From contig CP136061.1 of NCBI GenBank assembly GCA_032622095.1, positions 90,433,745 to 90,497,744 of the forward strand: DNA of 64,000 nt, written 5' to 3'. This DNA comes from Siphonodentalium dalli (lineage: Eukaryota > Mollusca > Scaphopoda > Gadilida > Siphonodentaliidae). The stretch's first letter is position 1; every line of letters starts with the position of its first letter. This document shows, in pieces, positions 1 to 64,000 of the stretch. The translations under genes and the position numbers were made by a program. The notes beneath the pieces were generated by a model that was given only the letters and a program-made list of their open reading frames with translations, had not been told where the DNA came from and searched no databases.

Positions 1-34
1 GATCAGAATATAAAAAGAGACGAAACACAAGAAC

Positions 35-403
35 GTGGCTACACAAGGACGTGGCTACATAAGGACGTGGCTACACAAGGACGTGGCTACACAAGGACGT
101 GGCTACACAAGAACGTGGCTACACAAGGACGTGGCTACACAAGGACGTGGCTACAGGACGTGGCTACATAAGGACGTGGCTACACAAGGACGTGGCTACA
201 TAAGACTAAGGACGTGGCTACACAAGGACGTGGCTACACAAGGACGTGGCTACATAAGGACGTGGCTACACAAGGACGTGGCTACACAAGGACGTGGCTA
301 CACAAGGACGTGGCTACATAAGGACGTGGCTACACAAGGACGTGGCTACACAAGGGCGTGGCTACATAGTGGCTACACAAGGACGTGGCTACATAAGGAT
401 ATA
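35..403. repeat. 16-bp minisatellite
   Basis: Units of the form ACACAAGGACGTGGCT repeat about 23 times with few changes (TACATAAGG and AAGAACG variants). The open frame through it exists only because three 16-bp units make 48 bases without a stop, so it is not treated as coding. The same GGACGTGGCTAC words reappear inside the 120-bp repeat at 783-1515, so the two arrays share an origin. Confidence 0.95.
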
Positions 404-417
404 TATATAGAAAACAC

Positions 418-1711
418 TTAAAGATGCATCATCCGAATTAACGCTCCCAAATTACTATTTCTTTGTCTTCGGAGGGTAATTTTTTTTTTATTCCAGTCGA
501 GGAACCCACACACCAAAGTTCAGAGTGATCAGATATCGATTTTTTAAATTTGTTATACTTATTTGTGGCCTGGAAAAAAGTCGTCAAGGCGACGGTCTCG
601 GACAGAATTGCGGATGAATAAGGGTAGCTCTAAAATCAAGAGGTAATACGGTCAAATTTAGTAATAATGCGGCCATATTTCGTTGAACAACATGTTGATA
701 AATAACACGTTTTGGGCAATTTTATATTATATAGTTGACAGTGGTTAGCATTATTTTGTTGTAATTAACCGATTCTGATAACAGTGGTAAAGGTGGTGGT
801 GGGATCAGAATCTTCAAAGAAACGGGGACACAAGGACGTGACTATATATATAGATTGGTATATAGAATACATCTAACACATATGTGTAGATATGAGGTCT
901 TAGTGGTGAAGGTGGTGGTGGGATCAGAAAAGAGACGGGGAAACAAGGACGTGGCTATACACACAGATATATATATAGAATACATTTAACATGTGATGTA
1001 GATAGGTGGTCTTAGTGGTAAATGTGGTGGTGGTGGTGGGAACAGAATCTCAAAAGAGGGGTGGCCACAAGGAGTTGGCTACATAAAGATAGATATTATA
1101 GCATACATTTAACACGTGGGTGTAGATATGTTGTCTTGGTGGTAAATGTGGTGGTGGTGGTGGTGGGAACAGAATCTCCAAAGAGACGGGGGGCACATGA
1201 ACGTGGCTACATACAGATAGCACACATTTAACATGTGGGTGTAGATATGTGGTCTTAGGATAAATGTGGTGGTGGTGGTGGTGGTGGTGGTGGGAACAGA
1301 ATCTCCAAAGAGACGGGGATACAAGGACGCGGCTACATACATATAGATATATAGCACACATTTAACATGTGGGTTATAGATAGGTGGTCTTAGGGTAAAT
1401 GTGGTGGTGGTGGTGGTGGTGGTGGTGGGAACAGAATCTCCAAAGAGACGGGGATACAATAAGGACGCGGCTACATAAATATAGATATACAGAATATATT
1501 AACATGTGGGTGTCAGAGACCGTCGGTTTGACAACTTTTTTTCTAGGCTACAAATAAGTACACATCTCGAGAAATAACAAATTTCAAAAATCGATATCTG
1601 ATCACTCTGAGCTTTGACGGGTGGGTTCCTCGACTCAAATCAATTATTGTTTACCCCCGAAGGCAAAGAAATAGTAATTTGGGAGCGTTAATTCGGATTA
1701 TATACCTTTAA
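418..1711. mobile_element. TTAA-flanked inverted-repeat element, family 1 (expanded copy)
   Basis: Both ends are TTAA, followed by about 165 bp of imperfect inverted repeat (418-580 against 1545-1711) that includes a GGAGCGTTAATTCGGAT word. The interior is swollen by a tandem array. Related copies lie at 6466-6893, 7129-7330 and 8496-8970, with ends reading TTAAAGGTACTCAATCCGA or TTAAAGATGCATCATCCGA. There is no coding capacity, so it is a non-autonomous element. TTAA targets are typical of the piggyBac superfamily; that assignment is inferred from the target alone. Confidence 0.75.
783..1515. repeat. about 120-bp tandem repeat inside the TTAA element
   Basis: About six units each contain a GGTGGTGGTGGG tract, an AACAGAATCTCCAAAGAGACG word, a GGACGTGGCTACAT word and an ACATTTAACATGTGGGTGTA word. 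The GGT tract grows from unit to unit. Frames in this array reading as poly-His or poly-Trp are repeat artefacts. Confidence 0.9.
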
Positions 1712-2344
1712 GAGCTGACTTTCAAATAGGAAACAACTTGGGAGCATGCATGGGGCCCATCGGTTCGCCACGTCCCTATGCAACATATGCCTAGTACCTA
1801 CAATCCTCAGACATAATTGGCCCCGGACCAGATATATTTTATTTCGAACCAGAAATAAACCACAGACAACATTTAATTTCATGCCATGCGCCTGTTAATT
1901 CGTAATGATTTGGGTTTCTTAGCCATGTAGTAACAATGGTGTAAATATGAGTAGAACCGACAACAAACGCACCCTGTATGCTGGAGGTTATACCGGAGAA
2001 ACTATAGCTTCGATGAAAAAATAAAATAAACAGTGATACAGCACATCTACGCATGGGGCCAGAGGGATGGGCATATGGGACAGCTTACTCACCACAGGGG
2101 GGGGGGGTGCCATTTTATACTACATTGAATTGCAAAAAAAAAACCACAACAACTTAATATCAAGAGTAACAGAACATTTGTAATGGCACGAAAGAAAAGA
2201 ATATAAATTTTTATAGAAAAAAAATGTAGTTCATCGAAAGTGTTTTTAAGGTACGGATGGAGAAGGCGATGCATATTGCGGTTAAAATGGTCATATCCGT
2301 TATAACCGCCATAAAACAGAAATAATATTAAAATATAGCCATAT
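1712..2344. other. no gene seen
   Basis: AT-rich sequence with an 11-base G run at about 2097-2107. Short stop-to-stop frames have no recognisable domain or splice context. I see nothing functional here. Confidence 0.6.
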
Positions 2345-2526
2345 AGCTTGTTCTTATACCAATCATAAATATCGCGTAAATAGTATGTTATTGTCAAGTT
2401 CGTACGATGTGTTATGTAAACAAAAGGCGTGTTCTTTAAATTTTTGGCTTTTGTTTACATAACAAAGCGTACGAACTTGACAATAACATACCATTTACGC
2501 GATATTTATGATTGGTATGAGAACAA
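2345..2526. repeat. palindrome with about 80-bp arms
   Basis: The left arm (2345-2428) and right arm (2446-2526) are inverted copies, including CATAAATATCGCGTAAAT and its complement, around a loop of about 20 bases. This is a MITE-like or cruciform-forming repeat with no coding capacity. Confidence 0.9.
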
Positions 2527-2534
2527 AACAGAGA

Positions 2535-2670
2535 CGCTAGGTGATTACTGAATATTAGTTAAAAGAGTGGGTGACTACTGAATGCCAGTTAACATGGGGT
2601 GAATACTGCCCACTAGTTTACAGAGGGGTGAGTACTAGTTTACAGAGGGGTGAATATTGAATACTAGTTA
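2535..2670. repeat. degenerate 33-40-bp direct repeat
   Basis: Four loose copies of a unit containing GGGTGAATACTG and ACTAGTTTACAGAGG follow each other directly. A short minisatellite. Confidence 0.7.
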
Positions 2671-2950
2671 AGAAAATATGCGATGAAGGACATAAATTTC
2701 ATAACTTTTCTCAATAGTAAATCATTCTGACAAACTGTTCCACATTAAGAGAAAACGTTCTGTTATCTATTTTCCGACACAGTGATGACCAGATGCGACG
2801 CCGTTGATCGTTGAGGCAGTGAACGCCTATCACGGGCAATTTGGTCGCCATCAAAGTCGCGTTCCCGCTTTTTATTTGAACCATTTAGTGACGATGAGTT
2901 TTCGATGACCTCACTTTAAATCTCGTCGAGTAAGATTTAACTCAACAAGG

Positions 2951-3467
2951 CAGTACTTATGGAATCCTATTAGGGCCACTTCCTAATGGCGCTTTCGGCG
3001 CGCGCCGAAAGCGACAAAAAGTGCGCCATTAGTAACGCGCCGAAAGCGACAAAAAGTGCGCCGAAAGCGACAAAAAGTGCACCGTTACGGCGCACTTTTT
3101 GTCGCTTTCGGAGCTTTCGGCGCGCGCCGAAACATACCCTAATGGCGCACTTTTTGTCGCTTCCGGCGGGCGCCATTAGGGAGTGGTCCTAATAGTATGC
3201 CATTAGTAACGCGCCGAAAGCCGTTACGGCGCACATTTTGTCGCTTTCGGCGCGCCGAAACATGCGCTAATATCGCACATTTTGTCGCTTTCGGCGCGCG
3301 CCGAAAGCGCCGAAAGCGACAAAAAGTGCACCGAAAGCGACAAAAATAGTGCGCCGTAACGGCGCATATTTTGTCGCTTTCGGCGCGTTACTAATGGCGC
3401 ACTTTTTGTCGAAAGCCGAAAGCGCCATTAGGAAATGGCCCTAATAGGATTCCATAAGTACTCAACA
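2951..3467. mobile_element. GC-rich MITE with about 45-bp terminal inverted repeats
   Basis: The ends read AGTACTTATGGAATCCTATT and its complement, and the outer 45 bases mirror each other (2951-2996 against 3422-3467). The interior is a maze of inverted GCGCCGAAAGCGACAAAAAG blocks that can fold into several nested hairpins. Composition is clearly more GC-rich than the flanks. Open frames here are repeats of that block and are not genes. Confidence 0.85.
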
Positions 3468-6465
3468 GCTGCGCAGTTATGGCCCCTAGCAACGTTGAGT
3501 AAAACGTTGAGTAAACTATTTCTACTCAACGAGTTGAGCAAAATTTTTCTCAACACCTGAAAATGAAATCGCTCAACAACCGATTGATTTTGCTCAACAG
3601 TTGACTGAACATTTTCTCAGTTAAGAAAAGGAGTTGGCTAGGAATATGTGTTGTTAGAATTCTCGAAACTAAACTGGATGATATATCCAGAATCAGCTAA
3701 TTAGATTTGGAAATATCTGGAAATTTATGAAATTCCTGATATAATATCCGAAAATGGTCTGTTGGAAGATATTAAATTATTTTGCGATATATTTGATTCA
3801 TATATGTCTGGATTATGTGTGGTGTCCATGAAATTAGAACACCGGCCTCAAAATGTTTACTTTTAATGAGGCGATGAAGTTATGAAGTTCCGACATACCT
3901 ATCGGCCATCTCCTCCCATCTCAATGTTGCATTTATAGATCCAAAAATGATGTTGAAACGTAGATTAAACATCTTGAAATGACTACCATTATATATATAC
4001 AGTGTTTTAAATAGAGTTATTGTTCTTAAAACTGTTGATCCACGTGTTGATTAAATGGTTTAGAGCGCAATCCCATTGTTGCAATCGTTCCCTGATTTTT
4101 GGTAAAGCACACCAATTCCCAAGGCTGTCGAAGGAATAGTTCAGTGTTTATCCCATTGTTAGGCACAGGCAACTCATAACAGACAAATCGCACGGGCGCT
4201 TCAATGTGGGAGCAGTCCGGGTTGTTTCGGACATATCTATTCACATTCAACGGCGATTAGTTTATGTTAATCACGTTGTTGGGCGTGGATGGCCGGCTAT
4301 TGTGTCCAATCGCGACCAGCGCACGAATTGTACGTCGTGGTCAAAACATGCTCAACGGCACATTTCCAGTTGATTGCATTATGTGGGATCAATTGTGCTC
4401 TATAAGTCGGTCAGAGCACGCGAATAGTTCTTTACCAGAATAAATCTCGTCTTCGACTCAATTGATTCTGGTAAAGAACAATTCTTGTGCTCTAACCTTT
4501 ACTTGTCATTGTTGAGTACTCGTTACTCAAACCTTGAATACAAACCGCAAATTATCACTCAAAGTGTTGAGTAGAGATTTTACTCATTTTAGTCAACAAG
4601 ATTTTCAGTGCTCTCTTTTGACTCGACATTAATTTTACGGCGAAAAATATATAGGCCTACATGAACGATCTAAATATATATATGGTAATTGCTAACTCTG
4701 AATTTGCGAAACCTCTCTATCTGTAATAACGATAGACGAAAGTGTTAGAACGACCGGAAACGAAAAATGAAAACATTGCTTGCATTCAAACGTATAATTC
4801 GCTTTCAAAACGACCAACCAGTACCTATTACTAAGTTACTTCTGGGTTCAGTCTTTGAGGTTAGACAATTTAACGCACTTTGATCTGTAGGAGAGATGCT
4901 AGCCGTCTCATTTCTATGTTCTCGTGGTTAACACAGGTGTGAATGTGTTTCCACGCGGTTAATTGTGCCAAAAATACTAAAAGCATTATTTATCCAGCTT
5001 CTCTTTTTAAACACTGAGTGGTTTAAGATTGGATTTCGAAATGCTGATCGACAGAAGGATCGTGTAAGAACAATAAGCTTATAAGCGCTCTTCGTTACCG
5101 GAATTGGTTGAGTAATTTCGCTGCAACGAAACTCTGATTAGATCACTTTCTTACGCCGGAGTTCGAGAGGCATGCTGATGATGTTGCGTATCCATGCGGT
5201 TCCGGTTTAGCGGAATTATGGCGGATTATATTTGACCAAGGACTTATACTCGATTAGAGTACCACGCTGCCATGATATCATCGAGCTGTTGTTCCAGTGA
5301 CGTTTTACTGTTCTCTGTCCACAGAGTGCCACGATGTTGTTGAGACTCGACTTACACACACGAGTTTCTGGATTCGAGTATAACTCTGGAATATATCACC
5401 ACACTGCGGTGTTGCGTCTCCAATTCCAATTTGAATAAATTTCAGCCGATTTGATTGGACCAGAGTCGTTCACAGGCGTCTGTCGAGAGTTCCACTGTGA
5501 TGTGTAGAGACTGAACTTCCGATTTGAACAAAACTCAACTGCGGATTTGATTTGACCAGTGACACATATATTATAACTATATATGCATGCTGGCTGCATG
5601 TCTCCGGCAACGTTTTTTTTTGGCTGACAAGTGACTTGAACAGGAGTCAATCGGGTCGAATGTCCGCTTATTGTGGAGTCTCCATGATTCTGGTTTGAAT
5701 AGAGCTCAACTGATATCTCGATCCGAATTCAGACTGATCTGATCAATATCATAGGATCGTTCTTCAGACCACATGAAATGGCGCGACAAATGTACATGAT
5801 GTCTGTGATACGATATTTCAAGTCCCTGGAAAAATGCCGCGAAGACGCCATGGTGAGTTAATATTTATTACACACCTCTCGCTCCCGATGCGCAGCAGTA
5901 CTATGCAGAGATCATTCTGATGACGCTCCATCAACCTACATACATGTATACATGCATGTTAACAATGAAACACGTGTAGTTATGCTTATTATATACATGC
6001 CATGTTCACATACAATTATTTATTAATTATTGTTTTATTATGCATTGTATTCTTAGCATACTGCTTTTATTGGTGTTTATGAAACAAATCTTACTTTATC
6101 ATCTTATACGGCAATAATATATAGAGCCTAAAAGTGCATGTGACCTGTCAGCAGGGACGTGTCGATAGGAGTGGCAGCGGCGTGATGGTTGAGTTGGAAA
6201 TTTAATGCCTGTCACAGCATAAATTGGAAATTTCAGACAGAAATCATGTTTAAATTTTTTATTTTTTTTACAAACAGTCGAAATTTTCCCCTCTTCCGGT
6301 CTAATGTTTAAACCGAATTGCCACCAGTTAGACAATTTCCTACTATGGGTTTTAGGGTGGAAAGCACTCTTAGAATCCGTGAATTAAAAAAATACATGCT
6401 TATACAAGGTTTATTTAGGCACATACAGGATTTGTTATGTCCTGATTATGTGATGCTGCTTTTAT
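3468..6465. other. 3-kb stretch without a recognisable gene
   Basis: ACTCAAC and GTTGAGTA words recur at 3495-3610 and 4500-4590. A hairpin with a TCTTTACCAGAAT stem lies at about 4395-4496. A degenerate repeat with words like TTTGAATAAA..CAACTG..GATTTGA spans about 5190-5720. A strong splice-donor-like GTGAGT follows a short open stretch at 5853, but no gene could be built from it. Confidence 0.6.
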
Positions 6466-6893
6466 TTAAAGGTACTCAATCCGACACAGACGGGGGTAAA
6501 ACATATTTGATTCGAGTCGATGAACCCACCCATCAAACTCAGAATATCGATTTTTGAAGTTTGTTATTTCTCGAGATGTGTAATAATATGTGACCCAGAA
6601 ACACGTGGTCAAACGGAGGGTCTTCAAACAAAATTGCGGATGAAGGTGGATAACTCTAAAATTAAGTGGTAATACTGTCAAATTCGTGATACTTTAGTGA
6701 TTTTGTTGAATAAAATGTTGATAAATAACAAGTTTTTGGAAATTTGATACCATAGTTGACAGTGGTTAGCATTATTTTGTTGCAATAAATCGATTCTGAT
6801 AACTAAAGTGTATTTTGAAGAAAAGGTTGTTGTTGTTGTTGTTGTTATATCTTGATGGTATGGGCACCGGCTGATCAGATTGAGTACCTTTAC
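6466..6893. mobile_element. TTAA-flanked element, family 1
   Basis: The left end is TTAAAGGTACTCAATCCGA and the right end is the complement of a matching GTACTCAATC word, with the last TTAA degraded. It contains a GTT trinucleotide run near 6827-6846. It matches 8496-8970 in reverse orientation over most of its length. Non-coding. Confidence 0.75.
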
Positions 6894-7128
6894 AGTTTCC
6901 ATTTCATGGTTGAGACGAACGTCATGTACGCCATGTGACGCCAACGGGATGCGTATGGAACATACGATTTGTCAATATAGAACAACAGTAACACTGTATT
7001 CTATATATATATATAGGAACAAGCATGTGGTAAAAGACAAACGCATCATAACACATGCATGATACAACAATCCCTGGACTGTTAAAACAATATTGTAAAT
7101 CTACGGCATGCAGTGGAGAGGGAATCAT
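6894..7128. other. spacer between repeats
   Basis: No gene or repeat recognised apart from a short TATATATA run near 7003-7013. Confidence 0.5.
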
Positions 7129-7330
7129 TTAAAGGTACTCAATCCGATCAGACGCTCCTAAATTACTATTTCTTTGGCTTCGGGAGTAAAAAATACTCGA
7201 TTCGAGTCGTGGAACCCACCCATCAATGTTCAGAGTGATCAGATATCGATTTTTGAAGTTATTATTGTTATTTCTCGAGATGTGTAATAATATGTGGCCC
7301 AGAAACACGTGGTCAGACGGATTTTAGCGA
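7129..7330. mobile_element. truncated TTAA element, family 1
   Basis: Starts with TTAAAGGTACTCAATCCGA and carries the family's CGATTTTTGAAGTT..TTTCTCGAGATGTGTAA interior. The matching right end is missing after about 7330. Confidence 0.7.
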
Positions 7331-7664
7331 ATATTGGATATGTTATATACGATGGTCTCCTCTTTCCAAATTTAGCTTGTTAAGATTTTTTTCCGGGTAG
7401 GCCCCATATTTCAAACCCGACAGAATACCCCAACAACATATAATTGATTTACCATACCTACATGTACCGTTACTTTCTAAAAATTACGGCAATTATACAA
7501 CCGTCATATATATGAGCATTAGTCCTTTCGCAGATCACGATCATTGTTCTGTAAAATGACGAACAAAGTGCTGTATATATACATATGCAGACAGTTAGTT
7601 GTATTTTTCCGGACCGATCAGCTGACAGACAGTACGAGTGGCGTGTGATAAACACAGAACGACA
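7331..7664. other. no gene seen
   Basis: AT-rich sequence without a supported feature. Confidence 0.5.
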
Positions 7665-7794
7665 CGTGTGTTAATGGGTTTAATTGTCGGTACGACATTT
7701 GTGCCATCGCGGAGGAAAGAATTCGAGGCTGTGTCTCTCGTTCTATCCTTCTGTGATGGCACTTATGCAGTACCAACAAACCCATCAACACACG
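7665..7794. repeat. 130-bp hairpin MITE
   Basis: CGTGTGTTAATGGG at 7665 is answered by CCCATCAACACACG ending at 7794. The two 60-bp arms pair along nearly their whole length around a short loop. No coding content. Confidence 0.85.
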
Positions 7795-7818
7795 CACGAG
7801 TGTCGCTATGTGTATATG

Positions 7819-8034
7819 TACAGTAATGCCCAAAGTAATTGACCACTTAACCACAGCAGAATTATGGGTAATTTTTCAGGATTTAGTCGGAAATATGGCT
7901 TGTTGCCATTCATCGGAAAGCTCTCGGCAAGAGCTTTCCGATGAATGGCAACAAGCTATATTTCCGACTAAATCCTGAAAAATTACCCATAATTCTGCTG
8001 TGTTAAGTGGCCAATTACTTTGGGCATTACTGTA
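7819..8034. mobile_element. TA-flanked hairpin MITE (family E), full length
   Basis: Ends read TA-CAGTAATGCCC and GGGCATTACTG-TA. The whole 216 bp folds into one near-perfect hairpin with the tip at AGCTCTCGGC. The TA flanks and CAGT ends suggest mobilisation by a Tc1/mariner-type transposase; this is inferred because no transposase is present. About 17 further copies occur downstream. Confidence 0.9.
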
Positions 8035-8495
8035 TACTTCCCCATGCAGCAAGCAGCTAGATAAATCAGACTGACCTGACCATAATACATCGATACCTAA
8101 GCAGCTGTTGTGTTGGAATGCATATACCTCTAGATTTCCAATTTTCCAGTTATATGGGGTTATCGTCACCCGGTTGTTTTATATGGTGAAGAATTACTAC
8201 CATAATTATAAAGAATGCTCTTTTCATCTTAGCTCACTGTGACATAAAGCCTGTGTTAATTAAGTCAAGTGCCACATACTTCATCACGAAACATATCATA
8301 AACGCCCCAGGTTGACCTCCCTAATATTTGGCAATAGGTACATAGATGAAGGTAAATATAGACCCAAGAGTCTACCAAGACTAGATCTGGAGTGTTTAAC
8401 CCATATGAATCCATTTGTTGCATTGGCATGTGGATAAAGGTTTATGAATATAGAACTAGCCAGTGTGTGACAAACTATATATTGAGCTCTATACA
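8035..8495. other. no gene seen
   Basis: No repeat family or coding signal recognised. Confidence 0.5.
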
Positions 8496-8970
8496 TTAAA
8501 GGTACTCAATCCGATTTGATGGTCCCCATATCATGATTACAACAACAACAACAACAACAACATTTGTTAAAATACCGCTTCAGATCAGAATCGAGTAATT
8601 GCCCAAAAAATAAAGCTAACCACAGTCAACTATAGTATAAAATTGCCCAAAACCTGTTATTTATCAACATGTTGTTCAACGAAATTTTGTCGGTTTGTCA
8701 AATATCTGACACAAAAAATAGCTACTTGATTTTAGAGTTATTCATCTTCGTCCGCAATTTTGTCCGATGCCGCCATCTTCTCATCGGCTGTTTACTGTGC
8801 CACTTAAAATTATCGATGGTGAAAAAAATATAGATTTTAAACATCAATATCTGATCACTCTGAGCTTTGATGTTGGGTGGATTCCTCGACTCGAATAAAA
8901 TATTTTTACCCTCGATCGAAACCAAGGAAATAGTAATTTGCGAGCGTTAATTCGGATGATGCATCTTTAA
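8496..8970. mobile_element. TTAA-flanked element, family 1 (compact full copy)
   Basis: TTAA at 8496-8499 and 8967-8970. The left end is AAGGTACTCAATCCGA; the right end carries the GCGTTAATTCGGATGATGC word also seen at the left end of the 418-1711 copy. A CAA trinucleotide run lies near 8541-8562. At 475 bp it is the clearest unexpanded member. Confidence 0.8.
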
Positions 8971-8980
8971 AGGCATCGAA

Positions 8981-9180
8981 TTAAAGTGATATGAAACACT
9001 CCAATATAGGGGTTCTGTTGAGGTGCTCACATCGAAGAATTATGATCCATGTTGTTATTTCGGAATATTTTACTGCATATTGATTAGAAGATGTCAATAG
9101 CGAATAATCTAACTGAAAGTAGTCATTTTCATAACGGTTATGTCAAAATACATATTGTTGTCCCACAATTGATGATAACC
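8981..9180. mobile_element. partial TTAA element, family G
   Basis: Begins TTAAAGTGATATGAAACACTCC, like 45080-45455 and 49570-49922, and keeps a diverged AATAATCTAACTGAAAGTAGT word. The right end is not recognised. Confidence 0.55.
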
Positions 9181-9327
9181 CGCCTGTTTGGCCCCCAGAT
9201 CAGGAACGATAACTCTATCCGACCTATATGCAGTACATGGAGGGTGACCTATATTCTCCGCCCACGCGTCGGTCTATTTGTATGCCGGTTGTGCATGTCC
9301 GGACATGACCCGTTGGTTATATCCAAT
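9150..9327. repeat. outer, diverged part of the large inverted repeat (left)
   Basis: Matches the complement of 15780-15985 in blocks such as GGAACGATAACTCTAT, ACCTATATTCTCCGCCCACG and ATGTCCGGACATGACCCG, with indels and substitutions. This divergence contrasts with the near-identical inner arms. Confidence 0.8.
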
Positions 9328-9351
9328 GGGATAATGTTAAAGTGACACTCG

Positions 9352-9602
9352 CAATGAAAACTTCAAAAAATTCAAAACTTCAAAAATTTCAAAAACTTCA
9401 AAAAGTTCAAAAACTTCAAAAAGTTCAAAAAGTTCAAAAAGTTCAAAAACTTCAAAAAGTTCAAAAAGTTCAAAAAGTTCAAAAATTTCAAAAACTTACA
9501 AAATTTCAAAAAGTTCGAAAAACTTCAAAAAAATTCAAAAACTTCAAAAACTTCACAAATTTCACAAATTTCACAAATTTCACAAATTTCAAAAAACTTT
9601 AA
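9352..9602. repeat. TTCAAAAAG/TTCAAAAAC minisatellite (left)
   Basis: A 9-10-bp unit repeated about 25 times, ending in TTCACAAAT units. Mirrored at 15337-15585 with a slightly different copy number. The low-complexity Lys/Gln/Phe frame through it is not a gene. Confidence 0.95.
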
Positions 9603-9634
9603 AAATTAAACAAAATTCAGGATTTAGTCATAAA

Positions 9635-9720
9635 TGTGACCCGCTATATCAAATCCAGTCGGAAGTCGGGATTTTTTTTATCCTGTGCCAATGCATTCTC
9701 TTATATATGCGAGTCGACCA
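9635..9720. mobile_element. half of a family-D hairpin MITE (left)
   Basis: Reads TGTGACCCGC, then TATCAAATCCAGTCGG, then the shared hairpin half from GCCAATGCATTCTC to GAGTCGACCA. It stops exactly at the tip of the hairpin seen whole at 18028-18090, where GCC-rich sequence begins. The other half is the mirror copy at 15228-15313. Confidence 0.85.
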
Positions 9721-9805
9721 GCCACCGCCGCCGGCGGCGGCGGCGGCGGCAACTACATAATCCTATGGCATGCAAAGAAATTGGCGGCGGCGCTGCCGCC
9801 GGCGG
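9721..9805. repeat. GCC-rich inverted segments
   Basis: Short CCGCCGCCGG runs that mirror each other flank a 37-bp AT-containing insert. Mirrored at 15143-15227. Confidence 0.8.
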
Positions 9806-9853
9806 TTCAGGATTTAGTCAAAAATATGGCTTGTTTCCATTCATCGGAAAGCT
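9806..9853. mobile_element. half of a family-E hairpin MITE (left)
   Basis: TTCAGGATTTAGTCAAAAAT..CATTCATCGGAAAGCT is the inner left arm of the family E hairpin (compare 7877-7924). It ends near the hairpin tip, and the virus-like cassette follows. The opposite arm is at 15095-15142. Confidence 0.85.
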
Positions 9854-9942
9854 ATGGGGGTACGGTGGTGAGCGCCACTGAAAAAAGCAAGTGAGCGAGG
9901 GAAAAAAGAGAAAAATAACATGACAAGTAGTACATAGTACAA

Positions 9943-9948
9943 TTTATT
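9943..9948 (-). terminator. poly(A) signal of the left cassette
   Basis: AATAAA on the minus strand (TTTATT on the plus strand) just beyond the stop of the left C2H2 protein. Confidence 0.55.
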
Positions 9949-9955
9949 ATATTAA

Positions 9956-10813
9956 CTATTCACAGTCACTTTCGTCCGAATTGTCATCACTTTCGTCAGA
10001 TGTGTCATTTGTTTCGTCCATGAACTTTTCTAGCAATGGTCTGTACTTTAATATTGACATTTTCACTGCATCACGATCTTCAAAACCATTCTTCATATAT
10101 TTCTCCACTTTATCCATGACACTGTTGTGCAGCGTACCATTGCGCAGCCACATATTCTTTATTATTGTCCAAGCATAAACATTCATAAATAGCCTCATGC
10201 CTTCAGTTTTAAGATCTGTACTTTTAAGGTCCTTGTCAGCTTGTACTTTTGCCTCTTTTTCTGTCGAGCCATTTTCCATATACGTTTCCACGTTATCACT
10301 CCATGCTTCTTGTGCTTTATCTCTACTCTCATCACACAAACTTTTGAAGTATTCATCTTCATTCGATTTAATTTTCTTATTCTGACTATCATCCGTGTCC
10401 TCAGTTAATTTTCGTTTTAACTTATTTTCTTGACACCAGTTTTTTACGTGTCTCTGGACATCATGCTGATCTTCGAACAAAAGCCCACAGTCATTGCAAG
10501 GGTACGACATGTCTTCTCGAATGCCTATGTTTTTATGGTTTTCTTTATTAATTTCATTGATCTCACCAGGTGTCCTTATGTCCTTAGTATAGCCATTATG
10601 TTGACCCTGGGGCACACTATAATTATATGTCATGCACTCCCGTTGACCAGGGAGATCTCTGTCATCATATTTCATCTCATTCCGTTGATCCGGGCTATTG
10701 TTGTCATCATATTTCACCACATTCTGTTCATCTGGGTGCTCGCTGTCCTTATGGAGATTATATTTCACGCCATTCCATTCACCCATATGTTGGTTCGTGT
10801 CCTCTTTTAGCAC
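9956..10813 (-). CDS. acidic C2H2 zinc-finger protein of the virus-like cassette, left copy (285 aa)
   Basis: Identical in sequence to the protein of the right arm (14135-14992). The N-terminal 90 residues are polar and repetitive, with a loose motif around VKYDDNN..DQRNEMKYDD. A single C2H2 finger follows at about residues 105-127 (CNDCGLLF..HDVQRHVKNWC). Next is a basic stretch (KLKRKLTE..KKIKSN) that could be a nuclear localisation signal, then a mostly helical C-terminal half and an acidic tail (TSDESDDNSDESDCE). I do not recognise a catalytic domain. Proteins with a finger followed by a helical segment occur beside similar ATPases in invertebrate virus-like elements, but their role is not known to me; DNA binding is inferred from the finger. 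The start overlaps the ATPase gene by 35 bases, which implies compact polycistronic expression or internal initiation. Confidence 0.85.
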   Translation of the reverse strand: MLKEDTNQHMGEWNGVKYNLHKDSEHPDEQNVVKYDDNNSPDQRNEMKYDDRDLPGQRECMTYNYSVPQGQHNGYTKDIRTPGEINEINKENHKNIGIREDMSYPCNDCGLLFEDQHDVQRHVKNWCQENKLKRKLTEDTDDSQNKKIKSNEDEYFKSLCDESRDKAQEAWSDNVETYMENGSTEKEAKVQADKDLKSTDLKTEGMRLFMNVYAWTIIKNMWLRNGTLHNSVMDKVEKYMKNGFEDRDAVKMSILKYRPLLEKFMDETNDTSDESDDNSDESDCE

Positions 10814-11681
10814 ATTCTGTCGCAGCCGTAATGTGTCCGGGGTTGCGGCTTTTTAAATCCACCAGTAGGTAACCGTACGGTTCACTCGTCGCTTCCGAAA
10901 ACTCTCGCATCATACGTTGAGGGCATTCAGGATACATCTGTCTTGATAATGTTGAAATTAAACCCTTGTCAATTGGATTATTGAACAATACCAAATATTG
11001 ACAATTTCGTCGTTGCGTCGGATCCTTGTTGTAGTAGAAATTCTGGTTCAAACTTATCAAAGATAAGTTCAAATGGTGACTTCCTTCGGAATGTAAATCA
11101 TTAACTCTCTGGTCTTTTGATGAAGTTTGCATCAAGTCATCGAGTACAACTAGATTTTTATACTGGGGGTTGATAAGAGAATCCAAGTTTGCTGGTATTC
11201 CCCGTATAAAGTTGACCTGAGGGGTGACGGTATACTTTATGTCATCATATAGGGGCTGCCAATATTTATAAAACCATATTATTCTGTCAGGTGCGGGTGA
11301 TATTTTTGAGGCAGACTTTTGTAGCAAGGTTTTCACGAAGTACGTCTTCCCACTAGATGTCGGTCCACTTACACATGCCGTGAATGGATGCTTGAAAATA
11401 AAATCTTCTTGGACATTGGCCATTGAATCATCAAAGCAGGATGTTATGTCGCTTTGTTGCTGTTTCCCCTGCTGGTGTTGTAGTATCTGGTGTTGCTGTA
11501 ATGGCGGTTGTTGTGGCTGATGATGCTGCTGCCTGTTGCTGCTGCTGCTGTTTGTTGCTGCTGCTTGGTGGTGCTGCTGTGGGTGTCGGTTAACAAACTC
11601 AGTGTGCTTAGATTGTACATGTCTTATCAAATCATGGTTCCGCACATACTCACTAGAGCAAATTGAACACTGGTGCTTCAT
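10779..11681 (-). CDS. zinc-finger plus packaging-type ATPase, left copy (300 aa)
   Basis: Identical to the right-arm protein at 13267-14169, which holds the full domain description. It lies on the minus strand between the basic protein and the acidic C2H2 protein, so transcription runs outward from the palindrome centre. The frame is intact, with no stops. Because both arms keep the same intact frame, either selection or recent homogenisation (gene conversion, or a recent duplication) is needed to explain the identity. Confidence 0.9.
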   Translation of the reverse strand: MKHQCSICSSEYVRNHDLIRHVQSKHTEFVNRHPQQHHQAAATNSSSSNRQQHHQPQQPPLQQHQILQHQQGKQQQSDITSCFDDSMANVQEDFIFKHPFTACVSGPTSSGKTYFVKTLLQKSASKISPAPDRIIWFYKYWQPLYDDIKYTVTPQVNFIRGIPANLDSLINPQYKNLVVLDDLMQTSSKDQRVNDLHSEGSHHLNLSLISLNQNFYYNKDPTQRRNCQYLVLFNNPIDKGLISTLSRQMYPECPQRMMREFSEATSEPYGYLLVDLKSRNPGHITAATECAKRGHEPTYG

Positions 11682-11761
11682 TTATACTTGACTAAAATAT
11701 CTCGGGGGTATATGGCTTTCCTTTATACAAATGTTCCTTATAACCTCAAATCTGTCCTGTA

Positions 11762-11842
11762 TTAACGGCGGCGGCGTTTGCCGACGGCGTTTTTTTCCAC
11801 CGGCCTTTCAATAGCCTTCGAAAATTTAGGTAAATTACTCAT
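11762..11842 (-). CDS. tiny ORF overlapping the basic protein, left version (26 codons)
   Basis: Its ATG overlaps the stop of the basic-protein gene as ATGA. A homopolymer near 11797 has seven T here but six A in the right arm, so the two copies end differently. This version ends in a cluster of four arginines after a lysine; the right copy ends TGQI after 31 residues. A short arginine-rich tail would suit a nucleic-acid-binding peptide, but a homopolymer sequencing error in either arm could explain the difference. Whether it is translated is unknown. Confidence 0.35.
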   Translation of the reverse strand: MSNLPKFSKAIERPVEKNAVGKRRRR

Positions 11843-12060
11843 TTTAGTTCAGTGAATATGTCGTTTGGAGTTTTCTTTTTAACTTTTCCAATGTTTGTCT
11901 TCTTCGCTCTTCCTCCTTTTATCTCTTTAACTTTTATCTTCTTAGATCCGGGTTTCCTTATAAGTTTTTCAGGTTTCACTTCAGTCTTGGGTAGGTACTT
12001 CGAGTCATCGTAGGGTACATATTTTTTAAGATCAAAGTCATAATAGTGCGGAGTCCCCAT
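11839..12060 (-). CDS. small basic protein, left copy (73 aa)
   Basis: Identical to the right-arm copy at 12889-13110. The N-terminus is aromatic and acidic (HYYDFDLKKYVPYDDSKY) and is followed by a lysine-rich tail with little secondary-structure bias. See the right copy for its possible role. Confidence 0.75.
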   Translation of the reverse strand: MGTPHYYDFDLKKYVPYDDSKYLPKTEVKPEKLIRKPGSKKIKVKEIKGGRAKKTNIGKVKKKTPNDIFTELK

Positions 12061-12098
12061 TCCGGCTAAAGTTCAAAGTGTACTCTGAAGTAGTAATT

Positions 12099-12106
12099 TT
12101 TATATA
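12099..12106 (-). promoter_or_regulatory. TATA-like box for the left cassette
   Basis: TATATAAA on the minus strand, about 40 bases upstream of the basic-protein ATG. It mirrors 12843-12850. Confidence 0.5.
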
Positions 12107-12179
12107 CGCCAAAATACCATCCAAGACGTATACCCTTATAAACTTCGGACCAGTCCTAGTAACGCGCACGTCAACGCCG

Positions 12180-12184
12180 CCGGA

Positions 12185-12239
<55 letters not shown>

Positions 12240-12240
12240 T
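12180..12240. repeat. GCC/GGC trinucleotide run, left
   Basis: About 18 perfect GGC units between TATA box and centre. The mirror run at 12701-12764 is about three units longer. The poly-Ala frame through it is a repeat artefact. Confidence 0.95.
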
Positions 12241-12263
12241 CTGTTGTTGTAGTTGTTGTTGTT

Positions 12264-12676
12264 CACATGTTCGAACTTCCTGCATTATATACAAGAACGA
12301 CAGGGACGTGGCGACAGGGGGCTGGGATGTCTGCCCCCACCCTCAACTTTGATAGCAATAAGTTGAAAATGTCATGCCCGACACATTAGTTGGAATTTTA
12401 CACCACATGTAGGTTGAACTTGTTTCATTGTCTGATTTTCCAACATGTTATTAGTGTGAAATTTGTAGTTTTTAGACCAATAATAGTCTGAAATGATGTC
12501 CATCCGTCTGTTGGAAATTTAGATTAGACATTTCAAACTGTTCGAACGTTTGAGGTACCAACTTTCCAACCTAAGGGAGGAGGTGCAAATATGGTATTTG
12601 GTATCGGAGTTTGGTCTGGTTGAAGGAGGGGGTGGTGCAATTGGAAATCACTCATAATTGCAATGACATTTGTATC
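12264..12676. repeat. central spacer of the palindrome, a dispersed repeat copy
   Basis: This 413-bp segment is the only non-mirrored part between the arms. Words such as GACACATTAGTTGGAA, GTGTGAAATTTGTAGTTT and TTTAGACC, plus a purine-rich tail, recur in the same order at 16205-16480 and 28720-28950. The centre is therefore a member of a dispersed family and not unique viral DNA. It contains no convincing gene. Confidence 0.7.
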
Positions 12677-12700
12677 AACAACAACAACTACAACAACAGA

Positions 12701-12764
<64 letters not shown>
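12701..12764. repeat. GCC trinucleotide run, right
   Basis: About 21 GCC units, nine bases longer than the left run. This length difference is one of the few changes between the arms. Confidence 0.95.
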
Positions 12765-12842
12765 TCCGGCGGCGTTGACGTGCGCGTTACTAGGACTGGT
12801 CCGAAGTTTATAAGGGTATACGTCTTGGATGGTATTTTGGCG

Positions 12843-12850
12843 TATATAAA
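12843..12850 (+). promoter_or_regulatory. TATA-like box for the right cassette
   Basis: TATATAAA lies 39 bases upstream of the ATG at 12889. With its mirror copy it makes the palindrome centre a plausible bidirectional promoter region, the GCC runs lying just upstream of each box. Confidence 0.5.
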
Positions 12851-12888
12851 AATTACTACTTCAGAGTACACTTTGAACTTTAGCCGGA

Positions 12889-13110
12889 ATGGGGACTCCG
12901 CACTATTATGACTTTGATCTTAAAAAATATGTACCCTACGATGACTCGAAGTACCTACCCAAGACTGAAGTGAAACCTGAAAAACTTATAAGGAAACCCG
13001 GATCTAAGAAGATAAAAGTTAAAGAGATAAAAGGAGGAAGAGCGAAGAAGACAAACATTGGAAAAGTTAAAAAGAAAACTCCAAACGACATATTCACTGA
13101 ACTAAAATGA
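12889..13110 (+). CDS. small basic protein of the virus-like cassette, right copy (73 aa)
   Basis: Starts MGTPHYYDFDLKKYV and continues into a Lys-rich tail (KKIKVKEIKGG, AKKTNIGKVKKK), ending in a short amphipathic stretch (NDIFTELK). It has no transmembrane segment and no cysteines. Small lysine-rich proteins of this kind in double-stranded DNA viruses often condense DNA or serve as minor virion proteins; applying that here is inference. The first ATG after the TATA-like box was taken as start. Its stop overlaps the ATG of the next tiny ORF (ATGA at 13107-13110), a layout typical of very compact genomes. The left-arm copy is identical. Confidence 0.75.
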   Translation: MGTPHYYDFDLKKYVPYDDSKYLPKTEVKPEKLIRKPGSKKIKVKEIKGGRAKKTNIGKVKKKTPNDIFTELK

Positions 13111-13202
13111 GTAATTTACCTAAATTTTCGAAGGCTATTGAAAGGCCGGTGGAAAAAACGCCGTCGGCAAACGCCGCCGCCGTTAATACAGGACAGATTT
13201 GA
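13107..13202 (+). CDS. tiny ORF overlapping the basic protein, right version (31 aa)
   Basis: Begins MSNLPKFSKAIERPVEK and ends in TGQI. It starts at the ATGA overlap with the upstream gene. The left arm has one more base in the six-A run at 13153-13158, giving a shorter, arginine-ended product, so only one version can be the ancestral frame. No family recognised. Confidence 0.35.
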   Translation: MSNLPKFSKAIERPVEKTPSANAAAVNTGQI

Positions 13203-13220
13203 GGTTATAAGGAACATTTG

Positions 13221-13227
13221 TATAAAG
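13221..13227 (+). promoter_or_regulatory. possible TATA box before the ATPase gene
   Basis: GTATAAAGG occurs about 45 bases before the ATPase ATG, in the only sizeable gap of the cassette (13203-13266). It may give the ATPase its own promoter; otherwise it is read from the upstream one. Confidence 0.3.
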
Positions 13228-13266
13228 GAAAGCCATATACCCCCGAGATATTTTAGTCAAGTATAA

Positions 13267-14169
13267 ATGAAGCACCAGTGTTCAATTTGCTCTAGTGAGT
13301 ATGTGCGGAACCATGATTTGATAAGACATGTACAATCTAAGCACACTGAGTTTGTTAACCGACACCCACAGCAGCACCACCAAGCAGCAGCAACAAACAG
13401 CAGCAGCAGCAACAGGCAGCAGCATCATCAGCCACAACAACCGCCATTACAGCAACACCAGATACTACAACACCAGCAGGGGAAACAGCAACAAAGCGAC
13501 ATAACATCCTGCTTTGATGATTCAATGGCCAATGTCCAAGAAGATTTTATTTTCAAGCATCCATTCACGGCATGTGTAAGTGGACCGACATCTAGTGGGA
13601 AGACGTACTTCGTGAAAACCTTGCTACAAAAGTCTGCCTCAAAAATATCACCCGCACCTGACAGAATAATATGGTTTTATAAATATTGGCAGCCCCTATA
13701 TGATGACATAAAGTATACCGTCACCCCTCAGGTCAACTTTATACGGGGAATACCAGCAAACTTGGATTCTCTTATCAACCCCCAGTATAAAAATCTAGTT
13801 GTACTCGATGACTTGATGCAAACTTCATCAAAAGACCAGAGAGTTAATGATTTACATTCCGAAGGAAGTCACCATTTGAACTTATCTTTGATAAGTTTGA
13901 ACCAGAATTTCTACTACAACAAGGATCCGACGCAACGACGAAATTGTCAATATTTGGTATTGTTCAATAATCCAATTGACAAGGGTTTAATTTCAACATT
14001 ATCAAGACAGATGTATCCTGAATGCCCTCAACGTATGATGCGAGAGTTTTCGGAAGCGACGAGTGAACCGTACGGTTACCTACTGGTGGATTTAAAAAGC
14101 CGCAACCCCGGACACATTACGGCTGCGACAGAATGTGCTAAAAGAGGACACGAACCAACATATGGGTGA
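13267..14169 (+). CDS. C2H2 finger fused to an FtsK/HerA-type packaging ATPase, right copy (300 aa)
   Basis: Residues 1-29 form a C2H2 finger (CSICSSEYVRNHDLIRHVQSKH). Residues 36-84 are a Gln/His-rich linker encoded by CAG/CAA runs. From about residue 95 comes a P-loop ATPase: Walker A GPTSSGKT (about residues 106-113), Walker B NLVVLDDLM (about 175-183), a sensor-like SLNQN (about 210-214), and a conserved end YGYLLVDLKSR. This layout (FKHPFTACVSGPTSSGKT..FYKYWQPLYDD..GSHHLNLSLISLNQN..RQMYPECP) matches the A32/FtsK-HerA genome-packaging ATPases of Polinton/Maverick and adintovirus-like elements, which pump double-stranded DNA into capsids. No capsid gene is present, so the packaging role here is unproven. 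The finger at the N-terminus may aid DNA recognition. The 3' end overlaps the next gene by 35 bases in another frame. Confidence 0.92.
   Translation: MKHQCSICSSEYVRNHDLIRHVQSKHTEFVNRHPQQHHQAAATNSSSSNRQQHHQPQQPPLQQHQILQHQQGKQQQSDITSCFDDSMANVQEDFIFKHPFTACVSGPTSSGKTYFVKTLLQKSASKISPAPDRIIWFYKYWQPLYDDIKYTVTPQVNFIRGIPANLDSLINPQYKNLVVLDDLMQTSSKDQRVNDLHSEGSHHLNLSLISLNQNFYYNKDPTQRRNCQYLVLFNNPIDKGLISTLSRQMYPECPQRMMREFSEATSEPYGYLLVDLKSRNPGHITAATECAKRGHEPTYG
13372..13500 (+). repeat. CAG/CAA run inside the ATPase gene
   Basis: In-frame mixed CAG, CAA and CAC codons make a Gln/His-rich linker between the finger and the ATPase domain. It is identical in both arms, which is notable for a repeat expected to change length quickly. 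Confidence 0.9.
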
Positions 14170-14992
14170 ATGGAATGGCGTGAAATATAATCTCCATAAG
14201 GACAGCGAGCACCCAGATGAACAGAATGTGGTGAAATATGATGACAACAATAGCCCGGATCAACGGAATGAGATGAAATATGATGACAGAGATCTCCCTG
14301 GTCAACGGGAGTGCATGACATATAATTATAGTGTGCCCCAGGGTCAACATAATGGCTATACTAAGGACATAAGGACACCTGGTGAGATCAATGAAATTAA
14401 TAAAGAAAACCATAAAAACATAGGCATTCGAGAAGACATGTCGTACCCTTGCAATGACTGTGGGCTTTTGTTCGAAGATCAGCATGATGTCCAGAGACAC
14501 GTAAAAAACTGGTGTCAAGAAAATAAGTTAAAACGAAAATTAACTGAGGACACGGATGATAGTCAGAATAAGAAAATTAAATCGAATGAAGATGAATACT
14601 TCAAAAGTTTGTGTGATGAGAGTAGAGATAAAGCACAAGAAGCATGGAGTGATAACGTGGAAACGTATATGGAAAATGGCTCGACAGAAAAAGAGGCAAA
14701 AGTACAAGCTGACAAGGACCTTAAAAGTACAGATCTTAAAACTGAAGGCATGAGGCTATTTATGAATGTTTATGCTTGGACAATAATAAAGAATATGTGG
14801 CTGCGCAATGGTACGCTGCACAACAGTGTCATGGATAAAGTGGAGAAATATATGAAGAATGGTTTTGAAGATCGTGATGCAGTGAAAATGTCAATATTAA
14901 AGTACAGACCATTGCTAGAAAAGTTCATGGACGAAACAAATGACACATCTGACGAAAGTGATGACAATTCGGACGAAAGTGACTGTGAATAG
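14135..14992 (+). CDS. acidic C2H2 zinc-finger protein, right copy (285 aa)
   Basis: The first ATG (MLKEDTNQHMGEW) lies inside the 3' end of the ATPase gene; a second Met at residue 10 is an alternative start just before the ATPase stop. Domains are as in the left copy: polar repetitive N-terminus, one C2H2 finger (CNDCGLLFEDQHDVQRH), basic patch, helical region with VETYMENGSTEKEAK and VEKYMKNGFEDRDAVK, which look like two copies of one helical repeat (about residues 173-191 and 237-253), and an acidic tail. The internal repeat V-E-x-Y-M-x-N-G is seen in the sequence; its function is unknown. An AATAAA signal starts eight bases after the stop. The conserved position after the ATPase suggests a packaging, virion or regulatory partner, but this is inference. 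Confidence 0.85.
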   Translation: MLKEDTNQHMGEWNGVKYNLHKDSEHPDEQNVVKYDDNNSPDQRNEMKYDDRDLPGQRECMTYNYSVPQGQHNGYTKDIRTPGEINEINKENHKNIGIREDMSYPCNDCGLLFEDQHDVQRHVKNWCQENKLKRKLTEDTDDSQNKKIKSNEDEYFKSLCDESRDKAQEAWSDNVETYMENGSTEKEAKVQADKDLKSTDLKTEGMRLFMNVYAWTIIKNMWLRNGTLHNSVMDKVEKYMKNGFEDRDAVKMSILKYRPLLEKFMDETNDTSDESDDNSDESDCE

Positions 14993-14999
14993 TTAATAT

Positions 15000-15005
15000 A
15001 ATAAA
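15000..15005 (+). terminator. poly(A) signal of the right cassette
   Basis: AATAAA eight bases after the stop of the C2H2 protein, mirrored at 9943-9948. Such tight spacing fits a compact cassette read by host polymerase II. Confidence 0.55.
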
Positions 15006-15094
15006 TTGTACTATGTACTACTTGTCATGTTATTTTTCTCTTTTTTCCCTCGCTCACTTGCTTTTTTCAGTGGCGCTCACCACCGTACCCCCAT

Positions 15095-15142
15095 AGCTTT
15101 CCGATGAATGGAAACAAGCCATATTTTTGACTAAATCCTGAA
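15095..15142. mobile_element. half of a family-E hairpin MITE (right)
   Basis: AGCTTTCCGATGAATGG..GACTAAATCCTGAA is the other inner arm of family E. It pairs with 9806-9853 and encloses the cassette. Confidence 0.85.
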
Positions 15143-15227
15143 CCGCCGGCGGCAGCGCCGCCGCCAATTTCTTTGCATGCCATAGGATTATGTAGCTGCC
15201 GCCGCCGCCGCCGCCGGCGGCGGTGGC

Positions 15228-15313
15228 TGGTCGACTCGCATATATAAGAGAATGCATTGGCACAGGATAAAAAAAATCCCGACTTCCGACTGGATTTGAT
15301 ATAGCGGGTCACA
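15228..15313. mobile_element. half of a family-D hairpin MITE (right)
   Basis: Runs from TGGTCGACTCGCATATAT to GCGGGTCACA. It is the mirror of 9635-9720 and matches the right end of the intact family D element at 17972-18438. Confidence 0.85.
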
Positions 15314-15336
15314 TTTATGACTAAATCCTGAATTTT

Positions 15337-15585
15337 GTTTAATTTTTAAAGTTTTTTGAAATTTGTGAAATTTGTGAAATTTGTGAAATTTGTGAAGTTT
15401 TTGAAGTTTTTGAAATTTTTTGAAGTTTTTGAAGTTTTTCCAAAAATTTTTTAATTTTGTAAGTTTTTGAAATTTTTGAACTTTTTGAACTTTTTGAAAT
15501 TTTTGAAGTTTTTGAAATTTTTGAACTTTTTGAACTTTTTGAACTTTTTGAACTTTTTGAACTTTTTGAAGTTTTCGTTGCGAGT
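15337..15585. repeat. GAACTTTTT/GAAGTTTTT minisatellite (right)
   Basis: Mirror of 9352-9602 with about 15 bases less and some unit rearrangement (GAAGTTTTTCC, TTTTTTAATT). Confidence 0.95.
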
Positions 15586-15605
15586 GTCACTTTAACATTA
15601 TCCCA

Positions 15606-15779
15606 CAGTGTGCGCCATGCGTTACTTTAACATTCATCCATAGTGAGTGTCACTTTAATAATCATCCCCAGTGAGAGCCTAGTGTCCCTTTAAAATTAAA
15701 GACTGAAGCTACCCCCCCCCCCCCCCGAGATCATCACGTGATATACATGTAGATACTATACCATTCATATGGAAAAGTC
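15606..15779. repeat. insertion found only beside the right arm
   Basis: Three loose units containing CACTTTAA and CCCAGTG words, then a 16-base C run at about 15711-15726. It separates the near-identical arm from the diverged outer homology and is absent on the left side. Confidence 0.7.
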
Positions 15780-15985
15780 TGAATATAACCAGCGGGTCAT
15801 GTCCGGACATGTCCAACCGGTACAAGTAGACCTTCGAAATTTTTTGGACATGCCCAACCGGTATACAAATAGACCGACGCGTGGGCGGAGAATATAGGTC
15901 AAGCTGTCTAGACGGGAGTACTGCAGAGAATAGAGTTATCGTTCCTGAAATGGCCCCAACTGGGGTGGGTATCATCACACAATAT
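15780..15985. repeat. outer, diverged part of the large inverted repeat (right)
   Basis: Counterpart of 9150-9327, with an internal near-duplication of a GGACATG..CAACCGGTA..AAATAGACC segment not seen on the left. Confidence 0.8.
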
Positions 15986-16204
15986 TAACACAATACTAAA
16001 CAATTAAAGATAAATTATAACGTAATTTTGCTGGTGTCTTTCGCATGGATTTTCTCGTTCCGAACTGTCATATTACACTCGAGAACCTAAATAAAAAGCA
16101 GATTTCGGAAAAATTGGCAGGAATCCTGAATAAATATTTAATATAAATATTTATTACTATAATTGTCGCTGATCCAAAGAATCAATGTCCCTTAAAGTTT
16201 ATCC

Positions 16205-16480
16205 ACAATCTCTCACTCTTCAATGCAGGGAAGTTGCGACAGGGGGTTGGGTGTATCACCTCCGACTTTGGTCAAAATGTTTTACAGTTGTAAATTTCAT
16301 GACTGACACAACATTAGTTGGAAATTACATACCAAAAAACTAGCTACATATAGGTTGAGATTTTTACGAACCAGCAGGCATAATCAGTGAGGAATGTTTT
16401 GTTTTTAGACCGATCGTCTTGGTAATAATGTTGGACTGAAATGACCATCGGTTGGAAAATTTTCACTTGTAAATTGAATT
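16205..16480. repeat. dispersed repeat related to the palindrome centre
   Basis: Shares GCGACAGGGGG, ACACAACATTAGTTGGAAAT, TTTTTAGACCGAT and GACTGAAATGACCATCGGTTGG words with 12300-12530 and 28720-28950, in the same order. Confidence 0.65.
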
Positions 16481-16784
16481 GAATTCAATTCAGTTTAGTC
16501 GTCAATAATATACATTACATATGTGTATACGTAAATACAATATATATGGTCATTATAGGTATACATGTATATAAGTATGACATAAAAAATAGGAATGTGG
16601 TGGTCGATATTCGTTAGTTACACTCTTTAAGTTCGACGGACTGATTGTAGTAATCCTCAGGGGGGCCGGCTAAATATTTCAAGGGCCTTCTTAATAAATA
16701 CTGGCAAGTTTTTAACTGTCTTATGACACCCCAATGTAGATCCTATAGTCTCGTCCCCGCACACCTAAATGTATACACTCTTCT

Positions 16785-17084
16785 TTACCACCGGTGTCGC
16801 GTGTAATATTTCCCTTGTATGTTAAAAGTGAGGTTCCGCGTGCTGGTCTCTAATTGGCGTTCGCGTAATGATTTAGGAAACTCGTATTTTCGGTCAAATT
16901 CGTCAAACATTTGCATTGCTAATTTCGGTGGAATAATAAGATGATTATATAACAATGAAAGTGAATAATTATCTGGAGCCTCGTACCTGTTAATTTCGGT
17001 TCTATTTATTGACATTACAATTGAAGATTGATGACTTGTGGGGCATTTCAACGCATCGATGCACAGAACTGAACAGTAGGACAA
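16785..17084 (-). other. unidentified 99-codon open frame
   Basis: The predicted product has ordinary composition (for example MSINRTEINRYEAPDNYS and PPKLAMQMFDEFDRKYEFPK) and no low-complexity repeat, so it looks more protein-like than most frames here. No start context, splice signal or domain was recognised. The reading also continues past a stop into similar-looking text (16600-16780), which would fit a decayed mobile-element or gene remnant. Function unknown. Confidence 0.3.
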
Positions 17085-17971
17085 CTGATTATAGGGTAGA
17101 ACATATACCTACGTTCACAACAATGATATCTCACCTGCTAACCAGATGTCATGTTCTTGATTCATTTGTCACAATGTACAGATGGTGACTTTTATTATAT
17201 CCGGGGTGAAATGTTATGACTTTCACTGCAATTAATATAACACACGATTTCACGAATTTTATATACTTGACTGATTGATTTATTGCAAAGTCACATACAA
17301 TGTTCAGTGAAACAAGCAAACGATGTATATGCAGCCAATACCATATCTAATCGTGGTTCCGATTATATAGCGATTGGTATTCAATCTGAGTAACAGGTGG
17401 TACGCGATGTTCCGATTGTATATCAAAATGTTTATCCAGATTTAATCGAAAGGGGGTCATTATATTGACAAAGTAACGGAGCTATTCAGAAATTTAAAAC
17501 AAATATATGAAAAACATTGTTTACAGAGCGTTTTTTTTTAAAGACCGTTTTTAACAGAAAGTACGTAACCACATTGGCTGTGTTCCCATGGCAGAGACCC
17601 AGAACCGTGCATGAGCGGGGGGGGGGGGGGGCGAAATAAATATAGGCGAGAAAACAAGCGACCAGACATGCCTCTTTAAACTGAGGTGGACAGACCAAAA
17701 CAAACATTCCCATATAAACTAAGAAGGATAACTCTAGGGTAGAAAAAGCTAACAACGTGATAAATTGTGTACTCTTTTGAAATTACTCCCAGCGCCAAAC
17801 CTGGGTCAGCCAAATTCCATTCAAATCCGATAACCCATGGCTGCATGAGATATAAGCCCGTATGTTGCAATTTTAATCCAGTATAATTATGACAAGACCA
17901 GGAACCTAGCTACTTCATATTTTGCTCGAAAATGGCGGCAAAATATCACGCCTGGAAATTTCGTTTGTCTA
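17085..17971. other. no gene seen
   Basis: AT-rich, with a run of G at about 17617-17631. No repeat family recognised. Confidence 0.5.
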
Positions 17972-18438
17972 TATGTGACCCGCCATATCAAATCCAGTCG
18001 TAAGTCGGGATTTTTTTTACCCTGTGCCAATGCATTATCTTATATATGCGAGTCGACCATAGGTCGCCTCGCATATAAAAGAGAATGCATTGGCCTAACA
18101 ATTTAAAAAAAATTTAATAATTTTTTCTTGTATTATTTAACAATTTTATTATTTCACCCATACAGAGCCCCAGACAAACATGAGCAGACGACACTCTTCT
18201 ATATGCTTCTATATATGTGTGGGGCTCCCTGCAGGGTAATGGATGTTTTTTTTATTTTATGTCCTAAAAATTGTAAGAAACATTTATTTAAAAAATAAAT
18301 GATAAAAAATTGTTAGGCCAATGCATTCTCTTATATATGCGAGGCGACCTATGGTCGACTCGCATATATAAGAGAATGCATTGGCACAGGGTAAACAAAT
18401 CCCGACTTACGACTGGATTTGATATGGCGGGTCACATA
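17972..18438. mobile_element. family-D hairpin MITE, intact
   Basis: Flanked by TA, with ends TGTGACCCGCCATATCAAAT and its complement. Each end carries a full copy of the 66-bp shared hairpin (18028-18090 and 18318-18387) starting CCAATGCATT. The middle is AT-rich with a TGTGTGGGGCTCCCTGCAGG word. A second copy lies at 51031-51426. Confidence 0.9.
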
Positions 18439-18712
18439 TTTTATATAAATCAACTGGTAGCGTACGTTCCCGGCGGCCCTGGATAATAGGCTATATATAC
18501 CCCCCCCCCATGTATACAACCCGTACATTTTCTTCGATGAGTTGGGATATCATAAAAAATAAAAACACTCAACCGAAACTGTGCCAATCCAATCTCAGCA
18601 AGGTGGCCACGGTATGAAGAGTCCATTGAATATAGAGTTACTCCCCGCCGACAGTAATTTGTTCTTAACAACGTTGGCGGGAAAATATGATCTTCTCGGC
18701 GAATCTGGTAGA

Positions 18713-19152
18713 ATTTAAAGATACCCAAACCGATTTGACACCACAGTACACATAACTACCAATGGGTACGTTTTTCAGACAATGATCAGATCGTTCATTT
18801 ATAGGGGATTTTTGGTGGTCAAATATCGACTTTCAAATGAGGAAGTTTTAGCATGTTTTTAATTTATGTCAGGAGAGCACAAATTCCAATGATCGTCTCT
18901 GATCGATAAAGAGCGTCAATACTTTCGTTTACCAAAAACAGTATATTAATACATTAAAGAGCGTTCTCGATGATGATCGCTCGTATATAATCGTTTACAA
19001 CGTACACATGATGGATGGTTTTGGGGAATTTGTGATACTTGTGCCATGTATATACAAATGATTGTGATTGAAAGTATTTTTCATTTTTCTTTTGACTTGT
19101 AAGCGAAACATTGGCTTAGGAAATTTAAAACTAATTTGGTGTCAAATCTGAC
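18713..19152. mobile_element. old TTAA-type repeat, partial
   Basis: Begins TTAAAGATACCCAAACCGAT and carries a GATTTGACACCA word that recurs inverted at about 19136-19150. The interior matches 49310-49569 (GATAAAGAGCG, ACAAATGATTGTGATTG words). It is an aged inverted-repeat element with no coding capacity recognised. Confidence 0.55.
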
Positions 19153-19580
19153 CGTGCATCTTCAATATGTATAATTTCCAGAACAGACCCATGCAGTTCA
19201 ACACACTGAATTGTAACCAATACAACTTTCAGTTGAAATATAAAAACGATAATTTTGGAAACCATCTGTTGGTGCACATGAGTATAATACTTTGGCATCG
19301 GGCATTTAAATAAAGAAAGAGATGTCCAAATTCTAGAACATCTGTAATGTAATCCAAGGGTATGTGAGATAGGGGCACATGTTTCACGCTGCTGGTTATC
19401 TATGATATATAATCTACGTAATTTGGAAGGAGGTATATAAGATAGGTTGATAAATATACGGGCTTCATATGTTCTGAGAAAATACTTGTTATGCAGGTCA
19501 GAGCAATTGCACCCAAATACCTTGTTCAAAGTTGTATTTTTTATGACTTCAACAGACTTCAATGCGTCTTTTTGGGACAA
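19131..19580 (-). other. unidentified 149-codon open frame overlapping a repeat
   Basis: The longest open frame outside the palindrome. It contains NKVFGCNCSDLHNKYFLRTY and a Cys/His-containing middle, but I recognise no domain. Its C-terminal third lies on the 147-bp segment duplicated at 20174-20320, and the left part overlaps an old repeat, so a chance frame or a mobile-element fragment is more likely than a host gene. Confidence 0.25.
19225..19371. repeat. 147-bp duplicated segment, copy 1
   Basis: Matches 20174-20320 over 147 bases with about three differences, in direct orientation, 949 bases apart. The flanks do not match. Confidence 0.9.
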
Positions 19581-19844
19581 ATAATGCTCGTATAAAGTAT
19601 ATTAAAGTACATATCTTAATGCAATTTCGGGGATGGATATTTGACCCCAACGAAGTATGAAACATATTGAAGAACAAGAACAAACAAACATCTAATCAGT
19701 AATATATAGTCCATTCAACATGTCGATGAGTACATGGGCCCATGTTTGAGAAACATAAGATTTTAATATCAGTATTGAGACGGATTGCATGCATTCTAAA
19801 ATTTGGAAAACGTCACATTCTGTTGAAAAAATATCAACCTAATT

Positions 19845-19990
19845 GGGGCCGGGTGGATTTTGGCAAAGTTGGAAATTGGTCGAAAAAGCGGGACCGATTT
19901 CCAAGCTTGATTTGAGTTGAGGGACATCTCAACGTGCCATTCTGATCGATACATAGTCATTTCGATAAGAAATGAGAATGTGTTCACGTT
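19845..19990. repeat. SINE-like tail fragment
   Basis: Contains GGGACCGATTTCCAAGCTTG, GAGTTGAGGGACATCTCAA and GTGCCATTCTGATCGATACA words shared with 31025-31095 and, in part, 22103-22128. No tRNA-like head is attached here. Confidence 0.55.
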
Positions 19991-20173
19991 CACTGAAGCA
20001 AGAGCATTTTGAATTTTGCGATTTATGCGATTTCCTCAAATTAGTAAATCGCAAAATGTCTGACAAAAGTTCACTTTAGATTTATTTCAGCGTTGTTGCT
20101 ATTATTAGTACTATTATTACGCGTTTGATGCCCAAGCAGAAGGTTCTGAACCCACAATGCAGTTTGGACGTAT

Positions 20174-20320
20174 ACTTTCAGTTGAAATATAAAAACGATA
20201 ATTGTGGAAACCATCTGTTGGTGCACATGAGTGTAATACTTTGGCATCGGGCATTTAAATAAAGAAAGAGATGTCCAAATTCTAGAACATCTGTAATGTA
20301 ATCCAAGGGTATGTGATATA
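20174..20320. repeat. 147-bp duplicated segment, copy 2
   Basis: Near-identical to 19225-19371. Its high identity against the old surroundings points to a recent copying event. Confidence 0.9.
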
Positions 20321-20339
20321 TATTTTTTATATGAAATTG

Positions 20340-20440
20340 TCTTCACTTGTGTTTAAATTATCTGTATTATTACAACTGCCCCGCGTGGGTGTATTATGTC
20401 AATAAAAAATGTTATGTTATGTTATGTTATGTTATGTATA
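20340..20440. repeat. retroelement-like 3' tail
   Basis: CAACTGCCCCGCGTGGGTG..TCAATAAAAAATG is followed by five TTATG units. An AATAAA word followed by a short simple repeat is common at 3' ends of non-LTR retrotransposons. No reverse-transcriptase frame is attached, so this is only a suggestion. Confidence 0.4.
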
Positions 20441-20534
20441 TAATAGACCACGTTACACACATAATTATATAACAATGGAAATTTGAAATTATTAGTGTGC
20501 GCGTATATAAAATATAGTATACTAGCTGGTGGAC

Positions 20535-21350
20535 CCGACTTCGTCCGGGCTGTTTCCCCTCTGCTTTTCGGCGAATTGCTCGATTTGACCTTGAATTGAC
20601 CATTTTGAAGGTCAGGGTCAGGTTGGGGTCACGATTTGACCAGTCCAAAACACTCTTCGGACAAAAGTAACCCTAGGTATCAAATTTCGTCGAAATCCCG
20701 TCAAAATTCGAGATTTGACCTTGAATTGACAATTTTGAAGGTCAAGGTCAGGTCGGGGTCACAATTTGAACCGTCCAAAACACTCCCCGGACAAAAGTAC
20801 ACCTATGTATCAAATTTCGTCGAAATCCGTCCGTTTTACCAGATTTGACCTTGAATTGACCCTTTTGAAGGTCAAGGTCAGGGTAACGATTTGACCCGCC
20901 CAAAAGACTCCCCGGACAAAATTACCTCTAGGTATCAAATTTCGTCGAAATCCGTCCACTTTTACCAGATTTGACCTTTTTGAAGGTCAAGGTAAGGTCG
21001 GGGTCACGATTTGACCCGTCCAAAACACTCTTCGGACAAAAGTAACCCTAGGTATCAAATTTCGTCGAAATCCCGTCAAAATTCGAGATTTGACCTTGAA
21101 TTGACAATTTTGAAGGTCAAGGTCAGGTCGGGGTCACAATTTGAACCGTCCAAAACACTCCCCGGACAAAAGTACACCTATGTATCAAATTTCGTCGAAA
21201 TCCGTCAGTTTTACCAGATTTGACCTTGAATTGACCCTTTTGAAGGTCAAGGTCAGGTCGGGGGTAACGATTTGACCCGTCAAAAACACTCCCTGGACAA
21301 AATTATCCCTAGGTATCAAATTTCGTCAAAATCCGGCTGGCAGTTTTCCC
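20535..21350. repeat. tandem array, 120-130-bp unit
   Basis: Five to six units share GATTTGACCTTGAATTGAC, TGAAGGTCAAGGTCAGG, CCGGACAAAAGTA and TATCAAATTTCGTCGAAAT. Units 20640-20830 and 21011-21205 are nearly the same, so the array grew partly by doubling a two-unit block. Open frames through it repeat the unit and are not genes. The array begins after TATACTAGCTGGTGGACCCG. Confidence 0.9.
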
Positions 21351-21361
21351 GGGCCACAGCT

Positions 21362-21446
21362 AACACACACACATCCTCACACACACACCCCACCCCCTCA
21401 CACACACACACACACCCTCCCCCTCACACACACACACACACACAGA
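21362..21446. repeat. CA microsatellite
   Basis: CACACA tracts interrupted by CCCTCC and CAGACAGA, directly after the tandem array. Confidence 0.95.
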
Positions 21447-21507
21447 CAGACAGAAGTCCCAAAATATATATTAGATATAAATGTTTGTATGAGCAAGTGC
21501 GGGTATC

Positions 21508-21590
21508 TATGTATATGTATGTATATACATATGTATGTATATACATATGTATATGTATATATATGTATATATATATGTATATGTGGGCAC
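21508..21590. repeat. TATG/TATA simple repeat
   Basis: Alternating GTATATATG words such as TATGTATGTATATACATA over about 80 bases. Confidence 0.9.
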
Positions 21591-21599
21591 ATGACGGTT

Positions 21600-22017
21600 T
21601 ACACTATATATAGATACATAACTATGTTAAATTAGTTATACACATCCACGGACTATTGTTTAAACTGATTGTACGTGTATTCAGTATTGTAGTAAATATA
21701 TAGTAACTGAAATTGATCACCAGGAGACCTCATGCATGCTATTGTAAATAATGTATATATTGTAACTTTGTTTCTCCATACCTGTATTCATTAGGTGATG
21801 AGAATAAAGAATTGAATTGAAAAAGTCCGTGTTTCCATAATTTGCTATACCGGTATATACGCCAATAAACCACCAATCGTATGGTCACAGATAAAATTTC
21901 AGAGGAAGTGCATTGTGTTGTTCCAATATAATGACAGATACGTTCTATGGCAATATTCGAACCCATGTTCAGACTGATACGCTTCCCAACTCTCAATGAA
22001 AAGGCTTCATTTTAAGG
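21600..22017. other. no gene seen; possible LINE tail
   Basis: An AATAAAGAATTGAATTGAAA word at about 21803-21822 resembles LINE 3' tails, as does AATAAAGAATTGAATCTG at 44100-44120. Nothing else recognised. Confidence 0.4.
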
Positions 22018-22130
22018 ATGTCCCCGTGGCCAATGTGGTTATGTCGTGGATAATATCATCACAGTCTGGGCTAGACGAGGTCAACCCGGGTTCAAACCCT
22101 ATGCATTCTGATCGATACATGGTCAAACCT
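22018..22130 (+). repeat. tRNA-related SINE-like head
   Basis: CAGTCTGGGCTAGACGAGG is followed by GGGTTCAAACCCT, which resembles a polymerase III B box. The same pair (CAGTCTGGGCAAGACGA and GGTTTGAACCC) occurs at 30945-31020. No intact tRNA fold was found, so a SINE head is more likely than a tRNA gene. Confidence 0.45.
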
Positions 22131-22190
22131 AGTCCGTAAACCTGACTTTTATTATCAGAGCATAGCTCTATAAAAGTCAGGACTGTATAT
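22131..22190. repeat. small hairpin
   Basis: CCTGACTTTTAT and ATAAAAGTCAGG are inverted around an AGAGCATAGCTCT loop that is itself self-complementary. Confidence 0.7.
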
Positions 22191-22898
22191 CACTGAAAGC
22201 AGTACTCCGTCACCAATATTTGGTATGGACATTTACTCGACTTTTCACAAGCGATAACACACACTAAAAAATATTATTTAACAACCAAAACTCCCACATA
22301 CTTGTAGATCAGAGCTTCTAGTACATTTCTAGTGTGTTGTCAATGCATGTTTAAGATGTTAGTCGTGTCATTCTTCGCATAAAGCGAGAGCATATTTCTA
22401 CCGCCTCGAACTTTCAGCCATTTTGTATTTGCAAAAATCCGTCAAAACAGTGAATTAGGAATCGGAAACGGAACGAACATAATTGGATTCCGGCTATATC
22501 ATGTTCTTGTTTGTTTCGAGTTTATTTTCGATTCAAATATTTATAAACATGAGAAATAAACTTAATGATTATATATGTATATATGCATGTAACCATTTCA
22601 TAATCACCATCGTCATCATCCGACATCAACATATTATTATTAAAATCATCATCGCCATGATATCATCATAATATATCATCAAATCAATTTTTTTCAAGGG
22701 CGTGGCTAAAGTGCCTTATTAAGTGTCCAAATTATTATTCCAACCTCTTTCCATCCTAATTGAGTGAGAATTTTCCAAATTGACACCTTAACTTACCAAC
22801 TGTCGTCAAATTGTAATATAAGGTAGCCATACGGTCACTTATCGGCGTAGGTAATCGGCTTTAACTAATTGACGACTCTAAGACTATAATATTCAGAT
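22191..22898. other. no gene seen
   Basis: Contains an AT-rich ATCATCATC-like stretch at 22600-22680. A 62-codon hydrophobic frame (22483-22671) comes from this simple sequence. Confidence 0.5.
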
Positions 22899-23991
22899 AG
22901 TGATGGGCGGTTAACCGAGAAAACAACTCAGTTTCGATTTTTAACAATAAACCGAAAACCGACCCACGCGATTCTGCTCAAACCGATATTACGTTTTTTT
23001 TATATGTTTGTTTTTCACTTAAATCAACTTATTATACCTCCCCAGGTACTTATTAGTTGATATTGTTATCAAATTATCGGCCTCACTGATCAATATTATA
23101 TCGGAATGTGTCCATTTCGTCTCAGATATGTGCATGTTGTTATAATATCGTATAGGCGACTGTTTTTGTTCTTTTTCAAAACATATGGCCGAACAAAATA
23201 ACGAACATGGTTCAACAAAAAGCCCTGTTTGGAGTTATTTTACGCGTCTAACTGGAGACGACTGCAAAAAAATGTCGCTGCTTAATATGTCATAAAAACG
23301 TCGCTTAAACCAGAGTCCGGCTAACTATATGAATGCCGAACGTACACAAGTCCAAATAAGGCGATAATCGCCAACCAAAAAAATGGAAGCGTCTGCTAAC
23401 TCGAAAACTTAAGTAAATGGTATGAACACTTTGGTCGTCTGGACATTCCGATGTGACGTAATCTGGTAGAAGTTTGCAGCCATTGTGCAGCTTGTAAAAT
23501 ATGTCGCAACATCACACATATCAAAGCGATCACACCGCAGTCATTGAATGTGGGTCAATCATACACGTGTCAATAATTGTTACACAGTCAGGTCAAGGAC
23601 GCCCACTGTTTGTGAATTTGCTGCTGTTTGTGGTTGAATTCTCAGACACTAATCAATGCATATAATATGATAAATATGTTTTAAACATGTCAGAAAGGGA
23701 TAAACAGTGAAGATGGGGGTGTTTATTTTTTAAAATACCGAATTGTATCATCTTATCGCGTTGGATTCAGTTTGCGTCGGCATTTTGTCCCGTTGTTTAC
23801 CTGTGATCGCATTTCCTTCCTAAAAAATTGAACGTTATTGGGACATTATTGACTCTAATTGCGGTTACTTTGAAAGTATATTCATTTCAGTATAATTTCA
23901 CTATCTAGTAAAAAAAAACGAACCGAAACCGATGTTTTTTTCTCCCAGAAAAACCGAAACCGAACATAAAAAATCAAAACCGCCCATCTCT
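22899..23991 (+). mobile_element. hAT-like deletion derivative
   Basis: The left end GTGATGGGCGGTTAACCGA and right end ATCAAAACCGCCCATCTC are inverted, the classic GATGGGC style of hAT ends. Subterminal AACCGAAAACCGAC and AAACCGAAACCGA words are also inverted. The interior keeps a BED-finger start (separate entry) but no dimerisation domain. I could not see a clean 8-bp target duplication. Confidence 0.75.
23185..23295 (+). pseudogene. BED zinc-finger fragment of a hAT transposase
   Basis: ATG at 23185 opens MAEQNNEHGSTKSPVWSYF, then TRLTGDDCKK, and hits a stop at 23293. One frame over, from about 23272, the text reads KCRCLICHKNVA, the Cys-x2-Cys part of a BED finger, so a frameshift lies in the A-run near 23265-23272. 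BED fingers at hAT N-termini bind DNA ends. Downstream text is disrupted further. It is a dead fragment, consistent with the hAT-type ends around it. Confidence 0.7.
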
Positions 23992-25408
23992 ACTCGGTTT
24001 CGACTCCATATTGTCGCTAATGCTTTGTCAACGTTATTGGCACGTAAATCTTATGTAAGCATAGCGATGGCGACGTGGTCGGAACTTGGGCGTTTGATAC
24101 CGAGACCACTATTTGAATATTAATGTGTGTTCCAGAACGAAAAAGTTGAAGAAAATTGACAAATTTGTGAATTTAAAAACAGTTCAAACGTTAGTGTATT
24201 CCATGCCTCAGCCCGGACATATATACCAAATTTCATTAATATCCATTGAGAAACAACGGTCCAAACATGTAACACCCCGTTTACACATTTTATTTGGAGC
24301 TGGCCACGGCCTTGGCTTACACTTTATATTGTGTCCCCGCACATATCGCCACGCCCTTGGTCATTGTTTCTTTGAAATCAAACTCCATTGTTTATTAAAA
24401 CTTAAAATTCAAAAAATAGTTGTTGCTGTTGCTTTCACTCGGTCGATCGTTCCCGTAATTATCTGATCTCCTTTCCGGTTATGTAGTTGTAAGTTCGTTC
24501 CGCCTGTTCCGTTCCGTCAATTTACTACAGATCAAGTTTTAAATGTTGACAAATTAACGGTCTCGGATTTATCTCAAAGTTCGGATTATATTTCGAGAGT
24601 CAGGTATTGTACACAATGCCTTCGTAATCTGCCATTATCACTTGATCTTACAACATAATGGTAGCAGATAAAACCATCTAGTTATATGTGAATTTGGTGA
24701 TTGAAATGAGGCGGGGTAGTGTCTAATTTTTTCCCGAAATAGTTTTTCGGCAAGCAGTCTACCATGTATTTTTAAAACAACTACAAATGTCACATTTTTT
24801 TTTTTTTTCGTCGGGTAGCTTGTTGATACTCACTCAGAACAGATTAGTCTTCAACATAATTTATATACAATGTTTGTATTTTCATGTTATAAGTGGGAAA
24901 AAAATTCATAATAATGGAAAAGCACTTGGAGGTCGTGAATAAAGCTACGGAGGCCCAACTATTCGAGAGCGTCTAGCTCTGTTTGAATAGTTGGGTCCAC
25001 CAACTAGGTCAAACCTAGTCAGCTTGCTCACCGAAATGAACACTCATGAGTCCGTGCCTCCATAATTTGATATACATTTATATATAAAAGAGTAGGATCT
25101 GTCTGTTCTGATTTTTCTCCTAGACCCATGAACCGATTTCAACCAAATTTGGTGTAGTGACCCGGGTACCCTGCCGGAGGTTATAACGACATAAGTTTTT
25201 TTTAATTGATTAATTTTTTTTTTTAATTTTAATTAAAAAATAAAATGCTTTTGTCAAATTGAGCAAGGAGTTCAATCTAAAAGTAAATTGATTGAACAAA
25301 TAATTTTATTTAAAAAAAACGTTTTTTATTTATTTATTTTTTTGTAAATCAAAATGTTTAAACCGTCACTGAATAAAGGCTCATTATAAAATGAGCGCGA
25401 AGCGCACA

Positions 25409-25439
<31 letters not shown>

Positions 25440-25840
25440 CGCAGACCCCAAATACACAAAGGGAACGCAGACTTAAACCTATATCCAATACTGAATAAAG
25501 TCTTCCGACTAGTTTTTGTTTCAGCTAGTTTATATACGGATTGTCGTTTGAAGCTGAGCTAACTTCGAAGAGAAGTATTTTTAACTCCGCTTTGCTCCGG
25601 TGTCCCGGAAAAGCAATTCACATAAAATTGGATATAGAACTCGACCGGGCACGGACGGACGGTAAATGTGGAAAGAAGAACTCGTTGTTTTTGCTAATTA
25701 CCAGTCCAGAATTGTGTTATTCCTCCAAATCGACTGTCTGTGAGCGTGGCCGACTGAACTCAGCGAGCGCAACCCGGAAAATCGACGCTTTGTTTTATTG
25801 GGATAGCACCTGTGCAACCCGTCAATCATCGATTTGAAAG
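23992..25840. other. 1.8 kb without a recognised gene
   Basis: Holds a hairpin at about 24951-25003 (CCCAACTATTCGAGAG against GAATAGTTGGG), a poly-G run of about 30 bases at 25409-25439, and a repeat-like word ACCGATTTCAACCAAATTTG near 25132. Open frames at 24113-24466 and 25541-25837 show no domain. Confidence 0.5.
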
Positions 25841-26450
25841 ATGTGGGCGGAGCTTTGTGACGCCACACTTAACACAATGTAGCTACCTATTTGTACATCA
25901 GAAACGCCGCTTGTGAAGATAAGGAGGCGTGGCCTAAGACTCCCAGAGTTGTTTGAATTTTGCACATTGAAGTGTAGATTCGAAGCTTTGAGGAATATGC
26001 GGCGGATTTACGCTATTTTATCCTGATTTTAGAATTCTTGTTTTTATTTTGAATAACTTCAATAGGATTTTAACCAAATAACTCACTTTCGTGGACTTCT
26101 GTGTTGTTTCCTGGAGCAAATTGGACGTGTGTTTATCGCCAGTGGCTAACGGTCAGTTGTATTGTTGACATCCGGTCAAGTCTGGTCGGACCTGGCGTCA
26201 AGCTGGGCTGACTGACCGACGACGGGCGTCAACGAGGACGCGGTTGTGTAATTTCGGCGAATAATAAAAGGATAATACCTGCTTGGAATTCTTCTTTCTG
26301 AAAAGTCTCGCTTAATGGAATTTTAACACTTTCACTACCATTGACATCGCCCGTCTGTGTAAAAACCACTTCGCCTGACGTTTTGGGTTGATGTTATTTT
26401 GAATTTATATCCCATGGATTCTTGGTTGTGTGGTTGATAAAAGTTGAAAA
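25841..26450 (+). promoter_or_regulatory. likely promoter and 5' leader of the testin-like gene
   Basis: A GC-box-like GGGCGGAGC at about 25844, a CpG-rich patch at 26190-26250 and no dispersed repeats set this stretch apart from its flanks. No TATA box is obvious, which fits a housekeeping cytoskeletal gene. The transcription start is not resolved. The leader has several upstream ATGs, so the ATG at 26451 was chosen for its frame into a splice donor and its GAAAAATGG context. Confidence 0.4.
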
Positions 26451-26540
26451 ATGGCGACTGGTGGATCTCCTATATATGAACAACCCGGTCCACCAACGAA
26501 GTTCCAGGGCGACATGCAGTCACCAGAAACGAGGAATATG
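26451..26540 (+). CDS. testin/LMCD1-like protein, coding exon 1
   Basis: Thirty codons, MATGGSPIYEQPGPPTKFQG then DMQSPETRNM, end exactly at a GTAAAC donor in phase 0. The peptide is polar and probably unstructured, as expected for the variable N-terminus of the family. Exon 2 at 30788 begins in the same phase. The exon lies in an unusually repeat-free stretch downstream of a CpG-rich leader. It is the first coding exon if the ATG choice is right. Confidence rests mostly on exon 2. Confidence 0.65.
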
Positions 26541-27909
26541 GTAAACTTCCTATTAATTAGTCTTTAGTTACTAACGAACTTTCTGATCTACTGTACAGTG
26601 TACAGGACGTATACATGTACAGGTAGGTGGCACATGTAGGTTTACGTAATGGGGTGGGGTGGGCGGGGTTGTCCACCTCCGAAATTTCAACCCCACCGTT
26701 GACCAGTTATATATCGACTGGATTTCTTTATTTCTTCTCCAGTGAGATATTTCGGTTAAAAAGCTTGACTTATGAAATTTACAGATACCGGTATGTGAGT
26801 GTCTACATCTACATGTACATGTACATGTAGACCTTAAATTAAAAAAAATCGACTTTTGGAAATTTATGTCGCTATTTCCGGGTGGAATGGGGTGCGTTAA
26901 CTCTATAAACTATATTTCTGCGATATGTAGACCAGGTATATTAGACCTGTCATATTACGCACATGTCGGAAGTTGCAAGACGCTTTATATCGCCATATAT
27001 AACTTGCCATGCATGGTGAGCGGAGCTGTCTCAATACCGGTATCTGGATTCGTGTAGCTGGACAAGTTTGAAGTTTGTCAGTGACATAACGGGATTATGT
27101 TATTTCTATACCGGCGGCAATGCCGTGGTTTCATGATGGAATTGACAAACCATCTGCTTTCCTCGAATAAAATGATATATACGTAGTTGTGATACTGTCT
27201 GTAACCTGTCAGTTATATACATGACATTCAGATGCATGTACGCACATGGCATGAATCTCGCGTGTGTCGCGCATGTTGCATTCCAGGCCCATGCCAGGGG
27301 CTTGGGCACTGGCTATGTACATGTAGAGGGTCTCGGTTGGGGTAGTTGTCATCATTGAAATTTCTGACTCCACCTCTTGAACCAGACTGATTTTTCCAAG
27401 TCGTTAATGAATTTGCACCCCGTTACGTTCAAAATTTCCAACTGTTGAACATTTTGGATATAAATGTACCCAAACCCCTATCGCCCTTCATGGCTCACTC
27501 ACCGTAGTTAAATCGGCTGCATATTGATAGAGGACCCCAGATTATATCGGATATGCACATATATAAATAATGCATACATGTATCTGATATAACCAGACAA
27601 CCAGGGGCCCTCTATAGATCATGTTAGGCTCCCAACTTCCAATTCGTAGGTTATAAAAAAGGCAACTGGTATTCAGGCACTTCTATGTTTGCCTTCCCAT
27701 TTCTAAATTCTATATTAGATTATCACTGACCTCACTAACACTTGAAACTTGAAAATGTCAGAACCCGATCGCAGCATGCGTGTGACATGGCGTAAACACT
27801 GGAAGATAATATTGTGATTTATATTGTGATTAGTATACTTTTTGCATGCATAATTATATAACATGTGTATACTTGTCATTTGTATATATGCTCTCCTAAA
27901 TTGAGGAGG

Positions 27910-28500
27910 TTAAAGGGGTACTGTACGCCATTTTCATTAAATTTCCGGTGACAACAACGATCTAATATCGATAATATATAGAAACATAAGTAATTTGAGT
28001 CGAAGATGTATTCTGTAAACGCTCAGGTTAATAGGCTATCTTAAAATTTAATAATTTAAAAGTTAATAATTTGATATAAATTGAATTTATGACTGGAGCC
28101 ATAAAATGGCGTCAATTAAATTACGAATTTGCGTAATCAAATAAAGTAAATGAGGGATACTGGCTTGTTAAACCGATCGCACACACGATCGCTTAAAATA
28201 TTATGATGATACGGGGAGAACACTCAAGCCACTCACTGACTAGCGACGATACAATAACTTAAATGATTATATGGGACTAGTATGCCTATAATATAACTTT
28301 TAGTTGATTCATTTGGTTGAAAACTGTACAAAAATTACTCGACAACGACAATTTGTATTTTTGCATTCCGGTAAATTTGTCATCCGTAACACTACTTCGT
28401 ACTCAACAGACTTTCAAATAATGAAAAAAGTGTTACCTTATTCTCAGACTCGGAGACTATAGAAACCAACAACAACATTTGGCGTACAGTACCCCTTTAA
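27910..28500. mobile_element. TTAA element with 20-bp perfect ends
   Basis: The ends TTAAAGGGGTACTGTACGCC are exact inverted copies. The ends, TTAA target and 590-bp length fit a non-autonomous piggyBac-style element. It is unrelated in sequence to the other TTAA families here and non-coding inside. Confidence 0.8.
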
Positions 28501-28719
28501 CAATAAACACAATATATAATTATATAAGCCCGAAGCTACCGGTATAGAGTAGATACATGTATTCATCTACCAGTTTCCAACTTAATTTGGCAGATGCTCA
28601 ATCTATACTCACTCGTAGAATGGAACAGAATACACCAAGACCGGTATAACATACATGTACATGTACATGTATGTGCTACATTAAATTTCCTGAAATAATT
28701 TCTCTTCAAAATGACCCGA

Positions 28720-28950
28720 ATGTTAGAAATTTATGCCCGACAGGGCCGACACGACATCAGTTGGACACTTCAGACTAAACCAGGTTCAAATTGTTCTGAT
28801 ATTTTGATTTTCCAAACTATACATGTATATAGTGTGAAATTTGTTGTTTAGATCGAAACTTGCATATTTTGTTACTTTCGGTCAATTTTATTTGACAGAA
28901 ATGACCAGCGGTTGGAAAATTTGCATCATTAGAGGAACTTCCCGGGTATG
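28720..28950. repeat. dispersed repeat related to the palindrome centre
   Basis: Has CGACACGACATCAGTTGGA, GTGTGAAATTTGTTGTTTAG and GAAATGACCAGCGGTTGGAA in the same order as 12300-12530 and 16205-16480. Confidence 0.65.
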
Positions 28951-29566
28951 GGAATTTGGTTTTGGTTCAAGTGGCTGCAGTTTCGAATTCTAAGAACGCC
29001 CCCCCCCCCCCCCCTACCAATAAAAGTTGAGACTGGCAGCACTATCCTACACACTGTCACTTGTCGAGCTCAGCACTAAAGTCTTGTCGACAATACTCGA
29101 TGTTGTCAAAAAACCGCACATACCCTTTAACAACACACTGACCTATTGTTCAACGTGACACACTTAGAAAGGCCACGTGACCTTGATGGAGCGAAATCGA
29201 TCACGTGGGTGACATTGTTTATAAACTCTGCAGCGACTTCCGGTGCTTCTGGCCCACGTGTATTGTCTCGATATGTGACGATGCTGGTAGAATATTGGTA
29301 AATGCGACATACATGTACATATACCGGTACGGTAGAACCTGCTTACACTGGACACACAGGTACCGGGTATGACATCCACTACTACATGTATATGCTTGCT
29401 CACACCAGGAACGAAGCTTGAGGAACTTTGTCCACTTAGAATTTATAAGTTATAATGTAAATTGCATCCCGACTTAGATTAGAATTTTACTGTACAATCC
29501 AGTCATGTACAATTATTTTTTTAATCAAGTAAAATAATTGAAAAATTTAAACAATCGTATTACAGG

Positions 29567-29900
29567 GGGTTAAAGTTCACCTTCATATAACCACATATTT
29601 TAACCCTTTCATGACCAGAGCTGTGCTGGTGCAGCATTAAAGATCCTGTGCGATTGCATTCTCCCATAGGGAGCTTTGCATATATAAGAGAATGCAATGG
29701 CTTATAAGGTCACAGTAAATATTGTTAGGCCAATGTATTCTCTTATATATGCGAGGCTCCCTATGGGACAGGGTTTTCTGCTTTTCACAAAATTTCAGGA
29801 AGCTCCAGTCATGGAATGGTTAATAGGGTTAAACTTTATCCTGATATCACCACATATTTTAATAGGGTTAAACTTTATCCTGATATCACCACATATTTTA
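29567..29900. repeat. 37-bp tandem repeat split by a MITE
   Basis: Units run from GGGTTAAA to CACATATTTTAA. One copy lies left of the MITE (29567-29603) and two lie right of it (29825-29900). Confidence 0.85.
29600..29823. mobile_element. TTAA hairpin MITE, subfamily C
   Basis: TTAACCCTTTCATGACCAGAG opens and TCATGGAATGGTTAA closes it. Inside are two copies of the shared GCCAATG..TATATGCGAG hairpin arms. The TTAA lies in a 37-bp tandem unit whose intact version is at 29853-29868, so the target duplication is visible. Confidence 0.9.
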
Positions 29901-30494
29901 ACAAGAATGGGTATCTAATCTCCCCAGTGAGGACTGTTAGCAAACTTCACAAACCCAGATCATGTTTATAGTCATTAGTTGCCATGTTCCATTGTAGTTG
30001 GTTAAATAGAGCTTATTTAACTACCCAGTCATAGGAAACTCCTTTGATCCTAAATACAGGAAATGGCAAACAATCACATTTGAAAAAGCCAATAAATTTC
30101 AATGGTAGCTCGGGTGAAATTACTGGGAAATTTGAGCCAGTGAGCAGCTACCTGATATCATTGGCAGTGGAGGCATGTGTAGGATACCGTCACCGAATTC
30201 ACCGTGGGAGGTGTCAACTCTTAAAGATGCTCTCTCTCTTCCGGCCACCACTTTCTACATCAAAGTGCAATATTTCTAGGAAACTCATTTTGAAGGCACA
30301 TTAGCACTGCTGTTTCCAAAACAAACACATGATTACAAATATTTCACATAAAAGTGTTTTAAAAGATAAATTATTAAATTTTCAATCAAAATGTAGTAAT
30401 GTTCTAAAAATAGCCACATAAGAAGCTGTCCCGATTCATAGAAAAATGAATTTCCTAGTGACAGAAGCTCCAATTGACTGGTGTCCCTGACACA

Positions 30495-30647
30495 TACAGT
30501 AATGCCCTAAGTAATCGACCCCTTAACCACAGCAGAATTATGGGTAACTTTTCAGGATTTAGTCAGAAATATGGCTTGTTGCCATTCATCGGAAAGCTCT
30601 CCCCGAGTGCTTTCTGATGAATGGCAACAAGCCATATTTTCGACTAA
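30495..30647. mobile_element. family E hairpin, right arm shortened
   Basis: The left arm is complete from TACAGTAATGCCC to the tip; the right arm ends after CGACTAAA without the closing TA. Confidence 0.8.
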
Positions 30648-30787
30648 AAATTTGAACCAACACAGTATGTTTTGAGATACCACCTACGGCCTTGCCAAAT
30701 TAATATGTATATATGTATATAATTTTGGGGTTTGAAAGAGTTATGTTCGTTTAAAAGTTCTAAGAAATTTCGTAATTTTTATTCCAG

Positions 30788-30879
30788 GTTCAGCATGAGA
30801 GGATACAGGACATTAATTTTGGGAATCCTTGCTTGAAATGTGGGAATGGTTGCCCTGGGTTACAGATTCACGGATGGAG
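30788..30879 (+). CDS. testin/LMCD1-like protein, coding exon 2
   Basis: Flanked by TTTTTATTCCAG and GTGAGA, it encodes VQHERIQDINFGNPCLKCGN then GCPGLQIHGWR. The pattern PCLKCxxxCxGxxxHxWR is the Cys-rich opening of testin and LMCD1, where it precedes more Cys pairs, a PET domain and LIM domains. These proteins act at focal adhesions and actin structures (testin) or as transcription cofactors (LMCD1). The exon ends two bases into the Arg codon, at the point where the family motif HxWR continues into K-I-C. The next exon (Cys pair and PET) was not found in the remaining 33 kb, so the gene runs out of the window. Which of the two paralogues it matches best cannot be settled from 31 residues. 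Confidence 0.78.
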
Positions 30880-30944
30880 GTGAGAATTTTGTCAAGTTGG
30901 GATATTTGTATGAGATGTTGTAATGGAAATGAGATTTTTTATTT

Positions 30945-31130
30945 CTGGTTAGGTTGTGGATAAGATGAACGCAGTCTGGGCAAGACGACCTTGGCACAGG
31001 TTTGAACCCTTACAAAGGCAAAAAATCGGGACCAATTTTCAAGCTTGATCTGAGTTGAGAGACATCTCAATGTGCCATTCCGATCCAAATTGTACTGTGA
31101 TTTGTGTATAAAATTGAAGAAAAAAAACAT
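30945..31130 (+). repeat. SINE-like element
   Basis: A B-box-like GGTTTGAACCC follows CAGTCTGGGCAAGACGA, then the body GGGACCAATTTTCAAGCTTG and AGAGACATCTCAATGTGCC shared with 19845-19990. It is the most complete of three copies. Confidence 0.5.
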
Positions 31131-31887
31131 TAAATTTAGAAGAGATATTTTCATCCTATCAGCCAATTATGGAAATTAAAATTTTTCTCTCAAAATTAAA
31201 TATTTTTTAGTTGGGCACACTTTTGAAAACGTCAGACTGGTTACATTAGGAGCCCGACATGTGTCAGGTCATCCATAAAAAAAATAAAATTCATACTTGA
31301 TCCCCTCACCACCACCCCCACCCCCCCCCTCCGATCCAACGCCTCTGAGCAGAACATATATTTATAAGACTGAGCATAGGTGAATGCCACATGTAACTCT
31401 CATAACAGGAAATGGATTTTACAGAACATTCAGGTAAATAATTTCTATGTGTACCGCCCCTGACGCTCATTCTTTAACTTCCACAGATATGTGTATACCA
31501 GAAAGCTTGTTATAATTGCCTGATAGCTTGAGGCAAATCGCAAGCAGGAAATTCTTTCAGCGCAATGTCAGCTTTTGAAGAGGTTTCCTCAGACTTTATT
31601 GCTGGGATCTATAGAAATGATTTTTTACTGAGTAGCGTTTAACGTGGCCAAGCAATTAGAGGGTAGTCGGGAGACGCTCTTGTTTGATAGTTTGTTGGGT
31701 GAATACGCAGGAAATGCATTGGTTCCTAAGATGCTTAGCACACACTGAAGTCATTGACGGCAGTTGTAGGTCTAAAGCTTTTCTAGAGATACTGCTTCGG
31801 CAGCTGGCTACTTTAAACTTCCTCTTTGGTGGAATAAAAAACAGACAGGCCAACTGTAATGCTGAGTATCTGATTCATCTACATCAT
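31131..31887. other. no gene seen
   Basis: A C run lies near 31319-31330. A 74-codon frame at 31684-31908 has no recognised domain and no splice context. Confidence 0.5.
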
Positions 31888-32935
31888 GTGTATGTAGCAA
31901 TCTGCTAACATAAGGGCTGTCATTCAATTTTACCTGCATCATCTGTATGTAGCTACCGGTATTTACCAACATAAGGGGCCCCATCACTCAGTTATACCTA
32001 TGCTATGGATATGTAACCTTCTTCAAACATAAGGGCCATCACTCAGTTAAACCTACATTTATGTATATGTAACCATCTTCAAACATAAGGGCCATCACCC
32101 AGTTTTACCTGCATCATCTGTATGTACAATGTAGCTATTTACCAACATAAGGGGCCAATCACTCAGTTATACCTACACTACATGTATGTATATGCAACCT
32201 TCTTCAAACATAAGGGCCATCACTCAGTTTAACCTACATGTACATATACATCATGTATATGTAGCAATGATCTGCTAGCATAAGGGGCCATCACTCGGTG
32301 TGGCACCTAGATCATGTGTATTTATTTTATCCCATTTGATAACATATTGTAATGCCCTAAGTAATCGACTTCCTTAATCACAGCAGAATTATGGGTAACT
32401 TTTCAAGATTTAGTCGGAAATATGGCTCAGTGAGAGCTTTCCGATGAATGGCAACAAGCCATATTTCCGACTAAATCCTGAAAAGTTACCCATAATTCTG
32501 CTGTGGTTAAGGAGTCGATTACTTAGGGCATTACTGTATGGGGCCCATCACTGTTTCAATGAATCATGTGTATGTATGGCATATGATAACATACTGTATG
32601 GGGCCCCGTCACTGTTTCAATGGATCATGTGTACTAGTATGTATGGCATATGATAACATATGGGGCCCATCACTGTTTCAATGGATCATGTGCATGTATG
32701 GCATATGATAACATGGGCCCCCCCCCCCCCGTCACTGTTTCAATGGATCATGTGTATGTATGGCATATGGTAACATAAGGGGCCATCACTTTGTGTTGCC
32801 CCTATATCATGTGTATTAAATACACATGATATAGGTGCAACACAAAGTATGGGGCCGGTCACTGTTTCAGTAGATCATGTGCATGTATCGGATTACATAT
32901 GGTAACATAAGGTGCCATCGCTCAGCGTGCGAAGT
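31888..32935. repeat. 55-70-bp minisatellite with two sub-arrays
   Basis: Units carry CATAAGGGCCATCACTCAG and TACCTACA..TGTATATG words to 32310, then GGGGCCCATCACTGTTTCAA and ATCATGTGTATGTATGGCA words from 32537. A family E hairpin (32345-32538) sits at the junction. A small inverted ATCATGTGTATTAAATACA segment lies near 32807-32835. Confidence 0.85.
32345..32538. mobile_element. family E hairpin inside the minisatellite
   Basis: Both arms are present although the left end is mutated (TTGTAATGCCC). The tip is shortened. Confidence 0.85.
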
Positions 32936-33089
32936 GTTTGGTGGCCAGGTAAAGGAGTTCATTTTCTTATCGATTGGACAATTTTGAATAATTCTGAGAA
33001 CTTTTTATCAAACATAAATCATGACTTGTTGGCTCACTAGTCAAGAATGACTCCTTGTCTTTTCTCATTGGAATCTTCACATTTAGAAC
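32936..33089. other. spacer
   Basis: No feature recognised. Confidence 0.4.
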
Positions 33090-33371
33090 TACAGTAATGC
33101 CCTAAGTAATCGACTCCTTAACCACAGCAGAATTATGGGTAACTTTTCAGGATTTAGTTGGAAATATGGCTTGTTGCCATTCATCGGAAAGCTCTCGGTG
33201 AGAGCTTTCTGATGAATGGCAACAAGCATATTTCCGACTAAATCCTGAAAAGTTACCCACGAGAGCTTTCCGATGAATCATTGGCAACAAGCCATATTTC
33301 CGACTAAATCCTGAAAAGTTACCCATAATTCTGCTGTGGTTAAGGAGTCGATTACTTAGGGCATTACTGTA
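33090..33371. mobile_element. family E hairpin with a doubled right arm
   Basis: After a full hairpin to 33258, the stretch from GAGAGCTTTCCGATGAA to the end is repeated, giving 282 bp rather than about 216. TA flanks both ends. Confidence 0.85.
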
Positions 33372-33421
33372 AATGTTTGAACTAAAAGTTTTATTAAATG
33401 GACATATGAATGCCGAGTCTG

Positions 33422-33565
33422 TACAGTAATGCCCTAAATAATCGACTCCTTAGCGACTGAAAGCTTTCCGCTGAATAGCAACAAGCCATATTTCCGACTA
33501 AATCCTGAAATGTTACCCATAATTCTGCTGTGGTTAAGGATTCGATTATTTAGGGAATTACTGTA
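33422..33565. mobile_element. family E hairpin, left arm deleted
   Basis: The left end CAGTAATGCCCTAAATAATC runs straight into the right arm at the tip. TA flanks remain. Confidence 0.85.
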
Positions 33566-33769
33566 TATTAATAAAATTGTATAATACATATTTATTAGCG
33601 TATCTTGATGCTTGGTATGAATCCGCAATGATACGGCAAAAGCAGGCTCACCTTGGAGTTTATAAGGGAAAATTAATTTTTCTTTTAAAAAATTAGAGAC
33701 AATCAGCTGAGACAATAGTAAGTTTTATGCAGATAATATTGGTGTACTCTGTACCCATACTAGTAAGAG
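33566..33769. other. spacer
   Basis: No feature recognised. Confidence 0.4.
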
Positions 33770-34008
33770 TTTGACCCTTCAGGACGAGTGCGAGTGCATT
33801 CTCTTATATATGCGAGACAGACTCGCATATATATGAGAATGCACTGACTTACAAGACCTATTTTGTTTATTGAACTTAATATCTAAACACCTGTATTCTC
33901 ATATATACATGTATGAAAGGATCCATCTGGGAGACTCGCATATATCAGAGAATGCATTTTCACAGGGTTTTCGCAAAGTTTCAGGAAGTTGCAGTCATGA
34001 AAGGGTTT
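33770..34008. mobile_element. TTAA-type hairpin MITE, subfamily C, degraded
   Basis: Holds two hairpin copies with GCATTCTCTTATATATGCGAG and a closing GTCATGAAAGGGTTTA. The opening TTAA has become TTGA. Confidence 0.75.
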
Positions 34009-35022
34009 AGAACATTGTATTCCTGTCAAGGCATCTGGTACATGGTTTATTTGAGTTTAGATTTGTAATTTTGTATGTTCAGCATCCAAGTTCATGTCAT
34101 GGCACGTGGAGTATTTCAATGTCATTTCTTTTTTGTGACAAAGTTGTTCATGGCACATGGTGATTTGAATTTGGTTTGTTGTTTGTGGGCACTACACTGA
34201 CAGGTGCCCAAATTTCATCTAATAATCAACAGACATGACACTTGAATATCCCCGTACTGGTCACATCGAAATTCAATTAGAAACTTAGTGTGGGTGACAG
34301 TCATTGAGTGCTGAAGTCAGATTTATTGACACGAGACACGTGGGACGAGATCCCACCTGTCAATTTACTGATGCCAGGTTTTTCAAAAAAATTCAGTTTT
34401 TTTATCCATTTAATTTGTAACAATTGTATTCTTTTATGTTTAAATATTGATTTCGACGAACAATTCATGTCAAGGGACAGATAACCAATTCGCGAAAGAT
34501 CACATGTCTTCGATGTTTATTATAATTACGCGGCCACTTCGTCCACTCAGGCCACTTCGTCTGTAAATGGGTCCCCATCGGAAAACAATATTTACATGGG
34601 TTGATTCAGGTTCGTTCTTTTGTCAGCGGGACACATATCTATATAGTGACCGGGTGCATGCAGGACATGTTGGGTGCATTTCAGCATGTGCTGTTAGCCG
34701 AAATCATGTTTATTATCTATGCAGGTCAATTGCCTGCCTGCCAACTTAATACTCATCATGTTCTTGACATCTCAGGGCCACCAGTCGGTCATTGTCCCAT
34801 TCAAATTGTCACCCCCATTCATTGAAAACTGCACTGACATACACTCCCCAGTACAAAGCAGCCTCCAGATGTCATAATTTGAAGATATTTTTGATTTGAG
34901 TTGAAGGCATGATGCATATTTTCACCCAATTTTAATTTTTATTTGGGAATTGAGTTCAGGGACATCAGAACTTCTACTGCGTATCAGTTTGGCAAGTGAT
35001 CTTTGGTCTAATTTTCCCATAT
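34009..35022. other. 1 kb without a recognised feature
   Basis: Short frames near 34567-34825 show no domain. The repeated GGCACGTGGAGTATTT / GGCACATGGTGATTTG wording at 34100-34180 is a weak direct repeat. Confidence 0.5.
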
Positions 35023-35381
35023 TAACCCTTTACCCAACAGAAGGGCCCTGTGCCAATGCATTCTCTTATATATGCGAGTCGACCATAGGTCGCCTCGCAT
35101 ATATAAGAGAATGCATTGGCTTAACACATTAAAAGTGTTAAAAAAAAGATTTTTTTTAGGCCAATGCATTCTCTTATATATGCGAGGCGACCTATGGTCG
35201 ACTCGCATATATAAGAGAATGCATTGGTACAGGGCATAACTGTAACTATCACAATGTGGTCAAGGAGCCGGTTCCAATGATATCCATATTTGTATGGTTC
35301 TATTGAGACAGACCGAAGATATTTTAGGCTGTTGAAGCTTTATTTGGCCGGTTTTGGCCAGTTTGTTGGGTAAAGGGTTAA
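35023..35381. mobile_element. TTAA hairpin MITE, subfamily A
   Basis: The ends TTAACCCTTTACCCAACA and TGTTGGGTAAAGGGTTAA are exact inverted copies. Inside, two 66-bp hairpins (35052-35119 and 35159-35227) face each other, followed by a unique 130-bp segment with GTCAAGGAGCCGGTTCC. The TTAA plus CCCTTT ends are typical of piggyBac-style elements. Confidence 0.92.
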
Positions 35382-36353
35382 ACCTTTTCCTTACCAAATG
35401 GATACTCCCACTCAGTTATCTCCCACTCAGTTAGAACTGAATACATTGGAATGGTCAATTGTTCATTTTTGGGAGGGGGTGTTCTGGAAAAATGAGCAGA
35501 CAACAGACAGACAGGCAAAAAGATAATAGAAGTTCAGAAGTATTCATTCACATTGAACGGAAATGTTCTGATAATAAGTTCAATAAACGATCTGTGGTCG
35601 CTTGTTGAACTTATTATCTGAACATTTCCTGTGGTAATGACTCATCAAAGAGTATTTAGTATAAAAAAGGCTTAATTTGGGCACACTGCAGACCTGCATG
35701 TACTGGGATGTGAGGAAATTTTGAAATATTCTTGCTTCAAGAAACTTTTTTAGCAAGTAATTTTTCTTCTGTTCAAAACTTCAAATGCATAATTTCTGAA
35801 GTTTCACATTTATATTCATATACATGCTGAAGAAGGCATGTATTAATATGTGCAGATTTGGGTACAATTGCGTATTTTGAGCACACCCTTTTCTGGTTTG
35901 AATTTGGGGGAAATTTACTGACTGAAAAATCCCCTTGAAGTTGTGCTCCCCATTGCCCTTGGTCGCTTCTGGCAACCTGTCGAAATTTGAAAGCAAAATA
36001 GGTTTCGTAAAAATTAGCTTGGAACATTTAATGACTTGCTGGTCGTCACACTATACTCCTTATTACCATTGGCGCAAAAAAACATACAAAACTGATGATA
36101 CTTTATACCGGGCAGGTGTTAGCTTAATGAATACCTGGATAAGACCCTCACATAGTGGCAGCCAGCTAATAAGCATACTTCCAACTCTGACAGGGTATTG
36201 TTGGGCTAATCTCAAAGGTCAAAATCTGACATTACTGACACTCAATGAGAGATAAGTCTGTCTTATAAAAATTTGGTATAGCATTTTCCAAGCAAACAAT
36301 GCTTAGAATGGAATTATTTTCTACAGGTGCTCAGAATTAATCTGTCCTTATTA
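35382..36353. other. no gene seen; one hairpin
   Basis: A hairpin at about 35559-35630 pairs GGAAATGTTCTGATAATAAG with its complement. The same words recur at 54170-54440 and 55075-55100. A 106-codon frame at 35935-36255 shows no domain or exon signals. Confidence 0.5.
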
Positions 36354-36802
36354 GCAAACCTGCAAATAGTGTGTCTGTCATCTGCAGAATGAGGTCCCCA
36401 GAAGGTGAATTTAGTGATGCTATCCTGCATAGTGTGCTAGCATCACCAATTTCATCCTCTGGAGACCTCATTCTGGTTAGGCTTCATCTTCTGGGAAATA
36501 TCTATAGTCTCAAATTAACATTGTGTTTAGTTATGTTTTCCCTTCTGTGAAGTTTCTATGTCCCCCAATTTGCAGAAGATAAAATGCATAATCGAGGTGC
36601 CCAATGGTTGAACATAACCAAATTCAACTGGAGAACTTCAATCTGATCCTAGGTCTACCATAGCAGTTGAAGGCCCTAAGCAGAATGAGGTTCCCAGAGG
36701 GTGAATTTGGTGATGCTAGCCCATTATGCGGGATAGCATCACTAAATTCACCCTCTGTGGACCTCATTCTGCAAATGACAGACACCCTATTTCAAGGCTT
36801 GC
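36354..36802. mobile_element. compound hairpin element, family F
   Basis: The outer ends (GCAAACCTGCAAATAGTGTG against CACCCTATTTCAAGGCTTGC) are inverted. Two short hairpins with GCAGAATGAGGTCCCCAGA arms and a GATGCTAGCCC tip lie inside, with an AT-rich middle between them. Similar copies lie at 37346, 50544, 51829 and 52482. Confidence 0.8.
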
Positions 36803-36915
36803 TTATTAGTATTATTAACGGTGGTTGTTCTTGTAAATATCTCGTGAAATTTTTTACGTTTCTTGACTGCTACTTGCTGTGTCATTGAAATTCTTCTGTT
36901 TGTTTTTGGTTTGGA

Positions 36916-37285
36916 TTAACCCTTTACCCAACAGAAGGGCCCTGTGCCAATGCATTCTCTTATATATGCGAGTCGACCATAGGTCGCCTCGCATATATAA
37001 GAGAATGCATTGGCTTAACACATTAAAAATTATAAAATTGTTAAAGAATGTAAGAAAAAATGGTAAAAAAAGATTTTTTTAGGCCAATGCATTCTCTTAT
37101 ATATGCGAGTCGACCATAGAGAATGCATTGGCACAGGGCATAACTGTAACTATCACAATGTGGTCAAGGAGCCGGTTCCAATGATATCCATATTTGTATG
37201 GTTCTATTGAGACAGACCGAATATATTTTAGGCTGTTGAAGCTTTATTTGGCCGGTTTTGGCCGGTTTGTTGGGTAAAGGGTTAA
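36916..37285. mobile_element. TTAA hairpin MITE, subfamily A
   Basis: The same ends and interior as 35023-35381; the second internal hairpin has lost one arm (37083-37132). Confidence 0.92.
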
Positions 37286-37345
37286 TATATTGTTCACCAA
37301 TAGTTAGAATATTGGAGATGAGATGGCATCTTATTCATCAATCCA

Positions 37346-37747
37346 GGCCTCCAAATATTGTACCTGACATTTGCAGAATGAGGTCACCAGAGGGTGAATT
37401 TAGTGACTTACCCTGCACATCGGGCTAGCATCACCAAGTTAACCCTCTGGGGACCTCATTCTGTATGGCCTCATCTGCTATGGGAGACCTAAACTTAGAT
37501 TTAAGTTCCCAGATGGTAAAGGTGGTGATGTGCACCCATTGGGCACCTCGATTATGCACTGTGCTGTCTGCCAATTTCGGGTTATAGGGAAACTATATAT
37601 ATATATAAACTAAAAAAGAAAAAGTAATTTTCTAAAGAAAGTAAAAAAAACCTGTTAATTTGAAAATAAAGATACCATACTATCCAGAGAAGATGAGTCC
37701 TAAGAAGAATGAGGTCCCAGGAGGTGAACTTAATGATGCTAGCCCGC
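37346..37747. mobile_element. family F compound element, right end missing
   Basis: One full hairpin (37374-37466) and half of the second (37708-37747) remain. Confidence 0.7.
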
Positions 37748-37929
37748 CGGAAGTTTTAGTCGAGAATGTTTGTTCTTATCTTCAATTACAAAATTTGGTT
37801 AAGTTTGTGTTATGAGAAATACACTGTATTACTGTCGCATTCTTGGGAGGTATGGTAGAAACCAATGCAACAAGGCAAAAACAGCGAGTTAAGCTAAAAT
37901 TTCAGCCATTATTCATTCTTATAGACCTA

Positions 37930-38146
37930 TACAGTAATGCCGTAATTAATCGACTTCTTAACCACAGCAGAATTATGGGTAACTTTTCAGGATTTAGTCG
38001 GAAATATGGCTTGTTGCCATTCATCGGAAAGCTCTCGGCGAGAGCTTTCCAATGAATCGCAACAAGCCATATTTCCGACCATATCCTGAAAAGTTACCCA
38101 TAATTCTGCTGTGGTTAAGACGTCGATTAATTAGGGCATTACTGTA
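37930..38146. mobile_element. family E hairpin, full length
   Basis: TA flanks, both arms and tip (CTCTCGGCGAGAG) complete. Confidence 0.9.
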
Positions 38147-38812
38147 GATAGATTTGAAATTTAGAACAATGCATCTTCAACATGTCCACACGATTCAACG
38201 AATGCTACAAAGGTTGTTTCGCAAATCATCGGATCCCTTTATCGAATCGAGTTGTCAGCCTGATTTGCGAATCAATTTGAATTTTGAAGCTTCGCAGGGC
38301 TCAATGTTTTATATGTACTACCGTTACACTGATTTCATCTTTTCATTTCTGGCTCTATCTCACAACTACTCAATATTTCCAACATTCTTTTCACCCACTG
38401 ATAACATGATATATTTGACTGATTTCTGTAAACTCTAAGCAGTTTAGATGCATTCCTGGTGCATTACCAATTTCATGAGCCACTCCAGAATAACGTTTTC
38501 TGTTTGAGGTGTTTCCAATTTTCAGGTTATAACACTTAACTGAACTGAATCGGCTGTAAAATACTTTCTATGAAACAAACTACACAGTCATTATATTAAA
38601 GGCTAATAATACCTAGAAAACGTTAAAATTTGAAAGATGGATTGTTTATATGAATTTAAGTTTAGAACAGGTGTGACATTGGCACGATTCCATTTTACAA
38701 AGCCAAACAGAAATGTACATCAAAACAGAAGTTTGCATGATTTGCTCTAGATGAGGCCACATTTAAAAATATATTGGTTTCCTATGATTATACCCAAAAT
38801 TTCGAGAATGAG
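38147..38812. other. no gene seen; part of a duplicated segment
   Basis: CAGGTGTGACATTGGCACG and the bases around it (38640-38715) recur at 40120-40195, showing a diverged duplication. Confidence 0.5.
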
Positions 38813-38962
38813 TACACTAATGCCCTAAATAATCAACTCCTTGACCACAGCAGAATTATGGGTAATTTTTCAGGATTTAGTCGGAAATATGGCTTGTTGC
38901 CATTCATCGGAAAGCTCTCAGTTAGAGTGGTTAAGGAGTCAATTATTTAGGGCATTACTGTA
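38813..38962. mobile_element. family E hairpin, right arm mostly deleted
   Basis: The left arm is whole. After the tip only the closing TTAAGGAGTCAATTATTTAG segment remains. Confidence 0.85.
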
Positions 38963-39714
38963 GGTAAGTACTGTACTGCCCTAAAGCCACATGGTCTAAA
39001 ATAATTAGGGTAGCCAAGGTAGGGAATTTTTTTTATTTTTTTATTTTGAATTCCATTAGATCATTGACAATTTAACCTAGAAAGCTTCACAATTCAGATA
39101 AAATTGAATAGTTCAAAACGAAATATTGTTATCTTGAATTAGTCAGAGCACTAGACTAATAAAACTTCTAAACGTTTTTGTAGGAGAGGTTTGAAAATGG
39201 GTTAGATACCTTTCGATATCCTTCCCACTGAACAAAAACAAAAATTATCAGTGCCTAAAGTCCAATAAAAAGTTTTGGGTAGGCACCTTTTTCTAGGGTA
39301 GGTAGGGAAACCCTAAACACAGGTAATTTTTTTTTTGGCCTTAGTAAATGACTCATCAAATTGGGGTGGCACCCCCCCCCCAGTTAAACCACATTTCAGT
39401 TAGACTTTAAACACGGTCTAATTTAAACCACAAGATAACCAGAGGATTGTGTGGTTAAAACGCATGCAATCATCAACTGGTATGAAACAGTAACTTCCAG
39501 TACAATTGTGGCTCCAGCAAATTAATATATGTCATATAAAAATGAAATGGTTAGCAGTTCAATAGCTACAGTGTATCCGCAGTCAAGGGATATAATCAGG
39601 GTTCATTTACCACATTTAATCGCGGTGTGACGGCAGTCACAGGACTGTTAATAGTGGTGCGCTTATGGTTTTGACCACAGTTAGAAACCCATAATAACCA
39701 GTTACTGGTTCAAT
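38963..39714. other. no gene seen
   Basis: AT-rich with a C run near 39372. No repeat family recognised. Confidence 0.5.
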
Positions 39715-39931
39715 TACAGTAATGCTCTAATTAATCGACCTCTTAACCACAGCAGAATTATGGGTAACTTTTCAGGATTTAGTCGGAAATATGGCTTGTT
39801 GCCATTCATCGGAAAGCTCTCAGCGAGAGCTTTGCTATGAATGGCAACAAGCCATATTTCCGACTAAATCCTGAAAAGTTACCCATAATTCTTCTTTGGT
39901 TAAGAGGTCGATTACTTAGGGCATTACTGTA
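39715..39931. mobile_element. family E hairpin, full length
   Basis: Complete arms; TA at both ends. Confidence 0.9.
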
Positions 39932-41090
39932 CTTAGGACAGTACAGTAAAGTAAAAAAAAAAATCTGTTTATTCTGTGGCTCAAGTGTACCACGCATAAC
40001 ATGATCAATGAACTGAAATAAATGGTGGAAAAATAAATTTCTATTTCAATATAATACTCATTAAATTAAAATCTAATTCCTTGGCCCTTGGGAACATTAA
40101 ATATTGAATAATAGATTATTTATATTTATTTAAGTTTATAGACAGGTGTGACATTGGCACGATTCCATTCAACAAAGCGTAACAGAATTGTGGGATCATT
40201 TCCCCAGGTGAGACGTCCTGGCTGCGTGCTTTCTAATATTCCGTGCCTTATCGGTTGATTACGCCTCGCTAATATATCGCAGGTAATCATATTATCACCC
40301 ACAAATCACACAGCTGCCGATTTTCTCGCATTGATTCTTTTCGGACCACATGAAGTCGTAACTGTAGAATTGAGTGGCCGGGTACTGTGAGTCCGACTGA
40401 TCTTATTCAAATAGTTCCTTTTAATGCGAAACGTTTGCTGGGTAGGTCGATATAATTGTATATGTTTTGTGCGTGTTATTGGCTGTGTGACCAACCCATT
40501 GTCCAACAAATCAACACCATTGTTTGCTTAAGACCTATTTGTTTGGATGTTTTGAGTTCAAAAGGTTGTTCGATTACATGTGCACCGGTCACTTCCCCAT
40601 CCAATCAATGGGGAGCAGTATTGAGGATTATCACGTAGCTTAGAGTGCGTACAAAAGCTGTTCAAGATATTGGAAAGAAGTGAAGGGTACTTATTGTGGG
40701 AAGAGCCACCTATAACTGCTATCTTAAATCTATTTAACTTTGATATAAATCTGTTTTGGTTGTGTTCCCCAAGGGCTTAGTTTTCAAAAGAAGATATTGG
40801 ATCACAGTGTATAATGCTGTCAACGTACCTGTCACCTCTACTTGAGTGACTTTGCCTGGTAGACACACAGATGGTAGCAATCTTGTTTCGAAGGACTACT
40901 GTTAGCCATAGAAACAGATCCTTTATTGAAAGAGAAATCTTAAAATATTCTTCAAAATCCGTTATCTGTTGTTAAAATAATAATTAAAAAAAATGTATAA
41001 TCTTGAAAAAACATAGGAACACTTTGGGTCCAAGCACAAAAAAATACATTTGAAGCGTTTTGTTCATTTTTGGTTCTCAGATGTGTATTA
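39932..41090. other. 1.1 kb without a recognised gene
   Basis: Only the diverged duplicate at 40120-40195 is recognised. Confidence 0.5.
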
Positions 41091-41489
41091 TTAACCCTTT
41101 ACCCAACAAACCGGCCAAAACCGGCCAAATAAAGCTTCAACAGCCTAAAATATCTTGGGTCTGTCTCAATAAAACCATACAAATATGGATATCATTGGAA
41201 CCGGCTCATTGACCACATTGTGATAGTTACAGTTAGCCCTGTGCCAATGCATTCTCTTATATATGCGAGTCGACCATAGGTCGCCTCGCATATATAAGAG
41301 AATGCATTGGCCTAAAAAAATTCTTTTTTTAACACTTTTTACCATTTTTTCTTACATTCTTTAACAATTTTATAATGTTTAATGTGTTAAGCCAATGCAT
41401 TCTCTTATATATGCGAGGCGACCTATGGTCGACTCGCATATATAAGAGAATGCATTGGCACAGGGCCATTCTGTTGGGTAAAGGGTTAA
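41091..41489. mobile_element. TTAA hairpin MITE, subfamily A (inverted orientation)
   Basis: TTAACCCTTTACCCAACA ends, two complete internal hairpins (41243-41311, 41392-41459), and the CCGGCCAAAACCGGCC segment at the left. Confidence 0.92.
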
Positions 41490-42724
41490 TGGTTGAAGGA
41501 ATTGTGGCAGTGGTTGTGATTACTAAAAAACACACCACTCAGAGCTGCCATCTCTTAGTATACCCCCCATAATAAAATTATGGGTGGCTATATAGGATCA
41601 GCATGTCCGTCTGTTCATCCGTCCGTCCTTGAGAAAGAGACCTGTATTGGTTCCTGGTGCTACCAACCTGTATTGGTTTCTGGTGCTACCAATGATAGTT
41701 CCTGATATTCGCCATCTCTCTCCCTCCCGTGCCAGCTTCCCAGATCTGGTTATCCAGACAATGATTGTATTGAGGAGATGGCTCCATATAAGCGCCTGGC
41801 CCTTGATGTCAAATCCTCTTCTCTCTCAGACTTATCATACTTACATATATATATATATATTAACATCATTTTGTAAATTGTTGTATAAATCTGGGATACT
41901 AAATAAATAATGTTTACACCAATGATTGTATTGAATCTTATGATATATTATTTGATATGGAACCATGCCAGTGGTTGTGATTGTAAAAGGGCTTATATTT
42001 CCAGGAGCAGCAGATGGGAGGGGTGGGATGGACAAGAAATGCTTCATATATCTGATATATACTGGTATAAGAGAAAATATATTCATTCTAATAGCATTAT
42101 GAGCTAATTTGTGCTCGAAAGTGCTTTAAAATCCTGTATGATCACCAAAATTAGCATTTTCGTCATTTATGCCAATACCTCTGACTAAATGAAGTACCAT
42201 TTTCTGGAGGGTATGCCCTCATTTGATTCTGGCGCCATTGTATACCTCAGACTATAAGTAGATAAATGTGTGCACCCTCTGGCCCTCCCCTCCTGTGCTA
42301 GTTTCCCAGTTCTTGGTTTTCGGTTGAAGGTATTAAATCTATTGATATAATGATATTATTTTATATGGAACCGTGCCAGTGGTCGTGATTGCGGAAAGGC
42401 TTATATCTCTCGGGTTGTAAGCGCATGAAAGCTTCGATCGTACCCATGAAAGTTTGGCAGATACGTAAGGTAACCGTGCAGCATGAATCAAGTTTTTGTG
42501 TTACTTTTTCACCAAAGGGTAAACATTAAGAACTGCGAATAGACGAGCAATGTTATCGAATCTTAATATTATCCTAAAATACTGGCGTGATGTGAGCAAT
42601 CCTATCCTAAAAACACTCCATAGAAGCACCATCTTCACTGAACCCTGTAATTAGTTGGCGAAACACACAGGATTGATTGCACCCTGTCAGGCCGAGTGCA
42701 TGGATGTTTGTTTCTGGTTTACCC
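41490..42724. repeat. diverged duplication, no gene
   Basis: TTGATATGGAACCATGCCAG..GTTGTGATTG at 41945-42000 matches ATGGAACCGTGCCAGTGGTC at 42365-42400, and the CCAGCTTCCCAG..TTGGTT text before each copy also matches. This is an old tandem duplication of about 420 bp. Confidence 0.6.
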
Positions 42725-42930
42725 TACAGTAATGCTCTAAGTAATCAACTTCTTAACCACAGCAGAATTATGGGTAACTTTTCAGGATTTAGTCGGAAAT
42801 ACCGCTTGTAACCATTCATCGGAGAGAGCTTTCCGATGAATGGCAACAAGACATATTTTCGACTAAATCATGAAAAGTTACCTATAATTCTGCTGTGGTT
42901 ATGGAGTCGATTACTTAGAGCATTACTGTA
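42725..42930. mobile_element. family E hairpin, full length with short tip
   Basis: TA flanks; both arms present with several mismatches. Confidence 0.88.
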
Positions 42931-42989
42931 CCTGTATGGATGAAAAACAATTTCCTACAATATTGGGCACTAATTGGGGGCATGTTAGA

Positions 42990-43105
42990 ATAGAAGAGAG
43001 TTGAGTTTGGTGATGCTAGCCTGCTGTGTGGGATATAGCATTACTAAATTCACCCTCTGGGGACCTCATTCTGCAAATGTCAGACACTATATCCAGGCTT
43101 GGCTG
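42990..43105. mobile_element. family F single hairpin
   Basis: GTTTGGTGATGCTAGCC pairs with the GCATTACTAAATTCACC arm, followed by CTCATTCTGCAAATGTCAGA. Confidence 0.7.
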
Positions 43106-43426
43106 GCAACAATGGAGGGACATGGGGTACATTTCAGGGACAAGAAATCTCAAGATGGCCTTGATGTCCACATATACATGTATTTCATTGACCATATTTT
43201 AACTTATTTAACTTCCGTTCCTGATCTTATATTATAACCAGACATAATGCTGTAACATCCCAGGTACTAGTATGTTAGTTACTTGTAATGAGCTAGTCAA
43301 ATATAACATGGGGGTCGATCATGCTGGAATAGCAGAAAATCATTCCTTCCTATCCGGGTTCATGCTGTCTGTGGTCAATTGTCGGCAGTTATCTCTCCGA
43401 TTATCATCAGATCTCCATGAGACCCT
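43106..43426. other. no gene seen
   Basis: No feature recognised. Confidence 0.4.
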
Positions 43427-43695
43427 TTAACCCTTCCATGGCTGGAGCTTCCTGAAATTTTGCGAAAACCCTCTGCCAATGCATTCTCTTATATATGCGA
43501 GTCTCCGATAGGAAGACTTGCATATATACATGTAAGAGAATGCATTGGCCTAACAATATTTACCCCGACCTTGTCAGCCAGTGCATTATCTTATATAGAC
43601 GAGGCTCTGATAGGGGGATTATCATTTATAAGAGAATGCAATGGCACAGGATATTTAAAGATGCACCAGCGCATCTCCCGTCATGAAAGTGTTAA
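43427..43695. mobile_element. TTAA hairpin MITE, subfamily C
   Basis: TTAACCCTTCCATGGCTGGAG to GTCATGAAAGTGTTAA, with two imperfect internal hairpins. Confidence 0.88.
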
Positions 43696-43828
43696 TTAAC
43701 TCATATAATCAGCAGTTTCTACTCAGTGTGTGGATAACAATTTATGAATAGAAACACATACTTATTACTAGCATGCATTTCAAAACAATGATATAGAACA
43801 GCATGCTTTCATAAAAAATCAAGTGCTG

Positions 43829-43958
43829 CCTTTCATCGGAAAGCTCTCATTGAGAGCTTTCCAATGAATGGCAACAAGCAATATTTCCGACTAAATCCTG
43901 AAAAGTTACCCATAATTCTGCTGTGGTTAAGGAGTCGATTATTTAGGGCATTACTGTA
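43829..43958. mobile_element. family E hairpin, left arm lost
   Basis: The tip and right arm are complete to the closing TA; the left outer arm is missing. Confidence 0.8.
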
Positions 43959-44818
43959 CTTCGCTGGTTTGTGGTTTCAATACAGGATCATGTAAGCATG
44001 TTGAAATATGTTACCGCCTTACTGGCCAGACCTATTTAATACAGAATTTCCGGAAATCAAAGTTGATTCTTGTGTCTACTTTTACAAGAATCATTTGAAA
44101 ATAAAGAATTGAATCTGAATTTCCTACTTATTTAAAAGCCAATCAATCAGAAACAGGGAGATTTTTATTTTTGGCCTGTTAGTGTGATGTTATTATGTTA
44201 GATCTGAGTTGGAGGTTTTGTATTTCTAGCCTGAGTTGGATGCACAGGGTAACAGGTGCATGCTGGCCCCTTGATTCGATTCGAAGGCCTAGCAGGCTAG
44301 CATGCACCTGTTACCATTCCCTGTGCATCAAAGATCCTGAGAAGTTAGCTCTCGCGATATCTCTCTTTAATCACAGAGGAGATGTGAGTCAGATCGTAAT
44401 AATATAGAGAGCCAATTATGATTAGTTCTTATATCGGTGCAATCTGCTTCTAACACTATAGGTTAAAGTTCTGCCAGTTTTTTTTCTGCTTGAATTTTTG
44501 TGTTCTGTTCGAATCTTTGATGGTCAAACGAACTGAAAGTGCGACTTGGTTAACACTTGTCTGTGTTCAAATTTTCGCTTTTGACGAAGCATTTCCATGC
44601 CGGGGAAATAGGTGCACTCTCCAGTACAGCTCTCTGATGTTTTTTTTGACTCTGTGTCTTTGTTTGAGGGCAGGTATATCATATTCAATGGTGTTGTTTG
44701 GTGTCTTGACGACTTCCCATGCACTTAAGATGTGACCCCAAGAGTGACTGATGGGGTAAGAACTGATTGGGTGAGGCGTTAAGATGTTTCTGACTATCCA
44801 GCATTTTCCAAGATATGA
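43959..44818. other. no gene seen; one palindrome
   Basis: GGATGCACAGGGTAACAGGTG (44239-44259) is inverted at about 44308-44329, making a hairpin of about 90 bp. The 81-codon frame at 44490-44735 lacks any recognised domain. Confidence 0.5.
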
Positions 44819-45035
44819 TACAGTAATGCCCTAAATAATCGACTCCTTAACCACAGCAGAATTGTGGGTAACTTTTCAGGATTTAGTTGGAAATATGGCT
44901 TGTTGCCATTCATAGGAAAGCTCTCGATGAGAGCTTTCTGATGAATGGCAACAAGCCATATTTCCGACTAAATCCTGAAAAGTTACCCATAATTCTGCTG
45001 TGGTTAAGGAGTTGATTATTTAGGGCATTACGGTA
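44819..45035. mobile_element. family E hairpin, full length
   Basis: Complete arms; the closing end is CGGTA rather than CTGTA. Confidence 0.9.
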
Positions 45036-45079
45036 CAAGGGTCTGGGAACATTTAAATATATAAATATATATTACCAGA

Positions 45080-45455
45080 TTAAAGTGATGTGAAACACTG
45101 CGGTAGGGTGACCAAATAGAAATGGAGAATAATCTTGCTTAAAGTAGTTATATTTACAAATATTATATCCAAATTGGTAACACACATCGTCATGCTTATA
45201 TATTCATTAATTGCAGTGATTCTCGAAGGTGAAATCCTTTTCGTTAGTTTATCGCATATAGTTGCGTCCTGAATCTAGAAGTATATATTTACAATTGAGT
45301 GTAGTTCAGGCGATGATTTCTATGGAGTGGTACGTTCGATTTGCTTGAGATTTTCGGCGATGTTACTAAAATGTTACATTCCTCCAGTTGACATAGCGCC
45401 TGAATGCTAACTTATCAGTTTCACATACCCGAACAAGTCCATAATATGTCTTTAA
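45080..45455. mobile_element. TTAA element, family G
   Basis: TTAAAGTGATGTGAAACACT to ATAATATGTCTTTAA. 376 bp with short inverted ends only. It matches 49570-49922 and, in reverse, 52955-53314. Confidence 0.8.
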
Positions 45456-45687
45456 CCAGAAGGGTCCTAGGTCAATTTTCAAGATTGTTTACAGCAGTAC
45501 CCCTTCCTTAAACATTATTTCTTTGAAACTAATTAACATCCATAAAATATGATCCAGCGAAACCAGTTTTTGAGAAATTTTAATCCCAATTCCTGATTGA
45601 TTTTTGTGACTATCTATTTGATATGATTCCTTAACTTTATCACAGATTGTCTGTTTTTAGTCCTAAATTCATATTAACATCTTCCTT
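45456..45687. other. spacer
   Basis: No feature recognised. Confidence 0.4.
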
Positions 45688-45931
45688 TTAACCCTTTGAG
45701 TGCCAGGGGCCGATCTCATCGGCCCTAAACCTACAAAATAAGTCTGTTAAAGAATATAAGAATAAATTATTAAAATTGTAAAAAAAAAAAAAAAAAAAAA
45801 AAAAATTGTTAGGCCAATGCATTCTCTTATATATGCGAGGCGACCTATGGTCGACTCGCATATATAAGAGAATGCATTGGCACAGGGTATATGGGTTGAT
45901 ACGAAAATCGACCTGGCACTCAAAGGGTTAA
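45688..45931. mobile_element. TTAA hairpin MITE, subfamily B
   Basis: The ends TTAACCCTTTGAGTGCCAGG and their inverse enclose a 26-base A run and one complete 66-bp shared hairpin. Confidence 0.9.
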
Positions 45932-45933
45932 AT

Positions 45934-46086
45934 TACAGTAATGTCTTAATAATTGACTCCTTAACCACAGCAGAATTATGAGAACTTTGCGATGAATGGC
46001 TACAAGCCATATTTCCGACTAAATCCTGAAAAATTACCCATAATTCTGCTGTGGTTAAGGATTCGATTATTTAGGGCATTACTGTA
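45934..46086. mobile_element. family E hairpin, left arm deleted
   Basis: It begins three bases after the previous MITE. The right arm is complete; the left arm keeps only its outer 40 bases. Confidence 0.85.
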
Positions 46087-46139
46087 GTTTATACTGGGTT
46101 AACCTGGATGCCAATCGGTTATATCTAGTTTAGACTGGG

Positions 46140-46424
46140 TTAACCCTTTACCCAACAAAACGGCCAAAAACGCCCAAATAAAGCTTCAACAGCCTAAAAT
46201 ATCTTCGGTCTGTCTTTTTTCTTACATTCTTTAACAATTTTATAATTTTTTCTTACATTATTTAACAATTTTTATAATATTTTTCTACATTCTTTGACAA
46301 TTTTATCATTTTTAATATGTGTTAAGCCAATGCATTCTCTTATATATGCGAGGCGACCTATGGTCGACTCGCATATATAAGAGAATGCATTGGCACAGGG
46401 CCGTTCTGTCGGGTAAAGGGTTAA
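46140..46424. mobile_element. TTAA hairpin MITE, subfamily A, in a visible target
   Basis: The left flank TTTAGACTGGG and right flank CCTGGAGGCCATGGG join as the intact neighbour ATACTGGGTTAACCTGGATG does at 46091-46110. The element therefore duplicated TTAA on insertion. The second hairpin is complete; the first has collapsed to AT-rich text. Confidence 0.93.
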
Positions 46425-47416
46425 CCTGGAGGCCATGGGTTATATTGTGAATTTATACTTAACCAAAAGGCCGTGCAAGCTTTCAATAAGCTGGTAGTCT
46501 GTCTTATGTAAAATTTAGTGATGTTTTAGCTTACATTTCAACAGCCTGCCTGCCAGTGACTAATCTAAACAAACTCCCTTCAAATATAGCTGGCTAGGAC
46601 AGGATTTATATCTCCTGGCATGAAATCTATGAAAAAAGTGTGTAAATATCCACCCACTAACTGCCAGACCTAATGAGGTATAGACATAATAGACACAACA
46701 TCTCAATTCTTAAGTTCAGGACATGTGTTCTGATTGTGCTGATAAGAATTTGAATCCTCATATAAATTGATATCAATGGAAAAGAAGTGGATTTTAAACT
46801 TCACTCTATAGGCTGGAGACATTATAGAAGCCAATTGCCTAATAATAGATATACTGGTATAGACAAAACATTTGAATTTCGGGACATGGGTTCTAATTTT
46901 TATTATAGGAAATTGAAACCAGTGAAGCCTCATATATATTTGTCTTTAGTTCTTTGGTTTATTTTTGAAGAAAAAGGTGGATTCTAAATTTTTTAAACTG
47001 AGAAATTATAGAAATCTACTGTCAGACCTGACAGAGATGGACAAAGCATTTGAAATTCAGTACACAGGGACAAGAAGTGGATTTTAAACTTTACTCTATA
47101 AACTGGAGAAATTTAATATGGAAACCCACTAACAAATCATTGAAGATTAAATTTACTGGCATTTGTTTTGTTTTGTTTTGTTTTGTTTTGAGGGAAAAAA
47201 ATGGATTGAACTGTTTTTTTATCTGCAGAAATTATAGAAACCTACTATCTGTCAGGCCAGACAAAACATACAGGATGCATGTTCTATTGTAGTCAAAATA
47301 TTATAAAAAATTCATTGAAATCAAGAATTTATTTCACTGATTACATTTTTAATGAAATTACACTTGTATACTGTGAGTACCTTGGATCCCTTTAAGATGC
47401 CTGTGTAAAGACCCTG
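46425..47416. repeat. degenerate tandem segments, no gene
   Basis: AGAAGTGGATTTTAAACTT, CTCTATAxxCTGGAGAxATTA and GACAAAxCATTTGAAxTTC words recur at 46785-46880, 46970-47055 and 47073-47120. A diverged repeat of about 110-180 bp. Confidence 0.65.
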
Positions 47417-47671
47417 TTAACCCTTTCATGAAGGGAGCAGCGGTAGTGCCGCATTAAATACCCTGTGCCAGTACATTCTCTTATATATGCGAGTCTCCCA
47501 TAGGGAGCCTCGTATATATAAGAGGATGCACTGGCTTACAAGGTCAATATTGTTTGGCCAATGCATTTTCTTACATATGCAAAGCTCCCTATTGGAGACT
47601 CGCTTATATAAGATTGCATTGGCACAGGGTTTTCGCAAAATTTCAGGAAGCTCCAGTCATGGAAGGTTTAA
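47417..47671. mobile_element. TTAA hairpin MITE, subfamily C
   Basis: TTAACCCTTTCATGAAGGGAG to CAGTCATGGAAGGTTTAA; two hairpins with CTCCCATAGGGAGCC tips. Confidence 0.88.
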
Positions 47672-47690
47672 ATACTACACTTACATGTAC

Positions 47691-47838
47691 TACAGTAATG
47701 CCCAAAGTAATCGACTCCTTAACCACAGCAGAAAGCTCTTTCCGATGAATGGCAACAAGCCATATTTCCGACTAAATCCTGAAAAATTACCATAATTCTG
47801 CTGTGGTTAAGGAGTCGATTATTTAGGGCATTACTGTA
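47691..47838. mobile_element. family E hairpin, left arm deleted
   Basis: TA flanks are kept; the left arm jumps from CACAGCAGAA to the tip. Confidence 0.85.
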
Positions 47839-48437
47839 CTACTTCACTGGCATGGTGCAGTAACATTTCAGTGTCTATTTTATTGGTTATCATTCATGAT
47901 GAGGGCCAATCAGAGAATATCATATGTTTTCAATGGTGTAATAAATTCCACATCAGGAAGTATTTAATGTTTAAAGTCAGTTCCCTCCAATAAAACCTTC
48001 ACTTGATTGCTTTTAACACACTGTCCCTTAGGTGGAACATAGGAACATGTGTCCTTACAATTGCCATAAAAGGGTGTCATGTCACCAGTGGTGCAATTCC
48101 CTAATAATTTACGATGTATTTGATGTATGTGGCACATGACATATGAACCTCATGTTGCTTGATTTTTGACCAATAACAATTTTTACTTCAGGCACATTTG
48201 ACAGCAATTTAATATTTTTTTAATGTTTTGGGAGAAGTAAATTGTCCAGATGTTTCATGGCCATATCTTTGCTTTTATGGACCTCATCATATATGAAAAC
48301 AAGTGTACACTCAATATTTTTCTTAAAGGGAGACTCTACCATCATATGCAGCCATTTTATAAACCATCTCCTACTCTATTCAACAGAAAATATGCAACAA
48401 ATGAATGAATTTGAGTTGGGACATATATGCATACTGG
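47839..48437. other. no gene seen
   Basis: No repeat or coding signal recognised. Confidence 0.5.
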
Positions 48438-48654
48438 TACAGTAATGCCCTAAGTAATCGACTCCTTAACCAAAGGAGAATTATGGGTAACTTTTCAGGA
48501 TTTAGTCGGAAATATGGATTGTTGCCATTCATTGGAAAGCTCTCGGGGAGAGCTTTCCGATGAATGGCAACAAGCCACATTTCCGACTAAATCCTGAAAA
48601 GTTACCCATAATTGTCCTTTGGTTAAGGAGTCAATTACTTAGGGCATTACTGTA
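48438..48654. mobile_element. family E hairpin, full length
   Basis: TA flanks; complete arms; tip CTCGGGGAGAG. Confidence 0.9.
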
Positions 48655-49309
48655 TGTGAAAGAGAAGTCACTTCTCCCTGGGACAAAATTAGGGAGATCT
48701 GCCACATTTTATGGAGAAAATGTCTCCCAAGTCCCTGTTCTGACAAACAGTAATTTTCCATTCCTTGGTGCTTACTGCCCCCTTCCCCTCATAGACTGGT
48801 TCTCTGATATACTATAATTGGTGCTTACTGCCTCCATGATGGCCAGCCCCCCCCCCCCAGACTGTTCTCTGATATACAGTAATTGGTCCGGTCGTCTGGG
48901 TTCACCTCTCTATTGATTTTTCTCAATAGTTTATGCAAATATGTTATTATTTTATACCGGAGTTGGTATATTTGGTATATGCATCGTATCTATTTGACCT
49001 TCAAATCAATAAAATGCGACGATATTGTCGCGGTTTGAGTTCCGGTACGACTCATTATGTATGGTTATTATTGATTTGGTCTCAAACTAGCCAAGTCACA
49101 AAAACATTTCCTAGAACATTCCATGTACATAAATCACAACTGTTTGGAAACAGGAATGCTTACAAAGGATATTAGGTTTGGGTGGGGGTGGATTTTCCTG
49201 GTTTCTGCCATGGAATATCCATGGTTTGATTTCACACCATATTAAGAACTCACATTGGAATGTTTTCTCTGCAAGACAATAATTAGATCATGCTGATGAG
49301 CCCATTTAT
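48655..49309. other. no gene seen
   Basis: A short direct duplication (TTCTCTGATATAC..GTAATTGG near 48800 and 48870) and a C run at 48847-48858. Confidence 0.45.
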
Positions 49310-49969
49310 ATTATACCTGTATTCTGATAGTCAGATATCGACACATAAAGAAAGTTTTAACATGTTTTGAAGCATTGTTAGGCCAGCAAAAAATTCAATG
49401 ATATCGTCCCTGATAAAGAGCGTTTTAAATTATGAAAGTTTGTACTCATTTTCAATTTAACACTGATGGATGTTGTTTGTGGATTTTCACAATGCCTGTG
49501 CCATACAAATGATGTTGATTGCATGTATTGCCCTTTTTTCTTTGTCTGCATGGTAAGCTCAAAATTACCTTAAAGTGATGTGAAACACTCCGGTTGGGTG
49601 ATCAAATAGAAATGTAGTATAATCTTGCTCAAAGTAGTTATTTTTATGAATATTAATCCAAATTTAAAACACACCATCAGTCTTAAATGCCATGCGTATC
49701 GATGGCAAAATCATTTGCGTTAGTTTATTGCCGATTGTTGCATCCCAAATCGAGATGTAAACATTTACAATTGAGCGTAGTTCCTCAGTGTTTTCTATGG
49801 AGTTGTATGTTCGATTTCTTTGAGATTTTGGGCGATGTTAGTAGAATTCTACATTCCCCCAGTCGCCCGAGTACTAACTTATCAGTTTCACGCACCCGAA
49901 CAAGTCTATAATATGTCTTTAAGAAAGTTGAACTTATTTGGTGCCAAATCAATCCATGGAGCTTTAAAA
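49310..49969. mobile_element. old repeat carrying a nested family G element
   Basis: Outside 49570-49922 the text aligns with 18820-19152. The text before the insertion (GGTAAGCTCAAAATTACC) and after it (GAAAGTTGAAC..TTTGGTGCCAAATC) rejoins in the order seen uninterrupted at 19097-19145. Confidence 0.65.
49570..49922. mobile_element. TTAA element, family G, nested
   Basis: TTAAAGTGATGTGAAACACT to ATAATATGTCTTTAA, inserted in the older repeat above. Confidence 0.82.
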
Positions 49970-50543
49970 TTGGAGTCTCACTGACTCCTAATCTAGCCAG
50001 TATTGATATAAAATAAAAAAAAACCTGGAAATTTCAGTTCGTCTATCATTGGAGTGATTTTAGCAATTTTAGTTTGTCTTGACATCCTCCAATCTATACC
50101 TCACAATTGTGAGTGCCGAAATGTTTGTATTTGCTGTGGGTATTTGTTGTTTGTTGTCATTGCCAAAGCTGAAAACAGGATCAGTTCAGAGCTTCATTTG
50201 TTTAAAAACAACCAACTCATGTCCTGGTTGAGTCAACTGATTACATAACTCGCCTGCAGCCAACAGACTGTCAATAACCACCACAGTTCAAACAGACAGA
50301 TATTAACCATGACAGTACAAACAGACAGATTTGCGGAAATCTGTATTTGAATTGAACGCAGGTGAGCTTTACACAAGTGGCGTGTTATCAGCCAGTGTTG
50401 TTTGGCTGTTTGACAGGATGTTTTTCCTGTTAGTCCGAAAGTGACATTTCCCTGATTAAATTTATTATATAGATACTAAAGTACATGAGCACCAGAAAGT
50501 ACTGAAAGTCATCTACAATCACTGTACTTATTGTACTTTCATG
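49970..50543. other. no gene seen
   Basis: A 64-codon frame at 50054-50248 is Cys-containing but has no recognised domain. A short direct repeat ACAGACAGAT occurs twice near 50293-50333. Confidence 0.45.
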
Positions 50544-50965
50544 GCAAGCCTGAGTTTAAGAGTGCCTGTCATTTGCAGAATGAGGTCCCCAGAGGGTAAA
50601 TTTAGTGATGCTACAGATCCTGCATAGTGGGCTAGCATCACTAAATTCACCCTCTGGGGACCTCATTCTGCTTAGGCCTCATCTTCTCTGGAAAGTTTCT
50701 TTATTATCAAATTTCTATAGAATTCTACTTTTTTTTTAGTTTAGTTTAATTCTCTTGCATGATCGAGGTTCCCAAATGGGTGTACATCACAATATTCACC
50801 ATTTGGGAACTTCAATCTGAGTCCATGTCTCCCATAGCAGATGAGGCCTAAGCAGAATGAGGTCCACATAGGGTGAATTTAGTGATGATAGCCCACTCTG
50901 TGGGATAGTGTCACTAAATTCACCCTCTGGGTACCTCATTCTGCAAATGACTCAAACTTGGCCAT
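50544..50965. mobile_element. family F compound element, complete
   Basis: GCAAGCCTGAGTTTAAG at the left is inverted as CTCAAACTTGGC at the right. Hairpins lie at 50574-50671 and 50852-50944, with an AT-rich middle holding an inverted CCCAAATGG pair. Confidence 0.85.
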
Positions 50966-50996
50966 GAATCTCCACTCTGGCCTCGCCCATAGAGAT

Positions 50997-51455
50997 CATA
51001 ATCCACCAGTACAAAACCTGGGATCTTTTTTACCCTGTGCCAATGCATTCTCTTAAATATGCGAGTCGACCATAGGTCGCCTCGCATATATAAGAGAATG
51101 CATTGGTCTAACAATTTTTTACAATTTTAATAATTTGTTCTTGTATTCTTTAACAATTTTATAATTTCACCCAAACAGAGCCCCAGACAAACATGAGCAG
51201 CCAACACTCTTCTATTTGCTTCTATATATGTGTGGGGCTCCCTGCAGGTTTTTTATTTTATGTCCTAAAAATTGTCAGAAACATTTATTTAAAAAAAAAT
51301 AATAAAAAATTGTTAGGCCAATGCATTCTCTTATATATGTGAGGCGACCTATGGTCGACTCGCATATATAAGAGAATGCATTGGCACAGGGTAAATTGAC
51401 TGGATTTGATATGGCGGGTCACATAATCCACCAGTACAAAACCTGGGATCTTTTT
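50997..51455. mobile_element. family D MITE between 34-bp direct repeats
   Basis: A 34-base sequence starting CATAATCCACCAGTAC is found at 50997-51030 and again at 51422-51455, on both sides of a D element that lacks its left terminal 40 bases. Its hairpins are at 51038-51107 and 51317-51386. Confidence 0.85.
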
Positions 51456-51828
51456 GATGTTCTGACCCATTCTGATAGTGAACTTTATAACGTTGAACAA
51501 ACAATGTAGGGAATATATATTTATGTTAATACTTGTTCCTCAGTAAACTACTTCACATCAAGGGTTGTCCCAGCTTGGGATTGCATGCTTTTATGATACT
51601 TTTGTGAGCCGACATTGCAATAAACATTGAAGCAATTACCCCGGAGAAAATTCCATGATAGTATTAAAGTGACGCAAAGCAAAATCGCTCACAGTCACTT
51701 AAATCATACAATTGGGAGTTGGTACATTTGATAAAAACTAAGTAATATATTACCTGCACTGTTTTTCAATGTTATACAGATCCTTGTCGCAACATCAAAA
51801 GGTTCCAGGTTTTTTGCTGGTGGAGTAT
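51456..51828. other. no gene seen
   Basis: No feature recognised. Confidence 0.4.
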
Positions 51829-52080
51829 GCAAGCCTTGAAATAGGGTGTCTGTCATTTGCAGAATGAGGTTCCCAGAGGGTGAATTTAGTGATGCTACCC
51901 CGCATAGCGGGCTAGCATCACCAAATTCACCCTCTGGGAACCTCATTCTGCTCAGGTGTAAGCAGAATGAGGTCCCCAGAGGGTGAATTTGGTGATGCTA
52001 GCCCGCTATGCGGGGTAGCATCACTAAATTCACCCTCTGGGGACCTCTGCAAATGACAGGCACACTATTTCAAGGCTTGC
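51829..52080. mobile_element. family F element, back-to-back hairpins
   Basis: GCAAGCCTTGAAATAGGGTG and its inverse bound two adjacent hairpins with AGAGGGTGAATTTAGTGATG arms, without the AT-rich middle. Confidence 0.88.
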
Positions 52081-52481
52081 TGATATGTGTGATTTTTGAT
52101 ATTATTGGGTGATATGTGTGATTTTCTGTCTATAATAATTTCACTTGCGGCTATGAATAGTTTTTCTGTTGATATAATTTGGTGATATGCACACTTTTCC
52201 CTCGATTGACTAATAAATCCATTAAGGACCTTGGTGCACCTAGAATTCTATCTTATATAATACCAACCCTAATGCATTTATAAGGGTTAGATTTGATTTT
52301 TTCAGGCCCCCATGTCTGATATTCTGGCACCATGTTGATCATGCTAGATATTACATGTTTCAAGAGGGTTCCTGCTGAGTACACTTTCCATCTACAGAAG
52401 GAGTTGAGTTCTAAAAACAGCTGTAAATGAACCCCTTATCAAATTAAAGACAATTTTGATGAACACCTGACAATGTTATCA
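52081..52481. other. no gene seen
   Basis: A GATATGTGTGATTTT word repeats near 52082-52125. Confidence 0.4.
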
Positions 52482-52826
52482 AGCCTGCAAAATGCAAAAT
52501 GAGGTCCCCAGAGGGTGAATTTAGTGATGCTAGCATCACCAAATTCACTCTCGGGCGAACCCCATTCTGCTTAGGCCTCAACTGCTATGGGAGACAAGGA
52601 TCAGATTGAACTTCCCCAGTTGATGTTGGTGATATTCACTTACCCATTAGTCACCTCAATAATGCATTTTATCTTCTGCAAATTAGGGGATATAGAAACT
52701 GAACGGAAGGGAAAAGTTAACTAAAAACAATGTTAATTTGAGACTAGAGACTTCCTAGAAGAAGAGGCCTAAGCAGAATGAGGTTCTCAGAGGGTGAATT
52801 GGTGATGCTAGCCCACCATGCAGGAT
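52482..52826. mobile_element. family F element, decayed
   Basis: Half hairpins at 52495-52570 and 52775-52826 with the usual middle. Confidence 0.7.
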
Positions 52827-52863
52827 GTCATACTCCATATTTCCAGACGTGATCCATAGGACA

Positions 52864-52954
52864 TACAATAATGCCCTAAATAATCAAATCTTTAACCACA
52901 GCAGTGAGAGCTTTCAGATGAATGGCAACAAGCCATATTTCCGACTAAATCCTG
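52864..52954. mobile_element. family E hairpin broken by a family G element
   Basis: ACAATAATGCCCTAAATAAT to GACTAAATCCTG; the closing part is missing where family G starts. Confidence 0.75.
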
Positions 52955-53314
52955 GACTTGTTCGGATGTGTGAAACTGCTAAGATAGTACTCAGGCGCTA
53001 TGCCAACTGTGGGAATGTACCATTCTACTAACATAGCCGAAAATCTCAAAGAAATCCACCTTACCACTCCATAGATATCATCGTCTGAACTATGCATAAT
53101 TGTAAATTTTTACATCTCGATTCGGGACGCAACAATCGGCGATAAACTAACCCAATTATTTTGCCATCGAGAGTCAATGCATTTAATTAATATATAAGAA
53201 TGATGGTGTGTGCGCTGTGAATTTGGGTTAATATTCGTAAAAATAACTACTTTGAGCAAGATTATTATCCATTTCTATTTGATCACCCAACCAGAGTGTT
53301 TCACATAACTTTAA
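52955..53314. mobile_element. TTAA element, family G (reverse orientation)
   Basis: GACTTGTTCGGATGTGTGAA to AGTGTTTCACATAACTTTAA. The TTAA at the left junction is lost. Confidence 0.78.
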
Positions 53315-53322
53315 AATGCCCT

Positions 53323-53591
53323 GTAACCCTTTCATGACGGGAGCTGTGCTGGTGCAGCATTAAAGATCCTGTGCCAGGGCAATCTCTTATATATGCGATT
53401 CTTCCATAGGGTGCCTCGCATACATGTATATAAGATAATGCACTGGCTTACATGGTCATGGTAAATATTGTTAAGCCAATGTAATCTCTTATATATGTGA
53501 GGATCCCTATGAGAAACTCGGATATTTAAGAGCATGCATTGGCACAGGATTTTTGCAAAATTTCAGGAAGCTCCAGTCATGGAAGGATTAA
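53323..53591. mobile_element. TTAA hairpin MITE, subfamily C
   Basis: GTAACCCTTTCATGACGGGAG to CAGTCATGGAAGGATTAA; two eroded hairpins. Confidence 0.85.
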
Positions 53592-53990
53592 ATTGCCCTT
53601 TAAGTATTTATAGATCCCTATCACCAAATATATCACTATCAAGCAAATTAAAATTTATGTAGCCCTTGAACAATGTCAGCATTTTGTATTAATGACCAAA
53701 AATATCATGACTACCCTGAAGCTATGGTTCTTTAAGAGGGAACACCTGCAGATTGACTGTCCTGGCCAGTGCCTCATCTTGCATGCCAAATTATTTGGAC
53801 ACTTTTATTATTCTACTTGTGGGTCCAGATTATAGCCTCCTTCTTGACATTATAGGATAATGTCCCTTGGTCCCCATAAAAGTCAGCTGACCTCTTCTGG
53901 TCTCAGCATGTTATGGCCATAAAACCAATGATTGAATGAAGGGTGTGCATGGTCAATGAGGAACACTTCATTATATCCAGACCACATGGT
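53592..53990. other. no gene seen
   Basis: No feature recognised. Confidence 0.4.
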
Positions 53991-55110
53991 GCCATAAAAC
54001 ACACAGGACAAGTGTGATCAGCTAAGTGTGAGCCACAAAATATCTCCAAACATGGTCCATGGGTAATAACTGTCCCTGGTCATTCTGTCGATTTTCTCAA
54101 TTCATCCCTTGATCTTTGATATCCTTAAGTTCAAAACATGAACATACCATACCGTAGGTCGTTTATTGAAGTTATTATATGAACATTTTCCTCCAATAAA
54201 TAGGACTCATTGTGTACTTTTATAATCTGTGGTCTGCTTTTATTTTTCCTGAAAAATACACAGGACAAGTGTGATCAACCAAGCGTGAGCCACAAAATAT
54301 CTCCAAACATGGTCCATGGGTAATAATTGTCCCTGGCCATTCTGCCGATTTTCTCAATTCATCCTTGGTCTTTGATATTCAAAAGTTCAACAGTTGACCA
54401 TACCATAGGTCATTTGTTGAAGTTATCTGATCATTTCCCTCCAATAAATAGGACACCTTTTGCAATTTTATAATCTGTCGTCTGCTTATTTTTCCTGAAA
54501 AAACACACAGGACAAGTCTGACCAACCAAGTGTGGGCTACAAAATATCTTCAAACAGGGTTTAACCCTTTGAGTGCCAGATCCGATTTTTGTATCAACCC
54601 ATATACCCTGTGCCAATGCATTCTCTTATATATGCGAGTCGACCATAGGTCGCCTCGCATATATAAGAGAATGCATTGGCCTAACAAATTTTCATCATTT
54701 GTTATTATTTTTTACAATTTTTTGTAGGTTTAGTGCCAAGGAATCTTACGTTTTTCATGGACATAAAAATTATTACTGTGAATACTTGGTGATAGTTTTG
54801 AGTTATAACATTCCCCTAAGGTTTTAACCAGTTTGTTTTGAAATTCGCTATAGCATGCTTAAGCATACCCAAAAAAAAAAAATTTAAACATTTTTTAGGG
54901 CCGATTTTACAGACCGTAAATTAGGGCCGATGAGATCGGCCCCTGGCACTGAAAGGGTTAAGGGCAATAATTTGTGGAGTCATTGTCCCGGGCCATTTTG
55001 CTGATTTTCTCATTCATTCTTGATCTTTGATATTAGCCATTTCTGTATATACTCATTGACAAGTAGTTCACAAAGGAAATGTTCAGATAATAAGTTCAAC
55101 AAATGACCAT
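53991..55110. repeat. about 245-bp tandem repeat interrupted by a MITE
   Basis: Units start near 53998, 54257 and 54505, sharing CACAGGACAAGTGTGATCA, CCACAAAATATCTCCAAACA and TCAATTCATCC..TGATCTTTGATA. The third unit is split at 54561 and resumes at 54962. Confidence 0.85.
54561..54961. mobile_element. TTAA hairpin MITE, subfamily B
   Basis: TTAACCCTTTGAGTGCCAGA to GGCACTGAAAGGGTTAA; one complete 66-bp hairpin at 54610-54680, then a longer AT-rich part ending in GGGCCGATGAGATCGGCCCC. Confidence 0.9.
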
Positions 55111-55114
55111 ACCA

Positions 55115-55232
55115 TACAGTAATGCCCTAAATAATCGACTCCTTAACCACAACAGAACTATGGGTAACTTTTCAGGATTTAGTCTGAAATATGGCTTGTT
55201 GCCATTCATCGGAAAGCCCTCAGCCATTGAGA
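55115..55232. mobile_element. left half of a family E hairpin
   Basis: TACAGTAATGCCC to GGAAAGCCCTC. It stops at the hairpin tip just before a TTAA element starts, and the right half is absent on the far side. Confidence 0.8.
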
Positions 55233-55446
55233 TTAACCCTTTCAGTGCCAAGGCGATTTTTGTATCAACCCATATTTCCTTGATCATTTTTCAATTTTAT
55301 TGATTATAATAATGTGAAACATTGATGGAAAGAGCTCTTAGAGCACTTTCCATCAATGTATCACATTATTATAATCAATAAATTCGAAAAATGATCAAGG
55401 AAATATGGGTTGATACAAAAATCGGACTTGGCACTGAAAGGGTTAA
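55233..55446. mobile_element. TTAA hairpin MITE, subfamily B with a different core
   Basis: TTAACCCTTTCAGTGCCAAG and its inverse bound a single near-perfect 214-bp hairpin with an AGAGCTCTTAGAGC tip. The shared 66-bp hairpin module is absent. Confidence 0.9.
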
Positions 55447-56019
55447 TAACCCACTTATTTTTGCTTTTGGGATTGGGAAAATTATAAATATTCACATTGA
55501 CACACAAAAAAGACGGCAAAGACGTTTTTATTTTGGCCTAAGCAGGGCCCAGTTGACCAGGGGTGACTACCGGGAGCTATCATTTCTATGGAGTCTGATA
55601 CTAAGACTATACTACTATGGTCCTCAGAAGAAAAACTTACTGTCCTCCACTGGCACTGTTGCAATTACCCATGATTCTCAGCAATTACCCATGATTCTCA
55701 CCTGTGTTTTCTGACTGAAGACTGGAATCCATAAAACAGAAGAAGACCATGCCTGTCATAATTACCCATTAGATAAAAGATATTTGCGATGTTTGAGCGT
55801 GGCACAGCTGAGGTTTATGCTGCGTTATGATTGCCGACAGTAAGTGGCGGACTCAATTACATGTTTAATTAGGAGCAGTTACCTCCCTTAAAAATCTCAT
55901 TATTCTACAATCCTGGCTGTTTAATGAACAGCCCCATGAATCACCTGCAAATTAACACCTGGATCCCAAATTTTAAGGTGGCGCTGAATGCCACTGATGT
56001 GACCAATATTTAAAAGAAA
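55447..56019. other. no gene seen
   Basis: A CAATTACCCATGATTCTCA word is duplicated near 55663-55700. A 107-codon frame at 55391-55714 starts inside a MITE and is not supported. Confidence 0.5.
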
Positions 56020-56158
56020 ATATTGGCCCAACAATGTAAGCCATTGCATTTTCTTATATATGTGAGGCTCTCTATGGAAACTCGCATATATAAGAGAATG
56101 CACTGGCACAGGATCTTTAATGCTGCACCAACACGTCTACAGTTATGAAAGGGATAAG
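56020..56158. mobile_element. subfamily C MITE, half
   Basis: One eroded hairpin (56040-56106) and the GCACCAACACGTCTACAG..TCATGAAAGGGATAA end. Confidence 0.65.
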
Positions 56159-56758
56159 AGCCTACTTCCTGGTGAAAACATTGTTTATGAGTGACCACCA
56201 AACTATGATGGTTAATAAGTTCCTTAATGGTGCTTCAAATCTCGGTCTTTTTAAGGTGTTCCCTGACCTTGGACAAGGGACTTCAGTATGTCATTTTTGG
56301 CTAATTTCAGGACATTAAATAATGTTTTTAGCATATTGTATCACAATTTATTGACAAGAATAGGTCTCTTTTTTATGGTACCCTGATATAAATTTAAAAA
56401 GGGAACTGATGTAGAATAGTTGAAGACAAATGTACTGAATGTCTCTATTTCTACAATTTGGGAATTTCTAATTGAGGCATTAGAACGGTTCAACTCTGTC
56501 TTGTTTGAATTTATATTCACCAGAAATATGCAGAAAAAATCCAACAAATTATCAGGAAAAAAACTAGATTACTCCTGTTTAGTGTGGTAAGAAGGACTGG
56601 GCATCAAGAGAGATACAGTTAAGCGCATATGACAAGTGGCATGTTTTCTTACATTAACTTGCTACAGGCACACTATGTTCACAAGGTCAGTTAACTGTTT
56701 ACAACTCAAGGGTTTACAATATTTAATGTTGAGAAATCCCATTCAACCTATATGGATA
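56159..56758. other. no gene seen; part of a duplication
   Basis: CACCAGAAATATGCAGAAAA, the GCATCAA..AGATACAGTTAAGC text and GGCATGTTTTCTTACATT at 56518-56665 recur at 57214-57380. A diverged direct duplication. Confidence 0.6.
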
Positions 56759-57021
56759 TTAACCCTTCAATGATTGGTGCTTCCTGAAATTTTGTGAAAA
56801 CCATGTGCCAATGCATTGTCTTATATATGCGAGTCTCCCATAGGGAGCATCACATATATAAGAGAATACATTGGCTTAATAATATTTACCTTGTCCTTTT
56901 AAGCCAGTTAATTCTCTTATATAGTTGAGGCTCCATATGGGAGACTCACATATATAAGAGAATGCACTGGCACAGGCTCTTTAATGTTGCACCAGCGCAG
57001 CTCCTGTCATGAAAGGGTTAA
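56759..57021. mobile_element. TTAA hairpin MITE, subfamily C
   Basis: TTAACCCTTCAATGATTGGTG to GTCATGAAAGGGTTAA; two hairpins. Confidence 0.88.
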
Positions 57022-57590
57022 TGGAAGTTTGTTACTGAATAATTCAATTAATCTATTAGTTTGAAGATTTAGCCTCGTACTGAATGTCTTCGTTAATTTT
57101 ATAATTTAGAACCATAGGTAAATACATAATTTGACTCATTAGCAATCTGAATCTGCTAATATGTCTTGATTATAGTTATGCTAATTTATATGTACGTTAT
57201 TTCCCTCCCATTCACCAGAAATATGCAGAAAAAACTTTGAAAAAAATCAGAAAAATCCAGCAAATTAGCACAGAAAAACTGCATATTACGCCTCTTTAGC
57301 GTATTAAGAAGAACTGAGCATCAACACAGATACAGTTAAGCACATATGACTGGTGGCATGTTTTCTTACATTTCTCTTGCTACAGGCACACTTCAGTGAT
57401 AAACGAGCATGCCAGGTGCTTCCAGATCCTAGTCTTACTTTTGTATATCACTCACAGCATTCCCCCTATTCTTATGATGTTCTGTGTTTTCAAAGAAAAC
57501 CTTCTCCCTGACTGGCTGAACTCATTTCTATCTCTCTGGAACTCTGAGCTGTAACTGTTATGAGGTCTTCAACTCATAGAAAATAACTCA
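57022..57590. other. no gene seen
   Basis: Contains the second copy of the duplicated segment described at 56159-56758. Confidence 0.5.
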
Positions 57591-57850
57591 TTAACACATC
57601 ACATCCACATATTTGTCCCAGAATCAGTTGCAAGGGGGGTAGGGGTGGGGGAAAGCAGGGGAGGGTCGGGGAGACCTACATACCCCCTGTTGGGGAGGGT
57701 TAGCCCCCCCCAATCTTGGAAATCTGCAATGTTCAGCCCGATAGCTTCCAGGATCCTATAGCCCCCCCCCCCCCCCTGTCGGGGATTGTAGCCCCTGCAT
57801 CGGGGAAATCCTGGCAATACCACTGGGGGCAAGTGGAGAGGGGATGAGGG
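57591..57850. repeat. G/C-strand-biased low-complexity block
   Basis: GGGGGTAGGGGTGGGGGAAAG and a C run near 57762-57776. The opening CCCAGAATCAGxTGCA word is shared with 58321-58336. Confidence 0.7.
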
Positions 57851-57928
57851 ATTTGGGTTGAATGAGATAATAATGGGTATGACTAAGTATCATTATTATG
57901 AGGTCTTCAACTCACAGAAAATAACTCA

Positions 57929-58297
57929 TTAAACCTTTCACGACTGGAGCTTCCTAAACTCAAAACTTTAACACTTCCATGACTGGAGCTTCCTGAAATT
58001 TTGCGAAAACCCTTTGCCAAAGCATTCTCTTATATATGCGGGGTCTCCCAATATTTACTAAATTGATCTTGTAAGCATTCTCTGAAATTTTAGGAAAACC
58101 CTGTGCCAGTGCATTCTCTTATATATGTAAGTCTCTCATAGGGAGCCTCACATATAACAGAATACATTGGCCTTACAATATTTACCTTGACCTTGTAAGC
58201 TAATGCATTCCCTATGGGAGACTCGCATTTATAAGAGAGAGCACTAGCTCAGGATCTTTAATGCTGCACCAGCGCAGCTTCTGTCATGAAAGAGTCA
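57929..58297. mobile_element. subfamily C MITE, rearranged
   Basis: Two starts (CTTTCACGACTGGAGC and CTTCCATGACTGGAGC), three broken hairpin pieces and a GTCATGAAAGAGTCAA end. Probably one copy inserted in another. Confidence 0.7.
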
Positions 58298-58335
58298 ACA
58301 CAATCACTTACTCATAGCTGTCCCAGAATCAGGTG

Positions 58336-58612
58336 CATGGGGTAGGGTTGGGGGCATGTCGGTAGGGATTTTGGGTGGATGGGGTAGGGTTGGGGGCATG
58401 TCGGTAGGGATTTTGGGTGGATGGGGTAGGGTTGGGGGCATGTCGGTAGGGATTTTGGGTGCATGGGGTAGGGTTGGGGGCATGTCGGTAGGGATTTTGG
58501 GTGGATGGGGTAGGGTTGGGGGCATGTCGGTAGGGATTTTGGGTGCATGTAGGTAGGGATTTTGGGTGCATGTAGGTAGGGATTTTGGGGGCATGTCGGT
58601 AGGGATTTTGGG
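58336..58612. repeat. 42-bp minisatellite
   Basis: GGGGTAGGGTTGGGGGCATG plus TCGGTAGGGATTTTGGGTG is repeated about five times, then a 22-bp sub-unit repeats. Strong G bias on the plus strand. Open frames on both strands are repeat artefacts. Confidence 0.95.
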
Positions 58613-58661
58613 TGAATGGGAATGGAATACCCCTAGAAAGTAGAGCTGGAACTCTAAAACT

Positions 58662-58903
58662 TTAATCCTTCCATGACATTTGCGAAAACTCCCAAAGCAT
58701 TGTCATATATATGCGAGTCTCCCATAGGGAGCCTCACATATATAAGAGAATACATTGGCCTGACAATACTTACGTTGACCTTGTAAGCCAGTGCATTCTC
58801 TTATATATGCGAGGCTCCCTGTGGGAGACTCACATTTTAGAGAATGCACTGGTACAGGTTCTTTAATGCTGCACCAGCGCAGCTCCTGTCATGAAACGGT
58901 TAA
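58662..58903. mobile_element. TTAA hairpin MITE, subfamily C
   Basis: TTAATCCTTCCATGACATTTG to GTCATGAAACGGTTAA with two hairpins. Confidence 0.85.
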
Positions 58904-58981
58904 GCTCTGAGATCTACGGTCTATCTACATTTGGAACTCAAGACATAGAAAATCATTTATTAGTATTAAATCACTTCCACA

Positions 58982-59198
58982 TACAGTAATGCCCTAATTA
59001 ATCGACTCCTTAACCACAGCAGAATTATGGGTAACTTTTCAGGATTTAGTCGGAAATATGGCTTGTTGCCATTCATCGGAAAGCTCTCGCTGAGAGCTTT
59101 CCGATGAAACACAACAACCCATATTTCCGACTAAATCCTGAAAAATTACCCATAATTCTGCTGTGGTTAAGTGGTCAATTAATTAGAGCATTACTGTA
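58982..59198. mobile_element. family E hairpin, full length
   Basis: TA flanks; both arms complete. Confidence 0.9.
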
Positions 59199-59579
59199 GT
59201 TGCTCTAGAAATTCATGTCCTGAGGACACATGAAACATAATCTTTTATTAATTTCCCCGCCATTTATATGAAAATGAAATATGAGTTTACTTGTCTTCAC
59301 TTCAATTATTTCCAACCCACATTATTTCCGCGTTATTTCCTCATATAGGAATCTCGGGCAACAGATGGGGGCACCACCTCTATTGTAAAGTCATTTCCAT
59401 AATCCTCTTGACTCAGATTCGGCTGCTGGTCGACAAACAATGGTCGCCAATCTCTCCACATCAGTTTGTTAACAGCCTCATTTAGTAACTGATGGTAATT
59501 AGTAATGTAGGACAGCGAATATCACCTGTCAACCATTATATACCGCCTGATTCAAATTTATATCAAAAGCTTAAATAGG
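59199..59579. other. no gene seen
   Basis: No feature recognised. Confidence 0.45.
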
Positions 59580-59795
59580 TTAAAGTGATGTAAAACACTC
59601 CCTTAGGGTAACAAATAGAAATGTAGAATAATCATGCTCAAAGTAGTTATTTTTACGAATATTAATCCAGATTTACAACACGCACCGTCATTCTTATATA
59701 TTAATAACATGCAATGACTCTCGATGGCGAAATAATTTGCATTGGTTTATTGCCGATAGTTCCTTCCCGGATCAGGATGTAAATATTTGTTTTCT
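59580..59795. mobile_element. TTAA element, family G, 3' truncated
   Basis: TTAAAGTGATGTAAAACACT through the ATGTAAATATTTG word; the rest is missing. Confidence 0.75.
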
Positions 59796-60618
59796 GTATT
59801 AAAATTTGATATCGTTTCATTTGTGCCAGTTAAATATTTTAATCGGTGGTCAAGTAAAAATTGCACCTGTATATATAGGCTATGGAAAGAAAATCTAGAG
59901 CTGTGGTCTCTCTGGAACGTTAATGGTACTACATAGTTTTGATTATCAAAATGAAGTGAAAGCAGTGCGTGAAGTTTAAAAATAATTTCATCATGTTAAG
60001 ATAAAGATAACGCAATATCCCTTTTCTGGACAGTCACCTGTTATTCCGTTTACAATCATAGAATGTCAGTGATACAAATGGTGCAATATTTGCTCGGCTT
60101 CCGAGTTTTGTGTTCAAAGTTATATTTTTCATGACTTATTTTTCTGGGAAATGTAATACTTGCAGAAAGATAGTTTATGTATTTATCAATATATTTGATA
60201 CCGGTGGGGGGGGGGGGGGGGGGGTGGGGGGGGGGGGGTGGGGTACAGTAATGCCCTAAGTAATCAACTCCTTAACACAGCAGAAGTTTATGTGCAGAGA
60301 ATAGTAAGTAGTTTTATAGTAAAGAACATAGCACTATAATAGTGTACCTCACATTCTGATGATATATCCAGATGTATTCACGGACTTAGCTGATCCAGGT
60401 TGTAAACTTGTATTGTATAATTAATCTGCAAACTTGTGAAGTGAAATCGTTTGTAGATATCTAACATCTCTTTAAAATTACACCGGCATTCATATCGCTT
60501 TCTTTTGGAGAGTTTTTTGCTTTGGGCAATGAGATCACTTTTAGACTGGTTTCTGTCATCGACTGCCCATTAGCCGCTGATGGTTTATAATTGCCGGTAA
60601 TTACTGCTTTATAATACA
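59796..60618. other. no gene seen; poly-G block and E fragment
   Basis: A G run of about 36 bases broken by single T residues lies at 60206-60242. The first 43 bases of a family E hairpin follow at 60245-60287 with nothing after. Otherwise unremarkable. Confidence 0.55.
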
Positions 60619-60885
60619 CTACTCATGAATAATGTGCAGAATCTTAACGAGCGGAGACTGATCACCGAGATTAAATTTCAATGTTTGACTCACAACATTC
60701 TGCATGTGAGGTTTGTTTCGGATGAATCTCCTCTTCTCGGCCATATCACGATTTGTCAGTTTTATTGGGGGAACAAAGCCTTGTGGAGGGTTAATTTCAC
60801 GGGAAAATGACTCCAATTGCACATTGAAAAAACTCTCAGTAAACAACTGATTCAATTGTTTATTTTCATCACCTAAATAGTCCAT
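60619..60885 (-). other. unidentified 88-codon open frame
   Basis: Reads MDYLGDENKQLNQLFTESFF and contains REINPPQGFVPPIKLTNRDM. Composition is protein-like and it lies outside all repeat families seen. No domain was recognised, and no acceptor or donor was convincing. It could be an exon of a minus-strand gene nested in the intron, a retropseudogene piece, or chance. Confidence 0.3.
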
Positions 60886-62020
60886 AGGTACAGAGATAAT
60901 GTATTTACAATATATACACCTTATTTACAATATGACTGACGACTTTTCCCAGATTAAGAAATCTTGTCTATGATTTCTGTATGAATAAATAAAACATCAT
61001 TTTTGGGAATTGAACCAGCTACTGATGGCCTGATATCAATATAATTCGGACATTGATAGAAATTTTCCTTCTAGAGTTTGTAGCTGCTTGCCCTTCTAAT
61101 GTTTATACTGTGTTAGAAAACTTAGATAATGGTTTATCAAATGAAAAATTTATGTGAAAAGTTTAAAAAAAATTCAACCTTTGTGATCAAATGAAAATAA
61201 GCAGCATATGTATTTGATGCTTCAATTAGGAGGCAATAAAACAGTGTTGAAATTAAAGCCATAAGGAAGTTACTAGTATTACACAACAGTAGTTTTACAT
61301 AAATTTACATGTTTGTTTGACCACAGCCTGTTATGGGAATCTTTCATCAAGATAGGGAAACTTCAAAGGCACCTTATCATTGTAATTTGTCAGAGGTCCC
61401 AAGTGTCCCACCACTCCTCTACAATGTTATCAGTGTAACACATTTTATCCCTGTTTCTAAGTAAATCTTACCCTTGGTTGATGTGTATATTTCCATAATT
61501 CTGACATTGGTTGATGTGTATATTTCCATAAATTCTGACATTGGTTGATGTGTATAATTCCATAATTCTGACATCCGTTGTGTATATTTCTATAATTCTG
61601 ACATTGGTTGATGTGTATATTTCCATAAATTCTGACATTGGTTGATGTGTAAATCTACATAATTCTGATATTGATAGAACTATAGAAAACTAAGGCAGAC
61701 AATGGTAAATCAAATTAAATGTTTATGTGAAAAGCAGTGAAAAGTTTGTGGTCAAATAAATACCACTAAGCAGCATATGTATTTAATGCTTTAGAAGGCA
61801 ATAAAACAAAGTGTGAAATTAAATTCTTAAGGAAGTTACTAGTATTACACAACAGTAGTTTTACATAAATTTACATGTCTGTTTGACCACAGCCTGTTAT
61901 GGGAATCTTTCATCAAGATAGGGAAACTTCAAAGGCACCTTATCATTGTAATTTGTCAGAGGTCCCAAGTGTCCCACCACTCCTCTACAATGTTATCAGT
62001 GTAACACATTTTATTATCAG
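60886..62020. repeat. 0.56-kb tandem duplication with a 33-bp array between
   Basis: 61255-61445 (AGGAAGTTACTAGTATTACA to CAATGTTATCAGTGTAACAC) recurs nearly unchanged at 61828-62010. Between them, GACATTGGTTGATGTGTATA units of about 33 bp repeat six times (61470-61660). No gene seen. Confidence 0.85.
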
Positions 62021-63160
62021 TGTGTGTAAGGTTACACCTGATCTTATCTAACAAGATGGTCTCTTATCAGTGTTGTCCATTGTTTGTTTTCTCACTTTAT
62101 TACTGGATAATTAGACAGGATGGTCCCTAGGGTTTCTAAGCAACCAGGTGGTAAATAAAGGCCTGGGGTTGTCTACCTTTCATCCACAGGAAGTGCTTGA
62201 ATGACATATTAAATTTGTCCCCCAATGATCTAATTACGACCTGAATGGTCTTGACTTCTATGACCACCAACCTTACCTGAGTTCGGGACATGGTTAGTAA
62301 TTAGTTGTACCTGTACTCATTAATTAGGTTAATTATAACAACCTCGGCCTCCTCATGTCAGTTTATGGTTCAGAGGATGACATCACTATTCACTATCTAA
62401 GACTCTACTCATTGTCCTTGTGTATGGTTAATAGTTCAAATGTTAAATAGTTTTCCAGACAAACCCCCCCCCCAGAATCAAGTTAGGCCAACATTAGCTG
62501 TCCAGCGATGACAAAGCTGGTTTGAATCCCAATAAGCACATTTCCGTTCCACGCATAGGGAAGATAACCTGAATCGTGTATCTGGGCAAGTTTATCTGTT
62601 GATTTCCATGGTCAGCAGTTTCCACTTATGGAGTAGAGAGTGATTCGCTTCCCGGGGTCAGTTGTTTTCACGTGGAATAGAGTGATTTTCCTGTGAAATT
62701 AACTCTCTGTGTGGTCTTTTCTTCACCCAACGTCTTGATTTGGCCCAGTGGCTGAAACGACGATAAACCTGAATATATTGTTTTTGCTGAACATTGTTGG
62801 GGGGGGGGGGGGGGGGGGTGTAGCTGGGCTTGCAATGATTGGCCAGCGACTCCTGGTTGGTAGTTGTTTTACTTGTTTACAGGAAACAGTATGTGAGGGA
62901 CTTAGCATATTTAAAGAAGTAGTTACCCGCGATCAAAACAGTAGTACCATAAGCCTGTTAGGTGGTGTATATGATTAGGCTGGGGTACAGACATCATTGT
63001 ATGGGGGATATTCCCATCTAGACATTCCTATCATTGCCAAAGGAAATTGGTAATAGTAAATCACCCTCTGACAGTCATTATAAATGCATTACTTGATTCG
63101 AGAATTCCTGCACCAGACCTTCATTAATTTACTGGAGTTTTACCTGCATAGAAAATTAGC
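62021..63160. other. no gene seen
   Basis: A C run near 62466-62474 and a G run at 62801-62818. A weak B-box-like TGGTTTGAATCCC at 62519 is not part of a recognisable tRNA. Confidence 0.5.
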
Positions 63161-64000
63161 ATAAAACATTTTCACTGACATGGATATTAGGATTTAGATA
63201 ATGTCCAAGCTAACAAATCTCCAGTCTGAAACCACCTCACGAATGATAAATGTACGTCAGCGGTCTATACCTAACATTGTCTGGCCAGAACAATTTGTAC
63301 ATGGTTGGAGATTGCATGCCTTGAGAACAAAATGAAAAGCATTTTCACTGACATAGATATTAGGATTTAGATAATGTCCATGTTAACAAATCTCCAGTCT
63401 GAAACCACCTCACGAATGATAAATGTACGTCAGCGGTCTATACCTAACATTGTCTGGCCAGAACAATTTGTACATGGTTGGAGATTGCATGCCTTGAGAA
63501 CAAAATGAAAAACATTTTCACTGACATGGATATTAGGATTTAGATAATGTCCATGCTAACAAATCTCCAGTCCAAACTATCACACAAATGATGAATGTAC
63601 GTCAGCAGTCTATACCTGACATGACCAGAATGTTTTATAACTGGGCAGAGATTGGCCAGAGGACAAAACGTAAAACATTTTCACTGACATATGTCGCTAA
63701 CATTGTCTGGCCAGAATGTTTATACCTGGACAGAGAATATATGGCCTGAGAAAAACGAAACCACCAACTTAATGATGAATGTACATCAGCCGTCTATACA
63801 TTTTAAACATCGGCTAGCCAGAACTTTTTACCTGGGCAGATTGTCCTGAGAAATAAAATTCACCACACGTGTGACGATATACATTAGTGGTCTATAACTA
63901 ACATCGTATGGACAGAGCTTGCATACCTGAGAAGAGATTGTCCTGAGAAATAACAAATCCACGTGTGATGAACATCTATACCTAATATTGGCTAGCCAGA
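63161..64000. repeat. about 174-bp tandem array running off the window
   Basis: Units begin near 63166, 63340 and 63513 with ATTTTCACTGACAT and end in GGAGATTGCATGCC. The first two are almost identical (TAGATAATGTCCA, CCACCTCACGAATGATAAAT words). Later units from 63675 are shortened and diverged. Confidence 0.92.

Follow-up and report, generated by a model that had tools for sequence, protein, structure and literature searches.

Structure and borders of the element

The stretch of DNA analysed here (64,000 nucleotides, hereafter the window) carries a large inverted repeat, whose central part pairs positions 9327-12263 with 15605-12677 at 98.4% identity over 2949 columns (BLASTN) around a spacer of 413 bp. 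The match between the arms is far beyond chance and the palindrome is real. An earlier note on this DNA had described it as near-perfect, which holds for this central part; the arms, however, reach further than first described, and beyond the inner arms the inverted repeat runs outward to 9170 and 15977 at 76-87% identity (BLASTN), the whole palindrome thus covering 9170-15977 (6.8 kb).

The hexamer CACAAT stands as an exact match at both boundaries of the inverted repeat (9164-9169 on the left, 15978-15983 on the right), forming the two copies of a target-site duplication (TSD). An exact direct repeat of at least 6 bp was found in 51 of 100,000 random position pairs outside the element, and in 8 of the 20,000 pairs drawn in a first run of the same test, in which pairs less than 1 kb apart were skipped. 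The ends of the element consist of a doubled triplet, TGATGA//TCATCA (TGATGATA//TATCATCA), and these inverted ends together with the 6-bp duplicated flanks are insertion marks of the Polinton/Maverick type. The left outer terminal inverted repeat (9170-9325, plus strand) begins with TGATGATA and matches 15977-15780 in inverted orientation at 76-87% identity by BLASTN. The right one (15780-15977, minus strand; BLASTN and alignment) terminates in TATCATCA and carries approximately 41 bp absent from the left end. Over the outer 160 bp or so of the arms, mismatches were counted at 18 of 149 aligned sites, in addition to indels. Alignment also places at 15606-15779, on the right side only, a subterminal stretch of degenerate repeats of AGTGTCACTTTAA..ATCC. 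A young insertion of 9327-15605 nested in an older relic was considered and rejected, since direct repeats at the inner limits (4 bp either way) do not exceed 3 bp and since in the alignment the right end continues into the outer repeat.

The inner arms (9606-12263, minus strand, and 12677-15340, plus strand) differ in the MAFFT alignment by one substitution (9752/15196), one 1-bp indel (11790) and one 9-bp (GGC)3 indel, and by nothing else. They are bordered by tandem arrays of a 9-bp unit, at 9357-9605 on the left (AAAACTTCA) and at 15341-15575 on the right (AATTTTTGA), which differ from each other and are not near-identical in the alignment. It is within this array that the identity of the arms shifts from low to approximately 100%, with 1 difference at 2658 sites inside against 18 at 149 outside (Fisher test, 7e-23, taking the aligned sites as independent and based on one gapped alignment of a rearrangement-rich stretch). 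Both arms contain pieces of local palindromic MITEs: a half copy cut at the MITE centre (9631-9720, mirrored at 15228-15317), 94% identical to 17970-18059, and a partial copy of a second MITE which stops near the MITE centre (9806-9853, mirrored at 15095-15142) and is approximately 85-96% identical to many copies in the window.

Genes carried by the arms

Each arm had been credited with four overlapping genes, the three longer proteins being identical between arms. The identity is confirmed, and the ORFs of 300, 285 and 73 aa are identical between arms even at the DNA level. The count of genes has to be revised: the 73-aa ORF overlaps neither of the other two, and the 300-aa and 285-aa ORFs are two parts of one protein, which is approximately 500 aa long in bivalve homologues, alignment to these single-chain homologues ruling out two separate genes. 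The N-terminal part, with a C2H2 finger and an A32-type ATPase domain, lies at 10779-11681 (minus strand) and 13267-14169 (plus strand); the C-terminal part, in a different frame, bears a second C2H2 finger and an acidic tail and lies at 9956-10813 (minus strand; alignment A2) and 14135-14992 (plus strand). In the full protein, the A32-type packaging ATPase lies between the two C2H2 fingers and the acidic tail comes last, and the same frame shift breaks the gene in both arms downstream of the ATPase domain. It is unlikely that the element yields a functional ATPase protein of full length. The other arm ORFs either overlie the 300-, 285- and 73-aa ORFs on another strand or in another frame, or are translations of the 9-bp array, of the MITE pieces or of GC-triplet runs.

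By sequence, the assignment of the ATPase to the A32/Polinton packaging type, proposed earlier, is upheld: the ORF matches PF04665 with 28.8 bits for a curated cut-off of 22.8. PF04665 is matched by 18 of the 21 rows of alignment A1 at E up to 0.01. The homologues (e.g., Pecten maximus LOC117328408, Solemya velum ScPMuIL_009244 and Ruditapes LOC132743954) are bivalve C2H2-ATPase-C2H2 proteins, homologous along both window ORFs; identities are 41-63% in alignment A1 (20 ATPase rows) and 25-33% in A2 (11 C-terminal rows). They form a single open chain of approximately 500 aa, whereas the window gene is split over two frames; the ATPase and the second finger share one open chain in 14 of the 18 homologues examined. 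The case thus examined also points to a lineage of two-finger packaging ATPases in bivalves. One relative, in contig L001 from a probable mussel host, lies 2.6 kb from a PolB fragment in divergent orientation (PF03175, E 8e-5, 22.1 bits, under the cut-off of 25.8). In the tree, the window ATPase sits on a long branch (1.06) and groups with P0032 with a support of 91, under the starred level. Relaxed constraint on the ATPase was considered and set aside as a weak case: of 57 conserved positions, 7 deviate in the window protein, which ranks 11th of 121 in a tie with one other (the median is 3.5%). Compared with solved structures, the ATPase ORF gave two weak zinc-finger matches only (E 0.15 and 0.89). 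A search of IMG/VR, which possibly omits the window's own genome, gave no relatives of the ATPase, of the C-terminal part, of two polymerase-side pieces of L001 or of an end sequence. A search with the 285-aa ORF brought up 218 candidates, none of which scored, perhaps because of a length rule in the search.

The 73-aa ORF (11839-12060, minus strand, from the ORF list; 12889-13110, plus strand) is lysine-rich, and a TATATAA motif is present at 12843-12849, upstream of the right copy. Sequence searches detected no homologue of it, not even a candidate, and its predicted model has a pLDDT of 68 and a pTM of 0.24. Pfam searches of 42 distinct window ORFs of at least 95 aa and of the 73-aa ORF yielded nothing above or close to cut-off for a polymerase, integrase, protease or capsid protein, the element being searched at this same length limit with mirror copies taken once. 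In the 40 further window ORFs of at least 95 aa (32 outside the element, 8 in it or over its edge), three matches had an E of 0.01 or lower, but none attained its cut-off. All three fall in repetitive ORFs, and one, in the 16-bp array at 14-421, is to a phage spike jelly-roll domain; they are taken as chance. NCBIfam gave no match near any cut-off, and Rfam none at gathering scores in the window.

Relationship to known mobile elements

Polintons/Mavericks, polintoviruses, adintoviruses and Polinton-like viruses have in common an A32/FtsK-HerA-type ATPase gene, inverted ends, a 6-bp TSD and a repeated short end motif. The element shows the 6-bp TSD, terminal inverted repeats (imperfect in the outer 160 bp) and an A32/FtsK-type packaging ATPase, and Pfam searches of its ORFs found no protein-primed PolB, retroviral-type integrase, capsid or protease. 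Because PolB and integrase were not found in it, we call it a Polinton-type derivative and not a full member. In vertebrate Mavericks, the ends are repeated di- or trinucleotides, flanked by 6-bp TSDs (PMC8097293); the motif of the element is TGATGA and not the vertebrate-derived (AG)3 or (AGT)2 (PMC8097293). A triplet is also doubled at adenovirus ends, for the protein-primed start (PMC4974454). With 6.8 kb and inverted repeats of approximately 3 kb, the element differs in size from intact vertebrate Mavericks, of 12.7-24.6 kb with repeats of 46-1447 bp (PMC8097293). However, the terminal inverted repeats (TIRs) of Polinton-like viruses measure hundreds to thousands of bp (PMC12220804), so repeat length alone is not new and does not imply a secondary origin.

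A parallel in form is Galileo of Drosophila mojavensis, whose 'two recombinant TIR' (2RT) copies are likewise non-autonomous, with two long inverted repeats and, in some copies, tandem repeats inside the TIR (PMC3573991). Its authors propose an inward extension by copying of one end onto the other, the same process as considered below, and mention that inverted-repeat expansion has been reported for Polintons (PMC3573991). Like a 2RT copy, the window element has two repeats, a short middle and no transposition gene. Galileo belongs to the P superfamily of transposons, its target sites measure 7 bp and its TIRs reach approximately 1.26 kb (PMC3573991), whereas here the parent is of Polinton type, the arms reach approximately 3 kb and a virus-type gene is aboard. 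Ginger2 transposons also have 6-bp targets, ends starting with TG and an integrase related to that of Polintons; membership was rejected, since their ends are TGTNR and their targets RTATAY (PMC2836005), against TGATG, CACAAT and a packaging-ATPase gene in the window element. In the literature searched, some of it available in part, neither such a palindromic Polinton-type element nor the two-finger packaging-ATPase lineage was found described.

Origin of the palindrome

With confidence just above even, we favour a non-autonomous insertion of Polinton/Maverick type at 9170-15977 of this bivalve-like DNA, the unequal ends of which were turned into mirror images by recombination or copying in the 9-bp arrays. 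The parent would have been a linear element of the ordinary kind, whose terminal inverted repeats were imperfect and each held a 9-bp array. A break or a replication switch in one end would have been repaired on the inversely oriented array of the other end, copying would have proceeded approximately 2.7 kb inward across the ATPase and 73-aa ORFs, then been joined through the 413-bp spacer, and by this joining the opposite interior, with the polymerase, capsid and integrase genes, would have been lost. This could have taken place before integration, while the molecule was replicating, or after it, in the chromosome, and arm-to-arm gene conversion may have further helped to keep the arms identical. 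The product would be mobile only with enzymes supplied from elsewhere. The palindrome is known from one copy, and we infer its non-palindromic parent. Probably the two ends already differed in the beginning, because the ORFs are too intact for a neutral decay of 6.6% per arm, at which none of 2000 simulated ORF pairs stayed as intact as those observed; this intactness could instead be due to selection. The locus offers a bounded and testable case of a Polinton-type element that became a palindrome with genes aboard, and the zone where the crossover probably occurred, the 9-bp array, can still be seen. The locus illustrates how virus-like mobile elements may become gene-bearing palindromes.

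Protein-primed linear replicons such as adenovirus are able to yield symmetric derivatives. Together with the symmetric gene order and a TSD that brackets the entire palindrome, this speaks for a preformed double-headed (snap-back) derivative of one end of a protein-primed linear genome, integrated by a helper integrase and kept identical between arms by later gene conversion. The two ends of such a derivative should start out identical, yet here they are distinguished by the 18 outer sites and by indels while the ORFs are still open, a combination that the simulated neutral decay never left; we therefore hold this reading to be unlikely, and the simple double-headed derivative proposed earlier is disfavoured by the same contrast with the single difference in the inner arms.

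It had also been suggested that terminal repeats hold the genes, or that the palindrome is the normal form of a small undescribed family. The former is literally so in this copy; most of the relatives examined have the gene in one open chain, and one lies near a PolB fragment. A family moving in trans as a palindrome with the ATPase and the 73-aa protein would agree with the TSD borders, with the missing polymerase and capsid matches and with long GC-triplet runs confined to the element within the window (22/22 and 25/25 overlapping matches). The gene is frame-broken in both arms, however, the ATPase and second finger form a single chain in most homologues, and BLASTN finds no second copy of the ATPase or 73-aa genes in the rest of the window, which makes such a family improbable. 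Scarcely better placed is a mobile palindrome that lives as a satellite of bivalve Polintons: its double-headed linear genome would bear a packaging ATPase and a small basic protein at either end, and full-length relatives would help to copy and integrate it. The step in identity at the arm edge is what conversion fading outward would give, and an old chromosomal palindrome of an ordinary Polinton relic, its identity kept solely by long-running arm-to-arm conversion, would account for it; this leaves the origin of the palindrome unexplained and requires an old relic whose ORFs are too open for neutral decay, and we give it still less weight. An assembly artefact, by a fold-back read or arms collapsed into one consensus, would suit the near-identical arms but is very improbable given the unique flanks with matching TSD, the unequal ends and arrays, the non-palindromic spacer and the three resolved inner-arm differences.

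The spacer itself (12264-12676) contains, at 12301-12604, a stretch that resembles, in diverged form, a dispersed repeat of this region, seen also at 16226-16562 and, less surely, at 28719-28990. The two matches score 156 and 123, against a 50th and 99th percentile of 50 and 117 and a maximum of 123 in 150 random windows; by BLASTN they are weak (E 4.6e-6 and 2.7e-5), with approximately 70% identity in the best 107 columns. The spacer could be a later insertion.

Limits and ends of the palindromic element

The inverted repeat reported in the earlier note is real: 9327-12263 pairs with 15605-12677 at 98.4% identity over 2949 columns, the arms lying around 413 bp. Over the inner 2.66 kb the alignment of the arms shows a single substitution and two indels, one of 1 bp and the other a triplet indel of 9 bp, and the DNA of all three ORFs (300, 285 and 73 aa) is identical between them. 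The limits proposed in that note, 9328..15605, are too narrow, the BLASTN inverted match continuing outward through 9271-9325 against 15832-15780 (87%) and 9170-9300 against 15977-15846 (76%). Since this match ends at 9170 and 15977, where CACAAT stands on either side as a perfect direct repeat, the element extends over 9170-15977 (6808 bp). An exact repeat of at least 6 bp was found at 51 of 100000 random pairs drawn outside the element; a separate run, with pairs less than 1 kb apart skipped and the element itself left in, gave 8 of 20000, and 290 of 20000 when 3 bp of slack was allowed on each side.

At its ends the element has a doubled triplet (TGATGATA...TATCATCA). In the available part of the source, intact vertebrate Mavericks are described as 12,723-24,620 bp long, with 6-bp duplications, inverted repeats of 46-1447 bp and the end motifs (AG)3 and (AGT)2 (PMC8097293). 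Doubled terminal triplets are used in the jumping-back initiation of adenovirus, according to the excerpted account (PMC4974454). The ends of the element may serve protein-primed replication. Ginger2 transposons share the 6-bp target, but their TGTNR ends and RTATAY targets, as given in the portion of the source at hand (PMC2836005), do not fit the element.

The ATPase gene and its relatives

The 300-aa ORF has a Pox_A32 match above the Pfam cut-off, and 374 of 861 candidate proteins matched it at E <=0.001. Among the matches listed (120 of 374), the organisms named are the bivalves Pecten, Solemya, Mytilus, Ruditapes and Mya, together with one Sedimenticola MAG, probably a host carry-over. 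Taken by themselves, these homologues would point to a bivalve host. In 14 of the 18 sequences read, a single chain holds all or a large part of the ATPase domain together with the second C2H2 finger, and the 285-aa ORF aligns with the C-terminal part of 11 relatives at 25-33% identity. Judged from these single-chain relatives and this alignment, the 300- and 285-aa ORFs are one broken gene per arm, whose frame shift falls after the ATPase domain and before the second finger, the same in both arms. Sequencing error may be the source of this shift; the relatives include open copies of the gene. A TATA-like motif lies upstream of the 73-aa lysine-rich ORF, which gave no homologue in the search and has a poor predicted structure model; its status as a gene is not claimed. 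The remaining arm ORFs lie over these three in other frames or strands, or are translated repeats; the description of four overlapping genes per arm is not supported. In Pfam, none of 40 further ORFs of at least 95 aa from the whole window matched a polymerase, integrase, protease or capsid protein above cut-off, and the three sub-threshold matches were all in repetitive ORFs.

A search of genome contigs for the ATPase family gave one locus, the contig L001, which is filed in a Bathymodiolus symbiont MAG and is likely mussel DNA; IMG/VR scans gave no relatives. The ATPase pieces of this contig (within L001:4403-5128, + strand) lie near a fragment with a DNA_pol_B_2 match (L001:1577-1825, - strand; 22.1 bits at E 8e-5, short of the 25.8 cut-off), which supports, without proving, that the ATPase belongs to polymerase-bearing elements. 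Further pieces on the - strand, with no Pfam match to a polymerase, have what we take to be a polymerase-like look. As a whole, L001:1577-4472 carries broken pieces opposite the ATPase strand; a C2H2 finger lies in one of them and the DNA_pol_B_2 match in another.

Proposed origin of the mirror copy

In the outer repeats 18 of 149 aligned sites are mismatched, against 1 of 2658 in the inner arms (Fisher 7e-23, sites treated as independent). The change in identity is located in the 9-bp arrays (9357-9605, with about 27 copies, and 15341-15575, with about 26), and indels also separate the arms there. Read as a neutral age, 18/149 corresponds to 6.6% change per arm. Random decay at this level, simulated with one indel per eight substitutions and 85% of indels frame-breaking, left 0 of 2000 ORF pairs stop-free with at most one frame break, the intact proportion being 1% at 2.5% per arm and 2.5% at 2% per arm. 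Because no ORF pair came through neutral decay at 6.6%, the two ends were probably already unequal at integration, or else the ORFs were under selection. The unequal ends speak for recombination between the two different ends, within the 9-bp arrays, and against a derivative that stems from one element end only.

In such a recombination, a break in one element end would have been repaired on the other, copying inward, either before integration or after. For Galileo copies with 'two recombinant TIRs' (terminal inverted repeats), the authors propose, in the part of the article available, that a broken TIR was repaired on the other TIR with a copy tract running inward, and they mention reports of inverted-repeat expansion in Polintons (PMC3573991); the proposed Galileo process fits the element. 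An observation against such end-to-end copying is that TIRs of cryptophyte Polinton-like viruses and virophages reach hundreds to thousands of bp in the section of the source at hand (PMC12220804), so that repeats of great length may be an ordinary condition. The analysis covers one copy of the element.

Within the 413-bp spacer (12264-12676) lies a diverged member of a dispersed repeat family, with another member just outside the element at 16226-16562 (score 156), a less sure one at 28719-28990 (score 123) and perhaps one more at 6152-6374 (score 67); in 150 random windows, family members possibly among them, the 90th percentile was 63, the 99th 117 and the maximum 123. The spacer copy may be end-joining filler or a later insertion.

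Repeats in and around the element

Every long GC-triplet run of the window falls inside the element (GGCGGCGGC, 22/22; GCCGCCGCC, 25/25; overlapping hits), and shorter ones lie outside it too (GGCGGC, 29/32 inside; GCCGCC, 32/33 inside). In the subterminal arm (9616-9853, mirror 15095-15332) two local palindromic MITE families are represented by part-copies that break off at the MITE centre or close to it and are bordered by GC-triplet runs; since these part-copies are present in both arms, they are older than the mirror copying. One palindromic MITE family (7819-8034, 33090-33371, 37930-38146, 39715-39931, 44819-45035, 48438-48654 and 58982-59198) is mostly about 217 bp long and TA-flanked, with ends close to CAGTAATGCCC and copies about 87-97% alike among the BLAST pairs listed. 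A second palindromic family, built on CCAATGCATTCTCTTATATATGCGAGTCGACC and often forming two hairpins, lies at 17971-18439, 35045-35235 and 51020-51395. Long tandem arrays are found at 25-399 (period 16 bp), 20582-21335 (130 bp), 58332-58604 (42 bp) and 63163-63622 (173 bp).
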